DNA of 64,000 nucleotides from Pyropia yezoensis. Lineage: Eukaryota; Rhodophyta; Bangiophyceae; Bangiales; Bangiaceae. The position numbers were made by a program, and so were the translations under genes. The notes beneath the pieces are model-generated. The model made no database searches. It had not been told where the DNA came from and saw nothing but the letters and a program-made list of their open reading frames with translations. Position 1 is the stretch's first letter; every line of letters starts with the position of its first letter. This document shows positions 1-64,000 of the stretch, piece by piece. The stretch lies in contig CM020620.1 in assembly GCA_009829735.1 (NCBI GenBank), forward strand, positions 24,898,020 to 24,962,019. Reading direction: 5' to 3'.

Positions 1-3
1 GGT

Positions 4-252
4 CTCTCTGTTAGCTGGGGGGATATCCCCCCAGGTGCTGCGCTGGTTGGGTCAGCGCGTTGCCTCGGTGGCGTGCCGGACCGCCTCCAGAAAGCTCTGG
101 AGGACGTGGAGGCTGGCCGCAGCACCCTCGTCCAGCTATGCACCGAGGTAACTCGGGTGGTCGACCGTCGTGACATTGCCGACCGGTGGAGCACGGAGGT
201 ATACGCGCTTACGCGTGAGTGGCCTCCCTCGGGCAGTGGGTCTACCCACTGA
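4..252 (+). CDS. C-terminal part of the family 1 opposite-strand ORF (aORF) in R1
   Basis: An 83-codon open frame enters from the left edge and ends in TGA at 250-252. It faces pol of the same element, whose stop is at 710-712 on the other strand. The predicted protein ends in STH and is about 90% identical by eye to the C-terminus of the matching ORF in R3 (18117-18370, minus). Many differences are silent or conservative, which suggests the protein was kept under selection. The visible part is helical and polar, with Asp-Arg-Leu and Glu-Asp-Val-Glu stretches, and has no signal peptide, membrane segment or enzyme motif that I recognise. Function unknown. Confidence 0.7.
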   Translation, partial: LSVSWGDIPPGAALVGSARCLGGVPDRLQKALEDVEAGRSTLVQLCTEVTRVVDRRDIADRWSTEVYALTREWPPSGSGSTH

Positions 253-709
253 GGAGTGCTATTTGTTTGTGAGGGAGAGGGTCCCGGCAACCCTTATGGT
301 AGCCGGGTAGTAGTGAGTATAAACTCATCCCCCGCTGGGGGCATTGCTTGCCTCTGTTTGCTGCCCTGGGGAGTACCCCTTCTGGCTCAGTGGTGCCTTG
401 CCTCCCGCCCAACTTCTTCCGGTTGGTTCATGCTTGGGGAGGTTATCCTCCCTCACTTTGTGTCTTGGCTTGGGGAGGTCATCCTCCCGTGTAAGCTCCC
501 TAGTTACTTCGATATTATCGGAGTTAGCCTTTACCTTTAAGTTAACTTATTAAGGTTCAGGTTTTTACTTAGTTACCTAAGCTTAGCTCTACTTAGTTAC
601 CTAAGCTTGGTTCGACTTAGAAACCTAAGTCTGCCGTAACCATGTCACACCCTACTTAGTAGGTATAAGCCTCACCCCCCAACAGCCGAAGTCGGTGTCG
701 GTTGGGTTG
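253..709. other. Convergent 3' spacer of R1 with a hairpin array
   Basis: This non-coding stretch lies between the 3' ends of the opposite-strand ORF and of pol. It holds three near-tandem copies of a small inverted repeat, ACTTAG-loop-CTAAG (567-582, 591-606, 614-631; the last has perfect 7-bp arms), and a further hairpin CCTAC-TTA-GTAGG at 651-663. R3 has equivalent hairpins with different loops. Its position makes a role in 3' end formation or transcript stability plausible, but that is inference. Confidence 0.6.
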
Positions 710-3700
710 TTACAGTAGGCGTCGTCGCCTCATGTAAGGCATGAGTAGTTGGCGGGGTATATTTGCCGCCTGTTCCCAGGTGGGTGAGTCGTATCCGACC
801 CACATAACCTTGACGTACCAGGGTCCTGGTAGGTCCGGGTCGGTGTGTCCGACCACGCTCTCTACTTGGTATGGAATCCCATCCGGTCCCACCGGGTCAT
901 CTGACCGGTGGGTTGTAAGAGCTTCATGTAGCAACCCAGCCGGTACCGGCTGAGGCTGTTCCGGCATCGGAGCAGGTGTGACGTCATTCATGCTGATGCG
1001 TTGAATCTCCGTATCGGAGTGTAAGATAACAGAGTTGTTATCTCTGTGGAGGATCTGGTACGGTCCCTTGACCGGTTGCATAAGCTTGTTCCCTCGGAAC
1101 TTCTGGTGTCTGATATAGACCCAGTCACCTGTTACCAGGGTTGCGTTGCGCACCCGTAGTCGGGCGTCGAAGTTCTTCTTGTATCGAAGTTGTGTTCTGT
1201 CAAGGGCACCCTTGAGCTTAGGAATCATCCACGATAGCTTGGCCAACCAAGCTAGGTGGATGCGTTCGGCGGGTCGGCCCTTCGGTGTATCATACCGAGT
1301 GCACCTGCCTGGCGGCAGCGTCAGGTTACCGACGCCTAGTGGCATGACCCACTCCAGCGGAGCAATGTTTGTGCTCCGATGTGGCCTGGCATTGTATGCC
1401 AGGGTGAGTACGGACAGAAGCCTGTCCCAAGTGTTCGTGTGCTCGGCCACGTAGCACTGTAGCATCTTTACGATGGTGCGGTTGAACCGCTCCACCTGCC
1501 CGTTGGACTGCGGGTGGTAGTCGGATGCCCGACGTGGTTCGATACCGAACATGCCCAGAACCTTAGTGCAGAATGCCGACGTAAGGTTTGCTCCGTTATC
1601 GGAGAGGAGTTGCTTCATGACTCCGTATGCACTGATCCAGTGGTCAACCACTGCGTTCATGATCGTGTATGCCGTATCATTCGGGATGGCTGCCGCTCGT
1701 GACAGCTTGGTGAATCGGTCAGACATGACCAGGATGTACCTGTTCCCTTCTTCCGTTACCGGAAGTGGCCCGAGTATGTCGATAGCGACTTGCTCGTTGG
1801 GCCCATCGGGTGGGAATAGCTTCATGGCAGACGCCTGCCTATGTAGACTCATGCGGTTACGCGCACAGGGGTGGCATCTTCTTACGTGGTCGACCACGTC
1901 GACGGCCATTGCTGGCCAGTAGAAGAACCTTCGCATTGCTGCGAACATACGTGAACCCCCCGGGTGTCCGGCTGTAGGGTTCTCATGTTCTCGTTCCATG
2001 ACGGATTGCCGTAAGGACACGGGAACCACGACTTGATGTCGTCCATCGGCGGGTGCCCGCCGGTATATGAGTCCGTCTTCGTTCTCGGAGAAGATGCCGG
2101 CCGTACCGGCCAGGAGGTTAGCACGATGACGTCTACAGTCATCGTCGTTGGCCTGTGCCTCGCGGAAGTCCGCGAGGGTCAATGGGCACGCAAGGTGTGC
2201 CATGGTATGGTCAGCCATACCCTGGGTAGCATTACCCACCATGCACACCGGTACCACCGGGATGTCCTCGTCCACCGGGCGGGTATCCCCGCTCGGGGTG
2301 TCGAGTCGAGACAACGCGTCTCCGAGGTGGTGGGTTGACCCAGCCTTATACACCGTGCGGTAGTCGTGCTCGGCCATCTTCAGCCTCCATCGGGCTAGCC
2401 TCCCATGGCTATCGGAATCCTTGTCGCCAAGGTTGAGGAGCCATCGTAGGGGTTCGTGGTCGGACCTCACGATGAACCTGGAGCCCTCCAGGTATGGACG
2501 GAGCAGTTGCACTGCCCATATAACTCCGAGGCATTCACGCTCGGTGGCACTATAGTTCCGCTCAGCCGGGTTGAGTGTCCGGCTGAAGTACCCTACCGGA
2601 CGTAGGTCCGGGATAACGTTATCGGTACCGGTCAACGTCTCTCCCTGTAACAGGGTGCATCCCACTTGTGTATCACACGCATCGACATCGATGACGAAGG
2701 TACCCCGTCCATGCGGTAACGCAAGGACGGGTGGGGCTAGTAGGGCTCGCTTCAGCGACTCGAATGCCTCCTCTTCGCTNNNNNNNNNNNNNNNNNNNNN
2801 NNNNNNNNNNNNNNNNNNNNNNNNNNNNNNNNNNNNNNNNNNNNNNNNNNNNNNNNNNNNNNNNNNNNNNNNNNNNNNNNNNNNNNNNNNNNNNNNNNNN
2901 NNNNNNNNNNNNNNNNNNNNNNNNNNNNNNNNNNNNNNNNNNNNNNNNNNNNNNNNNNNNNNNNNNNNNNNNNNNNNNNNNNNNNNNNNNNNNNNNNNNN
3001 NNNNNNNNNNNNNNNNNNNNNNNNNNNNNNNNNNNNNNNNNNNNNNNNNNNNNNNNNNNNNNNNNNNNNNNNNNNNNNNNNNNNNNNNNNNNNNNNNNNN
3101 NNNNNNNNNNNNNNNNNNNNNNNNNNNNNNNNNNNNNNNNNNNNNNNNNNNNNNNNNNNNNNNNNNNNNNNNNNNNNNNNNNNNNNNNNNNNNNNNNNNN
3201 NATTCCCAGGAAGCTCTTGAGCTGCGTCTGGGTGTTAGGGAACCGGGCATCCCGGAGTGCCCGGGTATTGGCTTCGAGTACCCCTAGTTTACCAGGGGTT
3301 ATCTGGTGGCCCAGATACTCGACCGTCTGTTGGAAGAAGGCGCACTTCTTCAGACGCAGGGTTACCCCGGCGTTCCTCAAGAGGGTGAGTACCTCGTCAA
3401 CATGTTGTACATGGTCATCCATGTTACGCGAGAAGACGATGACGTCATCGAGGTACACTAGGCAGTTACGCCACTTCACCCCAGACAGTATGATGTCGAT
3501 AGCCCGCTGGAATGTAGCGGGGGCGTTGGACAATCCGAAGGGCATCCTTAGGAACTCGTACACTCCACTGTGACAGACGAATGCCGTCTTGGGGATATCC
3601 TCGTCCGCCACCGGGATCTGCCAGTATCCGGCGTTGCAGTCGATAGTGGTAAACACCGTAGCCTCCCCCAGGGAGTCGATGCATTCATCCATCCTTGGTA

Positions 3701-5192
3701 AAGGGTATGAGTCCTTCTTGGTAACCAAGTTGAGGCGTCGATAATCGATGCAAAACCGAGGGGTTTGATCCTTCTTCGGCACAATAACGACTGGGGCACC
3801 CCATTCCGACATCGAAGGTCGGATCACCTTAGCTTCACTCATCCTCTTCACTTCTCCATCAACGATCTCTCGTTGCATAGGTCCCGCTCGGTGCGGTTGT
3901 GAGCGGGCGGGTCGTGCGCCTGGTACCAGGTCTATACGATGTTGGGTTGCCCCAATGGTCCCCAAGGCCCCGCCTGTCCACATAACGTCATGCTTTCTTA
4001 GCATCCGTCGTACCCCTTCGGCTACAAAAGGGGGAAGGTGGTCGAGGTCAGCCTCGGCCAGTGCCTTCAAGGCCTCTTGGTCCTTTGGCGGCAGGTCCGC
4101 CGGAGCCGCCGATGGGTTAGGCTTCCCGTCATCGGGTTGCTGTCGCTCGGTGGTCTCGGCGACCGCCAGTACTTCAAGTGGTTCCACTTGACCTTCCTTA
4201 TCAGGGGTAAGGATATCTCCTTCGTAGAGTTCGGCAATCCCGAGGATAGTTCCCTTCGGGAGGGTGACTGCCTTACGGCGGTAGTTCGCCATCACTAGGA
4301 GGGACGACCCTCCTGCTGGGAGGTCTATGAGACCGTTGGCCATGGTCAACCCATGGCGCTTGTACGTCCGTAGGTTGGACTGGACTCTGCAGATGCCTGC
4401 GAGGTCGCAGTTAACCGGGAGTACTGTCTCTGACAACGGCTCAAAGCGAGTTCGCTTGGCCAACCGAAGTGTCTTCGGCTCGACGCTTGCGTACACCTCA
4501 GCCACGTTAACGTGGCTTCCTTGTAGCGTCAGGTCCCTGACGATAGCCGTGTGTCCTCGCTTCGTCCCGTCGGCTTCTTGAAGCTCGACGGTCCTCCGGC
4601 CTGGCCGGATTGCATCAACGTGAACGTTGATGAAGGTGCACCCCAGTATGCAGGGCACCGATAGCGTTTCACATACCAGGAAGTCAACTTCCGTGGTGAG
4701 ATCCCCGATGGTAACCTGCAGCGACATCGCTGCGGTCGTACGAATGAGTCGACCATTCGCGTCCTTGATGGTGGGTCCCCGAGTCACTCTGACTCGTGGA
4801 AGCCACTTGTCCGGGAGGGTATCCTTCCGGATAAGGTTGGGTCCAGCCCCTGTGTCCAGTACAGGGTAGTACGATCGTGTCGACTGGGGGTCAACCCCCA
4901 GGGTGGCTGATACCTTGAAGTTCTCCAAGGTAAACAACACATGTCCTACACCGATATCCGGTGTAACTCGGGCATCCTGAACAGGGCCCTTGTCTGGTTC
5001 AACGTGACGGGGCTTCCCGTCCTCTCCTCCCAACCTTGGAGGGTGGTCATCAATCCCCTGACGCCGTGTCGTCGGGGCCGGAAGGTGTACCCGGGGGTTG
5101 ATGCGGCGTCGGCTCAACCGCGCTCTCCGTGGGGCTTTCCCCGCGGTACTCCGGGGTGGCTTGCTTGGGTGACCCCAGCGCCCCCCGGTCAT
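710..5192 (-). CDS. pol: R1 pol polyprotein (protease, RT, RNase H, integrase, chromodomain), interrupted by an assembly gap
   Basis: The frame opens at an ATG (5192) 8 nt after the gag stop and is open to the gap at 3201. It resumes at 2779 and stays open to TAA at 710-712. Visible in order: aspartic protease with LDTGAGPNLI; RT with the FCIDYRRLNL block and catalytic YLDD; RNase H (VIDVDACDTQVG, TERECLGVIW, SDHEPLRWLL); integrase with an HHCC zinc finger, DDE residues (DILGPLP, LSDNGAN, HPQSNGQVERF) and a GPY/F motif (KGPYQIL). The C-terminus (VKVMWVGYDSPTWEQ) resembles a chromodomain. The two halves are in different frames only because the run of Ns has an arbitrary length. This may be a complete pol. 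Confidence 0.85.
2780..3201. other. Assembly gap (422 N) inside R1 pol
   Basis: The gap falls between RT and RNase H. In R3 and R10 the matching interval is only about 110 nt, so the run of Ns either overstates the gap or hides an insertion. Reading frames that run through it have no meaning. Confidence 0.95.
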
Positions 5193-5200
5193 CCTTCCTC

Positions 5201-7383
5201 TTACTCGTTTCCCGCCCTTGGTAGGGTGCTGTCCGCCGGGACATCCGGCTGAGGAGGTGCCCCCTCGACGGCCAGTACTCCACCTGGAGCTGGCTGCCTA
5301 CCCGGTGCGGGTCCGGGTGCTCGGGGGGGATACCCCCCGGTGGATGCCTTGCGTTGCGCCGCTGCCCGCCGAGACTCCTCGGGGATGAGTGGGCAGGAAG
5401 ACACCCAGTGCTGGGGATCCCCACACAACATACATCCGGACGTGCCGGTCCCCCCTTGAGGTCGCATCGGGTAGCCCCGTAGCTACGGTTGCCTCCCTCG
5501 GGCGCCCGAGTGCCTGCTCCCTGGTAGGCCTTGGGTCCTTGGGTCAACCGGAACATGGACTCCCCCAACCGGCTGGGTCGGCCCGCAATCTGCGGGGGTG
5601 CCTCCGTGCGCACCGCCCATGTTGGCAAGGGTTGGTGAGGGTTACCCGTCACCGGGGAGTACCCCGTAGTCCGCACATACGGGACGCGCCGTCCCGTTCC
5701 TTCGTTGACCTGGAACTGGGTTCCAGCCGGGGCGATGTACGCTACCGTACCATGTTCATCAATCACCGGCGTCGCCGGTAGCAACAGGTGGCCCTGTTGG
5801 TCGACTAGAGGGTCACCCTCACCAATAGGGGTATGTTCGGTCGCCACCAGTACTGGTGCGGCCTTACGTTCCACCTTCTCTTGCCTCGGTACCGGGGTAA
5901 GACTGGGCTTGCCTCCCTCACCCTTGGGCTTCGGGGCCAAGGCACACTCCGGGTGTAGAACCCGGTAGGCGTCCCCTAGGGACTTGCACATATGCATCAG
6001 TCGACTGAAGTTCGTCCGTGCCGTGTTGGCGCCCCGTGCGGATATCCGCACGTAGTTGGGTACTCCTGCGAACAGGATGGCCCGTAGCTCCCCTTCTCCG
6101 AGGAGCTTCCCCAGCTCGTAGTCGAGCTCTTGGATCCGGCGTCCAAACATCTCCTCATCCTCCCAGGACTGGGCGGTGGCAGTGCGAAGGGCCCGATAGT
6201 GGTCCTCGCACTTGTCCTCACTGAGGTAGCTGCTCAGCAGCTCCTTCAATATCCCACGGTAATCCATGGGGGTGGCCGCGACCCTCATTCCCGGCATCGG
6301 GGATGCCTGGCGAAGAATGCCTCGCACCCGTTCATCAACAAAGAACGGGAGGATCTCCAGGGCCAGCCCCTTGTTAACGAGCGCCTTGTCTGCGGCTGCC
6401 TTGAAGCTAGTCAAGAAGCCGATGACTGCCAACGGGCGTCCGTTCGGCCCCCCGAACATAGGGACTCCCTTCATAAGGGTCTGCATAGAGCGGATCGCCC
6501 GATGCGACGTATTACGCATCGATTCCGATACGGTGGTAGAGCGGTCCTCCAAACGATAACGTTCCGGAGTAAGAACCGACCGGAAGACCTCGTTGACGAT
6601 CTCCGTGTCAGCGTCCTGGATATCCAGTCGCTTAGCCAGTTGATGAGCGAACTCATCGGACTCCATCCGCTTCAGTAGGCTCGCAGTTACCTGCGCGGTC
6701 ATAGCTTCCACCACTGAAGATGGTACTTCAGGCGTCGGCACCTCGGGAACCCGAGTTGCCGGGCCTCCTTCGTCGTGGGGGAACTGCGAGAGGGTACCCC
6801 CTCCCCCAATAACCGACTCTCCCCCGGCGTACGTATCCGCCGGGTCGTGTCCGCGGAGTCCGCTTCGGGTGCTCCGAGCGTATCGCTCCGTGTGACTCCG
6901 TTCCAACTCTGCCGACGAGTCGGACCCATACCCCATTGTGTCCGGGGGTTGTCCAGGAGTAGCAACACCGGGGTTGACCCTGGTGGACTCCGAAAGTAGT
7001 CCGGCCGGTTCGAACCGTACCGGTGTGGGAGGAACACGACGGGGTCCCGTCGTGTGCCGTGTTGACATCAACACTGCCATTGCGTCCTCCGTCCGATCTT
7101 GACGGGCGTCGAGCCCGGAAAACCGGGCCTCGATGCGGGCCAATGATGCCATCAGGGAATCCCCTGGTGAAGGAGGCGGCGGAGTGAGGTCGGTCGACGA
7201 CAGTTGAGGCGGGCCCCCGCCTCCTGCCGTCCGAGCCGTGCCAAACGTCGATCCGGCACCGGAAAGCATTGGCGTCTCAATGTTATCGATCGGGTTCCCG
7301 ATCCCGGTTCCCGTAGTCACCTCCGGGGTCGGCGTCGACGCCGATCCGTCATCTTGAACGTTCCCCGTCTCTGGGGTAGACAT
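5201..7383 (-). CDS. gag: R1 gag polyprotein, with one frameshift before the zinc knuckle
   Basis: ATG at 7383 (MSTPETGNVQDD). The N-terminal third is Pro/Gly/Thr-rich low complexity. A helical capsid-like region follows (roughly residues 230-440, including KRLDIQDADTEI, FLTSFKAAADKAL and EMFGRRIQELDYELGK). A Pro-rich linker leads to a single CX2CX4HX4C zinc knuckle (CMLCGDPQHWVSSC), and the protein ends GNE-TAA. The knuckle is in another frame than the capsid part: relative to R10, one base is missing in a G-rich stretch near 5470-5490. This is either a real -1 shift or a homopolymer sequencing error. Gag would package the element's RNA. Confidence 0.8.
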
Positions 7384-7607
7384 GGTCACAATCAGTCAAC
7401 CGACGTATCAATCACCACGAACAAGAGAGCGAGGGGGTAGATTGGGGAGAGTACAGTAGATCACAGTCAAAGATAAAAACTCAACACAATCGATCAGGTC
7501 GCAACACCACGAGTACAAGAAAAGGACCAGATCCCTATCCGTGTGCCAGGGCCGAAGACGGCGTCACCACAAGGGTGACGGAAACCCGTCCCCTGCTGCT
7601 CCACCAA
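7384..7607 (-). promoter_or_regulatory. R1 leader with primer-binding site
   Basis: This untranslated leader lies between the 5' LTR and gag. The primer-binding site is at 7589-7606, one base from the LTR. On the element's sense strand it starts TGGTGGAGCAG, the complement of a tRNA 3' end that reads CTGCTCCACCA. The same 18-mer is present in R2, R7, R8 and R10, and with one change in R4. The remainder is A-rich and carries no coding signal. Confidence 0.8.
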
Positions 7608-7970
7608 TGTAGCACAATAGGGATCCGTCGCGCGGACACTCTCAGGGAACACTCACCAAGGGGGATCGGCACCAACGTCACCGGGAGGCCAAGGTTGCTG
7701 TCCTTGGAGCGCAAGCCACGGGACCAAGATGGGAGCCCAAATGGGAGGGGTTTGTTGTTCTACCTTGGCCGGCGGTGGATTCGCCACCGGCCCCCTCGTT
7801 ATAAACCCTCGGAGACACTACTAACTACCCTCCACCCCAAGATGCAAGTCCCTCTGGTCATACGTAACTTATAGATACCGTGACCAGTTCGTACTCTCAA
7901 ATTGAAAGTTAAGGATTAGAAGTAGCCCCCCTAATATTAGGGTCACAATACGGACAACCATATTGCTACA
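7608..7970 (-). repeat. 5' LTR of R1 (family 1 LTR, 363 bp)
   Basis: The terminal inverted repeats are TGTAGCA at one end and TGCTACA at the other. It aligns end to end with LTRs at 21072-21434 and 62960-63321. It contains the family's near-palindrome (GGCCGGCGG at 7767-7775, CCACCGGCC at 7784-7792) close to a weak TATA-like stretch. Confidence 0.9.
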
Positions 7971-8307
7971 GCGAGCCGGGCATACTCGCCTCCTCGCCGT
8001 CGTCGCCGACACCTGCGGCGCTCTCCGTCCGTGTCGGAAGACGAGTTGTCTTACTCCGTCTCGGAGTCCTCGACTCCGTCAGAGTCGGAGTCGGTCCGGC
8101 GTCTGCGTCGCCAACTTGCGAGCAAGACTAAACAGAAAGGCAGCCGCGGTCGTCGCCACTTGCGCGACCGTGAGGGGCGCGGCGGTTCCGACTTGGAGCC
8201 GCCGGCCCCGCCGACCGGTGGGGAGCGTCATCGCCGTGGGTCTCGCCGCTCGCCTCCTCGTGAGGGCGAGGGCCGTGGGGTTGGAGAGTCTAGCATGCAT
8301 GCCTAGT
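7971..8307 (+). pseudogene. C-terminal piece of the family 2 opposite-strand ORF in R2, cut by R1
   Basis: The fragment enters mid-ORF at the R1 junction and ends in TAG at 8305-8307. It matches the last 112 codons of the 648-codon ORF in R7: an Arg run, Ser-Arg repeats (RRRRR, SRRSPS-type), an acidic Ser stretch (SEDELS) and a Pro-rich patch before the end. About 85-90% of residues match R7 by eye. It faces R2 pol, whose stop is about 110 bp further on. Without R1 it would be contiguous with the upstream part, now left of the window. Confidence 0.75.
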
Positions 8308-8417
8308 TGGCAGCGGCCTTTGTTGTGAGAGTGTGAGGGTTAGGGCTGTAGTTAAAGGCCACTCTGCGTACCACTTCGACTTGAAGCACTCTCTTGGCAC
8401 TGTTACTCGGCCTTCGG

Positions 8418-11400
8418 TCACGTTAAGGGAGGGCTGTTAGGGTCTATCCCATTCCGGGCACAGTATGCCCGGACCTTCTCAGCGGGAAGGTCCTCCACTT
8501 ACTCCCACGTATCATCCTTGGCTTTGTAGCCAAACCAATGCACCCTCAGCATGAGGCGGTCAGTGTCCTCATCCCAGCCGTGGTCGATGAACGTATCGAA
8601 CACGTACTCCTGCGGGCCATGTTTGGCCGCAGGCAGCGAGGGGAGGCGCCACGCTTTTAACGCACGCGCCCAAGCTGGGTCGCCTGCAGGCGGTGGTGCA
8701 ACTTTGACCACGTCCTATCCGTTCACTGTGCGGACCCCATCGTCACTTTCGATGGTGAAGCGCCGCCCATCAGTACGAAGGACCTGGTACGGCCCCTTCG
8801 TCTGGAATACCCACTTACCCCCAGTTGGGGTGTGTGAGTGTACCAGCACCCGGTCACCCTGCTCGGGGACGTGCTTAGCATTGCGCACCTTTTTGTCAAA
8901 GGTCCGCTTGTAGCGCTTTTGTGCTTCGTCCATCTCAGCCCGGACTTTAGGGATGAGGTTTTCAAGCCTAGCAGCGAACTCCGCCTTACTCTCAGTAGGA
9001 GTAGGCGTACTGCAACCATCCTCCCTAGTTGGGATCGGCCGCCGTACCGCAATAGACCGCACGCGACGGGGGGTCACAAAAGCGAGGGGTACTTCCCCGG
9101 TAGATGAGTGAACCTGCGAATTGTAGGCAGTGGTAAGAATAGAAATGTATTGGTCCCACGTTTTCACATGCTCACTCACATAGTGGCGCAGCTGCCGAAC
9201 AATAGTTTTGTTGAAGCGCTCCACCTGCCCGTTAGTTTGTGGGTGGTAGGGGGTAGCATAGTTTGCCTTAACCCCCAACATATCCAGCACTCCCTGAAAC
9301 AGTACAGACGCAAATTGCGGTCCATTGTCCGATAGTGTACAGTCCGGAATGCCATACGCGGCAACCCAGTGATCTAGGAAGGCTGACAAGACCGACATGG
9401 CCGTGATCTCTGCCAGTGGGATCGCTCGCGAAAGTTTTGTGAAGCGGTCACAGATGACCAGGAGGTACTGGTTGCCATCCTTGGTCACTGGCAGTGGCCC
9501 AAGGATGTCCATCGCCAACGCGGCAAAGGGCTCCTTGGCCGGGAACAATATCATAGCCGTAGTAGGCCGCCGTTCCATCAGACGGTTCTGTGCACAACTT
9601 GTGCAGGCAGCCACCCAACTGTAGATGTCCACCACCATGGACGGCCAGTAGTACCTGGTCCTCAGGGTCTGGTACAGTTTACTAGACCCCAGGTGTCCAC
9701 CCGTGGGAGCGTTATGCTCCCTCTCAAGGATGCTGTCCTTGAGGGATGCGGGGACGACAAGTTGTTCGGTCCCCTGGAATACCCCCCTCCTCATGAGGAG
9801 GCCATCGTCTCCCAGAAAGAAACGCGTCTCCGCCACTGTATCCAGTGTATCCCTCTGCGACTGGCAGAAGGGATCCCCGGCCTGGGCCTTCACCACCCCG
9901 TCCAGGGACAGGGGAAAGTACTTCTTGTTCCCTGGCGCCTCGGGGATCAACACCTGACCCGAGCGCGTGACTACCCCCACGATGGGGATGTCCTCATCGA
10001 CTGGGTTAGTGTCCAGCCCCTCGGTAGGTACCCGAGAGAGGCCGTCGGCAAGGGCATGTTGCCTGCCAGGTCGGTACTCAATATCAAAGTTGAAGGGTGC
10101 CAGTCGCACCATCCACCGATTGAGACGAGTGTTCGTACAGTCCGTCTTAAAGATGAACTGCAACGCGCGGTGGTCACAGCGGATGAGGAACTTCTCACCC
10201 TCTAGGTAGTGACGAAGTGACGTCACCGCCCATACAACTGCGAGTCCTTACAACTCGGTGACTCCGTAGTTCTTCTCGGCCGAGTTCAGCCCCTTGCTGA
10301 AGTATCCCACCGGCAAGTACTCCTTGTCCGGCTGCTGCTGAAGCAACACACAACCAAGTTGATCGTAGCTAGCGTCCACATCCAGGATGTAGTGGCCTCC
10401 CAACTTGGGAATAGCCAGGATAGGGGGCTTCAGCAGAAGGTCCCGAAGAGTCTCAAAGGATTCCTGCTCCACCCCACTTGGGGAAGGCAGGTTCTTCGGT
10501 AGCGTTGAGATCACTAACTCATTCAACGGCTTCGCCACCTTGGCGAAGCCCTTGGTGAAACGTCGGTAGACGTTACACATCCCGAGGAAGCTCCTCATCT
10601 GGGTCTGGGTCCGGGGGTACTGAGCCTTACGGATGGCCCTCGAGCTCTTTTCGTTGACACTTAGACGCCCCGGACGGACAACATGTCCCAAGTATTTCAC
10701 CTCTTGAGTGAAGAGGTGGCACTTACTCGCCTTCAGTGACACACCGGCGTCAGCAAGTAGCTTGAACACCTGGCCAAGATGGCCAATGTGCTCCTCCGGA
10801 CTTCGGGAGAACACAATGATATCGTCTAGGTACACGAGACAGATCTCCCACCGTACTCCGGCCAGAATCATGTCCATAGCGCGCTGGAAAGTTGCCGGCG
10901 CGTTACACAGACCAAACGGTAGACGCTTGCACTGGTAGGTACCACAGTGACAGGTAAAGGTAGTTTTATGCCTGTCCTCCGGGGCAATGGGAATTTGCCA
11001 GTAACCCGCGTTACAGTCCAGGGTAGAGAACACGTTCGCCTCCCCCAGAGAGTCCAGACAGTCGTCCATCCTAGGTAGGGGATAACTGTCCTTCACCGTG
11101 CTCTCGTTGAGCTTACGGTAGTCGATACAAAACCGGGAGGTCCCATCAACTTTGGGGACGATAACCACCGGACTCGCCCACTCGGCGTTGCTGGCCTCGA
11201 TCACATCGAGGGCCTCCATGCGAGCAACTTGCTCCTTAACGAGGGCCCTTGCACGGGGCCCTCCCCTATACGGTTGTTGGCGTATAGGGGGTGCACCGGG
11301 CTTCAACTCGATCCGGTGTTGGGTAGCTCTCATGAGTCCCAATTGACCATCCCACAACTTGTGATATTGGTCCAAGAGGCGTTCAACTTGAACCCTCAAC

Positions 11401-12402
11401 CTGGGTGGAACACCCTCCATGTTCACATGGGGCCGAGTAGAGGCGGCCGACTTGGCCTGATGCTTCTCCTTTCCGGACTTCGGGTCGCTACTCGCGCCCG
11501 CGTTGAGGGTGACCGCTACTACCGGTCCCTCGTGTTGGTCGATATAGCCGAGCTTGGCTCCCGACTTGAAGTACTTGGGCGTCGGGCTCAGGTTCATCAC
11601 CTGGATCCTCCACGGGACTCCGGCTTTGGAGTCCATCGTGCCAAGGGCAACATGCACTTGGTGCTCGCGAGCAAGACGGGGGTAAGGGTGCACCAACCCG
11701 TTCCCCGTATAATCAGTTACAACATCAACGTGCGCCACCGAGTTGGGGGGCAACGTGACTTTACGGGCTAAACGCAGGGTAGCAGTAAACCCTTCCCTCA
11801 CAGAGCAAACAGGCTTCGACTGTGAGACTGTCACAGGAGCCACAGACTTTCCCTTACCAAGGATGGGGATAGTCTCCCCATTCATCAACTTGACCCAGTA
11901 CTCAGGGCCACAAATCAAAGGCACTTGTGTAACAACATAAGGGGTGCCCAGAAGCAGGGGTACCGATATATTCTCAACTACACCATAGGTCACGTCGACC
12001 TCATGGGTCCCCAACCTCGTTGGTAGGGTCACGGCACCAACGATGGGAAGTACCCCGCCATTGATATCGATCAGATGGTCAGCTTTAGACTTCCAGCGTT
12101 GGAGCTTCATCTCCTTTGGTACTAGCGACTTGCGTATCAAGAAGGCTCCTGACCCGGTATCAAGTTCGATACGGGCACAACAGGCGCGGCCCGGTGGAAA
12201 GTTGCACCCGTCCAGCCACCTGGAAGTTCTCACCCGTCAGCACCGCGATGACCCGACGTGGTTTTACGTTCTTGGGGAGTCCTGCCCGAGGTGGGCGGAC
12301 TTCCTTAGGTCGCCGCAGTATCCGGCACGGTTGAGTCGTCCTCTTGACCCACTTGGCCGAGGCTGCCGTTGTGAGCTTCGGACGACCAGCTCCAACGGTC
12401 AT
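8418..12402 (-). pseudogene. pol: R2 pol, inactivated
   Basis: ATG at 12402 overlaps the gag TGA (ATGA). Domain order follows R7: protease (ELDTGSGAFLI), RT with YLDD, RNase H, integrase with HHCC and DDE, GPY/F motif, chromodomain. Breaks: a frameshift near 12195 just before the protease motif; TAA replacing a Glu codon near 10245 in RNase H; a stop in place of the codon after VRTVNG near 8715; and a stop in the chromodomain near 8500. Identity with R7 pol is otherwise high, so the decay is recent. It cannot make an active polyprotein. Confidence 0.85.
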
Positions 12403-14345
12403 TCGTTTCCCGCCGACTTGGCGTCCGAATCTGAGGACGAAGGGGAAGACGACGAGTCCGAGGACGACGTGTCCGCCCCCTTCGCCGAGGGTGTGGCGAC
12501 CGCCACTACCGGTCGAGACCCACCCTCGCGGCGTGAACGTACTTCGTTCGTAGCCGACTTCTTACTCGCATTCCTAACAAGTTGTTGGATGCGTTTACTC
12601 AACTTGGGGCAATCATATGCCCAGTGTCCATCGGAGTTGCAGTTCCAACACCCATTGTCAGTTCCCGGAGGGGTCTTCCCAACTGGGGAAGACGAAGAGA
12701 TACCCTGGGAAGTTCCCACGGCAGCTACCACCCTCTCTTTGCGGATACGGCGTGCCTCTCTCAACTCTCTGGCCTGGCGCGCCTCCTCCTGTTCCTTGGC
12801 CAACTCGGACTGACGCTCCTGGCGTTGTTCCTCCCGTAACTTGCGGTAGGCCTTGCCTCTGCGGTAGGCGAATCTAGCCAACTCGGCCAGGGTCGCCCGG
12901 GCAGTGTTAGGCTCCCGGGTCTCCATCCGGACTGACCAATGGAGTCCCTCCACAAACCGACTCTTCACCACAGCTTGTGGATGAAGGAACCCACAAAGAT
13001 TGTTGAGATTACGGACTCGCTCCGCAAAGGACAACTCCTCCTCCGCCTCTTCCTGATGGGCTTGCGTAAACTCCTCGACTTGAGAAGCCAACGCTGCCTC
13101 ATACACCATGGCTCTCAACAACCAGTTGACGAGCTCCAAATAGGACGTCACCTCACCAGCGCCTCCACTTGAGGAGCTGGGCATGACGGACATAAGTTCT
13201 GACAGCAGGTCTCCCTTCGTAAACTCCTGTAGCATGTAGAAAGCCATGCCTTCACTGATGGCATTGTCGTCACAGGCTTTTGTGAAACGACGTAAGAGCT
13301 CAAAGACACGGAGGGGGGGAGTTCCATCCCACTCCGCTTTGTGCCCAAAAGAGTGAAGTGCATTCTTCTTGGCACGGCCCATGGCTCGGGCCTGGTCAGG
13401 ACCATACGCCACCGACTTGTTGTGGAGGGCGTAGGTCTCACAGTCAAAGATCCTCTCGTAGACCGGGTTGGCTACCTGGATCTTGGGCGGCACCTCACGT
13501 TGAGGGAACAGCCGCTGTGGCACTGGGGTAAGTTCACCCTCAGCGCCTGTAGTCCGGCGCGGCGCGCTTGGTGTAGCCGCCGGCGTTTCCGGGGGGAACT
13601 CCCCCATGATGGGCGTACGCCCCACCGAGTATGGTGTGGCTCCCTCGTTGGGAGTCACAGGTGTCGCCCCCTGTTCGGGGCGACCAGAGGTAGGCGTGAG
13701 GAGGGATTCCCCCGGCGCCTGCGGGCTCGAAAGCCCCGATCCGGTCTGGACGTTAAGGCCATCTGGCAAACTCGCCACAATCTGATTCAGAATTGTATTC
13801 GTCATCGTGACCACCAGGTCCGGCAAAGTCTGCCGCAACACATTGATCGCCTCCTGACGGACAGTTTCCGCGAGGAGTGGATTGACGACTCCAGTTGAGT
13901 CTCGGTCCGCCTCCGGGAGTCCACCTGAGGGGTAACCACGTTCCTCAGGGGTCTCAACCGGGGGCATGGGCGCGAGCCCATCGCCGACCAACGGAGGTCC
14001 GCCGTCCTCCGAGAGCCTAGTTGGCGACGGCTCCAAGCCAAAGTTGGTTCCAACCCGAGTGGAACCCGCGGGGACAATCCTCACCCCTTGGGACGCTCCC
14101 GTTGAGTGTACCACACGGTGGCCAGACTTCGGCCCACCCACATCAGAAGTGTCAACCGAGTGAACTCCCGACTGAGTCGGGGTGGCCTGTTGCCCGCCCG
14201 TACTTCCAGTCCTGCTGGCTTGAGGAACCTCTAGTCCCTCTGCGACCCCAGGTAAACCCACCTGTGTCTCACCAGTATTCAAAGGCACTGAAGTACGTGC
14301 GTCACCCGTGTACTCCCCGGATGACGGGGGGTCCGAACTAGCCAT
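12399..14345 (-). CDS. gag: R2 gag polyprotein, full length and open
   Basis: 648 residues from the ATG at 14345 (MASSDPPSS). About 300 residues are low-complexity Pro/Gly/Thr. A capsid-like helical region follows (ERIFDCETYALHNK through FVEGLHWSVR) and then a Lys/Arg/Glu-rich coiled segment (AYRKLREEQRQERQSELAKE). The zinc knuckle is CWNCNSDGHWAYDC (CX2CX4HX4C). A Ser/Asp tail ends GNE-TGA. The TGA overlaps the pol ATG, pointing to stop/restart translation. This copy is the reference for the 181-codon in-frame deletion seen in R7 gag. Confidence 0.8.
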   Translation of the reverse strand: MASSDPPSSGEYTGDARTSVPLNTGETQVGLPGVAEGLEVPQASRTGSTGGQQATPTQSGVHSVDTSDVGGPKSGHRVVHSTGASQGVRIVPAGSTRVGTNFGLEPSPTRLSEDGGPPLVGDGLAPMPPVETPEERGYPSGGLPEADRDSTGVVNPLLAETVRQEAINVLRQTLPDLVVTMTNTILNQIVASLPDGLNVQTGSGLSSPQAPGESLLTPTSGRPEQGATPVTPNEGATPYSVGRTPIMGEFPPETPAATPSAPRRTTGAEGELTPVPQRLFPQREVPPKIQVANPVYERIFDCETYALHNKSVAYGPDQARAMGRAKKNALHSFGHKAEWDGTPPLRVFELLRRFTKACDDNAISEGMAFYMLQEFTKGDLLSELMSVMPSSSSGGAGEVTSYLELVNWLLRAMVYEAALASQVEEFTQAHQEEAEEELSFAERVRNLNNLCGFLHPQAVVKSRFVEGLHWSVRMETREPNTARATLAELARFAYRRGKAYRKLREEQRQERQSELAKEQEEARQARELREARRIRKERVVAAVGTSQGISSSSPVGKTPPGTDNGCWNCNSDGHWAYDCPKLSKRIQQLVRNASKKSATNEVRSRREGGSRPVVAVATPSAKGADTSSSDSSSSPSSSDSDAKSAGNE

Positions 14346-14444
14346 GTTGGCTGACGATCCGTATGACACGGTCCAAGTCCACCGTTCCTCTGAGACAGAG
14401 GGCCCCTTACACCTGGGTGCACCCGGAAGTAAAGTTTACCTCTG

Positions 14445-14462
14445 TCCCCTGCTGCTCCACCA
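14445..14462 (-). promoter_or_regulatory. Primer-binding site of R2
   Basis: The same 18-mer as in family 1 (sense strand starts TGGTGGAGCAG). It is separated from the LTR by two A residues rather than one. Confidence 0.8.
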
Positions 14463-14464
14463 AA

Positions 14465-14933
14465 TGTGGCAAAAACCACTTGCACACACGACACCCAAGT
14501 TGGGGCGGTGTACAAGGGCTGCCTCCCGTGTCGGGGGAACCGGAAGAAGTGCAAGTCGCACACACTCTGTCCCTGTTGTGGGGCAAACCCCCCACTGACA
14601 AACAAGAGGATGGTGTGTGGTCCAACAGTTTCTTGGTCGGGACGGGGACGCAGGGCCAAGCCCCGCTGTCCCTCCCCTTATCCCCCCAGGGTCCCCTCAG
14701 AATCTCGCCACTCAGAATCTCCCACCCCAGCACCTGCCCACCGGGCCACACGAAAATTCAAGACGATAAATGCAGAAAACCCTCAAATCCAAGTTGGATT
14801 TACTACTAAGCTAACTATCCCAAACTTAGGGAATATGGACCCAAATGCATGGGGAGAAACGGGTCAGGCTAGTTGCCTGCCGCCCCTTGCATGGCACGTG
14901 TTGCCCCCCTACCTGGGGGTCAATACTGCCACA
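14465..14933 (-). repeat. 5' LTR of R2 (family 2 LTR, 469 bp)
   Basis: It is bounded by TGTGGCA and TGCCACA and has the same length as both LTRs of R7, from which it differs by only a few percent. It ends directly against family 1 RT sequence. Confidence 0.92.
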
Positions 14934-17665
14934 GGTTCTGCGTTGATTACCGACGCCTCAACTTGGTTCCCAAGAAAGACTCATACCCTTTACCAAGGAT
15001 GGACGAGTGCATCGATTCGCTGGGGGAGGCCACAGTGTTGACCAATATCGAGTGCAATGCCAAGTACTGGCAGATCCCAGTTGCGGAAGAGGATATCCCC
15101 AAGACGACGTTCGTCTGTCACAGTGGCGTGTACGAGTTCCTAAGGATGCCCTTCGGATTGTCCAACGCCCCCGCCACATTCCAGCGGACCATCGACATTA
15201 TACTGTCAGGAGTCAAGTGGCGTAACTTCCTGGTGTACTTGGACGACCTCATCGTCTTCTCGCGTAACATGGATGACCATGTGCAACATGTCGACGAGGT
15301 ACTCACCCTCTTGCGGAACGCCGGGGTAACCCTGCGCCTCAAGAAGTGCGCCTTCTTTCAGCAGACCGTCGAGTATTTGGGTCACCAGATCACACCAAGT
15401 AAACTGGGAGTGCTCGAAGCTAATACCCGGGCCCTCCAGGATGCGCGATACCTAACCACCCAGACACAGCTGAAAAGCTTCCTGGGGATGTGCAACGTAT
15501 ACCGACGGTTCGTCAAGGACTTCGCTCGTATAGCCAAACCGTTAACGGTTCTGACGAGCAGCGCCTTGCCAAAGGTACTCCAACCTCCCTCGCCCAGCGA
15601 GGGAGAGGCATTCGAGCTGCTCAAGCAAGCTCTGCTAGCCCCACCCGTGCTTGCGTTGCCGCATAGACGCGGGACCTTCGTCATCGACGTCGATGCCTGC
15701 GATACCCAAATTGGATGCACCCTGTTACAGGGAGGGACTATCATCGGTACCGATAATGCTATCCCGGACCTACATCCGGAAGGGTACTTCAGCCGGACAC
15801 TCAACCCGGCTGAGCGTACCTATAGTGCCACAGAGCGCGAATGCTTCGGAGTCATTTGAACAGTGCAACTGCTCCGGCCATACCTAGAAGGTTCCAGGTT
15901 CATCGTGAGGTCCGACCACGAACCTTTACGATGGCTTCTCAACCTTGGTGACAAGGATTCCGACAGCCACGGTCGGCTAGCCCGGTGGAGGCTGAAGATG
16001 GCCGAGCACGACTACCGGACCATATATAAGGCCGGCTCCACCCATCATCTCGGGGACGCGCTGTCGCGACTCGATACACCGAGCGGAGATACCCGACAGG
16101 TGGACGAGGACATCCCGGTTGTACCAGCTTGCATGGTGGGTAATGCTACCCAAGGTATGGTTGACCATACCATGGCACACCTTGCGTGCCCATTGACCCT
16201 CGCGGACTTCCGCGAGGCACAGGCCAATGACGACGACTGTAAACGCCATCGTGCCAACCTTCTGGCCGGCACGGCCGGCATCTTATCCGAGAATGAGGAC
16301 GCCCTCATATACCGGCGGGCATTCACCGATGGACGACATCAGGTCGTGGTTCTTGTGTCCTTACGGCAAGTGGTCGTGGAAGGAGAACACGAGAACCCCA
16401 CAGCCGGACACCCGGGGGGTTCGCACATGTTCGCAGCAATGCGAAGGTTCTTCTACTGGCCAGCTATGGCCGTCGACGTAATCGACCACGTGCGGGGATG
16501 CCACCCGTGTGCACGAAATCCTATGAGTCTTCATAGGCGGGCATCCGCTATGAAACTGTTCCCCCCCGATGGGCCCAACGAGCAAGTCGCTATCGACGTA
16601 CTCGGGCCGCTTCCGGTAACAGAAGAAGGGAACAGGTACATCCTGGTCATGTCGCACCGCTTTACTAAGCTGTCACGGGCAGTAGCAATCCCGAACGATA
16701 CGGCCTACACCATCATGAACGCAGTGGTTGACCACTGGATCAGTGCTTACGGAGATATGAAGCAACTCCTCTCCGATAACGGAGCAAACCTTACGTCAGC
16801 ATTCTGCACTAAGGTCCTGGGCATGTTCGGTATCGCACCCCGTCGGGCATCCGACTACCACCCGCAATCCAACGGGCAGGTGGAGCGGTTCAACCGCACC
16901 ATCGTGAAGATGCTCCAATGCTATGTGGCGGAGCACACGACGACGTGAGACAGGCTTCTGTACGTCTTGACCCTGGCATACAATGCCAGGCCCTACCGGA
17001 GTACCAGCATTGCCCCACTGGAATGGGTCATGCCGATGGGCGTCGGTAACCTGACGCTGCCACCGGGCAGATGCACTCGGTATGACATACCGAAGGGCCG
17101 ACCGGCCGAACGGATCCACTTAGCTTGGTTGGCCAAGCTATCGTGGATGATTCCAAAGCTCAAGGGTGCCCTTGACCGAACACAACTTCGATACAAGAAG
17201 ATCTTTGACGCCCGGCTACGGGTACGCAACGCAACCCTGGTACCAGGTGACTAGGTCTACATCAGACACCAGAAGTTCCGAGGGAACAAGCTTATGCAAC
17301 CGGTCAAGGGACCGTACCAGATCTTACACAGAGATGATCACTCTGTCATCCTGCACTCCGATACGGAGATACAACGCATCAACCTCAATGATGTGACACC
17401 TGCTCCGAAGCCGGAACAGCCTCAGCCGGTACCGGCTGGGTTGCTACATGAAGCTCTTACAACCCACCGGTCAGATGACCCGGTGGGACCGGATGGGATT
17501 CCATACCAAGTAGAGAGCGTGGTCGGACACACCGATCCGGACCTACCAGGACCCTGGTACGTCAAGGTGATGTGGGTCGGATACGACTCACCCACCTGGG
17601 AACAGGCGGCGAATATACCCCGCCAACTTCTCATGCCATACATGAGGCGACGACGCCTACTGTAA
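14934..17665 (+). pseudogene. pol: R3 pol, 3' part (RT to chromodomain) with three stops
   Basis: The frame starts inside RT (FCVDYRRLNLV) and is collinear with R1 pol: YLDD, RNase H, HHCC/DDE integrase, KGPYQIL, then a chromodomain-like end closing at TAA 17663-17665. Three in-frame stops (TGA 15857-15859, TGA 16946-16948, TAG 17252-17254) each replace a tryptophan present in R1 or R10 (VIWAVQ, TWDRLL, GDWVYI). All are G-to-A changes on the coding strand. At the first stop the next G is also A, consistent with clustered deamination. There are otherwise no frameshifts over 2.7 kb. Confidence 0.85.
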
Positions 17666-18116
17666 CAACCCAACCGACACCGACTTCGGCTGTTGGGGGG
17701 TGAGGCTTATACCTACTAGGTAGGGTGTCACATGGATTCGGCAAGACTTAGGTTCACTAAGTTGGAGCGGACTTAGGCAAACTAAGTAAGCTACTGACTT
17801 TTTCAAGTTTACTTGAAGGAGGTGACTAACTCCGATAATTTCAAAGTAACCTGAGGCTTACACCAATGTAAACCTTCATCCATGGGGCAAGTGACGGACC
17901 AAGGAAGGTTGACCTTCATGAGTATTAACCAACCAGGATGGGTTGGGGGGCGCGGGAAAGAACCGAGGCAGGCCACGGCTATGTCAGACGGGGTACTCCC
18001 CAATGGCAGGCATCGGTATCATGCAAACGCCCCAGCCGGGGATGAGTTTATACTCACTACTACCCGGCCACCATAACGGTCGCCGGGTCGCTCTCCCTCA
18101 CAAACAATAGCACTCG
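17666..18116. other. Convergent 3' spacer of R3 with a hairpin array
   Basis: It has the same position and similar length to the R1 spacer. Hairpins: CCTAC-TAG-GTAGG (17712-17724), ACTTAG-loop-CTAAGT (17746-17762 and 17771-17787, perfect 6-bp arms with 5-nt loops) and TCAAG-TTTA-CTTGA (17803-17816). Stems match those in R1 while loops and spacing differ. Confidence 0.6.
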
Positions 18117-20485
18117 TCAGTGGGTAGACCCGCTGCCCGAGGGAGGCCACTCACGCGTTAACGCGTACACCTCCATGCTCCACCGGTCGGCAATCTCGCG
18201 ACGGTCAATCGCCCGAGTTACCTCGGTGCATAGCTGGACGAGGGTGCTGCGGCCAGCCTCCACGTCCTCCAGAGCAGTCTGAAGGCGGTCCAACACTCCA
18301 CCAAAGCAACGCGCGGAACCGACCAGCGCAGCACCTGGGGGGATATCCCCCCAGCTAACAGAGAGACCCTCCCGCATCTCGCGGGCAATGAGGGCGTCAA
18401 CGCCTTCATACCATAGACGGGGACCCCCGTCATGCATGCCAGGGGCGGAAGGTGACACTGGCGCAGCCAGAGGAGCCACAGGAGCCGACACGGCCACCAC
18501 CGGAGCCGGTGGCGCCTGATACGAGGCCCGGCAGGACCCCACGGAAGGGGCTCCACCGTAACCACGGCGGTACTCCGCCCGACGACGGGACACCTGACGC
18601 TTCCCACCCGCAGAGCCTCACTCTCGGGGACGACGGCCAACCGCCACCGGAATCGGGTTACCGAACCACGGGGCGAGGATCTGAAGAGGGTCATGGATAA
18701 CCATGGGAATATCCAGGTCAGCAACAGCCTCGGTGGACGCCCACTCCCGGCAATTGGGCTCACCCGGCTGAGTACGCCGGATACGCAACGAGTGACGAGG
18801 CAAGGGGGAGGACACAGCCTGCGGGTCCCGGTACGGGGGAAGGGCCAACACCCCAGCCCAGTTCACGGCATCGTGAACAGCCAGCAGGGCCTCGAACTCC
18901 CGGGCCAACCCGGTCTTGGCAGCTATCATGTCCACGCCCAGCTGCCCGATGTGCCGACGGACACCCGTCGGAAGATGAAGCAGGCGCCCCTGCCGACGGA
19001 CGGAAAGCAAAAAGGAGGAAGCCTGCCCGAGGGTAACCTCAAGGGTGAAGTCCCCTGCAACGGGTGGACCGGCCGAGAGGCCAACACACTCCCGAAGTAT
19101 CGGAGGCAGGAGCCGGTGTCAATCCGGAAAGCCGGGGCGGGTTCCCACCCCTCCTGCCACAGAGGCGGGCGCACGGCAGTGTACACCGGCGCACGACCGT
19201 TACCGGTCTGCAACGCACACGTTATGTCGGTGCGGAACGCATCCGCCATGACACCATGGTTGCGTCGCCAGCTCGACGCCGACTTCAACCCCGCCATGGG
19301 CGGGTACGGAGCCGTCAATGTCAGGTACGGGGATACCCCCGGGAAGTACTCAAACCCGGGATACCGGCCGGTATCACCCACCGTCTCCCCAAACGTCACC
19401 GGCTCCGCCGCCGCCGCGATCCCCCGAGCACTAGCCGGGTAGTCAACCTCCCGCGGCATCAAGGGGGCAATCAAGTCGCATATCCCGAAGGCGGAGTCGA
19501 GGTAGACCTCACCCCGCCCCATCCGGGTGCGCCAGAGCTGCGCATGCCGGTCGTTCGGCTGACTCAGGATCCAATGATGTTCCACCCGGACCGCGTTCGG
19601 CTGGTTGACCAGCCGCACCAACTCCCGCTCCCAACTCGGGTCCACCTTGACGCGCCGGTCGGTCTCTCCAGGCAGACACGGCTGGTGGAAGTCCACCCGC
19701 ATCCGCCCAGCGGAGTCCATTGACTCTTGCACAGTCAGGCCTCGAACCCGAGCCACCAAGTCGGACATCGACATGGCGGGTTGACCTGCCGCAGAGGCGA
19801 CGCCGCCACCCAACGGGGCAACCCGGGCAGGACCAGGAAGAATCGGGGGCGCCGGGGGGAGCCCCACCGGCAGATGGGCCGGCACCGGAGGAGCACGGGG
19901 CTGAGGAGGAAGAAGAAAGGCGGGCGCCCGCCCGGAGTAACTCCCGGAGTCTACTGCCATCGGGGTAGACACTTCCTGACCACCAAGCGTCCGCGGCACC
20001 GCGGGCAGAGCATCGCAGCCACCCGGGCCCGACGTGGGCACCACGGGGGCGGCAGGGGTAGACCCGTTACCCGCCGCCGCGGACACACCAACCGGGCGGG
20101 CACCCGCGCCTTCTTGACCCGCCGTCCCGGCGGGGGTGCAGCCACGACCATCCGACACGCCGGCGACGCCGTCTGGAGGTAGAGCCGCGCCGGCACCGGC
20201 GACAGGAGCCATCCGGGCCGCCGGAGGAGTAGGGGTAGAGGCAGCCGCTACACGCGGTTGCCCGCCACCCGACGGAGCCGTCGTGCCGCTGCACACAGAC
20301 GACAATCCGCCTGGCGCACCTTCCGGGGCCACACGAACGGTCACCCGGTCGCCTTCGTCCTCCGACGAGCTCTCCAAGAAGCACTCGGCGGCGGTGGCAG
20401 AGACGGGAACGTCGTCCACCATCACCTCCTCCTCCTCCTCAAGCAGGAGGTCGTCCTCGCCCCCGGGTAACTGGGGGTCCGACAT
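18117..20485 (-). pseudogene. R3 family 1 opposite-strand ORF (aORF), convergent with pol; one frameshift and one stop
   Basis: ATG at 20485 (MSDPQLPGGEDD), stop at 18117-18119; about 790 codons overall. The order is an acidic N-terminus with a Glu run, about 250 residues of Pro/Ala/Gly/Ser low complexity, a folded-looking middle (DFHQPCLPGETDRRVKV, WERELVRLV, PYLTLTAPYPP), then blocks YFGSV (near 19084-19107) and RRQGRLLHLP (near 18970-19000), and a helical C-terminus. These blocks recur in the same order and spacing in the family 2 ORF, so I infer homology. A frameshift lies between 19010 and 19090 and a TGA at 18618-18620. No known domain recognised; not reverse transcriptase, envelope or RNase H. 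Confidence 0.65.
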
Positions 20486-21071
20486 GGTGGAGCCGGGGTA
20501 GCAGGGGCGCCCCGTACCAAAAAGCCGCAGCCGGCTCGACCCGGTACAAGGAACGCTCGCACGGACGAGCCAGGGAAGCGCGGGCACCCGCGCTTATAAC
20601 CACACAGCTCGGCACGACCGATACGGCTGCGCGGGACGACCCGCGCCAGCCGAGCTACGAGGGCGCTCCACCCAGGCACCTGGATCGGGGCCACACCCCC
20701 CACACCGGGTAACCAAGGGGGGTCACCCCCAACCGCCCCACGCAACGCGGGCAGCCCCCGCCACCCACTCAATAGTCCCGCGAGACGGGCCCCCCCTACC
20801 ACCAGACGCCTGGTGGCGGATCGGCTTGCACCACCCCTCGGAAAGGGGGGTCGTGAACAGAAACCCGCATCGGGAATTCAACGGTCCGGAAAGCGGATCG
20901 TGTGTTTACCACACAAAGGGGGGCACCCCCCCCAGACAACCTCGAAAAGGGGTGTCTGTCGCGACAGGGCGCAAAGCCCAACCCGACTGGTAAGCGGTCA
21001 CGCGACCCACTTACATTCGGTAACCCGAATGCAACTCGACCCGAGGACGTGCCGAATCTAAGGGGGGGATA
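20486..21071 (-). promoter_or_regulatory. R3 region between the aORF start and the 3' LTR: possible antisense promoter, then polypurine tract
   Basis: For the opposite-strand ORF this is the upstream region. A TATA-like TTATAA at 20594-20599 lies about 110 nt before the ATG on that strand, a position compatible with its own promoter. Next to the LTR the plus strand has the polypurine tract AAGGGGGGGATA (20060 offset by 1 kb, i.e. 21060-21071), the expected plus-strand primer. No other coding signal was seen. Confidence 0.5.
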
Positions 21072-21434
21072 TGTAGCAATATGGTTGGCCGTATTGTGAC
21101 CCTAATATTAGGGGGGGTACTTCTAACCCTTAACTTTCAATTTTGAGAGTCTGTACTGGTCACGGTATCTATAAGTTACGTATGACCAGAGAAACTTGCA
21201 TCTTGGGGTGGAGGGTAGTTAGTAGTGTCTCCGAGGGTTTATAACGAGGGGCCGGCGGCGAATCCACCGCCGGCCATGGTAGAACAACAAACCCCTCCCA
21301 TTTGGGCTCCCATCTTGGTCCCGTGGCTTGCGCTCCAAGGATAGCAACCTTGGCCTCCCGGTTACGTTGGTGCCGATCCCCTCTGGTGAGTGTGCCCTGA
21401 GAGTGGACGTGCAGCGGATACCTATTGTGGTACA
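21072..21434 (+). repeat. 3' LTR of R3 (family 1 LTR, 363 bp)
   Basis: It starts TGTAGCAATATGG and ends GTGGTACA, collinear with the LTRs of R1 and R10. It carries the perfect palindrome GGCCGGCGG/CCGCCGGCC (21250-21258, 21267-21275) just downstream of a TATA-like TTTATAAC. Confidence 0.9.
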
Positions 21435-22713
21435 GAGGGCCTTGGCTTGCCGGTACTTGCGCTGGGTGTAGGCCATCAGGTGCTGGAAGGTATGCTCTTG
21501 GTGTTTCTGGTTATAGTTTTCAGCATTCACTTGAAGATATTCAGGAAGCCCTTCCGAGAAGATCATCTTGAGCCTGTCCTCAGCCTAGAAGTTGCCACAA
21601 GCCTCTCTCATCTCCCGGATACGGCGGGCGTAGGCCTCTGGAGTCTCTTGTCGTTTCATGGTGGCCCGGTTCAACTTTCCCACCGCCTTGCGCAGAAAGT
21701 CCGCGTCCGCGTAGTTGGACAGGAGCCAGTTGACTGCTTCCAGAAAGCTCCCAAAGGTACGCCCTACGATGTGTCCGGCTGAGTCTGGACGAACTTGTGC
21801 GAACCGCTGCTGCGCTTCTCCGGTCATGAAGTTGACTAGAAGGTAGAGTGCCTTGCCCTCGGACACATCGGTGTCGTTGCATGCCTTGACAAACCGGCGC
21901 AGGAAGGCAAAGATAAGCGCCGGCTTCTTCCCAGAAAACTTAGGATGTCCCCCCGAAACTCGGCTGCATGCGCCGATTCAGGGACGCCATCTTCTTGGCC
22001 ATCTTCCGGGTGTTACCTTAGACTTTGTTCTCCAGCCGGTAGTTGCCCCAATACGTGACCGTGTTCAGGAAGGCGTCCCCCACTTGATGGGCAGGAAAGA
22101 CAAACTCGACCAGCCTGCGCCGGGTGGGACCAGGGGTCGTGTCCCTGTCGTATCCCTCATCAGAGCTGGAGAAATTGGTCTCGCTGGTGCTAGAGTGACG
22201 ACGACGACGCCGCCGCCTCCGGCTGCTCCGGTTACCGGTCTTGGAGCTTCTCGCCGCATAGGACGACAGGGGAGGAGAAGCTTGGCCGGTCCCTAGAGTC
22301 GAGGTCTCAGGAGGACCCGTAGAACCATTCACAGCGGTGCCTCTGGCACTGCTAGCGCCCACAGGAAGAGTTGTATACACCCAGCTGCCATGTGTAGGTC
22401 CAGGAGTAAACACACCAGGGGCTATCCCTGGAAGTTCAGGAGTGGAACCGACAGAAGGTAGACGTCTGCTTCGGGTGGACTCAGACGCCGTTGACCCCGG
22501 GGTGGCTCCCACAGGAGGGACAGCCGGAGGAACGGGAGCAGGAGGTACTTGGCCGCCTGTAGATTCCAGTCCGCTACCGGATGTCAAGCCCAGGTCTGCT
22601 TCGCCCGTAGGGACAACGCCGGGTTGGACACCGTCCCCCGCGGTGACCACGGATGCGTCAAGGGACGCGGGGTCTACCTCTTCGGGCACCGTCGTGCCAG
22701 AAAGGGTAGCCGT
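21435..22713 (-). pseudogene. gag: R4 gag fragment (family 3), initiator lost, cut by R3
   Basis: It is collinear with R8 gag. The N-terminal region is Pro/Gly/Ser/Thr-rich with a basic run followed by a Ser/Thr patch. The capsid-like part is YWGNYRLENK, FLRRFVKACND-type and VNWLLSNYADADFLRKAVGK. The expected ATG is ACG (22711-22713), and a stop and frameshifts separate the blocks near 21590 and 22018. The fragment stops where the R3 LTR begins, before the zinc knuckle. It is a remnant of a family 3 element that R3 entered. Confidence 0.75.
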
Positions 22714-22900
22714 GTTGGTCTCTTGACAGCCACAGTCCAGTTGCCTGCGTGTCCAAAGATCGTCAGACCACAAGAGAGGGGTTGGAAAGCCAGGAATGTG
22801 ATTCCCGTGCACGGGTGCAAATAATTCCCAAGCCACCGAAGAGGACAGAACAAGAACAACCCAACCGCTGCTCCCAAATCTCTCTTCTCATACACTCCAA

Positions 22901-22918
22901 TCCCCTGGTGCTCCACCA
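22901..22918 (-). promoter_or_regulatory. Primer-binding site of R4 (one mismatch)
   Basis: The family-wide 18-mer with one change (CTGGTG instead of CTGCTG on the plus strand). It is followed by AATA before the LTR. Confidence 0.7.
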
Positions 22919-22922
22919 AATA

Positions 22923-23496
22923 GGTGGTATGAAACCCAATCCTCTCAGACACGTGTCTATATCCCTCGGGGGAAAGGGACACGTAACACAGAAAGGGGAA
23001 CTACGAGAGTGGTATGCCTGTTGCCTCACGTGCCTGCTGGCAGAGCCAACAGATACGCACGGTAGTGCACACGGGGAAGAGGAAAGCAAACGCGCAGTTG
23101 TCTTTTTCCCTGAGGGCGCGGGACAAGGGCGCCTCGCTGTCCCTCTTAATGTGCATCTGGGGGAGCCTCGGCACGTTCGCCAGGTAGCCCCCCCCCCTGC
23201 ACCCGAGTGGCCCCGACCCGACTCTAACCTCGTCAGGTCGGGGGCCACTATCACTACTAATTCGATTCTCACTCACTAATCTCACACTCAAACTCTCTCA
23301 AATCAAGTCCCTCACAAATATGCAAAAACCCATCAGAAGTCCCTCTCTCGCGTGTGAGTAGCGTAGTCCACCGCATCCCAGTGCCGGGCACGAGCTACGG
23401 CCGCCAACAATCCCCACACGGCGGGCGTGTCCTGGCACCTGGTGCTCCCTGGTCGATACCCCGGGTCGGCGCCAAGTCAGGGCCAGCGATGGTACA
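22923..23496 (-). repeat. 5' LTR of R4 (family 3 LTR, about 574 bp)
   Basis: It aligns throughout with 52771-53341. The left end is G-GTGGTAT (the TG has decayed to GG). The right end is GGTACA, so the sense-strand start reads TGTACC, comparable with TGTAGC and TGTGGC in families 1 and 2. The flank beyond 23496 shares nothing with the other copy, which fixes the boundary to within a few bases. Confidence 0.75.
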
Positions 23497-24464
23497 AGAC
23501 GCCGACGCCGTCCGAGGCCTGATCGGCGTTCGGTACGGCTCGGACGGCCTTACCCCCCCCGCTGCGACGGACACGAGCAGCCACCAATTGAGGTACTCAC
23601 GACTGCCACACACGTGGGAGGAGGGTGCATGAGCTGGAGGCACGAGTAGGCCGGGGGGGTGGGACGGGGGGGGCAGGGGAAGCGAGATGCAGAAAGGTCG
23701 ACCTGATACTCCAGAGCGGTGCGCGGCAGCACATAAGAAGCTTTGTTGACGGCTGTATGCTCAGAGCACTTCTGTAGGGAAAGCAGGTGGTGAGCGATAC
23801 TTGCACGGATGCCACGCCATTTCATGGGGCCAGTGTGTGTGACTTAAGTTCTAAGTGTGAGGTCAGGCAGAGTGGTCCACGCTGGCGCACAGAGGAGTAC
23901 GCGGCGGCGGCGCGCCGGCTAACGCCGGTGGGTCGGGGGGCCTGGTCGGCGAAGGACATGGAAGTGTTAGGAGTGCGTGGGGCGAGGGAAGGCGCGGGGA
24001 GCACGGTCCTTTGGCGGCGGAGGCGCTGGGGACGCGGGGGGTGGCGGCCGTAATGGGGCGGGCGAGCCTGGCTGTTCGCCTCCTCAGCGGGGATAGCGGT
24101 GGCCGGGACGCAGACCGTCCACCCGGCCGGTCCACGCAGCTCCAGCGGGAGGGGAGAGGCGGCGACGGCGTGGGCTGGTGTCGCTGTGGACGCCGGGCTC
24201 GGGACGGTCGCCACGTGGACTCCCCCCCCCCCCCGTAGCGCTCCCTTCGTGCCTTTTTGGTGGTCACAGCGGTCTCGGGGCTGGCCGGCAGCTCGACGTC
24301 AAGCCGACTTGGAACGATGGTCTGCCGCTAGGTACTACCCGGACAACTACGTGTTTCTACTACCAGTGACTACGGCCCAAGAGTAAAGAATCGGCGCTGA
24401 ATCCATTTCCGTTGTCAGAATCTGTGTGCAACAAGCGGTTTGTTCAGCGTATCACGAAGAAAAA
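23497..24464. other. Unassigned GC-rich stretch between R4 and R5
   Basis: No coding region, LTR or RNA gene could be supported. It contains a run of Cs near 24225. Short open frames on both strands are compositional. Confidence 0.4.
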
Positions 24465-24501
24465 CCGGATCATATGATCCTTTTCGGATCATATGATCCG
24501 G
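24465..24501. repeat. Duplicated palindrome: 16-bp inverted repeat with a 5-nt spacer
   Basis: CCGGATCATATGATCC and GGATCATATGATCCGG are separated by TTTTC. Each arm also contains the self-complementary 14-mer GGATCATATGATCC. It lies just before the family 1 fragment R5. Confidence 0.85.
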
Positions 24502-24517
24502 TCGGGGGAATAGACAC

Positions 24518-25950
24518 TAGGAGAAGGTGAACTACGGGACATCCTGTTCGCAGGAGTACCCAGCTACGTGCGGATATTCGCACGAGGGGCCAATACGGCA
24601 CGGACGTGCTTCAGTCCAATGATGAATATGTGCAAGTCACTGGGGGACGTCCACCGGGTGCTTCACCCGGAGTGTGCCCTAGCCCCAAAGCCCAGGGGGG
24701 AGGGGAGCAAGCACAGACTTACCCCGGTACCGAGGCAAGACAAAATGGAATGTAATGCCGCACCCCTACTGGTGGCGACCGGGTATTCCCCCCGAGGTAA
24801 GGAAAAGCCCCAGGTCGACCAACAGGGACACCGGTTTGTGGCGTTCTGAGCCCCTGGGACCGTTGGAACCCGGGAGACTGACTTGGGAACCGGCTGGCAG
24901 CGTTACGTGGAACCACACGCTGGCCGAGGATCTCTGCATCGGTGGCCCGGGGCAGTGGCGACACGCCCGGTGCCCTGATTGGTCACCCGGAGCGGTGGAC
25001 TTGCCGGGTTGGGGCATATTGACCTTCGGGTTATTTGTTTGATTTTTAGCATTTGTTTTCCTTGTGTGATTTCGTGTCTTTCCCCTTTTTCCCACTGGGT
25101 TTTTTTTTGGGGATTGACATTTGTGTGTGGGGGGATTTCGCTTGATTTTTGTGTGTTGGCCCGGTGAGCGGCCGGTGCCTTGCTGGCACTTGGCCCGCTG
25201 GGGGCGCCCTCTGGGGGCCTCGCTCAGGGCCCCTGGAGGGGCCAGGGGGGGAGGTTCTTGAGGGGTGCTCCGGGGTTCTCCCCGGGGCCATCTTGTAAAA
25301 TCAACAGTACTTTGGGTTCCTTCTCCCTCGGGCTTTTGTCCTGTTTACCTTTGCCTCGTATCGTGGCGGGCGAGTGGATCAGCAAGGGCTCTTACCTGTT
25401 CCTTCCTGGGCTTCGGACTGTGGTCTCTGTGTGTGTGGTTGTGGTTTCTGGGTCCGGGAATCTGGGTCCCATTACGCTACACTGTTGCTACCGACGACGC
25501 GAGTCATTGATGACGACGGGACAGCGGCTTACATCGGCCAAGCGGGGACCCAATTTCAGGTCAACGAGAGTGCCGGACGGCGCATGCTGTATGTACGGAC
25601 GACATGGTACTCCCCGATTACGGGGAACCCCCATCAACCTACGCCAACGTGGGTGGTACGTACGGAGGCATCTCCGCAGATTGCGGCCAGGCCCAACCGG
25701 TTGGGGGAGTCCATGTTCCTCTCGATCCAAGGACCCAAGGCCTACCATGGAGCAGGCAACAGGGCCCTCGACTCGGCCACCTGCAGCAATGGGGCCACCC
25801 CGACTCGGACACCCGGCACTGCCGGTACATCCGGATTCATGTTATGCGGGGATCTCGAGCGCCGGGTGTCCTCTTGCCCACTCATACCGGAGGAGTCTCG
25901 ACGGGCAGCATCGCAAGGCCAGGCAGCCACTGGTGGCTATCTCGCTAGAG
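24518..25950 (+). pseudogene. gag: R5 gag remnant
   Basis: The first block (before 24837) matches R1 gag: GANTART, HPECALAPKP, VPRQ. The second block (after 25481) carries QAGTQFQVNE, PKAYHGAG and the zinc knuckle, in which two ligands are changed (first Cys to Phe, His to Arg in the FMLCGDLERRVSSC segment). Frames differ between the blocks because of the inserted LTR. Non-functional. Confidence 0.8.
24837..25481 (+). repeat. Solo LTR of a fourth LTR family (645 bp)
   Basis: It begins TGTGGCG and ends CGCTACA (7-bp inverted ends with one mismatch). It sits exactly at a break in R5 gag and is flanked by CGGTT on the left and CTGTT on the right, a 5-bp target duplication with one change. Composition (GT-rich, a T8 run near 25095) is unlike families 1-3. 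Orientation on the plus strand is a guess; no internal region is present, so I infer LTR-LTR recombination. Confidence 0.7.
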
Positions 25951-26871
25951 ATGCCATCCGGCCAGGCCGGACGACCGGCGAGCTTCAAGAAGGCGCCGGT
26001 ACAAAGTGAGGACAGACGGCTGTCTTCAGGGACCCGATGCTGCTAGCGAGCCACGTTAACGTGGCCGAAATATAAGCAAGCGTAGAGACGAACACACTCC
26101 TGTTGGCTAAGAGCTCTGGCTTGGAGCTCTTGCCCGAGACGGTACTCTCGGTTAACTGTGACCTCTCAAACATCTGCAGGGTGCAGTCCAACCTGCGAAC
26201 ATACAAGCGCCATGGGTTGACCATGGCCAACGGTTTCATGGAATTCCCAACAGGGGGGTCGTCCCTGCTCGTGAAGGCGAACTTTCGCCGTAAGGCAGTT
26301 ACCACTCCGAAAGAGACCCTCCTCGGAATAGCCGAGCTCTACGAGGAAGAGATCCTCACCCCTGACAGGGACGGCCAAGTGGAACCTTTGAAGTACTGGC
26401 GGTCGCCGAGACCCCCGAACGGGAGGACCCCGACAGCGGGTAGCCTAGTCGAGTCTCAGTCCCAGCGGATAATCCACCGAAGCACCTAGAGGCCTCGAAG
26501 GCTTTCGCCGAGGCTGACCTCGACCACCTGCCCCCTTCGGTACCCGAAGAAGTACGAAGAATGCTGAAGAAGCACGCTGTCATGTGGACAGGTGGTGCCT
26601 TGGGCACGATTGGGGCAACCCAACATCGTACTGACCTGGTACCAGGCGCACAACGCGCCCGGTCGCAACCGCACCGAGCGGGACGTATGCAGCGAGAGAT
26701 CGTTCATGGGCAAAAGCCCAGAATGAGTGAAGGCAGAGTGATGCGACCTTCTATGTCGGAATGGGGCGCCCCAGTCGTCATCGTACCGAAGAAGCATCAG
26801 ACTGCCCAGTTCTGCATCGATTACCGACGCCTCAACTTGGTCACGAAGAAGGACTCCTACCCTTTTCCAAG
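25951..26871 (+). pseudogene. pol: R5 pol remnant: end of protease region to first RT block
   Basis: It is collinear with R1 pol: HVNVAE-like segment, LPETVLSVNCDL, QSNLRTYKRHGLTMANG, GAPVVIVPKK and FCIDYRRLNLVTKKDSYP. There are stops and frameshifts near 26045 and 26487. The aspartic protease motif is deleted. The fragment ends in RT where the family 2 LTR starts. Confidence 0.8.
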
Positions 26872-27546
26872 TGTGGCAGAACTGGCCCCACGCAGGGGGC
26901 CAGAGCGCGCCATACTGCGGCGGGGGACAACTGGTCTGACCCGTTCCTCCCTTTGCATTTGATCCCGAATTTCTTTAAGTCAGGGATACTTTGCTTGATA
27001 GTAAGTCTAACATGGATTTGAGGGTTTTCTGCATTTATCGTCTTGAGTTTTCGTGTGGCCCGGTGGGCAGGTGCTGGGGTGGGAGATTCTGAGTGGCGAG
27101 ATTCTGAGAGGACCCTGGGGGGATACAGTCTGTATCCAGTTGTATGACCCCCTTGCGCACATTGTAGCCCACCCCCCCTTCTACCCCTTTCTAACACTTC
27201 CACCAATGAGGTGCCTTCTTGGAACGAGTCGGGCTCTCAGAGAGCGTCCTGCTCCCTGGTGCGAGGGAAATCTTCCAGTTATATGACCCCCTGTCATTTA
27301 ACTGGAGCGCATATAACCGGATACAGACTGTAAGGGGAGGGACAGCGGGGCTTGGCCTCGCTTCCCCGTCCCGACCAAGAACCTGTTGGCCCACACACCA
27401 TCTTCTTGTTTACTAGTGGGGGGATTGGCCCACAAAAGAGGAAGCGTGTGTGCGACTTGCACATCTTCCGGTTCCCCCGACACGGGAGACAGCCCTTGTG
27501 CACCACCCCAATTTGGGTGCTGAGTGCACGAGCGGTTTTTGCCACA
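26872..27546 (+). repeat. R6: lone family 2 LTR, interrupted by a MITE
   Basis: It runs from TGTGGCAGA to TTTTTGCCACA. Without the insert at 27126-27330 plus its TA duplication it is 468 nt, the normal family length. It is more diverged than the other family 2 LTRs. The left flank is CCAAG (family 1 RT) and the right flank GGGCC (unassigned), so there is no target duplication and the locus has been rearranged. No primer-binding site follows. Confidence 0.85.
27126..27330. mobile_element. Tc1/mariner-like MITE (205 bp) inside the R6 LTR
   Basis: Perfect 12-bp terminal inverted repeats CAGTCTGTATCC / GGATACAGACTG extend imperfectly to about 21 bp. The element is flanked by a TA dinucleotide on each side. 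Excising the insert and one TA restores the LTR sequence seen in four other copies (GGGGGATAAGGGG). TA duplication and CAGT ends are typical of Tc1/mariner/pogo elements. It has no coding capacity. Confidence 0.85.
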
Positions 27547-29339
27547 GGGCCGACTCTTCGGGGCTTTGCAAACGACTCCACTTTCCAGTCCATCCCGTTG
27601 GCCATCCTCTTCGCGTACCCGGTCGCCGCCCGCCACGCGGCCGTTGCCTTCTTCTGCGACGCTTTCGTGCCGCCCGCAACGCGGGCGGCGCTCAATCCTT
27701 TCCTCGACGTCGCGGCAGCTGTGCTGGGCACCCTCCTCGAGCGCTGGCCGGGAGCGGTTGCCTGGGCGGGGGCCCGGCGCTCACCTCGTTGCGGGCGCCC
27801 GCGGTGGACGTGCCGCCGCCACCGGCTCAAGTGACCACCATTGCGCGGGTGGCCGCGGGGGTAGGGGTTGGGGTGGAGATGATGGCGGCAGCGGCTACAC
27901 CCCGCATAAAAGCAGCCGCCTAACGCCAGATGGCCGCCGCCCCCCCCCCCCCCCCGCAGCAGCCTCCCCTACTCCGGCCGTAACCGCGCCCCCCCCAGGC
28001 ACAGCGGGTGACCCCCCGCCCCGAGTCCCCCTGCCCCCTCCCCGACCAGGCCCTCCACCCTCCCGAAGCGAGCGGGCTCCACAAGGCAACCCCGACGATG
28101 CCCGCTGGCAGCTGGATAAGACCGACGGCTCGCCGCATCGTGCCACTCGAGCCATCGTGCCACTCGAGCCATACAGGTGCAACGTGTGGCTGGGAGCAAC
28201 TTCGTATTGCAAATACGTGGACCAATTAATTGGCGTTAACGCGACATCAAGCGTGGCTGCTTCACATAGGAGCTTCGCTGATAATCGTTGCTCGACTGGC
28301 GACTGACCTCCGAAACCAGGTGGCAATCGCATCGCCACGGCATTCAGCTTATTTTGCGTTTGCGCTTCTCGAACAATTCGATTCGGTTCGCAATCGGATT
28401 TTCTTGAGGTGCAGTGCGGGCGATCCGCGGGCCAGAGTATTTAAGGGCCCATTTGCTGGGTCCTCGGCAATGGCGAGAAGAGTAGTCAAGATCGGATGAA
28501 AAAACAGAAGTGTTCTGACCAATCAGCGTTCAGTTCGAGACTCACGGTCGCCGCAGCTAATAAGATGCTTCCAGGGATCTGAGCGCCACAGCACGTTATT
28601 GGTTACTTCCGGGACACTAGCACGCCATTGGCTGAACCCCGTGTTCATGTGATTGTGTTGTTATTCGGATCGGCCAAAACTTGGCACATAGCAATACACT
28701 TTGCAAAGTCCGGTACCCTTGAGCAGCCCAGCCGTGGACGGACGTTGAGGAACAAACGGTGTCCTTCAAGCTTTCTTGCCAACTACAACTGTACGTACGC
28801 TGATGGCTTCTGTCATCTCGACCGACTAGCGACACCAACAGTGCCTCCCTCCCCTCCCCCACCCCCCACCTTCTTCCATATCTGCTCTCGAACCCTCCAT
28901 CACGCGTGCACCTCAGTGGTGTGTTGAGGCGGCTGACAAGCGCGGGTCGCCTAACCACCACAGCAACAGCCCCCACAACCACCACCCAGACCGCTCCGTA
29001 CAGCGCCGAAAAAGGCAACGGCGGCAGCCCTCCCCGTTGGTGGATGGCACAACGGTGCTTTCCTCCTCACTCTTCCCCCACCGATTTGTTACCAGCCAGC
29101 GACGGCCAGAGAGGACGGATGGCCGCGGCGAGACACTCTTACCGTTAAAAAAAGTAGCTACAGTGCCCACAAAAACACGCGGAGATGCAAGCAGACACTG
29201 TAACGAGAGGTAGCGACAGCCACAGAATCGGAGCAGAGGTGGGGGGGGCGCGGATGACCAACATCCTCGGGCAGCACAATCGGCAGACAGCGGTAAAAGG
29301 CATTCTTCGGCGAACGGCAGTCGGCGGCGGCACCAGCTG
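27547..29339. other. Unassigned GC-rich stretch, left part
   Basis: No gene could be supported. A 16-C run lies at 27940-27955. A TATA-like GTATTTAAGGG is near 28437. The first 290 bp read on the minus strand give a weak resemblance (GT, QK, W-AA) to the Myb/SANT segment encoded near 47.9 kb, too weak to call. Confidence 0.35.
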
Positions 29340-30180
29340 GCAATAGAGGTGGCAGCCGATCAGTGGCGGGCTGGTCAGCTGGCCGCGGTGGCAGGCGCGA
29401 AGGCAGCGCCCGGCAGCGACGGCGGCGGCCACGCTCAACTGGGGCACCGGCAGCGCCCGACGGCGGCATCGCTCAGCCAGCAGGGGCGGCATCGAGCGTT
29501 ATTGCCCGGCAAGCGGAGGCGGCATCCAACGACCTGCACGGGGGCAGCGTCGAGGGAAGCAGCTGGCGGCGGTAGCAGCGGCAGCGTCCGGCCGCAGCAG
29601 CGGCAGCGCAGAGCCAGTGATGGCGGCATCCAGCGCCGGAGGAAGCCGCCGCGAGAGCAGCACCCGGCCGCGACGGAGGCGGCTCCCGGCCGGATGTAGG
29701 GCAGGCAGCGCCGGCGGTGGTTGGTGTCGAGGGCAGCCTAGGACGGGCGCGGCGGCGGCGGTCGGCGGCGGAGGCGGTAGTACTCGAACAGCGGGGCCGG
29801 CAGGTGGCGCCTGCGGCAGCCAGTCGCGGCCGCAGCGTAAAAGCGGCGGCCGCCGCCGTCGGGAGCGGCGCTAGCGCCGGGCAGCGGCGGAGGCAGCGCC
29901 CGGCCACGGCGGCAGTAGTGACCATCCGCGACGGTACCAGCGCCCCGCCAGCGGATACGGTAGCCAAAGGCCGCCGCAGCCAGCGGCGGCGCCACGCCGC
30001 TGGCTGCCGGGGCAGTCAATGGCAGCGGCAGCCCGCGTCAATAGAATAGTCCTCGGCCGTGGCGGGGCCAGCGCCTGGGCGGCGAGGGAGACAGCCGGCG
30101 GCGGCAGCGGCAGCTGTAGCAGCAGCGAGCGGCCGCGGTGGCGGTAGCGCCCTGACGGCGTCTCAGCTGAGCGAGCCCTC
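29340..30180. repeat. Degenerate GGC/GCAGC-rich low-complexity block
   Basis: The sequence is built of irregular GGCGGCAGC-type units and is open in several frames on both strands, as expected of a GC-rich simple repeat. No conserved unit length is obvious by eye and no protein is supported. Confidence 0.5.
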
Positions 30181-30511
30181 AGAGCTTCTCCGCGTTCTCA
30201 AACGGCAAGCGGTTTGCTGTTGTTTCGAGATCGTTGGATACTGTATGGGCCGGTTCTACCACACCGCCCGTACCAACCCCACCGTCGCCATGCCGTCGCT
30301 GACGCGGCCCCACCAGCGTCGCTGCTGCGGCCGCCGTCGCCGCTCCTACCGTCTCCACAACAGGTGGCCGACGCTTGCCAGATGGCGTCGAAAACGGCAA
30401 CGACGACAACACTGGTCGCATACGGCAGCGCAGACACTCTCCCCTCGCGTCACCGTGCTTCAACGAACAGGGAGACCCCGCGCCTTGAGCTTGCTGAGAG
30501 GGTGAAAGTAC

Positions 30512-31419
30512 TCACTCGGCAGCGCCCTCTGTGGGCTCTTCAGTAAAAGAACTTGGTGTGTGCCCACAGTCAAAGACGATGGTGGACAAGGGGTCACCAG
30601 CGTGTGCAGACAAGTCATCGGTCGTCAAAACAACCGTACTCCGCATGTGGGTGGGATGGGGGGCTTCAGAGCGCTTGAGAAAAGGCGCTCCACGAGGTCG
30701 AAGAGCCGCAACAACAAAAATGGCGCGCGTCAGCACGGTCGACACCGCATGAGACACCTCCTCTGAAGAAATCGACGTGGCCGGAAAATTGTTCCACTGG
30801 TCAGCCACAAACGCGCACACGGCAGGGGTGTCGTCAAGGTCGGTGTCTATGTCGCGGAACAACAACTGCATCGTATCCATACTCAACCGCCGCTCGCTTC
30901 CGTTATCTGCAACATCGTACATCTCAAGCCACAGGTCCTTGATCGACTGCTGCTCCTTTGTCATAGGGGAGGCACGAACTTCGGAGAGCCGACAGACAGC
31001 TGTCCAGGTAGCGGCCGCCAACCAGATGCGCATGTTCTTCACCAGCTTGCAAGCGTCGCCCCATGTGAGCGGATTGCCCACGCCAGACGACTTGATTTGG
31101 TAGCAGACAACCCTCAGGATCCCACCATCGTCGAGAACAAAACGCACGGCGTCGATAGCTGCTGCATTGCTTGGCGTGCGCCACACTACTTCCCTGAGCG
31201 ACCGATCATCAGACAGGAATCGCTTGAGCAAAGAAGGCAGCAACCGCGTTTCTCCTCGAGTCGGTAGCACAGCAGTGTTGACACTGATCGACTGCAGGCT
31301 GCTACCGAAAAAGGACGTCGACGGGTACATTACGCGAAGCGGCTCAGAGCTAGTGCGTGAGACCAGCTGTCGGGCATGGGCCAGTACAGTCTCAAGGCTG
31401 TTCCATAGCCCCTCCCATG
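30512..31419 (-). pseudogene. Crinkler/RHS-like gene, C-terminal part (PD-(D/E)XK-like nuclease), separated by R7
   Basis: An open frame of about 300 codons continues from the R7 junction to a stop at 30512-30514. The core motif is an Asp in AAIDAVRF followed by a strand and QIK in CYQIKSSG, the D...QxK pattern of restriction-endonuclease-fold domains at the C-terminus of Crinkler and trypanosome RHS-type proteins. Helices follow (DACKLVKNMRIWLAAATW, MDTMQLLFRDIDTDL). With R7 and one CCATG copy removed, the frame is the same as that of the NTPase part at 40261-42487. An intact protein could act as an effector or as a nuclear nuclease; that is family knowledge, not shown here. Confidence 0.7.
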
Positions 31420-31888
31420 TGTGGCAAAAACCACAAGCACACACGGCACCCAAGTTGGGGCGGTGTGCTAGGGCTGCCTCCCGTGTCGGGGGAACCGGAA
31501 GAAGTGCAAGTCGCACACACTCTGTCCCTGTTGTGGGGCAAACCCCCCACGGACAAACAAGAGGATGGTGTGTGGTCCAACAGTTTCTTGGTCGGGACGG
31601 GGACGCAGGGCCAAGCCCCGCTGTCCCTCCCCTTATCCCCCCAGGGTCCACTCAGAATCTCGCCACTCAGAATCTCCCACCCCAGCACCTGCCCACCGGG
31701 CCACACGAAAATTCAAGACGATAAATGCAGAAAACCCTCAAATCCAAGTTGGATTTACTACTAAGCTAACTATCCCAAACTTAGGGAATATGGACCCAAA
31801 TGCAGGGGGAGGAACGGATCAGGCTAGTGGCCTGCCGTTCCTTGCATGGCACGTGTTGCCCCCCTACCTGGGGGTCAATACTGCCACA
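31420..31888 (-). repeat. 3' LTR of R7
   Basis: Family 2 LTR, TGTGGCA...TGCCACA, preceded by the CCATG target copy. Confidence 0.93.
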
Positions 31889-32228
31889 CTCCCCTCTCCT
31901 CAGTTCCGACCGACTCGGTCGGCCCTGTGAGGGGGTGCGTAAACGCACGTCTCGGCGTTGGGGGCGCGACTTGCTGTCCCCCCCCTTGAGTACGTAACGC
32001 GGATGTGGAGGCGGTCACGTTGACCGCCCCTCTCCTCAAGCTTGCCCACTCGGCAGCTTGCTCTCCTCGGTTCACACTTCACCATCACCACCACCTCCCC
32101 TTCACCTTCCACGGGGCCGCCCCACGCTGGGGAGGCCACCCGTCTACCCACGATCCGAGTCCCCCTCAACTCGAGGCGGGTCTCGTGCCGCGATAGCCAG
32201 AGCGTCTCTTCCCAACTTGGGGAGAGCC
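31889..32228 (+). promoter_or_regulatory. R7 polypurine tract and leader of the opposite-strand ORF
   Basis: On the element's sense strand GAGGAGAGGGGAG (31901-31889) touches the LTR and is the polypurine tract; R9 has the same sequence at its 3' LTR. The rest is the upstream region of the opposite-strand ORF. No clear TATA box was found. The ATG context is AGAGCCATGG, good for eukaryotic initiation. Confidence 0.6.
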
Positions 32229-34172
32229 ATGGCGACCCCGGGAGTGGAGACGGACTCTCTAGATGAGCGTATGGAGGACACCACCTACAGTGCAGCACCC
32301 GCCGGGACTTCCGGCGGGGGCTCCGCGATCGCTCCGGGGGATGGGACTCCCGCGTCACCCGGCTTTGGGTTGACGGCGGGGTCTCCCCCGGAGGCGGGAC
32401 AAGTTGTCCCGCGTGAGGCCTTGGGGCGGTGGTTTTACCCCGCTTGGCCTCTCTATGAGGAGGGGTTGACTGTTCTTCGCTGTGGCCGACTTGGCGCAGC
32501 GATGGGCCGGGTATGGGACCGCCTACGGGAGAAGTATCCCCGTAGGGTCGGGTTCCCTGCCGGCTTCAGGACGGACCAGTTTGCCTTCCTGGACGATGAG
32601 GAGGTTGAGGACGTTCAGCGGGCCAAGGCCATGGTGGACCGCGGGGGAACTATCCCGGGTCCCGGCGACTTGCCGACCTTCACGTGGGACGCTGTGGCAA
32701 CTCGCCCGCCGTACCTCCACGAGGCCGATCCGCACACTCATCACTTTGATGTGCGGACGGAGAAAGACTCTCGGCGAGGTCCCTACTTGGTGACGTCGGC
32801 TCAACTTGAGTTTCCTCAACAGTCTGCTGCCAGTAAGGAGCAGTACTATCCGAAGAAGCCCGAGTGGTGGCCTCAAGTTGAGGTCCCCTACGGGTTCCCG
32901 GCGTTGTTGCCACGGTTGCTTGACCACTTCGGCTCCGTCATGTTGACGGCTGCCCCTGATCACCTGGTGTGGGCCATGTTGGCCACCCAGTGGCTCCTCG
33001 AGGTCATGTCGACCTGGGTGTCCTGTGTTCAGCGGCGGGGGATGCTCTGGCATCTCCCCCTCCGGCTCATCCAAGGTTTGGAACAGCTCACCCCTCAGCT
33101 AGTTGCTGAGGGGTGCTCATCAGGACAACTCACTCTACTTGAGGAGATGCTCCGGCTGCATAAGTTTATCGAGTGGGAGAGCACTGAGCACAAGTTGCGC
33201 CGCCCCACTCGTGGGCCCAAGGACGATGGCGCACTTCGCCAGTTCGTGTGGGTCGCTCGTGAACTTCACGACGGCCGTGTGGTCCTATGAGAGGGGTTGG
33301 GCATCGGGGACTACCCGTATGCCCCGGGAGTGGATCGCCACACTGCGCCACCCCCGGACAAGCCCATAGTTATGGCCGTGCCGTCCTATGATGACCATAT
33401 GACTCAACCCACTGCGGGGGCCCCAAGTCGGGGTCGCAGTTACACCCGGGTACCGCCACCTCGGCGGGCCCCTCCGCTTCCTCCTGTTCCTTTACAACCT
33501 CACGGGAACATCCCGATCAGCGTGGCCGTAGAGTCTTCCACCCCGGTGTCCCCCAACTTGGGGGCCACCCTCCTGACGGTATACCCCAAGTTGGTGTTGC
33601 CGCTCACGCCTCTAACCTCAGAGATGATGATCACCACGTTGGTGCGCACCATTTCCTGGTTGGCCGCGTCGACCGCAACCCTACAGAGTTCCGAGACTCC
33701 TCAACTTGAGGAGCGCGTTCGTACTGCAGTGGCGACCGCGAGTTGCGAGTCGTTGGCGGAGTTTATGACAGCCGAGTTGGCTCGCATTGGGGCTATTATG
33801 CCCCAGCCAGCCCCACTTGGGCGTGGCAAACGTCGCGCGAGCCGGGCATACTCGCCTCCTCGCCGTCGTCGCCGACACTCGCGGCGCTCTCCTTCCGTAT
33901 CGGAAGACGAGTTGTCTTACTCCGTTTCGGAGTCCTCTACCCCGTCGGAGACGGAGTCTGTCCAGCGTCCGCGTCGCAAACTTGCGCGCAAGACCAGGCA
34001 GAAGAGTGGCCACGGTCGGCGCCACTTGCGCGACCGTGAGGGGCGCGACGGTTCCGACTTGGAGCCGCCGCCCCCTCCAACGAGTGGAGACCGTTATCGG
34101 CGTGGGTCTCGCCGCTCGCCTCCTCGTGAGGGCGAGGGCCGTGGAGGGGGAGAGTCTAGCATGCGTGCCTAG
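32229..34172 (+). CDS. R7 family 2 opposite-strand ORF (aORF), 648 codons with one internal TGA
   Basis: ATG at 32229 (MATPGVETDS), TAG at 34170-34172. In order: a short Gly/Pro-rich N-terminus (1-65); a folded-looking domain of about 280 residues rich in Trp, Phe and Tyr (WFYPAWPLYEEG, FTWDAVATRPPYL, YPKKPEWWPQVEVPYGFPAL, DHFGSV at 232-237, QRRGMLWHLP at 268-277); a Pro-rich linker; a helical segment (LEERVRTAVATASCESL); and an Arg/Ser-rich tail from about 532 resembling RS domains of RNA-binding proteins. A TGA at codon 354 (33288-33290) is Lys in R9. R9 has exactly the same length and about 80% identity. No database family recognised. A nuclear or RNA-binding role is only an inference from the RS tail. 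Confidence 0.75.
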
Positions 34173-34283
34173 TTGGCAGCTGCCTTTGTTGTGAGAGTGT
34201 GAGGGTTAAGGCTGTAGTTGAAAGCCTCTCTGCGTACCACTTCGACTTGAAGCACTCTCTTGGCACTGTTACTCGGCCTTCGG

Positions 34284-37200
34284 TCACGTTAAGGGTGGGC
34301 TGTTAGGGTCTATCCCATTCCGGGCACAGTATGCCCGGACCTTCTCAGCGGGAAGGTCCTCCACATACTCCCACGTATCATCCTTGGCTTTGTAGCCAAA
34401 CCAACTCACCCTCAAAATGAGGCGGTCAGTGTCTTCATCCCATCCGTGGTCGATGAACTTATCGAACACGTACTCCTGTGGGCCCTGTTTGGCCGCAGGC
34501 AGTGAGGGGAGGCGCCAAGATTCCAACGCACGCGCCCAAGCTGGGTCGCCTGCAGGCGGTGGTGCAACTTTGACCACGTTCTGTCCGTTCACTGTGCGGA
34601 CCCCATCGTCACTTTCGATGGTGAAGCGCCGCCCATCAGTACGAAGGACCTGGTACGGTCCCTTTGTCTGGAATACCAGCTTACCCCCAGTTGGGGTGTG
34701 CGAGTGTACCAGCACCCAGTCACCCTGCTCGGGGACGTGCTTAGCATTGCGCACCTTTTTGTCAAAGGTCCGCTTGTAGCGCTTTTGTGCTTTGCCTATC
34801 TCAGCCCTGACATTTGGGATGAGATTTTCAAGCCTAGCAGCGAACTCCGCCTTACTCTCAGTAGGAATAGGCGTACTGCCACCATCCTCCCTAGTTGGGA
34901 GCGACCGCCGCACGGCAATAGACCGCACACGATGGGGGGTCACAAAAGCGAGGGGTACTTCCCCTGTAGATGAGTGAACCTGCGAATTGTAGGCAGTAGT
35001 AAGGATAGAAATGTATTGGTCCCACCTCTTCACGTGCTCACTCACATAGTGGCGCAGCTGCCTAACAATAGTTTTGTTGAAGCGCTCCACCTGCCCATTA
35101 GTTTGTGGGTGGTAGGGGGTGGCATAGTTTGCCTTAACCCCCAACATATCCAGCACTCCCTGAAACAGTACAGACGCAAATTGCGGTCCATTGTCCGATA
35201 GTGTACTATCTGAGATGCCATACGCGGCAACCCAGTGATCTAGGAAGGCTGACACGACCGACATGGCCGTGATCTCTGCCAGTGGGATCGCTCGCGTAAG
35301 TTTCGTGAAGCGGTCACAGATGACCAGGAGGTACTGGTTGCCCTCCTCGGTCACTGGCAGTGGCCCAAGGATGTCCATCGCCAACGCGGCGAAGGGCTCC
35401 TTGGCCGGGAACAATAACATAGCCGTACTAGGCCGCCGTTCCATCAGACGGTTCTGTGCACAACTAGTGCAGGCAGCCACGCAACTGTAGATGTCCACCA
35501 CCATGGACGGCCAGTAGTACCTGGTCCTCAGGGTCTGATATAGTTTACTAGACCCCAGGTGTCCGCCCGTGGGAGCGTTGTGCTCCTTCTCAAGGATACT
35601 GTCCTTGAGGGATGCGGGGACGACAAGTTGTTCGGTCCCCTGGAATACCCCCCTCCTCATGAGGAGGCCATCGTCTCCCAGAAAGAAACGCGTCTCTACC
35701 ACTGTATCCAGTATATCCCTCTGCGACTTGCAGAAGGAATCCTCGGCCTGGGCCTTCACCACCCCGTCCAGGGACAGGGGCAAGTACTTCTTGTTCCCTG
35801 GCGCCTCGTGGTTCAACGCCTGACCCGAGCGCGTGACTGCCCCCACGATGGGGATGTCCTCATCGACTGGGTTAGTGTCCAGCCCCTCGGTAGGTACCCG
35901 AGAGAGGCCGTCGGCAAGGGCATGTTGCCTGCCAGGTCGGTACTCAATATCAAAGTTGAAGGGTGCCAGTCGCACCCTCCACCGGTTGAGACGAGTGTTC
36001 GTACAGTCCGTCTTAAAGATGAACTGCAACGCGCGGTGGTCACAGCGGATGAGGAACTTCTCACCCCCCAGGTAGTGACGAAGTGACGTCACCGCCCACA
36101 CCACTGCGAGTCCTTCCAACTCGGTGACTCCGTAGTTCTTCTCGGCCGAGTTCAGCCCCTTACTAAAGTATCCCACCGGCAAGTACTCCTTGTCCGGCTG
36201 CTGCTGAAGCAACACACAACCAAGTTGGTCGTAGCTAGCGTCCACATCCAGGGTGTAGTGGCCTCCCAACCTGGGAATAGCCAAGATGGGGGGCTTCAGC
36301 AGAAGCTCCCGAAGAGTCTCAAAGGATTCCTGCTCCACCCGACTTGGGGGAGGCAGGTTCTTCGGTAGCGTTGAGCTCACTAGCTCATTCAACGGCTTTG
36401 CCACCTTGGCGAAGCCTTTGGTGAAACGTCGGTACACGTTACACATCCCGAGGAAGCTCCTCATCTGGGTCTGGGTCCGGGGGTACTGAGCCTTACGAAT
36501 GGCCCTCAAGTTCTTCTCGTTAACACTGAGACGCCCCGGACGGACAACATGTCCCAAGTACTCCACCTCTTGAGTAAAGAGGTGGCACTTACTCGCCTTC
36601 AGTGACACACCGGCGTCAGCAAGTAGCTTGAACACCTGGCCAAGATGGCCAATGTGTTCCTCCGGACTTCGGGAGAACACAATGATATCGTCTAGGTACA
36701 CAAGACAAATCTGCCACCGTACTCCGGCCAGAATCATGTCCATAGCGCGCGGGAAAGTTGCCGGCGCGTTACACAGACCAAACGGTAGGCGCTTGCACTG
36801 GTAGGTACCACAGTGACAGGTAAAGGTAGTTTTATGCCTGTCCTCCGGGGCAATGGGAATTTGCCAGTACCCCGCGTTACAGTCCAGGGTAGAGAACACG
36901 TTTGCCTCCCCCAGAGAGTCCAGACAGTCATCCATCCTAGGTAGGGGATAACTTTCCTTCACCATGCTCTCGTTGAGCTTACGGTAGTCGATACAAAACC
37001 GGGAGGTCCCATCAACTTTGGGGACGATAACCACCGGACTCGCCCACTCGGCGTTGCTGGCCTCGATCACATCGAGGGCCTCCATGCGAGCAACTTGCTC
37101 CTTAACGAGGGCCCTTGCACGGGGCCCTCCCCTATACGGTTGTTGGCGTATAGGGGGTGCACCGGGCTTCAACTCGATCCGGTGTTGGGTAGCTCTCATG

Positions 37201-38267
37201 AGTCCCAATTGACCATCCCACAACTTGTGATATTGGTCCAAGAGGCGTTCAACTTGAACCCTCAACCTGCGGGGGACACCCTCCATGTTCACATGGGGTC
37301 GAGGAGAGGCGGCCGACTTGGCTGGATGCTTCTCCTTTCCGGACTTCGGGTCGCTACTTGCGCCCGCGTTGAGGGTGACCGCTACTACCGGTCCCTCGTG
37401 TAGGTCGATATAGCCGAACTTGGCTCCCGACTTGAAGTACTTGGGCGTCGGGCTCAGGTTCATCACCTGGATCCTCCACGGGACTCCGGCTTTGGAGTCC
37501 ATCGTGCCAAGGGCAACATGCACTTGGTGCTTGCGAGCAAGACGGGGGTTAGGGTGCACCAACCCGTTCCCCGTAAAATCAGTTACAACATCAACGTGCG
37601 CCACCGAGTTGGGGGGCAACGTGACTTTGCGGGCTAAACGCAGGGTAGCAGTAAACCCTTCCCTCACCGAACAAACAGGCTTCGACTGTGAGACTGTCAC
37701 AGGAGCCACAGACTTTCCCTTACCAAGGATGGGGATAGTCTCCCCATTCATCAACTTGACCCAGTACTCAGGGCCACAAATCAAAGGCACTTGTGTAACA
37801 ACATAAGGGGTGCCCAGAAGCAGGGGTACCGATATATTCTCAACTACGCCATAGGTCACGTCGACCTCATGGGTCCCCAACCTAGTTGGTAGGGTCACGG
37901 CACCAACGATGGGAAGTACCCCACCATTGATGTCAATCATATGGTCAGCTTTGGACCTCCAGCGTTGGAGCTTCACCTCCTTTGGTACTAGCGACTTGCG
38001 TATCAAGGAGGCTCCTGACCCGGTATCAAGTACGATACGGGTACAGCATGCACGGCCGGGGGCAAATTGCACCCGTCCAGCCACCTGGAAGTTCTCACCC
38101 GTCAGCACCGCGATGACCCGACGTGGGTTTACGTTCTTGGGGAGTCCTACCCGAGGTGGGCGGACTCCCTTAGGTCGCCGCAGTATCCGGCACGGTTGGT
38201 TCGTCCTCCTGGCCCACTTGGCCGAGGCTGCCGTTGTGAGCTTCGGACGACCAGCTCCAACGGTCAT
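34284..38267 (-). CDS. pol: R7 pol polyprotein, intact, 1327 aa
   Basis: A single open frame from ATG 38267, overlapping the gag stop (ATGA), to TGA at 34284. Domains in order: basic N-terminus; aspartic protease (LDTGSGASLI, DTG at residue 81); RT (FCIDYRKLNE, LPFGLCNAPATF, VYLDD); RNase H (LDVDASYDQLGC, TELEGLAVVWAV, CDHRALQFIF); integrase zinc finger (H-X-H then CTSCAQ), core DDE (MDILGPLPV, LSDNGPQF, HPQTNGQVERF); GPY/F motif (KGPYQVLRTDG); and a C-terminal chromodomain (LRVSWFGYKAKDDTWEYVEDL). The chromodomain places it among chromoviruses and would steer integration to modified chromatin. All visible catalytic residues are present. Confidence 0.93.
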   Translation of the reverse strand: MTVGAGRPKLTTAASAKWARRTNQPCRILRRPKGVRPPRVGLPKNVNPRRVIAVLTGENFQVAGRVQFAPGRACCTRIVLDTGSGASLIRKSLVPKEVKLQRWRSKADHMIDINGGVLPIVGAVTLPTRLGTHEVDVTYGVVENISVPLLLGTPYVVTQVPLICGPEYWVKLMNGETIPILGKGKSVAPVTVSQSKPVCSVREGFTATLRLARKVTLPPNSVAHVDVVTDFTGNGLVHPNPRLARKHQVHVALGTMDSKAGVPWRIQVMNLSPTPKYFKSGAKFGYIDLHEGPVVAVTLNAGASSDPKSGKEKHPAKSAASPRPHVNMEGVPRRLRVQVERLLDQYHKLWDGQLGLMRATQHRIELKPGAPPIRQQPYRGGPRARALVKEQVARMEALDVIEASNAEWASPVVIVPKVDGTSRFCIDYRKLNESMVKESYPLPRMDDCLDSLGEANVFSTLDCNAGYWQIPIAPEDRHKTTFTCHCGTYQCKRLPFGLCNAPATFPRAMDMILAGVRWQICLVYLDDIIVFSRSPEEHIGHLGQVFKLLADAGVSLKASKCHLFTQEVEYLGHVVRPGRLSVNEKNLRAIRKAQYPRTQTQMRSFLGMCNVYRRFTKGFAKVAKPLNELVSSTLPKNLPPPSRVEQESFETLRELLLKPPILAIPRLGGHYTLDVDASYDQLGCVLLQQQPDKEYLPVGYFSKGLNSAEKNYGVTELEGLAVVWAVTSLRHYLGGEKFLIRCDHRALQFIFKTDCTNTRLNRWRVRLAPFNFDIEYRPGRQHALADGLSRVPTEGLDTNPVDEDIPIVGAVTRSGQALNHEAPGNKKYLPLSLDGVVKAQAEDSFCKSQRDILDTVVETRFFLGDDGLLMRRGVFQGTEQLVVPASLKDSILEKEHNAPTGGHLGSSKLYQTLRTRYYWPSMVVDIYSCVAACTSCAQNRLMERRPSTAMLLFPAKEPFAALAMDILGPLPVTEEGNQYLLVICDRFTKLTRAIPLAEITAMSVVSAFLDHWVAAYGISDSTLSDNGPQFASVLFQGVLDMLGVKANYATPYHPQTNGQVERFNKTIVRQLRHYVSEHVKRWDQYISILTTAYNSQVHSSTGEVPLAFVTPHRVRSIAVRRSLPTREDGGSTPIPTESKAEFAARLENLIPNVRAEIGKAQKRYKRTFDKKVRNAKHVPEQGDWVLVHSHTPTGGKLVFQTKGPYQVLRTDGRRFTIESDDGVRTVNGQNVVKVAPPPAGDPAWARALESWRLPSLPAAKQGPQEYVFDKFIDHGWDEDTDRLILRVSWFGYKAKDDTWEYVEDLPAEKVRAYCARNGIDPNSPPLT

Positions 38268-39667
38268 TCGTTTCCCACCGACTTGGCGTCCGAATCTGAG
38301 GGCGGGGAGGAAGACGAGGAGTCCGAGGACGACGTGTCCGCGCCCTTCGCCGAGGGTGTGGCGACTGCCACCACCGGTCGAGACCCACCCTCGCGGCGTG
38401 AACGTACTTCGTTCGTAGCCGACTTCTTACTCGCATTCCTAACAAGTTGTTGGATGCGTTTACTCAACTTGGGGCAATCATATGCCCAGTGACCATCGGA
38501 GTTGCAGTTCCAACACCGATGGTCCGTTCCGGGAGGGGTCTTCCCAACTGGGGAAGACGAAGGGATACCCTGGGAAGTTCCCACGGCAGCTACCACCCTC
38601 TCCTTGCGGATTCGGCGTGCCTCTCTCAACTCTCTGGCCTGGCGCGCCTCCTGACGTTCCTTGGCCAACTCGGCCTGACGCTCTTGGCGTTGTTCCTCCG
38701 GCAACTTGCGGTAGGCCTCGCCTCTGCGATAGGCGAACCTGGCCAACTCGGCCAGGGTCGCCCGGGCAGTGTTATGCTCCCGGGTCTCCGTCCGGACTGA
38801 CCAATGGAGTCCCTCCACAAACCGACTCTTCACCACAGCTTGTGGATGAAGGAACCCACAAAGATTGTTGAGCTTACGAACTCGCTCCGCAAAGGACAAC
38901 TCGTCCTCCGCCTCTTCCTGATGGGCTTGCGTAAACTCCTCGACTTGAGAAGCCAACGCTGCCTCATCAACCATGGCTCTCAACAACCAGTTGACGAGCT
39001 CCAAATAGGACGTCACCTCCCCAGCGCCTCCACTTGAGGAGCTGGGCATGACGGACATAAGTTCTGTCCGTAGGTCGCCCTTCGTAAACTCCTGTAGCAT
39101 GTAGAAAGCCATGCCTTCACTTATGGCATTGTCGTCACAGGCTTTTGTGAAACGACGTAAGAACTCAAAGACACGGAGGGGGGGAGTTCCATCCCACTCC
39201 GCTTTGTGCCCAAAAGAGTGAAGTGCATTCTTCTTGGCACGGCCCATGGCTCGGGCCTGGTCAGGACCATACGCCACCGACTTGTTGTGGAGGGCGTAGG
39301 TCTCACAGTCAAAGATCCTCTCGTAGACCGGGTTGGCTACCTGGATCTTGGGCGGCACCTCACGTTGAGGGAACAGCCGCTGCGAACCCGCGGGGACAGT
39401 CCTCACCCCTTGGGACGTTCCCGTTCAGTACACCACGCGGTGGCCAGACTTCGGCCCACCCACATCAGAAGTGTCACCCGAGTGAACTCCCGACTGAGTC
39501 GGGGTGGCCTGTTGCCAGCCCGCACTTCCAGTCATGCTGGCTTGAGGGACCTCTAGTCCCTCTGCGACCCCAGGTAAACCCACCTGTGTCTCACCAGTAT
39601 TCAAAGGCACTGAAGTACGTGCGTCACCCGTGTACTCCCCGGACGACGGGGGATCCGAACTAGCCAT
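38264..39667 (-). pseudogene. gag: R7 gag with a 181-codon in-frame deletion and one TGA
   Basis: ATG at 39667 (MASSDPPSS), end at the GNE-TGA overlapping pol. Compared with R2 gag (649 codons) it has 468: an in-frame deletion joins VPAGS to QRLFPQ and removes low-complexity sequence before the capsid-like region. The capsid part, the coiled basic segment and the zinc knuckle (CWNCNSDGHWAYDC) are all retained. One TGA at 39425-39427 replaces the Ser codon found in R2. Because the frame is kept, the deletion may be a tolerated variant while the stop is what disables it. It could also have been mobilised by Gag supplied from another copy. Confidence 0.85.
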
Positions 39668-39766
39668 GTTGGCTGACGATCCGTATGACACAGTCCAAGT
39701 CCACCGTTCCTCTGAGACAGAGGGCCCCCTACACCCGGGTGCACCCGGAGGTAAAGTTTACCTCTG

Positions 39767-39784
39767 TCCCCTGCTGCTCCACCA
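39767..39784 (-). promoter_or_regulatory. Primer-binding site of R7
   Basis: The same 18-mer as in R1, R2, R8 and R10, two bases from the LTR. Sense strand TGGTGGAGCAG onward. Confidence 0.82.
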
Positions 39785-39786
39785 AA

Positions 39787-40255
39787 TGTGGCAAAAACCA
39801 CAAGCACACACGGCACCCAAGTTGGGGCGGTGTGCTAGGGCTGCCTCCCGTGTCGGGGGAACCGGAAGAAGTGCAAGTCGCACACACTCTGTCCCTGTTG
39901 TGGGGCAAACCCCCCACTGACAAACAAGAGGATGGTGTGTGGTCCAACAGTTTCTTGGTCGGGACGGGGACGCAGGGCCAAGCCCCGCTGTCCCTCCCCT
40001 TATCCCCCCAGGGTCCACTCAGAATCTCGCCACTCAGAATCTCCCACCCCAGCACCTGCCCACCGGGCCACACGAAAATTCAAGACGATAAATGCCGAAA
40101 ACCCTCAAATCCAAGTTGGATTTACTACTAAGCTAACTATCCCAAACTTAGGGAATATGGACCCAAATGCAGGGGGAGGAACGGATCAGGCTAGTGGCCT
40201 GCCGCCCCTTGCATGGCACGTGTTGCCCCCCTACCTGGGGGTCAATACTGCCACA
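39787..40255 (-). repeat. 5' LTR of R7
   Basis: 469 bp, with 4 differences from 31420-31888 by eye, followed by the CCATG target copy. Confidence 0.93.
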
Positions 40256-40260
40256 CCATG

Positions 40261-42487
40261 TATGTCACTGTAGCAGGATCGCGTCACTGGCTCGATTAAC
40301 CATGTTGAAAAGCGCCGAGCGCAGCGGCCGGCCACGAGAAGAGGACTCGTCGAGCTTCCAGAAAATATAAAGCGGCATCTTCACGGCAAACTGAGGTCCG
40401 CCAATGGCCTGAATGAGACCCTCCTTTCGTAGCTGGTCCCATGTCGGCTCGTCGCCGAATTTGGGGGCGGCAGCAGCCGGCAGCACACTCGCAAGAGGAG
40501 CCGCTGATAGAACTACCGCTCCGCAGATGGCGTGGGCAACGATGACGTCCGCTGCACGGTGCTTCCACACGTTTGCACACGTCTCAGCTGCTTTACTAGC
40601 TGCCGTGGTAACCGCCGCCGACAGCGTCGCTCCGGCCTCAGCTGCATCGAGCGCCCGGCTAAGGTAGATGGCAAAGCGCGCGTCAGCACCAACAATGGCA
40701 GCCAGCACCGACGTGCGTCGGTCAATCGAAGCGGACAATTCGCGCCCAGCGATCGCAGTCGCAAGCTGCCCGTCGCTGGTGAGAAACAGGTTCTTCTCCG
40801 ACAATTGCAACGAGGTACGGTTCAGCAGCTTTCCAGTCGGAAGGGGGGGCATGACGACCAGCTCCTGGGCACAACGCCCAGACGCAACAAACTCGGCTGC
40901 AGGCAAGGCCTCATCCAGACTGACCACGAGTACATGGCCGTTGACCTTGTTGGCCAGCTCACAGGCCTTCGACCGAAAAGCACTGGAAGCATCAGGGTGC
41001 GCTTTGTCGGGCGCGTACAACGTCGGACAGAACGAGCGGGCCTTCGAGAGTTCGTCAATAACAAGGATGAGCGGCCGATAGGGTGCGGACGATCCGCACA
41101 ACTCCTTGAAGAGGTCTACCACCGCGTCCTGAAAGTCAGCAGGAGTCAGAGATCCGCTCTTGAGTGCCGCCAAGGACGCCTTTCCTAGACGGTGCCAAAC
41201 AGCTTCAGCTGCATCAGCGTCGGACAAATCGGCGACAGCAAAGAAAAGAAGGCGGAGATAGAACGGCATGAACCAGTTGAACTTCAAGGCCAGCTCCACG
41301 TCGGCTGATCCCTCGTCGAGGTTCCACCGCTTGCTGTTGAAGTTGACGCCCAAGATCTGCAGGTCCTTCGCCCACTCGACCATGCGCGGCGTCAACAGCA
41401 CGTCCCCCTGGCACGTGGATGGCCGAGGCAGCGCTGCCCCCAGCTGCGCAGCACTTAGCAGTCGAGAGACCGTCTTGGCGTCATGCTTTCGCAGGTCGTC
41501 GAGCACCTCTGCCAAGCGGCAGCATAGATGAGACTTCCCAGAGCCCGCAAAAGACGCCAGGTAGAAAAGACAGAGACGCCTCTTGACAAGGTCCTTGTTC
41601 TCGACGTCCTCGAAGTCTTGCTTGTTGAACCAAATATGGAGATGCGCCAAAGACTGACAGAGTACCGCCATGTCATCGAAGTGAACCAGACGCCCCATTG
41701 GCTTCGTCGTGAAAACATTTCTCCACGCGCGCGTCGGTTTCGACGAGAGGTCTAGCCCGTTCTTGAGGAATAGCTGCCTGACTGTCATTGTACTGACAAA
41801 GCGTGACCGGAAGAACACACCGCCAAGGCGGACCGTAAGGAGGATGATGGTGCGCAGAAGTTCACGAGCGCCCGAGTCCTGCTCCGCAAACAGAAGACTA
41901 GGATCAGCCCTGCGAGGATTCTGCGTTGGTAGCAGACCCGGGCCGCCAGTCAGAGCGCCCAGCTTGGATTGGAAGCCATCCGAGTCCACTTCCGGCGCGT
42001 GCTGGCCGTCGGTAGAGAATTTCACGATGTCACTCGTGACGGCATCCACATTGCCGACCATCTCCGGGTACCGCCGTTGACCCGGCGACGGAGCCGAGGC
42101 AGAGTTGCCGACCACAGCTACGTTGCACGCGTCCGATACAGGCGACTTCGCCAGAGTCATATCCGCCGGTGCCAGACAAGTCGCCGACGACGGCACGGCG
42201 CCGGCCGCCAAGCCAATGGTCACGATCCCGACCGACAAGACAGCCATGAACGCTTTCTTGGCCTCCGCTGACAGCGACATAGCGCTGATCATGGTCCAGA
42301 GGGCGCCCTCCATCGAGTTGGTGGCGCTACACAAGCGTGACGTCTCAGCGGGAGACAGAAGAGAAGAGTTTCTCCACCGGACACCCAGATATACATGACC
42401 GTTCTTGGCGTTGCAGTCAATGACCAACGCGGTGGGGGCAGAGGGGATCGTGGCCCAAAATATAAGGGAAAGAAAGGTCAATGGCAA
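40261..42487 (-). pseudogene. Crinkler/RHS-like gene, N-terminal and P-loop NTPase part, interrupted by R7
   Basis: The frame is open from a stop just upstream of 42487 down to TGA at 40265-40267, four codons before the R7 junction. It has no in-frame ATG at its start (a TTG is at 42487), so the first exon or start is uncertain; an ATG in another frame lies near 42500-42520. There is a hydrophobic stretch around residues 80-100. NTPase motifs: Walker A FAGSGKS (near residue 335), the family-typical GVNFNSK, and Walker B LILVIDELSKA. This matches the NTPase of Crinkler and RHS-type proteins. The nuclease part is at 30512-31419. It is disabled by R7 and by the TGA, unless it is read through or the TGA arose later. 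Confidence 0.72.
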
Positions 42488-43690
42488 GGGAAAATATGCG
42501 CATGGAGGGCATGGTCAGCAATCAGCTCACAGGTACCAAAGCCACGGGCTTCGAGGCAGTGCTTGGCATGAACCACTCTGCCCCGTCCGCCAGCACGCTC
42601 AATATCATGCAGCCGCCACTCCACACGCGTAGCTGACGCCTCCACGGTTCAGCGATCTAGCGCCCCACATGCTACTCCGCGGACTGCACTTACCCTCGCC
42701 GAATGCTGCTTCGCCGAAGTCTTCAAATCCATTTTCGGAGGCGCCACCTGGCACGCAGTGGTGCGAGTCAGTTGCAAAAACGCGCTACTCCGAAGGCAGA
42801 CGTTGCCCGCCAACGAGGACGACCGCGTAGTCGCCGGCTTCAGCGACGCCGCCGCAAATGCAGCATGCGCCATGATAAGTGGAACGAGGAGTAAGTTACG
42901 AGGCGCGCCTCAGGCCCACTACGAGCCGCCCCACCCGCAGCTAGGTAGCGCCGGCCGCGGCTGCAGAACCGAAAGCAGAGCGACGCCCGTCGGTACAGCT
43001 CCGATCAGCGGTGACGGAAACAATCGCAGCTTGATAGAGGGCGATAATACAGCCGAGCTCCCTGCCAGCTGCAAGCACAAACCCCTCGTCAACGGAGGAG
43101 GAAGCAGCGCCGTCCACTTCTGCCCGAGCACTGTCACTGGGGAGCAAGCCCAGTCCCGCACCGCCACGTTCGCCAGCGCGAGTCGCCACCCGCAACACAC
43201 CGTCGTCACAGCGCGCATGGCAATCGCTGCCGCAGACACCGCCACCGCTGCCGCAGAAACCGCCACCGCTGCCGCAGGCACCGCCACTGCTGCCGCAGGC
43301 ACGGCCACCGACTCTGCAGGCACCGCCACCGCTGCCGCCGCTTCAGCCCCGCGGTGCCCACGCCAGACGCGGCGGCGTCGTCAAGAAGCCAGGCGCATAG
43401 CTGAACAAAGTATGCAGCTTGAAAGACTCATAAGCCCGGCGTGCCCCCAGGCACTGAAATGGCACGCAGCAATCTGCACCACACACCCCCAGCACACACT
43501 CGCATCAAGAGCACAGCTACCGTCGTGAATCCAATTCGCAATATGGCAACGTGGCACGTAACTGGACGTTAAAACGGCTTGAAACGGCATTAAATCTCTG
43601 TCCTGGAGCTTGCAAGTATTGCAAAGGGTCACATTGTGGTGTGAACGACCCCATCTCGATGTTCCCGGATCGGATTCTACACAACCCATT
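42488..43690. other. Upstream flank of the Crinkler/RHS-like gene
   Basis: No convincing gene. It includes a 21-bp minisatellite (separate entry). The plus-strand frame through that repeat is Ala/Thr-rich by composition. The promoter of the Crinkler/RHS-like gene should lie at its left end, but no clear TATA box was found. Confidence 0.4.
43226..43340. repeat. Minisatellite, 21-bp unit, about 5 copies
   Basis: The unit is approximately GCTGCCGCAGRNACCGCCACC, imperfectly repeated. Read on the plus strand it encodes Ala-Ala-Ala-X-Thr-Ala-Thr heptads. There are no spacers of CRISPR type. Confidence 0.75.
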
Positions 43691-43723
43691 TGAAGTAACT
43701 CCTCCCGGTTTTCGTGCCTGGTT

Positions 43724-43815
43724 GGGGCACGGATGGGGAATGGGAATGGGGATACCCCATTCTTGTCGGAAATGGGGTGACCCCATCCCCATTCCCCATT
43801 CTCGCACGCTGGTTG
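43724..43815. repeat. G-run inverted repeat with G-quadruplex potential on both strands
   Basis: The plus strand has GGGG-N7-GGGG-N3-GGG-N3-GGGG (43724-43751). About 30 bp further the complementary pattern ACCCCATCCCCATTCCCC forms an imperfect inverted repeat with it. It may be the end of an unrecognised DNA element next to the Harbinger region. Confidence 0.6.
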
Positions 43816-44441
43816 GGGCTCGACAAGTTGTCTGATCGTGATCGCACAGGCAATTTTTGCAATATCATGCTAGCGCGGCACGATCGATGACGACCGCTAC
43901 TCGATCGCTGGCGGATCTGGCTCCTGCAGAGTTCGTGGAAGGGGGGGGACGCGGTGTGCCAGGTGTCGCGAGGCCGCTGGGTAGACCGCGTTAGGCGGGC
44001 AGCCCCCGTAACCCGTCTCCAGGAGGCCACTCCGCTGCCCGCTGCAGCAGGGCCGCTCGCGTGGAGGGCAGGGCGCCCACGTGGGGCGCCGATATTGTGG
44101 GGCGGTCGGTTGCGTGCTGGCCCCCTCCCCGTCGGGCGGGGGACACGACGTGTTCTGATTGGCCGTGAGACATTCAGTTGGCGGGAGGGGGGGGGGGGAC
44201 TGCGAGACGCCACCATGGGGAGCGCGGGAGACAATTTTTTTATTGGTCGAGCGGACCGGGTCGCGGGCGGGGTGCAGCAGACACTGATTGTGGAGTCTGT
44301 CGACGCGACCACCTTCCCCTCAACCCCCACCGTCGTCGCGACCGTCTCTCTCCCGCGCCACTTTTTTTCCACCCACGCATCGTGGCCGAGCAGGACCCGC
44401 TGGCCCTGGACGTTGAGGCTGTGCTGGCTGACTCGGAGGAC

Positions 44442-45830
44442 ATGGACGTGGCAGAAGCTGTTGCTGCACATAAGACTGTTCTGCACCACTGGCGGGTGCG
44501 CAAGCGTGGTACCCTCGTTGGCGGCATCCGTCTCTTTCGTGGGCGTGTCGTGGCGCGTCGGCCTAATAAGCTGCGCAACTTTGGGAGGGGGTTGCGTGGG
44601 ATTCTAATCGATTACTTTGGGTTGTCTGGAAACCCGCCGGTGTACGACGACGATGACTTTGAGCGTCGCTTTCGGGTGCCGCGGAGTGTGTTTGTGCGTG
44701 TATACCAGGCTGTGAAGAACCAGCCTGAGTTTAAACAAACTATTGATGCTACTGGCCGACCGCGCGCGCACCCGCTGCAGAAGCAGGTCGCCGCTTTTCG
44801 GGTGCTCGCGTATGGGGAGTCAACTGATCGTCCGGACGAATATTGCCGCATTTCTCGCTCGACGGTGGACAATGCTGTGCGTGACCTGGTGAATTACATT
44901 GTGGATATCTTTGGGCCGAACTATTTGCGGCAGCCGAACGCGGAGGAGCTGACGATCTTGCTGAAGCGGAGCGCAAAGCGAGGCGTACCAGGCTGTGTTG
45001 GATCGCTTGACTGCTCGCATTGGGAGTAGCGGGCGTGCCCGAAGGGCATGCAGGGGTCCTTTCAGAACCGCAAGGTGCGCAGATCTATCGTTATGGAGAC
45101 TGTTTGCGACGAGGACCTGTACATCTGGCATCTTTTTGTTCGTTGCCCCGGCAGTATGAACGACATCAACGTTATGCAGCTGTCGCCACTGTACCAGGAC
45201 ATCACGGTGGGTTTGTGGCCGCCACGGGACGGGCCCTTTACCGCCAATGGATTCACTCGCACGCTGCTGTACTACCTCACTGACAAGATCTATCCCAACT
45301 ATGCTTTTTTTGTGCAGGCGTATGCCAACCCAGACACGGAGAAGAAGCGGATCTTTAACCGTTTGCAGGAGGCGCTGGGGAAGGACGTGGAGAGGCTGTA
45401 TGCTGTTTTGACTGCACGCTGGCGTAATGCCCTTCATCCTGCGCGCTATGGGACAGTCGCGCGGACCACGTTCGTCGCCAAGGCCGTGGCCATTTTGCAC
45501 CACATGGTCTCGGAGGTACGTCGGGGCGAGTATTTGTCCCGTCGGCGAGCGCGCATGAGAGCTGCTGGGGGGGGGGCGGGGATGGGGGGCGCCGGTAGTG
45601 CTGCTGCTGGGGTTGGGGCACCCGGCGATGGGGCTGACGGGGGGCTCCCCCCTCTGGCACACCCTCCCCCCGCTGTTCAGCCACCTGGGCAGCTGCCTGT
45701 GGACTCTTTCTTGCGGGCTGCGCAGGCGTGGAGGGAGGGGCGGAACCAGACCGCGCACGTGGCTTTGCGAAATGACCTGGCGACCGACATCTGCAAGCAG
45801 CGCGCAGCACTTCTGGAGCACAACCTTTGA
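44442..45830 (+). pseudogene. PIF/Harbinger transposase with one nonsense codon
   Basis: DDE transposase in one frame, open upstream to 44178. The first in-frame ATG is at 44442; homologous-looking sequence begins a little earlier, and a well-placed ATG (GCCACCATGG, 44215) is in another frame, so the true 5' end or an intron is unresolved. N-terminal helix-turn-helix-like region (DDFERRFRVPRSVFVRVYQAV, RISRSTVDNAV). Catalytic Asp in GSLDCSHWE, second Asp in PGSMNDINV, Glu in DVERLYAVLTARW. TAG at 45027-45029 stands where the family has Trp (HWEWxxCP), and the frame continues for 266 codons. The Gly/Ala-rich C-terminus is low complexity. It pairs with the Myb/SANT gene that converges on it. 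Confidence 0.85.
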
Positions 45831-46630
45831 GTTTTATGGCTGAGCTGGACATGGTACAAGAGCAAAGGTTTTTTTTTCCCCGTTGGGCAGGGTTTTTTTT
45901 TTTTTGGAACACTTCGCCGTACCGCAGAGCTTGGGCAGTATAGTACAAAAGTACAAGAGAGCGCCAGCGTCCGTAAAACAGTGCGCCATGATAGAAACAG
46001 CGGCCCGACTTTAGTATATACGTGAGTGTAGGGCGACCAGTGCCAAAAAAGAGCGGAAAGAGATGGACCAACAGTCAGTGGTAGTCCCCGAGTCTTTTTG
46101 TAGCGCGATCGCTGAGCGGCCGGTCGTACAGCAGGCACTGCCGCCCCCTTCGCGCGTGGTGGTTATCACGATAATCCCTCCGCCACTTCATAGGACTCCG
46201 CCACTCTCCCGGTCACACGCCTCACACCTCGGCTCGCCATCAGACACTCACGTGGTCACTCAAGCCGGCCACGGCACGTGCCGCCACTTCCCCCCCCCCA
46301 CCCACACCAAGTGACTCCCCCCAACTTTCTTCCACGTACGTTGTGGCGGACACCGTCCCCCCCTCAGTCGGACCCGCATGTGGGCACAAGCGACTCCTTT
46401 GAGGTGAGGACGGCTTATAGGGCTGACAAGACAAAGGGACAAGGGAGGTCGGAAAAAAAAAAAGCCCCTGCCGAATGGGGCAAAAAAAAAACTTTTGCTG
46501 ATGCGCTGCCACTACTCAAGCTACAACAGGTCCAATGGCTGCCACTCGTATCACAGGGCCGCCAGGAACAGAAAGTACATAGTCGTCACAAAGATCCAAA
46601 ATAAAGCAAAAGATCACAAGAACGTGCACG
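45831..46630. other. Convergent intergenic region of the Harbinger pair with an inverted 3' module
   Basis: It lies between the 3' ends of transposase and SANT genes. Two arms in opposite orientation (45866-45907 and 46451-46495) share T-tract, CCCCRTTSGGCAGGG, T-tract. Each arm sits downstream of its own gene's stop in the same sense, so it may be a duplicated 3' end signal. The right arm forms a perfect GCCCC/GGGGC stem. No ORF is supported in between. Confidence 0.55.
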
Positions 46631-48204
46631 CTAGGTGCAGTGGGAGTCGCTGCTGGTGGATGACCCGGAGGACATGTCCTGCAACTGTGGCGGGGGGCGA
46701 GAGAATGGAGGGTAGTCGGGTTCGTCCTCAGAGAGGGGCACGGTGGTGATAAGCGCGCGATTGAGGCGCTTCTCGGCTGTGGCGGCTTTGCGCCGCTGAG
46801 ACTTCGTGCCACGCGTTCGCTTCATTGGCACAACCGCAGGTGTCGGGGGTGCAGAGGGCTGTTGCACGGCCGCAGCCGGTCCGCCAGTTGCAGAGGGCGG
46901 GAAGGCCTCCGTGGCGACGGGTTCAACAGCTTCTGTGGCCGCAGATGCGGCCGGATCAGGTCCATCAGGTACAGCAGCTTCATCAGCAGGGGCTGCCGAC
47001 CGTGGGCGTGACTCCCAAACGGGCGGGGCCTGGGGAGGTGGCGGGGGTGGCTGCTCCCACTCGTCGTCTTCGATCTCATACACTGCCAGTCCTGTAGGGG
47101 TAGCTGCAGCAACAGCAGGAGGAGCGCTCTTTTCCATAGTGATGCCAGCGGCGGCCATTGCAGCGCGGGCCTTGGCCTGGCGGAACATCTTCGCCTCCTC
47201 AGTAAACCGCATCTCAGGTAGGTTCAAAAGTAGAATAGAGGACCGCTCCTTGGAAGCGTTGACAATAGCTTCAAGAGCGGCCGTGCTGGCCTTCATCTCC
47301 CTAGAAATGATCAGCTCCTCAGCGTTTTGCCGCTTGGCCGCCTCGGTGCCCATGGGGCGGCGCTTAAATGGGCGGCCGGCGCGCGGGGACTTGCCAGCCC
47401 CAGATGCCAGTCCAGCACCCTCCGCACCACCCGCAGCTCCAGTTCCCGCAGCACCACCAACACGTACAGTGCCACCGCCGGGACTTGCGCTTGCAGCACC
47501 TGCACCGCGTCCAGATCCACTGCCGCTGTCCCCGACATCCGCAGAGTCGTCGTCGTCGTCGCTGACACTGTCGCTGCTCTCACCTCCGGAGAGGCCACAA
47601 GCAAAAGCCCCAGCCGCCCCACTCCACTTGTCGTACCCCCGCATCACCCTCCAGCGTAGCCCCCACTTCTCCAGGTGGTATTGTTTGCGCTTGTTCGCCG
47701 CAGTGGCTGTCCCGTCAATACGACGCTGGTGGGCCTGGATCGCTGCATAGACGGCCTGGTCCTTGCTACTCGCAAGGGCCCCCAAAATCATCGCCGCCTC
47801 GTCCGAGTTGCCAGTCAGGTCCATCCGCTGCACGGCTAGCCAGGAGGATGCAAATGCGCTTACCCCCTTCTTGGCCTTGTCCTTCACCTTTTTCACAGCG
47901 CTCACCGTCCGCGCCACACAGTCCGCATTTCCCAGCACCGCCTCGTCGTACGCCTCTGACACTGCTGCCCAAAACTCAGCGCTCTTCTGGTCGGTCCCCT
48001 TGACGGGGTCGTTGCTCAGAGCCAGAAACCCCTTGCAGAGCACCTCCAGCTCCTCACTCGTCCACCCCCGTTGCGTGCCCACCTTTCGGGGGCTAGTAGC
48101 GCGGCGGGGGCCGCGGGTGTTGCCCGTCAGGGCGGCGAGGGCTGTCGTCAGCGTCGCCCCTGCGGTAGTTGGGCGGCGGGGGCGGGCCACGCGGAGGGAG
48201 CGGC

Positions 48205-48235
<31 letters not shown>

Positions 48236-48514
48236 AGGCCGCCCCCTGATGCGGATGGTAGCGCGGGTGGTAGCCACGTCCGTCGTCGTGGCGGCCACCA
48301 AGCCGCTGCGGCGGCGGCGGACGGGAAGGGCGACGGCCGGCGGGCGGGCCCAAGCTTCTTGGCCCCCCTGCAGGCCGGTAGGTCGGCGACCAGCCGTCGC
48401 GGGTGCGCTGCCGCTGCGGCGGTGGTGCTCCCTCTTTGCTCTGGTGCACACCTTGCACTTACATGCCGATAGGCGTAGGCGCCGCTGGGCGACTCTTCCT
48501 TGGCTGCTGTCCAT
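46631..48514 (-). CDS. Myb/SANT-like DNA-binding partner of the Harbinger transposase, ORF starting in retroelement sequence
   Basis: 627-codon frame. Residues about 148-225 resemble the Myb/SANT-like (trihelix) fold of PIF/Harbinger accessory proteins (RGWTSEELEVLCKGFLAL, GTDQKSAEFWAAVSEAYDE, CVARTVSAVKKVKDKAKKGV). An acidic Ser/Asp stretch and a Gly/Ala linker follow. Then comes a NAM-associated-like helical segment (RPMGTEAAKRQNAEELII, KASTAALEAIVNASKERS), and a Pro-rich basic C-terminus. In such transposons this protein and the transposase together bind the ends. The only in-frame ATG before the domain (48514) lies in family 3 RNase H sequence: residues 1-31 read as RNase H in a shifted frame. 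The native start is therefore probably lost or on an upstream exon. Confidence 0.75.
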
Positions 48515-50677
48515 GCAAAGCAGCCACCTTCAGCTGGCGTCGGTCCGTCTGGATAAGGAACTCTTGTCGTTCCAGGTAGGGGCGTAACAAGAAGCAGGCC
48601 CAGACGACCACCAAGCACTCGCGTTCCGTTGTGGAATAGTTCTTCTCGACTGGCGTCAGGACGCGACTGTAGTAGCATATCGGGAGGAAGCGCCCATCAG
48701 GTTGTTGCTGGAGTAGAGAGCACCCCGCTTGGACGCCACGGGCATCAGTCTCCAGCACAAGCTGGCCCTCCCGCTTGGGTAACGCCAGTACTGGAGTCGT
48801 GGTCAGGCGCTTCTTGAGCTCCTCGAAGGCAGTGGTCAGCTTCTCGTCGAACACCGGGAGTTGTGCGGGGAGCTTCTTGCTGGTGAGCTTGGTCAATCGC
48901 CGGGCAATCAGGGCATATTCCCGTACGAACCGGCGGTAGACGTTACACATACACAGAAAGCTCTTGAGTTTCGTCTAGGTCTTAGGTTGCCGGGCTTGCC
49001 GGAGAGCCTTGATATTCTTTTCGTTTACCCAGAGCTCCCCCGGACTCAGCACGTGCCCCAGGTACTCCACTTCCGTCTCGAACAGGTGGCACTTCTCGGC
49101 CTTCAGGGTAACTTCAGCCTTGGACAGAAGAGCCAGGATCTCATGAAAGTGCTCTAGGTGTTCCGCTGGGGTCTTGGAGAAAACGATTATATCGTCCAGG
49201 TGGACTAAACATGTTCTCCACCTTAGCCCCGACAGGATGATGTCAATGGCTCTCTGGAAGGTAGCCGGAGCATTGGTGAGACCAAAAGGAAGACGCTTGC
49301 ACCGGAATAGCCCCATATGGCCCGTGAAGGTGGTTTTGTCCTTGTCCTAGTCAGCCAGGGGGATCTGCCAGTAACCGGCATTACAATCCAGCGTCGAGAA
49401 GAGGGTGGCATCACCAAGGAAGTCGATGCAATTGTCCATCCGGTGTATCGGGTATACATCCTTGACTGTCATCTCGTTCAGGCGTCTGATATCAACGCAG
49501 AAACGGACGTGGCCGCCAGGTTTCGGGACGACTACCACCGGAACGGCCCACTCGCCATCAGACGTCTCGATAACATCCATCTTGAGCATCTTGTTGACCT
49601 GCTTCTCAATTCTCATCCCGGCGATGTGGTCCAGCCCGATAAGGTTGCAGGTACACTGGCTTGGCATCCGGCTTGAGTTGAATCCGGTGTATGGTGGCGT
49701 CCATCTTGCCCAGCTCTCCAGATCACAGGTGCCGATATTCCTGGAGAAGCTTCTCAAGTGCCTCCTTCAGGTCGGGAGGGACATTTTCTTGGTTGACATT
49801 CGGCATCCTGGGTGGTGCTTGATCGGGTTTCGGGGTAACGCCGCCGGCCTGCTCTTGTCCCGGAGGTACGTCTAGGGCGGTTAGGTTGGATGCCAGTTCT
49901 TGTTGCAGGTTCAAGACGTCCTCCTTGCTCATGGAACGGGCAGACCCTCGATAAGGTTCTGCGGTTCCAACTCGAGTGCCCTTGGCGAGAGTTATCGGCT
50001 TCCGCCTTACGTTGACGATGAGCACCGAGAATGGGGTGTGCCTCTCCACCTTCTTGTGATGTCCGTGGGCCAAGTATAACCGATTTTTCGCCAGAAATTC
50101 CTTACATCCGTAGATCAGGCATTGACCCGTAGTCCGGGTGGTTACTTGAACCTCGGTCTCCGAACGAGGAGCGAGGAGTACCGGTTTGAAGAGATTCAAG
50201 GCAGAGGGTGGGATGCGTCCCTTCTTGTTCTTGACTACACGAACCTTGGCGTCTAGATGCTCCAGCACCGGCGACACAAATCCATAATTGAACTGCACCT
50301 TTCCTTCTCCGGGCAGGATGCTCTTGACACGTTGCTTCTGAAAGTCCCAGCCTAGAATGAGGGGGACTGAGAGGGTCTTGACTACTAGAAAGGGAAGAAG
50401 CATTGGTTCATTGTTGAGATAGATGACGACAGGAAGGCGGCCAAGCGGTCGTTGAGTTTGACCCGAAGCGTCTACAATCCGGGCCTTCGTAGGAGCTCTC
50501 CAGGCATGTTGGCGCCAGCCCGGAGGTAGCAGGTTCTCAGTGATGACGCTTGGTGCGGCTCCCGTGTCGACCACGGGAGTAACAGCTTGGGGGAAGCTCT
50601 CCCTCACACGCATACGAGCAGTGATCTTGAGGTTTTCCTTACGCAGGACGAGCAAGGTCCCCTTGAGCAAACATGGT
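48436..50677 (-). pseudogene. pol: R8 pol fragment (protease, RT, RNase H start)
   Basis: Protease VVDTGAAPSVI; RT with FCVDIRRLNEM, LPFGLTNAPATF and catalytic VHLDD (His for the usual Tyr); RNase H (LETDARGVQAGCSLL, TERECLVVVWA, QTDRRQLK) followed by a +1 shift into sequence recognisable as RNase H (SSQGRVAQRRLRLS). TAG stops occur near 48975 and 49347 and a break near 49720. No in-frame ATG follows the gag stop in this copy. Sequence is clearly divergent from families 1 and 2 but the layout is the same. Confidence 0.82.
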
Positions 50678-50798
50678 TTCCAGGCGGCTACCAGTTCAGC
50701 AGGTAACTGCCGTCACTTCTCCCGGCACGCAAGGGGAGAACGGGTAGAAGTACCTTGCCGTCGGAGGTTCGGGAAGACACTTGGGGAGAGCGCCTGCC

Positions 50799-52560
50799 CT
50801 ACTCGTTTCCCGGGTCCGAGGATTCCTTGGAGGTCTCGGTCTCCAGGTCAAAGTCCGTAGGAGCTTCCTTGGCCAGAGCCTCCGTGATGCTCTGCAAAGT
50901 TGCCACCCGGATTGCGTGGACCTCTGCCTTGTCCGTCTTGGAGAGTGCTCGCCGGTCAGCCCAGTTGACATCCTTCAAAAGCACCAGTCCTTGACGCTTG
51001 AGCTTCTCCTGGAGGTCCTTGGGAATGGTGGGGCACTGGTAGGACATGTGGTCCTCCTTCTGGCACAGCCAACAAGACCCGGAACCGCTGGTTCTTGACC
51101 AGTTTGGAGGCGACCAAGGAAGGTTGCTCCTTAAAGACAAAGCCGCCCCACTTGTCTCCTGACACCACGGGTGAGGTCTCGCCGACTGCCAGTACCGGTG
51201 CAGGGCTATCAACTCCCTTATATTTGTCGGGTCCGGGACGAACTGGCGACAACGTCTTGGGGGTTGATACCATGGGAGCTTGAAGGGGCTTGGCTTGCCG
51301 GTACTTGCCCTGGGTGCAGGCCATCAGCTGCTGGAAGGTATGGTCTTGGTGTTACTGGTTGTAGTTCTCAGCATCCTCTTGAAGATATTCAGGAAGCCCT
51401 TCCGAGAAGATCATTTTGAGCCTGTGCTCAGGGTACACGTTGCCACAAGCCTCGCAAATCTCCCGGACACGGCGGTTGAAGGCCTCTGGAGTCTCTTGTC
51501 GCTCCATGGTTGCCCGGTTCAACTTTCCCACTGCCTTTCGCAGGGAGTCCGCGTCAGCGTAGTTGGACAGGAGCCAGTTGACTGCTTCCAGATAGCTCCC
51601 AACGGTACGCCCGACGATGTCTCCGGCTGAGTCTGGTAGAACCTGTGCGAACCGCTGTTCCGCTTCTCCGGTCATCAAGTTAACCAGGAGGTAGAGGGCC
51701 CTGCCCTCGGACACATCGTTGTCGTTGCATGCCTTGACAAACCGACGCAGGAAGGCAAAGATAAGCGCCGGCTTCTTCCCGGAAAACATAGGATGTCCCC
51801 CGAAACTCGGCTGCATGCGCCGGTTAGGGCATGCCATCTTCTTGGCCATCTTCCGGGTGCAACCTTGGTCTTGGTTCTCCAGCCGGTAGTTACCCCAATA
51901 CGTGACCTTTTTCAGGGAGGCATCCCCCACTTGGTGAGCAGGGAAGTCAAACTCAACTTGCCTGCGCCGGGTGGGACCAGGGGATGAGTCCCAGTCCTAT
52001 CCCTCCTCAGAGCTGGAGTAACTGGTCTCGCTGGTGCTAGAGCGACGACGACGACGCCGCCGCCTCCGGCTGCTCCGGTTACCGGTCTTGGAGCTCCCCG
52101 CCCCATAGGATGCCAGGGGAGGAAAGGCTTGGCCGGTCCCAGGAGTCTAGGTCTCAGAAGGACCCGTAGAACCAGTCATGGCGGTGCCTCTGGCACTGCT
52201 AGCGCCCACGGGAAGCGGTGTATGCACCCAGGTGCCACGTGTAGGTCCAGGAGTAAACACACCAGGGGCTATCCCTGGAAGTTCAGGAGTGGAACCGACA
52301 GAAGGTAGACGTCTGCTTCGGGTGGACTCAAACGCCGTTGACCCCGGGGTGGCTCCCACAGGAGGGACAGCCGGAGGAACGGGAGCAGGAGGTACTTGGC
52401 CGCCTGTAGACTCCAGTCCGCTACCGGGTGTCACGCCCAGGTCTGCTTCGCCCGTACCGAGAACGCCGGATTGGACACCGTTGCCCGCGGTGACCAGGGA
52501 TGCGTCAAGAGACGCGGGGTCTACCCCTTCGGGCACCGTCGTGCCAGAAAGGGTAGCCAT
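50799..52560 (-). pseudogene. gag: R8 gag (family 3)
   Basis: ATG at 52560 (MATLSGTTVPEG). Pro/Gly/Ser/Thr-rich N-terminus, a basic run followed by Ser/Thr (SRRRRRRRRSSTSET), and a capsid-like part (VTYWGNYRLENQ, FLRRFVKACNDNDV, VNWLLSNYADADSLRKAVGK, IFSEGLPEYLQ). The zinc knuckle is CWLCQKEDHMSYQC (CX2CX4HX4C). It ends GNE-TAG, with the same nucleotides before the stop as in families 1 and 2. In-frame stops are at about 52147 and 51999, and frame breaks near 51352 and 51110. Non-functional. Confidence 0.82.
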
Positions 52561-52748
52561 GTTGGTCTCTTGACAGCCACAGTCCAGTTGCCTGCGTGTC
52601 CAAAGATCGCAAGACCACAAGAGAGGGGTTGGGGAGCCAGGAATGGGACTCCCGTGAACGGGTGCAAATAATTCCCAAACCACAGAAGAGGGCAGAACAG
52701 GAACAACCCAACCGCTGCTCCCAAATGTCTCCTCTCAAACACTCCAGA

Positions 52749-52766
52749 TCCCCTGCTGCTCCACCA
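52749..52766 (-). promoter_or_regulatory. Primer-binding site of R8
   Basis: Exact match to the 18-mer of families 1 and 2, four bases from the LTR. Confidence 0.78.
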
Positions 52767-52770
52767 AATA

Positions 52771-53341
52771 TGTGGTATAAAACTCGATCCTTTCAGACAC
52801 GTGTCAGTATACCTCGGGGGGAAGGGACAGGTAACACAGAAAGGGGAACTACGAGAGTGGTATGCCTGTTGCCTCAAGTGCCTGCTCGCAGTGCAAACAG
52901 ATACGCACGGTAGTGCACACGAGAAACAGGAAGGCAAACACGCAGTTGTCTTTTTCCTGAGGGCGCGGGCCAAGGGCACCTCGCTGTCTCTCTTAACGTG
53001 CATCTGGGGCAGCCTCGGCACGTTGGCCAGGTAGCCCCCCCATCACCTCGAGTGGCCCCGACCCGAGTCTAACCTCGTCAGGTCGGGGGCCACTTTCACT
53101 ACTAATTCTATTCTCACTCACTAATCTCACACTCAAACTCTCTCAAATCAAGTCCCTCACAAATATGCAAAAACCCATCAGAAATCCCTCTCTCACGTGT
53201 GGGTAGCGTAGTCCACCGCATCCGAGTGCCGGGCACGGGCCACGGCCGCCAACCATCCCCACACGGCGGGCGTGTTCTGGCACCTGGTGCCCTCTGGTCG
53301 CCATCCCCGGTCGACGCCAAGTCGGGGCCAGGGATGCTGCA
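52771..53341 (-). repeat. 5' LTR of R8 (family 3 LTR, 571 bp)
   Basis: It begins TGTGGTAT and ends GATGCTGCA, aligns with 22923-23496, and is flanked on the right by family 2 integrase sequence. Confidence 0.8.
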
Positions 53342-54658
53342 AGCATCCTCGAGAGGGAGCATAACGCTCCCACAGGTGGACACCTGGGGTCTAGTAAACT
53401 ATATCAGACCCTGAGGACCAGGTACTACTGGCCGTCCATGGTGGTGGACATCTACAGTTGCGTGGCTGCCTGCACCAGTTGTGCACAGAACCGTCTGATG
53501 TAACAGCGGCCTACTACGGCTATGCTGCTGTTCCCGGCTAAGCAGCCCTTTGCCGCGTCGGCAGTGGACATCCTTGGGCCCCTGCCAGTGACCGAGGATG
53601 GCACCCAGTACCTCCTGGCTATCTGTGACCGCTTCACGAAACTTACGCGAGCGATCCCTCTGGCAGAGATGACGGCGATGTCCGTCGTGTCAGCCTTCCT
53701 GGATCACTGGGTTGCCGCTTATGGCATCCCGGACAGTACACTGTCGGACAATGGACCGCAATTTGCGTCTGTACTGTTTCAGGGAGTGCTGGATATGTTG
53801 GGGGTTAAGGCAAACTATGCCACCCCCTACCACCCACAAACTAATGGGCAGGTGGAGAGCTTCAACAAAACTATTGTTCGACAGCTGCGCCACTATGTGA
53901 GTGAGCACGTGAAAACGTGGGACAAATACATTTCTATTCTTACGACCGCCTACAATTCGCAGGTTCACTCATCTACCGGGGAAGTACCCCTCGCTTTTAT
54001 GACCCCACGTCGCGTGCGGTCTATTGCCGTACGGCGGCCGCTCCCAACTATGGAGGCCGATGGCAGTTCACCTAGTCCCACTGAGAGTAAGTTGGAGTTC
54101 GCTGCCAGGCTCGAGAAACTCATCCCTAAAGTCAGGGCTGAGATGGACAAAGCGCAAAAGCGCTACAAACGTACTTTTGACAAGAACGTGCGCAATGCCA
54201 AGCACGTGCCCGAGCAGGGTGACTGGGTGCTGGCACATTTAAATACTCCAACGGGGGGTAAGTTGGTGTTGCAGACGAAGGGGCGATACCAGGTCCTTCG
54301 TACGGATGGGCGACGGTTTATTATCGAAAGTGACGATGGGGTCCGCACAGTAAGCGGACAGGACGTGGTAAAAGATGCACCACCTCCGGCAGGCGGCCCG
54401 GCTAGGGCGCGCGCGCTCAAGGCTTGGCGCCTGCCTTCGCTACCTGCGACCGAACAGGGCCCCCAGGAATACGTGTTCGATAAGTTCATCGACAACGGGT
54501 GGGATTAGGACGCTAACCGCCTCATGTTGAGGGTGCGTTGGTTCGGCTATAAGGCCAAAGATGATACATGGGAGTACGTGGAGGATCTTCCTGCTGAGAA
54601 GGTGCGGACGTACTGCGCCCGGAATGATATCGACCCTAACTGCCCGCTCCCAGCCTGA
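53342..54658 (+). pseudogene. pol: R9 pol 3' part (integrase and chromodomain) with two stops
   Basis: HHCC finger (EHNAPTGGHLG, CTSCAQ), DDE core (VDILGPLPV, LSDNGPQF, HPQTNGQVESF), GPY/F-like motif altered to KGRYQVL, and chromodomain (LRVRWFGYKAKDDTWEYVEDL). TAA at 53501-53503 and TAG at 54506-54508 each replace a Glu codon of R7. The natural stop TGA is at 54656-54658, 111 bp before the opposite-strand ORF's stop. Confidence 0.85.
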
Positions 54659-54769
54659 GGGAAGGCCAAGTGACGGTGCCATTAGAGTGCTTCAAGTCGA
54701 AGTGGTACGCAGATTGGCTTTTAACTACAGCCCTAACCCATACACTCTCACAGCCAAGGCAGCTGCCAA

Positions 54770-56713
54770 CTAGGCACCCATGCTAGACTCCCCAATACCA
54801 CGGCCCTCGCCCTCACGCGGAGGCGAGCGGCGAGACCCACGCCGATAACGTTCCCCACTCGTCGGCGGGGGCGGCGGCTCCAAGTCGGAACCGTCGCGCC
54901 CTCCACGGTCGCGCAAGTGGCGACGACCGCGGCTATTCACTTGCTTGGTGTTGCGCGCAAGTTGGCGAAGCAGACCCCGGACAGACTCCGTCTTCGACGG
55001 GGTAGAGGACTGCCAGACGGAATGAGACAACTCATCTTCCGACACGGAGGGAGACCGCCGCGAGTGACGGCGACGACGGCGAGGAGGCGAGTATGCCCGG
55101 CTTGCTCGACGCTTGCCGCGCCCAAGTGGGGCCGACCGGGGCACAATCGACCCGATACGAGCCAACGCGGTCGTCATGAACTCCGCTACCGACTCGCAAC
55201 TCGCGGTCGCCAGAACAGTACGAACGCGCTCCTCAAGCTGAGGAGTCTCGGATACATGGAGTGTTGCAGCCGACGCATCCAACCAAGAAATGGTGCGCAC
55301 CAACGTGGTGAACTTCATCTCGGAAGTTATGGGCGCGGCCGGCAGTACCAACTTGGGGTAGACCGTGAGAAGGGTGGCCCCCAAGTTGGGGGACACCGGA
55401 GTAGATGTCTCAACAGCAACGCTTATCGGGATGTCCTCGTGCGGCTGGAATGGGACAGGACGAAGCGGAGGGGCTCGCCGAGTAGGCGGAGCCCGAGAGT
55501 AACTGCGACCCCTACTCGGGGCCCCCGCAGTGGGTTGAGTCATGTAGTCATCGTGGGAGGCCACGGCCACCAAGATTGCCTTGTCCAGGGGAGGCGCAGT
55601 GTGGCGTTCCACCCCCAGGGCATACGGGTCGTCCCCGATGCCCAACCCCTCCTTGAGTACCACGCGGCCGTCGTGAAGTTCACGGCCGACCCAGACGAAC
55701 TGGCGAAGTGTGCCATCGTCAATGGGCCCGCGGAAAGATCGGCGCAACTCGTGCTTGATGCTTTCCCACTTGATGAGCTTGTGGAGACGCAGCATCTGCT
55801 CAAGTAGAGTGAGCTGTCTCGATGAGCACCCCTCAGCAACTAGCTGAGGGGTGAGCTGCTCCAAACCTTGGATGAGCCGGGGGGATAGATGCCAGAACAT
55901 CCCCCGCCGATGGACACAAGACACCCAGGTCGACATGACCTCGAGGAGCCACTGGGTTGCCAACATGGCGAACACCACGTGGTCCGGGCTAGCCGCCAAC
56001 ATGACGGAGCCGAAGTGGTCGAGCAATTGTGGTAGTAACGCCGGAAACCCGTAGGGGACCTCGACTTGAGGCCACCACTCGGGCTTCTTGGGGTAGTATT
56101 GCGCCTTGCTAGCAGGTGACTGCTGGGGAAACTCAAGTTGAGACGAGGTCACCAAGTAGGGACCTCGCCGGTACTCCTTCTCCATCCGCACGTCGAAGTG
56201 ATGACTGTGCGGATCGAAGTCGCGTAGGTACGGGGGGCGAGTTGCCACCGCGTCCCAAGTGAAGGTCGGCACGTCGCCGGTACCCGCAGTAGTACCCCCG
56301 CGGGCCAACAAGTTGTTGGCCCGCTGCTTGTGTTCGACCTCATCCTCATCCAGGAAGGCAAACTGGTCCGTCTTGAAGTCGGCAGGAAACCCGAACCTAC
56401 GGGGAAACTTCTCCCGTAGGCGGTCCCAGACGCGACTCATCGCCGTGCCAAGTCGGCCACAGCGGACAACCGTCAACGCCTCCTCGTACAGGGGCCAAGG
56501 GGGGTAGAACTACCTCCCCAAGGCCTCCCGTGAAACAACGGGGCCTACCTCCGGGAGAGATCCCGCCGCCAACCCAAAGTTGGATGACGCGGGCATCCCA
56601 TCCCCCGGAGCGACCGCGGAGCCCCCGCCGGAAGTCCCGGCGGGCGCTACATCGTAAGACGTATCCTCCATCCGTTCGACCAAGGAGTCAGTCTCCACCC
56701 CCGGGGTCACCAT
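54770..56713 (-). pseudogene. R9 family 2 opposite-strand ORF (aORF), 648 codons with one TAG
   Basis: ATG at 56713 (MVTPGVETDS), stop at 54770-54772: exactly the length of the R7 copy and about 80% identical, with no frameshift over 1.94 kb. The single stop (TAG 56510-56512, codon 68) replaces the Trp of LGRWFYP in R7 and is a G-to-A change. At the position of R7's TGA this copy has Lys (VVLKEGLGIG). The Trp/Tyr-rich middle (PEWWPQVEVPYGFPALLP, HFGSV) is almost unchanged, and the Arg/Ser tail (SPPRRRRRHSRRSPSVSED) is retained. It faces R9 pol. Confidence 0.75.
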
Positions 56714-57057
56714 GGCTCCCCCCAAGTTAAGGAGAGACGACTCGGTTGCAGCTGCACGAGACCCGCCTTGAGCTGAGGGGGGCTCGGATCGCGGGTAGAC
56801 GGGTGGCTTCCCAAGCGTGGGGCGGCCCAGGGTGAGGTGAAGGGGATGTGTTGGTGAAGGAGGTGGTGGTAAGGTGAGCACCGATAAGAGCAAGCTGCCA
56901 TGTGGGCAAGCTTGAGGAGAGGGGCGGTCGACGTGACCGCCTCCACGACCGCGTGACGTACCGGGGGGACAGCAAGTCGGGCCCCCAACGCCGCGATGTG
57001 CGTTTTCACGCCCCCTCACAGGGCCGACTGGGTCGGTCGGAACTGAGGAGAGGGGAG
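56714..57057 (-). promoter_or_regulatory. R9 aORF leader and polypurine tract
   Basis: It matches 31889-32228 of R7. The polypurine tract GAGGAGAGGGGAG at 57045-57057 touches the LTR. No clear TATA box for the opposite-strand transcript. Confidence 0.6.
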
Positions 57058-57525
57058 TGTGGCAGTATTGACCCCAGGTAGGGGGGCAACACGTGCCATG
57101 CAAGGGGCGGCAGGCAACTAGCCTGACCCGTTTCCCCCCATGCATTTGGGTCCATATTCCCTAAGTTAGGGAGAATTAGCTTAGTAGTAAAGCCAACGAG
57201 GATTTGAGGGTTTTCTGCATTTTATCGTCTTGAATCTTCGTGTGGCCCGGTGGGCAGGTGCTGGCGAGGGAGATTCTGAGTGGCGAGATTCTGAGGGGAC
57301 CGTGGGGGGATAAGGGGAGGGACAGCGGGGCTTGGCCTCGCTTCCCCGTCCCGACCAGGAAACTGTTGGCCCACAAACCATCTTCTTGTTTGTTAGTGGG
57401 GGAATGCCCCACAACAGGGACAGCGTGTGTGCGACTTGCACTTCTTCCGGTTCCCCCGACACGGGAGGCAGCCCTTGCGCACCGCCCAAACTTGGGTGCC
57501 GTGTGTGCGAGCGGTTTTTGCCACA
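57058..57525 (+). repeat. 3' LTR of R9 (family 2 LTR, 468 bp)
   Basis: TGTGGCAGTATTG to TTTTTGCCACA, the plus-strand counterpart of the R2 and R7 LTRs with moderate divergence. Confidence 0.92.
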
Positions 57526-60326
57526 AATCTCGGAGAAGATGCCGGCCGTGCCGGCCAGGAGGTTAGCGCGATGGCGTTTACAGTCATCGTCATTGGCCTG
57601 TGCCTCGCGGAAGTCCGCGAGGGTCAATGGGCACCCTAGGTGTGCCATGGTATGGTCCACTATACCTTGGGTGGCGTTACCCACCATGCAAACCGGTACC
57701 ACCGGGATGTCCTCGTCCACTTGTCGGGTATCCTCGCTCGGTGTATCGAGTCGCGACTACGCGTCTCCCGGATAATGGGTAGCGCCGGCCTTATATATGG
57801 TCCGGTAGTCGTGCTTGGCCATCTTTAGCCTCCACCGGGCTAGCCGTCCATGGCTGTCGGAATCCTTGTCACCAAGGTTGAGGGGCCATCGTCAAAGTCG
57901 TGGTCGGACCTCACGATGAACCTGGATCCTTCCAAGTACGGCCGGGGCAGTTGCACTGCCCATATGACTCCGAGGCACTCGCGCTCGGTGGCACTATAGT
58001 TGCGCTGAGCCGGGTTGAGTGTCCGGCTGAAGTACCCCACCGGATGTAGGTCCGGGATAGCATTATCGGTACCGATGAGTGTCTTTCCCTGTAACAGGGT
58101 GCTTCCCACTTGGGTATCGCCGGCATCGACGTCGATGACGAAGGTCCCGCGTCTATGCGGCAACACAAGCACGGGTGGGGCTAGCAGAGCTTGCTTGAGC
58201 AGCTCGAATGCCTCTCCCTCGCTCGGCGAGGGAGGTTGGAGTACCTTTGGCAAGGCGCTGCTCGTCAGAACCGTTAACAGTTTGGCTATACGAGCGAAGT
58301 CCTTGACGAACAGTCGGTATACGTTGCACATCCCTAGAAAGCTCTTCAGCTGTGTCTCGGTGGTCGGGTATCGCGCATCCCGGAGTGCCCGGGTATTAGC
58401 TTCGAGCACTCCCAGTTTACTTGGTGTGATCTGGTGACCCAGGTACTCGACGGTCTGTTGAAAGAAGGCGCACGTCTTGAGACGCAGGGTTACCCCAGCG
58501 TTCCGCAAGAGGGTGAGTACCTCGTCGACAACATGATGTTGCACATGGTCATCCATGCTACGCGAGAAGACGATGACATGGTCCAGGAACACCAGGCAGT
58601 TGCGCTACTTCACTCCTGACATTAAGATGTCGATGGCCCGCTGGAATGCGGCAGGGGCGTTGGAAAATCCGAAGGGCATCCTTAGAAACTCGTACACTCC
58701 ACTGTGACAGACGAACGCTGTCTTGGGGATATCCTCCTCTGCCCCTGGGATCTGCCAGTACCCGGCATTGCAGTCGAAAGAGGTAGGCACTGTGGCTTCC
58801 CTCAGGGAGTCGATACACTCGTCCATCTTTGGTAAAAGGTATGAGTCTTTCTTGGTAACCAAGTTGAGGCGTCGATAATCAACGCAGAACCGAGGGGTTT
58901 GATCCTTCTTCGGTGCGATAACGACTGGGGCGCCCCACTCCGACATCGAAGGTTGGATCACCTTAGCTTCGCTCATCCTGTTCACTTCTCCGTCAACGAT
59001 CTCTCGTTGCATAGGTCCCGCGCGGTGCGGTTGCGACCGCGTGGGTCGTGCACCTGGTACCAGGTCTATCGATGTTGGGTTGCCCCAATGGTACCTAGGG
59101 CACCGCCGGTCCATATGACGTCATGCTTTCTTAGCATCCGCCGTACCCCTTCGGCTACCGAAGGGGGAGGGTGGTCGAGGTCAGCCTCGGCCAGTGCCTT
59201 CAAGGCTTCTTGGTCCTTCGGCGGAATGTCCGCCGGAGCTGGTGATTGATTAGGCTTCCCGGCGTCGGGTTCCATCAGCTCGGTGGTCACGGCGACCACC
59301 AGTACCTCAAGTGGTTGCGCTTGACCTTCCTCGTCAGGGGTAAGGACGTCTCCTTCGTAGAGCTCGGCGAACCCCGAGGATAGTCCCTTTCGGAGGGGTG
59401 ACTGCCTTACGGCGATAGTTCGCCAGCACGAGCAGTGATGACCCCCCCGCTGGGAGGTCTACGACACCGTTGGCCATGGTCAACCCATGGCGCTTGTAGG
59501 TTCGTAGGTTGGACTGGACTCTGCAGATGCCTGCTAGGTCACAGTTAACCGGGAGGACTGTCTCCGATAAAGGCTCAAAGCGAGTCCGCTTGGCCAGCCG
59601 GAGTGTCTTCGGCTCTACGCTTGCGTATAACTCGGCCACGTTAACGTGGCTCCCGAGTAGAGTCAGGTCCCTGACGATAGCTGTCTGTCCTCTCTTCGTC
59701 ACGTCGGCCTTTTGTAGCTCAACGGTCCTCCGGCCCGGCCGGATTGCATCCGCATGAACGTTGAAAAAGGTGCACCCCAGTATGCAGGGCACCGATAGGG
59801 TCTCACATACCAGGAAGTCGACTTCCGTGGTGAGTTCCCCGATGGTGACCCGCAGCGACATCGCTGCCGTCGTACGAATGAGACGACCATTTGCATGCTT
59901 GATCGTGGGTCCCTGAGTCACTCTGACTCGCGGGAGCCACTTGTCCGGGAGGGTATCCTTCCGGATAAGGTTCGGCCCAGCCCCTGTGTCCAGTCCAGGG
60001 TAACACGATCGGGTTGACTGGGGGTCAACCCCCAGTGTGGCTGATACCTTGAAGATCTCCAAGGTAAACAGTACGTGGCCTACACCGATGTCCGGTGTAG
60101 CTCGGGCATCCTGGACAAGGCCCTTGTCTGGCTCAACGTGACGGGGCTTCTTGTCCTCGCCTCCCTTCCGTGGAGGTCGGTCATCATTCTCCTGACGCCG
60201 TGTCGTCGGGGCCGGAAGGTGTACCCGGAGATTGATGCGGCGTCGGCTCAACCGCGCTGTCCGTCTGGTTTTCCCCGCGGCAGTCCGGGGTGGCTTGCTG
60301 AGGTTGAACCGGCGACCGCGTGTCGT
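57526..60326 (-). pseudogene. pol: R10 pol 5' part (protease, RT, RNase H)
   Basis: The ATG found 8 nt after the gag stop in R1 is ACG here (60324-60326). Protease LDTGAGPNLI is present. RT has FCVDYRRLNLV, but the catalytic segment reads FLDHVIV instead of YLDDVIV. RNase H is recognisable (VIDVDAGDTQVG, TERECLGVIWAVQL) and then shifts frame near 57840. Further shifts occur near 58600, 59100 and 59330. It ends at the R9 LTR inside the N-terminal integrase linker (AGTAGIFSE). Confidence 0.85.
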
Positions 60327-60334
60327 CCTTCCTC

Positions 60335-62731
60335 TTACTCGTTTCCCGCGCTTGGGCGGGTACTGTCTTCCAGGATATCCGGGAGAGGAGGTGCCTCCTC
60401 GACTGCCCGCACTCCCCCTGGAGCTCGCTGCCTAGTCGGTGCCGGTGCTCTGGCGGGATACCCCCCAACGGATGCCTTGCGTTGCGCTGCTGCCCGTCGA
60501 GACTCTTCCGGGATGAGCGGGCATGAGGACACCCGGTGTTGGGGGTCTCCGCAGAGCATACATCCGGAAGTGCCGGACGTCCCGGGCATCCGCGTCGAGT
60601 TGGCTCCATAGGTCCGGTTGCCTGCCTCGGGCGCCCGAGTGCCCGCCCCTTGGTAGGCCTTGGGTCCCGGTGCCAAACAAAACATGGACTCCCCCAGCCG
60701 GTTGGTCCTACACGCGATGTGCGGAAGTGCCTCGGTAAGCACCGCCCATGTCGGCAGGGGTTGATGGGGGTTATCCGTAACCGGGGCATACCCCGTAGTC
60801 CGTAAATACGGGACGTGACGTCCCGCCCCCTCGCTGACCTAGAACTGGGTCCCAGCCGGGGCGATGTACGCTACCGTACCTTGCTCATCAATCAACGGAG
60901 TCGCCGGTAGCAACAGGTGGCCCTGTTCGTCGACCAGAGGTTCATCCTCACCCGTGGGGGCGTACTCGGTTGCCACCAGTACTGGTGCGGCCCAACGTTC
61001 CACCTTCTCCTGCCTCGGTACCGGGGTAAGGTTGGGCTTGCTCTCCTCACCCTTGGGCTTCGGGGCCAAGGCACACTCCGGGTGTAGCACCCGGTAGGAG
61101 TCCCCCAGGGACCTGCACATGTGCATCAGTCGACTGAAGCTCGTCCGAGCCGTGTTGGCTCCCCGTGCGGATATCCGCACGTAGTTGGGTACTCCTGCGA
61201 ACAGGATGGCCCGTAGCGCCCGTTCTCCGAGAAGCTTCCCCAGCTCGTAGTCGAGCTCTTGGATCCGACGCCTGAACATCTCCTCATCCTCCCAGGACTG
61301 GGCGGTGGCGGTGCGAAGGGCCCGGTAGTGGGTTTCGCACTGGTCCTCACTGAGGTAGCTGCTCAGCAGCTCCTTCAGAATACCACGTTAATCCATGGGG
61401 GTGGCTGCGACCCTCATTCCCGGCATCGGGGATGCCTGACGGAGGATGCCTCGAACCCGTTCATCAACCAAGAACGGGAGGATCTCCAGGGCTAGCCCCT
61501 CGGCATTGAGTGCCTTGTCTGCGGCTGCCTTGAAGCTGGTCAGAAAGCCAATGACTGCCAACGGGCGTCCGTTCGGGCCCCCGAACATAGGGAATCCCTT
61601 GATAGGGGTCTACATAGAGCGGATCGCTCGATGCGAGGTAGTACGCATCGATTCCGATACGGTAGTGGAACGGTCCTCCAAACGATAACGTTCAGGAGTC
61701 AGTACCGATCGAAAGACTTCGTTGACGATCTCCGTGTCGGCGTCCTGGATATCCCGTCGCTTGGCCAGTTGATGAGTAAACTCATCGGACTCCATCTGCT
61801 TCAGTAAGCTCGCAGTAACCTGCGCTGTCATAGCTTGCACCAGTGACGCGGGAACTTCCGGCGTCGGTGCCTCGGGTGCCCGAGTTGCATGGCTCCCTCC
61901 GTCGTGGGGGTACTGCGATAGAGTACCGCCCCCCCCCATAGCCGACTCTGTTCCGGCGTAAGTATCCGCCGGACCGTGTCCGCGGAGTCCGCTCTGGGTG
62001 CTCCGAGCGTAGCACTCCGTGCGACTACGTTCCAACTCGGCTGAAGAGTCGAATCCATAACCCGCCGTATCCGGGGGTTGTCCAGGAGTAGCAACACCGG
62101 GGTCGACCCCGGTAGACTCCGAAAGTAGTCCGGCCGGCTCGAACCGTACCGGTGTGGGGGGAACACGACGGGGTACCGTCGTATGGCGTGTTGACATCAG
62201 CACAGCCATTGCGTTCTCCGTACGCTCTTGACGGGCGTCGAGTCCGGTGAACCGGGCCTCGATGCGGGCCAACGATGCCATCAGGGAATCCCCTGGTGAA
62301 GGTGACAGTGTGGCAGTATCGCGACTGCCACGTATAACGGACCCAGCGATCGGTGCTATAAGGATTTCGGGTGAAAAGCCCATATCTGGCCCAAGATGTC
62401 AAGGATTCAACCCGTGGCGCAGTGGTCCACAACGCCTGGTTAACATATGTTCCATGGCGTGGGTTCGATTCCGGGCATCCAACATCGATTTTTCCGGCGA
62501 TTTCAAGGTGACTTCTGCTACAGACAGCGGAATGAGGTCGGCAAAAGACGGTTGAGGCGGGCCGCCGCCGCCGGCCGTCCGCGCCGTACCAAACGTCGAT
62601 GCGGCACCGGAGAGCATCGGCGTCTCAACGTTGTCGATCGGGTTACCGATCCCCGTTCCCGTGTTCAACTCCGGGGTCGGCGTCGACGCCGATCCGTCAT
62701 CTTGAACGTTCCCAGTCTCTCGGGTAGACAT
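60335..62731 (-). pseudogene. gag: R10 gag, interrupted by a SINE-like insert
   Basis: ATG at 62731 (MSTRETGNVQDD), end GNE-TAA. It is collinear with R1 gag: low-complexity N-terminus, capsid-like part, zinc knuckle CMLCGDPQHRVSSC in the correct frame here. Breaks: the insert at 62307-62504, a stop near 61610, and frame changes near 61388 and 60839. It served as the reference for locating the 1-nt shift in R1. Confidence 0.82.
62307..62504 (+). mobile_element. SINE-like insertion (198 bp) with tRNA-type A and B boxes
   Basis: It is absent from R1 gag at the same site and flanked by an 8-bp repeat AAGGTGAC (62299-62306, 62505-62512). It contains TGGCGCAGTGG (A-box like, 62415-62425), GGTTCGATTCC (B-box like, 62462-62472) and T5 (62489-62493), the layout of a Pol III gene. 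Acceptor and T-arm pairing are poor and the anticodon arm is replaced by a long hairpin, so it is not a tRNA gene. The 5' 100 nt carry GTGGCAGTATCG and an ATCGC...GCGAT stem reminiscent of the U4 snRNA 5' region; this is tentative. Confidence 0.55.
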
Positions 62732-62959
62732 AGTCACAATCAGTCAATCGACGCAACGGTCACCACAAAATAAGAGAGGGAGGGGGTAGGTTGGGGGGAA
62801 GTAACAGTAGATCGCAATCCAAACGTAACCACTCAACACAATCAACCAGATCGCAACACCACGAGTACAAGAAAAGGACAGGGTCCCTATCCGTGTGCCA
62901 GGGCCGAAGACGGCGTCACCACAAGGGTGACGGAAACCCGTCCCCTGCTGCTCCACCAA
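62732..62959 (-). promoter_or_regulatory. R10 leader with primer-binding site
   Basis: It matches the R1 leader. The primer-binding 18-mer is at 62941-62958, one base from the LTR. Confidence 0.8.
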
Positions 62960-63321
62960 TGTAGCACTATAGGGAACGGCTGCACGTCCACTCTCAGGGA
63001 ACACTCACCGAGGGGGATCGGCACCAACGTCACCGGGAGGCCAAGGTTGCTGTCCTTGGAGCGCAAGCCACGGGACCAAGATGGGAGCCCAAATGGGACG
63101 GATTTGTTGTTCTACCATGGCCGGCGGTGGATTCGCCGCCGGCCCCCTCTTTATATACCCTCGGAGATACTACTAAGTACCCTCCACCCCAAGATGCAAG
63201 TCCATCTGGTCATACGTAACTTATAAATACCGTGACCAATACGGACTCCCAAATTGAAAATTGAGGTATATACGTAGTCCCCCTATACTAGGGTCACAAT
63301 ACGGTCATCCATATTGCTACA
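62960..63321 (-). repeat. 5' LTR of R10 (family 1 LTR, 362 bp)
   Basis: TGTAGCACTATAG to TTGCTACA. On the sense strand a TATA box TATATAAA (63157-63150) is followed within 6 nt by a perfect 9-bp inverted repeat GGCCGGCGG/CCGCCGGCC (63119-63144), so the palindrome covers the expected transcription start. Confidence 0.9.
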
Positions 63322-64000
63322 TGCGGGCGACTTCTTGCGGACTCGTTCGGGCGGCGTTTGGCGGGCGGAGGCATCGGCTGGCGCGCTGAAGGGGGCGGCT
63401 TCTGTCGTGTGGAGGCCGCCGCCGGCGCGCGAAGGCTGCCGCTGTGTGGCTGGAGCGGCTGCCGGAGCGCGGAGGTTACCTTTCGCTTGTTGGCCTGTGC
63501 GGCAGCTGTCCGGCGGGGGCGGCGCGGCGTGGCCGCCTGCCTGTTGGCCGCGGAGACCACTGGTGCGGGCAATCGTCGTTGTGGGAGGCGGCTACTGGCG
63601 AGGCATGGGGCCGCTGGCATGGGGTAGGTTTCTCATGGGGGAGCAGATCGATGGTAGCCACCAGGTAGTGCGAAAATGGTCGCTGCTGCCGTACACAGAG
63701 GCCCTAAATCGCCTTTCTGTGGGGTGGCATCTTGAAGGCGAAAAGGGATGAAGGAGTCATTGGGGAGCTAAGCAACCACCACCATTGTTCCCGGAACATA
63801 AAATAGGGTCGATATAGCTTCTGTTTTTTTTTTGTTGTTGTTCACGACGTTTTGGGATGTGCATGCCCTCCGACCCCCGGGATAAGCAAGCTGCAAGACG
63901 GGGTCGGGACGTGCACACGACGGTTGTTGCGGGCAAGCTTCAAGTTGTGCCTCACATGCCTACCTTTCAAAAGGTTACGGGAACACACAGAATGTGCTCT
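63322..64000. other. Unassigned right flank
   Basis: GC-rich for 450 bp, then mixed sequence with a T10 run near 63826. Short frames on both strands look compositional. No gene, LTR or RNA supported. Confidence 0.4.

Follow-up and report, generated by a model that had tools for sequence, protein, structure and literature searches.

A probably inherited antisense gene behind pol in three diverged Ty3/gypsy retrotransposon families of a red alga

Some gypsy retrotransposons carry a gene that faces against the rest of the element. Antisense genes placed after pol have been described in plant gypsy elements and in a fungal one, where their functions are given as unknown (PMC7264820). The protein of gene23 in the maize element Grande is reported to be nuclear and expressed from its own promoter (PMC7264820). 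The antisense TRP28 domain of Retand is predicted to bind DNA, and PMC11963269 calls its function unknown and suggests a regulatory role. Here we describe an antisense open reading frame behind pol (hereafter aORF) in three Ty3/gypsy families, F1, F2 and F3, of the red alga Pyropia yezoensis. The analysis set out from the window, that is, the whole 64-kb stretch of DNA under study, which abounds in nested LTR retrotransposons, and was extended to the genome (107.5 Mb in 11 contigs), where further aORF places were found via the aORF itself.

The F1 aORF that gave rise to the study occupies positions 18117..20485 of the window on the minus strand, in an F1 copy designated R3, with its ATG at 20485 and its end at 18117, just where the original prediction had placed an opposite-strand frame. 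This copy has decayed, with a single in-frame stop and, near 18977-19064, a single change of frame, and its 91% match to an intact 789-aa relative (L010) is split over two frames. The pol of R3, from reverse transcriptase (RT) to integrase and a divergent chromodomain region, runs on the plus strand at 14934..17665 with an in-frame stop of its own, and some 450 nt lie between the end of pol (near 17665) and the end of the aORF. A polypurine tract, AAGGGGGGGA, shortly 5' of TGTAGC, and the 3' LTR follow on the plus strand at 21060..21434; the LTR matches window 7608-7970, and the F1 aORF is thus placed between pol and the 3' LTR. The frame had also been said to recur, by its end, in a second F1 copy, R1, and R1 does hold the C-terminal end alone (window 1..246, plus strand, 87% to residues 707-788), the remainder falling outside the window; window 1-2779 of R1 pairs with 18368-15596 of R3. 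The pol of R1 is interrupted by a run of 422 Ns at window 2780-3201. Older F1-like fragments, 75-83% identical to other F1 copies, are found at window 24517-27546 and are adjoined by an F2-type LTR (81-90%).

Family F2 is represented in the window by a full-length copy on the minus strand (31420..40255), with LTRs at 31420-31889 and 39787-40255, gag and pol on the minus strand, an LTR pair 99.1% identical and the 5-bp repeat CCATG on both flanks. The aORF it houses reads on the plus strand at 32229..34172, comprises 647 codons with one internal stop (33288-33290) and is 97.5% identical to an intact relative (L052); the part matching F1 in hhalign, residues 95-319, corresponds to 32511..33185 (plus strand). 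A second F2 aORF of 647 codons, again with one internal stop (56510-56512), lies on the minus strand at 54770..56713, and a C-terminal remnant (86%, residues 537-647) survives in a truncated F2 copy at 7971..8303 on the plus strand. The full copy sits amid two minus-strand frames, at window 30512-31651 and 40265-42514, the upstream frame giving a weak AAA_16 match below the cut-off (E 0.0017); one host gene may have been split by the insertion.

The third family, F3, appears in the window as a protease and RT fragment (48419..51548, minus strand) that lacks an aORF, the aORF being present in genome copies. In one of these, L055, a 910-aa antisense frame spanning a 500-N gap comes after an open pol of 1371 aa, and seven more copies carry an aORF of 705 aa counted from ATG. 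Two F3 pol copies, at G000:C1:8645028 and 8652578 (L055), lie 7550 bases apart with an overlap 99.9% identical, as if they were tandem copies with a common LTR; intervals of 6.2-6.8 kb are seen repeatedly between chromodomain places of the genome. Beside the F3 fragment of the window, a 632-aa frame at 46631-48529 (minus strand) gives a weak NAM-associated match below the cut-off (E 0.019), and perhaps encodes a transposon-associated protein.

Across the genome the aORF is both abundant and frequently open. Queried with the first 555-aa piece of the F1 aORF, with the F2 aORF and with a 333-aa stretch of that of F3, the search yielded, among the best candidates scored, at least 78 F1, 75 F2 and 121 F3 places. 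By hand count among the matches listed, the aligned stretch was free of stops at 53 of 78 F1, 58 of 75 F2 and 119 of 121 F3 places. The commonest open frame, again among the matches listed, measured 825 aa in F1 (36 of 78; 789 aa from ATG) and 724 aa in F2 (46 of 75; 647 aa from ATG). At 60 of 62 loci the aORF lay on the strand opposite to pol, tail-to-tail with it (28/30 in F1, 24/24 in F2 and 8/8 in F3); the remaining two F1 loci, fetched like the others via the aORF, gave no pol match. The distance between the aligned ends of pol and aORF was equally regular, being 457-458 nt in 18 of 28 F1 loci (range 302-557), 118 nt in 21 of 24 F2 loci (up to 196) and 152 nt in all eight F3 loci. A position between pol and the 3' LTR was found for R3 and for the full F2 copy. 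Anatomically, the aORF belongs with the accessory genes of positional class aORF-3R (PMC7264820). In retroviruses this place is taken by env, and an Env-like, movement or virion protein might be expected there; the antisense orientation speaks against this, as does the hydropathy of the proteins, which lack any transmembrane-like or signal-like stretch (hydropathy over 19 residues peaks at 1.55, and N-terminal windows reach no more than 0.81), and we regard such a protein as very unlikely.

Whether the frames of the three families are related was examined in proteins rather than in the damaged window copies, the F1 copy of the window alone matching F2 weakly (tblastn E 0.009). For intact proteins of the same genome, 10 from F1 and 8 from F2, blastp returned a best E of 4.3e-9 (24% identity over 245 aa), the match spanning about 240 residues. 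The profile-profile comparison, named beforehand as decisive, was significant both with full alignments that included database relatives (hhalign E 9.4e-6, probability 83%) and with cores alone (E 9.1e-7, probability 91%), against 0.04 for a control in which F2 was compared with reversed F1. The Smith-Waterman score of 110 was reached by none of 1000 full shuffles (maximum 61) and none of 1000 local ones (maximum 58), and the BLAST score stood at 47.0 bits against a shuffle top of 30.8, a control in which scores came back for no more than 500 and 475 of 1000 shuffles. The collinear blocks from which kinship had first been proposed (YFGSV and HFGSV, RRQGRLLHLP and QRRGMLWHLP, and the ends VNW and IEW) occur in the same order in the intact relatives, which also share the low-complexity N-terminus noted earlier in the window copies.

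F2 and F3 are also significantly related, with blastp E values of 6e-8 to 4e-7 over 166 aa, an hhalign E of 8.7e-6 for the cores, and a Smith-Waterman score of 94 that none of 1000 shuffles of either type attained (maxima 60 and 74). In BLAST a single local shuffle, of the 890 for which a score came back, exceeded the true value (42.0 against 40.8 bits), which did not recur in Smith-Waterman. Direct similarity between F1 and F3 was not significant, 26 and 32 of 1000 shuffles reaching the score and hhalign giving E 0.012, but a combined F1 and F2 profile matched F3 at E 1.2e-5 (reversed control 0.099), so that F3 joins F1 via F2. As judged from these comparisons of sequence, the F1 aORF is shown to be homologous to the F2 aORF, and the F2 aORF to that of F3. 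The C-terminal parts are not clearly alike, their between-family scores being reached by 13 (F1-F2), 36 (F1-F3) and 174 (F2-F3) of 1000 shuffles, and a shared C-terminal domain was accordingly dropped.

The GC content around the F1 aORF is 63-66%. Together with long frames on the opposite strand (545 aa, at several F1 loci), this invites the view that the aORF is a chance frame in GC-rich DNA that encodes no protein, its similarity between families being compositional. That view is hardly credible when alignment scores stand so far above the shuffled and reversed controls, when the antisense frame shows a third-position excess and, for the cores of F2 and F1, a dN/dS of 0.05-0.26, and when similar proteins exist in Pyropia vietnamensis. 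Variable sites at codon positions 1, 2 and 3 numbered 133, 129 and 234 in F1, 25, 23 and 121 in F2, and 7, 4 and 36 in F3. By the Nei-Gojobori method with pairs summed (10 F1, 8 F2 and 7 F3 copies), dN/dS was 0.35 in F1 (core 0.26), 0.115 in F2 (core 0.05) and 0.094 in F3, values biased somewhat low by the choice of copies with open frames. Intact copies of the aORF are shown to be under purifying selection. One comparison, of the diverged F3 copy L056 with L058 (end-anchored and ungapped), gave no third-position excess (24, 26 and 30; pS 0.049, pN 0.036), and was left out of the evidence because it includes a stretch in another frame. Coding on the sense strand was also considered and set aside: at the F1 locus L012 each third position of the antisense frame coincides with a first position in the long frame of the sense strand, and an excess of changes there would not fit sense coding.

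Relatives beyond the genome were sought among the 8000 best word-sharing candidates scored. Five F1-type proteins (P0004-P0008, 43-55% identity, annotated as hypothetical) came from Pyropia vietnamensis, a member of the Bangiales, and P0001 was the only F2-type relative found outside the genome itself, with 81% identity to the F2 copy of the window and 98% to an intact F2 core. A scan of viral contigs gave 34 pattern matches, none of them a relative of the aORF.

The strength of selection also bears on how the locus might act. The antisense transcript could itself regulate the element through double-stranded RNA, a role proposed for antisense ORFs in PMC7264820, in which case a trans-acting protein would not be the point. 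A function of the RNA would not preserve an amino-acid sequence, and a dN/dS well below 1, down to the value in the F2 core, therefore argues against dsRNA as the sole role; we consider that reading improbable, and a dsRNA effect may act in addition to a protein.

A gene shared by three families may be old, or it may have travelled. Chromodomains were located in the genome with Pfam at no fewer than 150 places, all above the curated cut-off, and four of these were read (Fa-Fd, L064-L067). Pol identity was 87% between Fa and Fb, 81% between Fc and Fd, and 58-60% between the pairs, so that these are four copies in two groups and not four deep families; within each pair a common stretch some 0.3-0.45 kb past the end of pol was taken as the LTR. 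In at least 2 kb downstream of each of the four pol genes there was no aORF match at E 0.01 (best 0.019, to F3 residues 19-45). Over 538 shared columns of RNase H-integrase, F1-F3 were mutually 39-48% identical and only 24-27% identical to Fa-Fd, and an unrooted tree separated the two sets with support of 1.0, F2 and F3 grouping at 0.89. Hence each of the three families seen of lineage A (F1-F3) carries the aORF, and none of the four copies read, from two groups, of lineage B (Fa-Fd) does.

That the families grouped by pol carry the aORF, and that the copies read of lineage B do not, agrees with descent from a shared ancestor and with a gene that defines its lineage. Separate acquisition by each family, or movement between families by recombination, would draw on the missing direct similarity between F1 and F3 and on rankings that differ, F2 and F3 being closest by pol, F1 and F2 matching best by aORF. 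Against it stand the identical position, orientation and tail-to-tail layout in F1, F2 and F3, and the divergence of the aORF core. Gag and pol of F1 and F2 had been called well diverged, and Gag is 23% identical over 220 aa, with pol at 39-56% by piece; the aORF core, at 23-24% (F1-F2 and F2-F3), has diverged about as far as Gag, as expected if the two diverged together. Independent gain or transfer is on this evidence unlikely. The proposal that the aORF predates the split of F1 and F2 is upheld by significant homology, by the third family and by the grouping of F1-F3 in pol, and it is highly probable, judging from three families, that the ancestor common to F1, F2 and F3 already possessed the aORF, which then passed down together with gag-pol.

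The further suggestion, that this is a defining gene of a chromovirus lineage, fared unevenly: the contrast between lineages A and B favours a defining gene, but the name chromovirus is only partly justified. In the right place, Pfam Chromo (PF00385) scored 11.9 bits in F1 (E 0.22; window 713-2779), 14.0 in F2 (E 0.049; window 34284-38426) and 20.4 in F3 (E 4.8e-4; L055), all below the cut-off of 25.1 bits, against 55.7 for Fa (L064) and 52.4 for Fb (L065) in the same test. By these profile scores, the chromodomain of the aORF-bearing lineage is divergent, and that of Fa and Fb, in the lineage without aORF, canonical.

The proteins themselves match none of the known domain families searched. 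The three full aORF proteins gave no Pfam match at E up to 10, and a PDB profile search gave no convincing relative; a single Pfam match among 11 members (DUF6214, E 0.014) and a single PDB profile match (MHC class I, E 0.012) were both taken as chance. Their tails are rich in Pro, Ala, Gly and Ser with basic clusters, above all in F2, and their cores are nearly neutral (K+R 35, 35 and 31 against D+E 31, 37 and 33), little net charge that leaves nucleic-acid binding by the core unsupported here. A second capsid-like protein, derived from Gag and serving structure or assembly, might be imagined given that Gag and aORF both appear to be fast-evolving element proteins. F1 and F2 Gag, compared with four aORF cores, showed no similarity beyond that of 200 shuffles each, and such a descent seems quite unlikely.

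As a whole, the explanation that we somewhat favour is an inherited accessory gene that lies after pol, ahead of the 3' LTR, in antisense orientation, and whose product would be a nuclear regulator. An antisense transcript would start near or in the 3' LTR, cover the aORF and be translated; the product would be a soluble protein of the nucleus, its core conserved and its tail partly basic and rich in Pro, Ala, Gly and Ser, which may act on the DNA, RNA or chromatin of its own element and thereby regulate its expression or integration. Translation and a soluble nuclear product, taken jointly, we rate a little short of an even chance, and the nuclear regulatory role is argued from analogy with Grande and Retand (PMC7264820, PMC11963269). 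A more specific and rather doubtful version would make the protein a retroelement-borne chromatin factor for target choice or anti-silencing, with a fold not yet described; it is suggested by the company of a degenerate chromodomain (11.9-20.4 bits) with the aORF and of a canonical one (52-56 bits, in two copies) with its absence.

What matters beyond this one locus is that a protein lacking the plant domain already described, though placed and oriented alike, is under selection and common to three diverged red-algal families. Such recurrence suggests that some gypsy elements have repeatedly needed a protein expressed on its own. With many open copies, and with another lineage of this genome in which the copies read lack the aORF, the question can be tested within one organism.

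How, then, does the red-algal gene compare with what has been described? PyRE10G, reported by Peddigari et al. in 2008 and cited in PMC2806351, is said to be an LTR retrotransposon of Porphyra yezoensis; it too is red-algal, and is copia-like by its title whereas the elements here are Ty3/gypsy. No report of an antisense ORF in red-algal LTR elements was found in titles and abstract beginnings among the matches listed from the open-licence literature. Grande gene23 and the antisense ORF of rice RIRE2 are alike to the aORF in position and orientation and, as far as copies fetched via the aORF show, in conservation across copies, but belong to another host group, the likeness drawn here being one of description (PMC7264820). 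Retand TRP28 (Transposase_28, PF04195) belongs to non-chromovirus elements of flowering plants (PMC11963269), whereas the aORFs here lack PF04195 even at E 10. The gene brtn of Boty, in Botrytis cinerea, is likewise a supplementary gene read antisense to its gypsy element, here in a host other than a plant; it is fungal, and is likened to the aORF by description (PMC7264820, PMC8365987). By analogy, the aORF would work like the antisense ORFs of Grande and Retand, yet would not be a member of the Retand protein family. The arrangement is of a known kind, and the protein family, the host group and the lineage that carry it appear, within the searches made, to be new.
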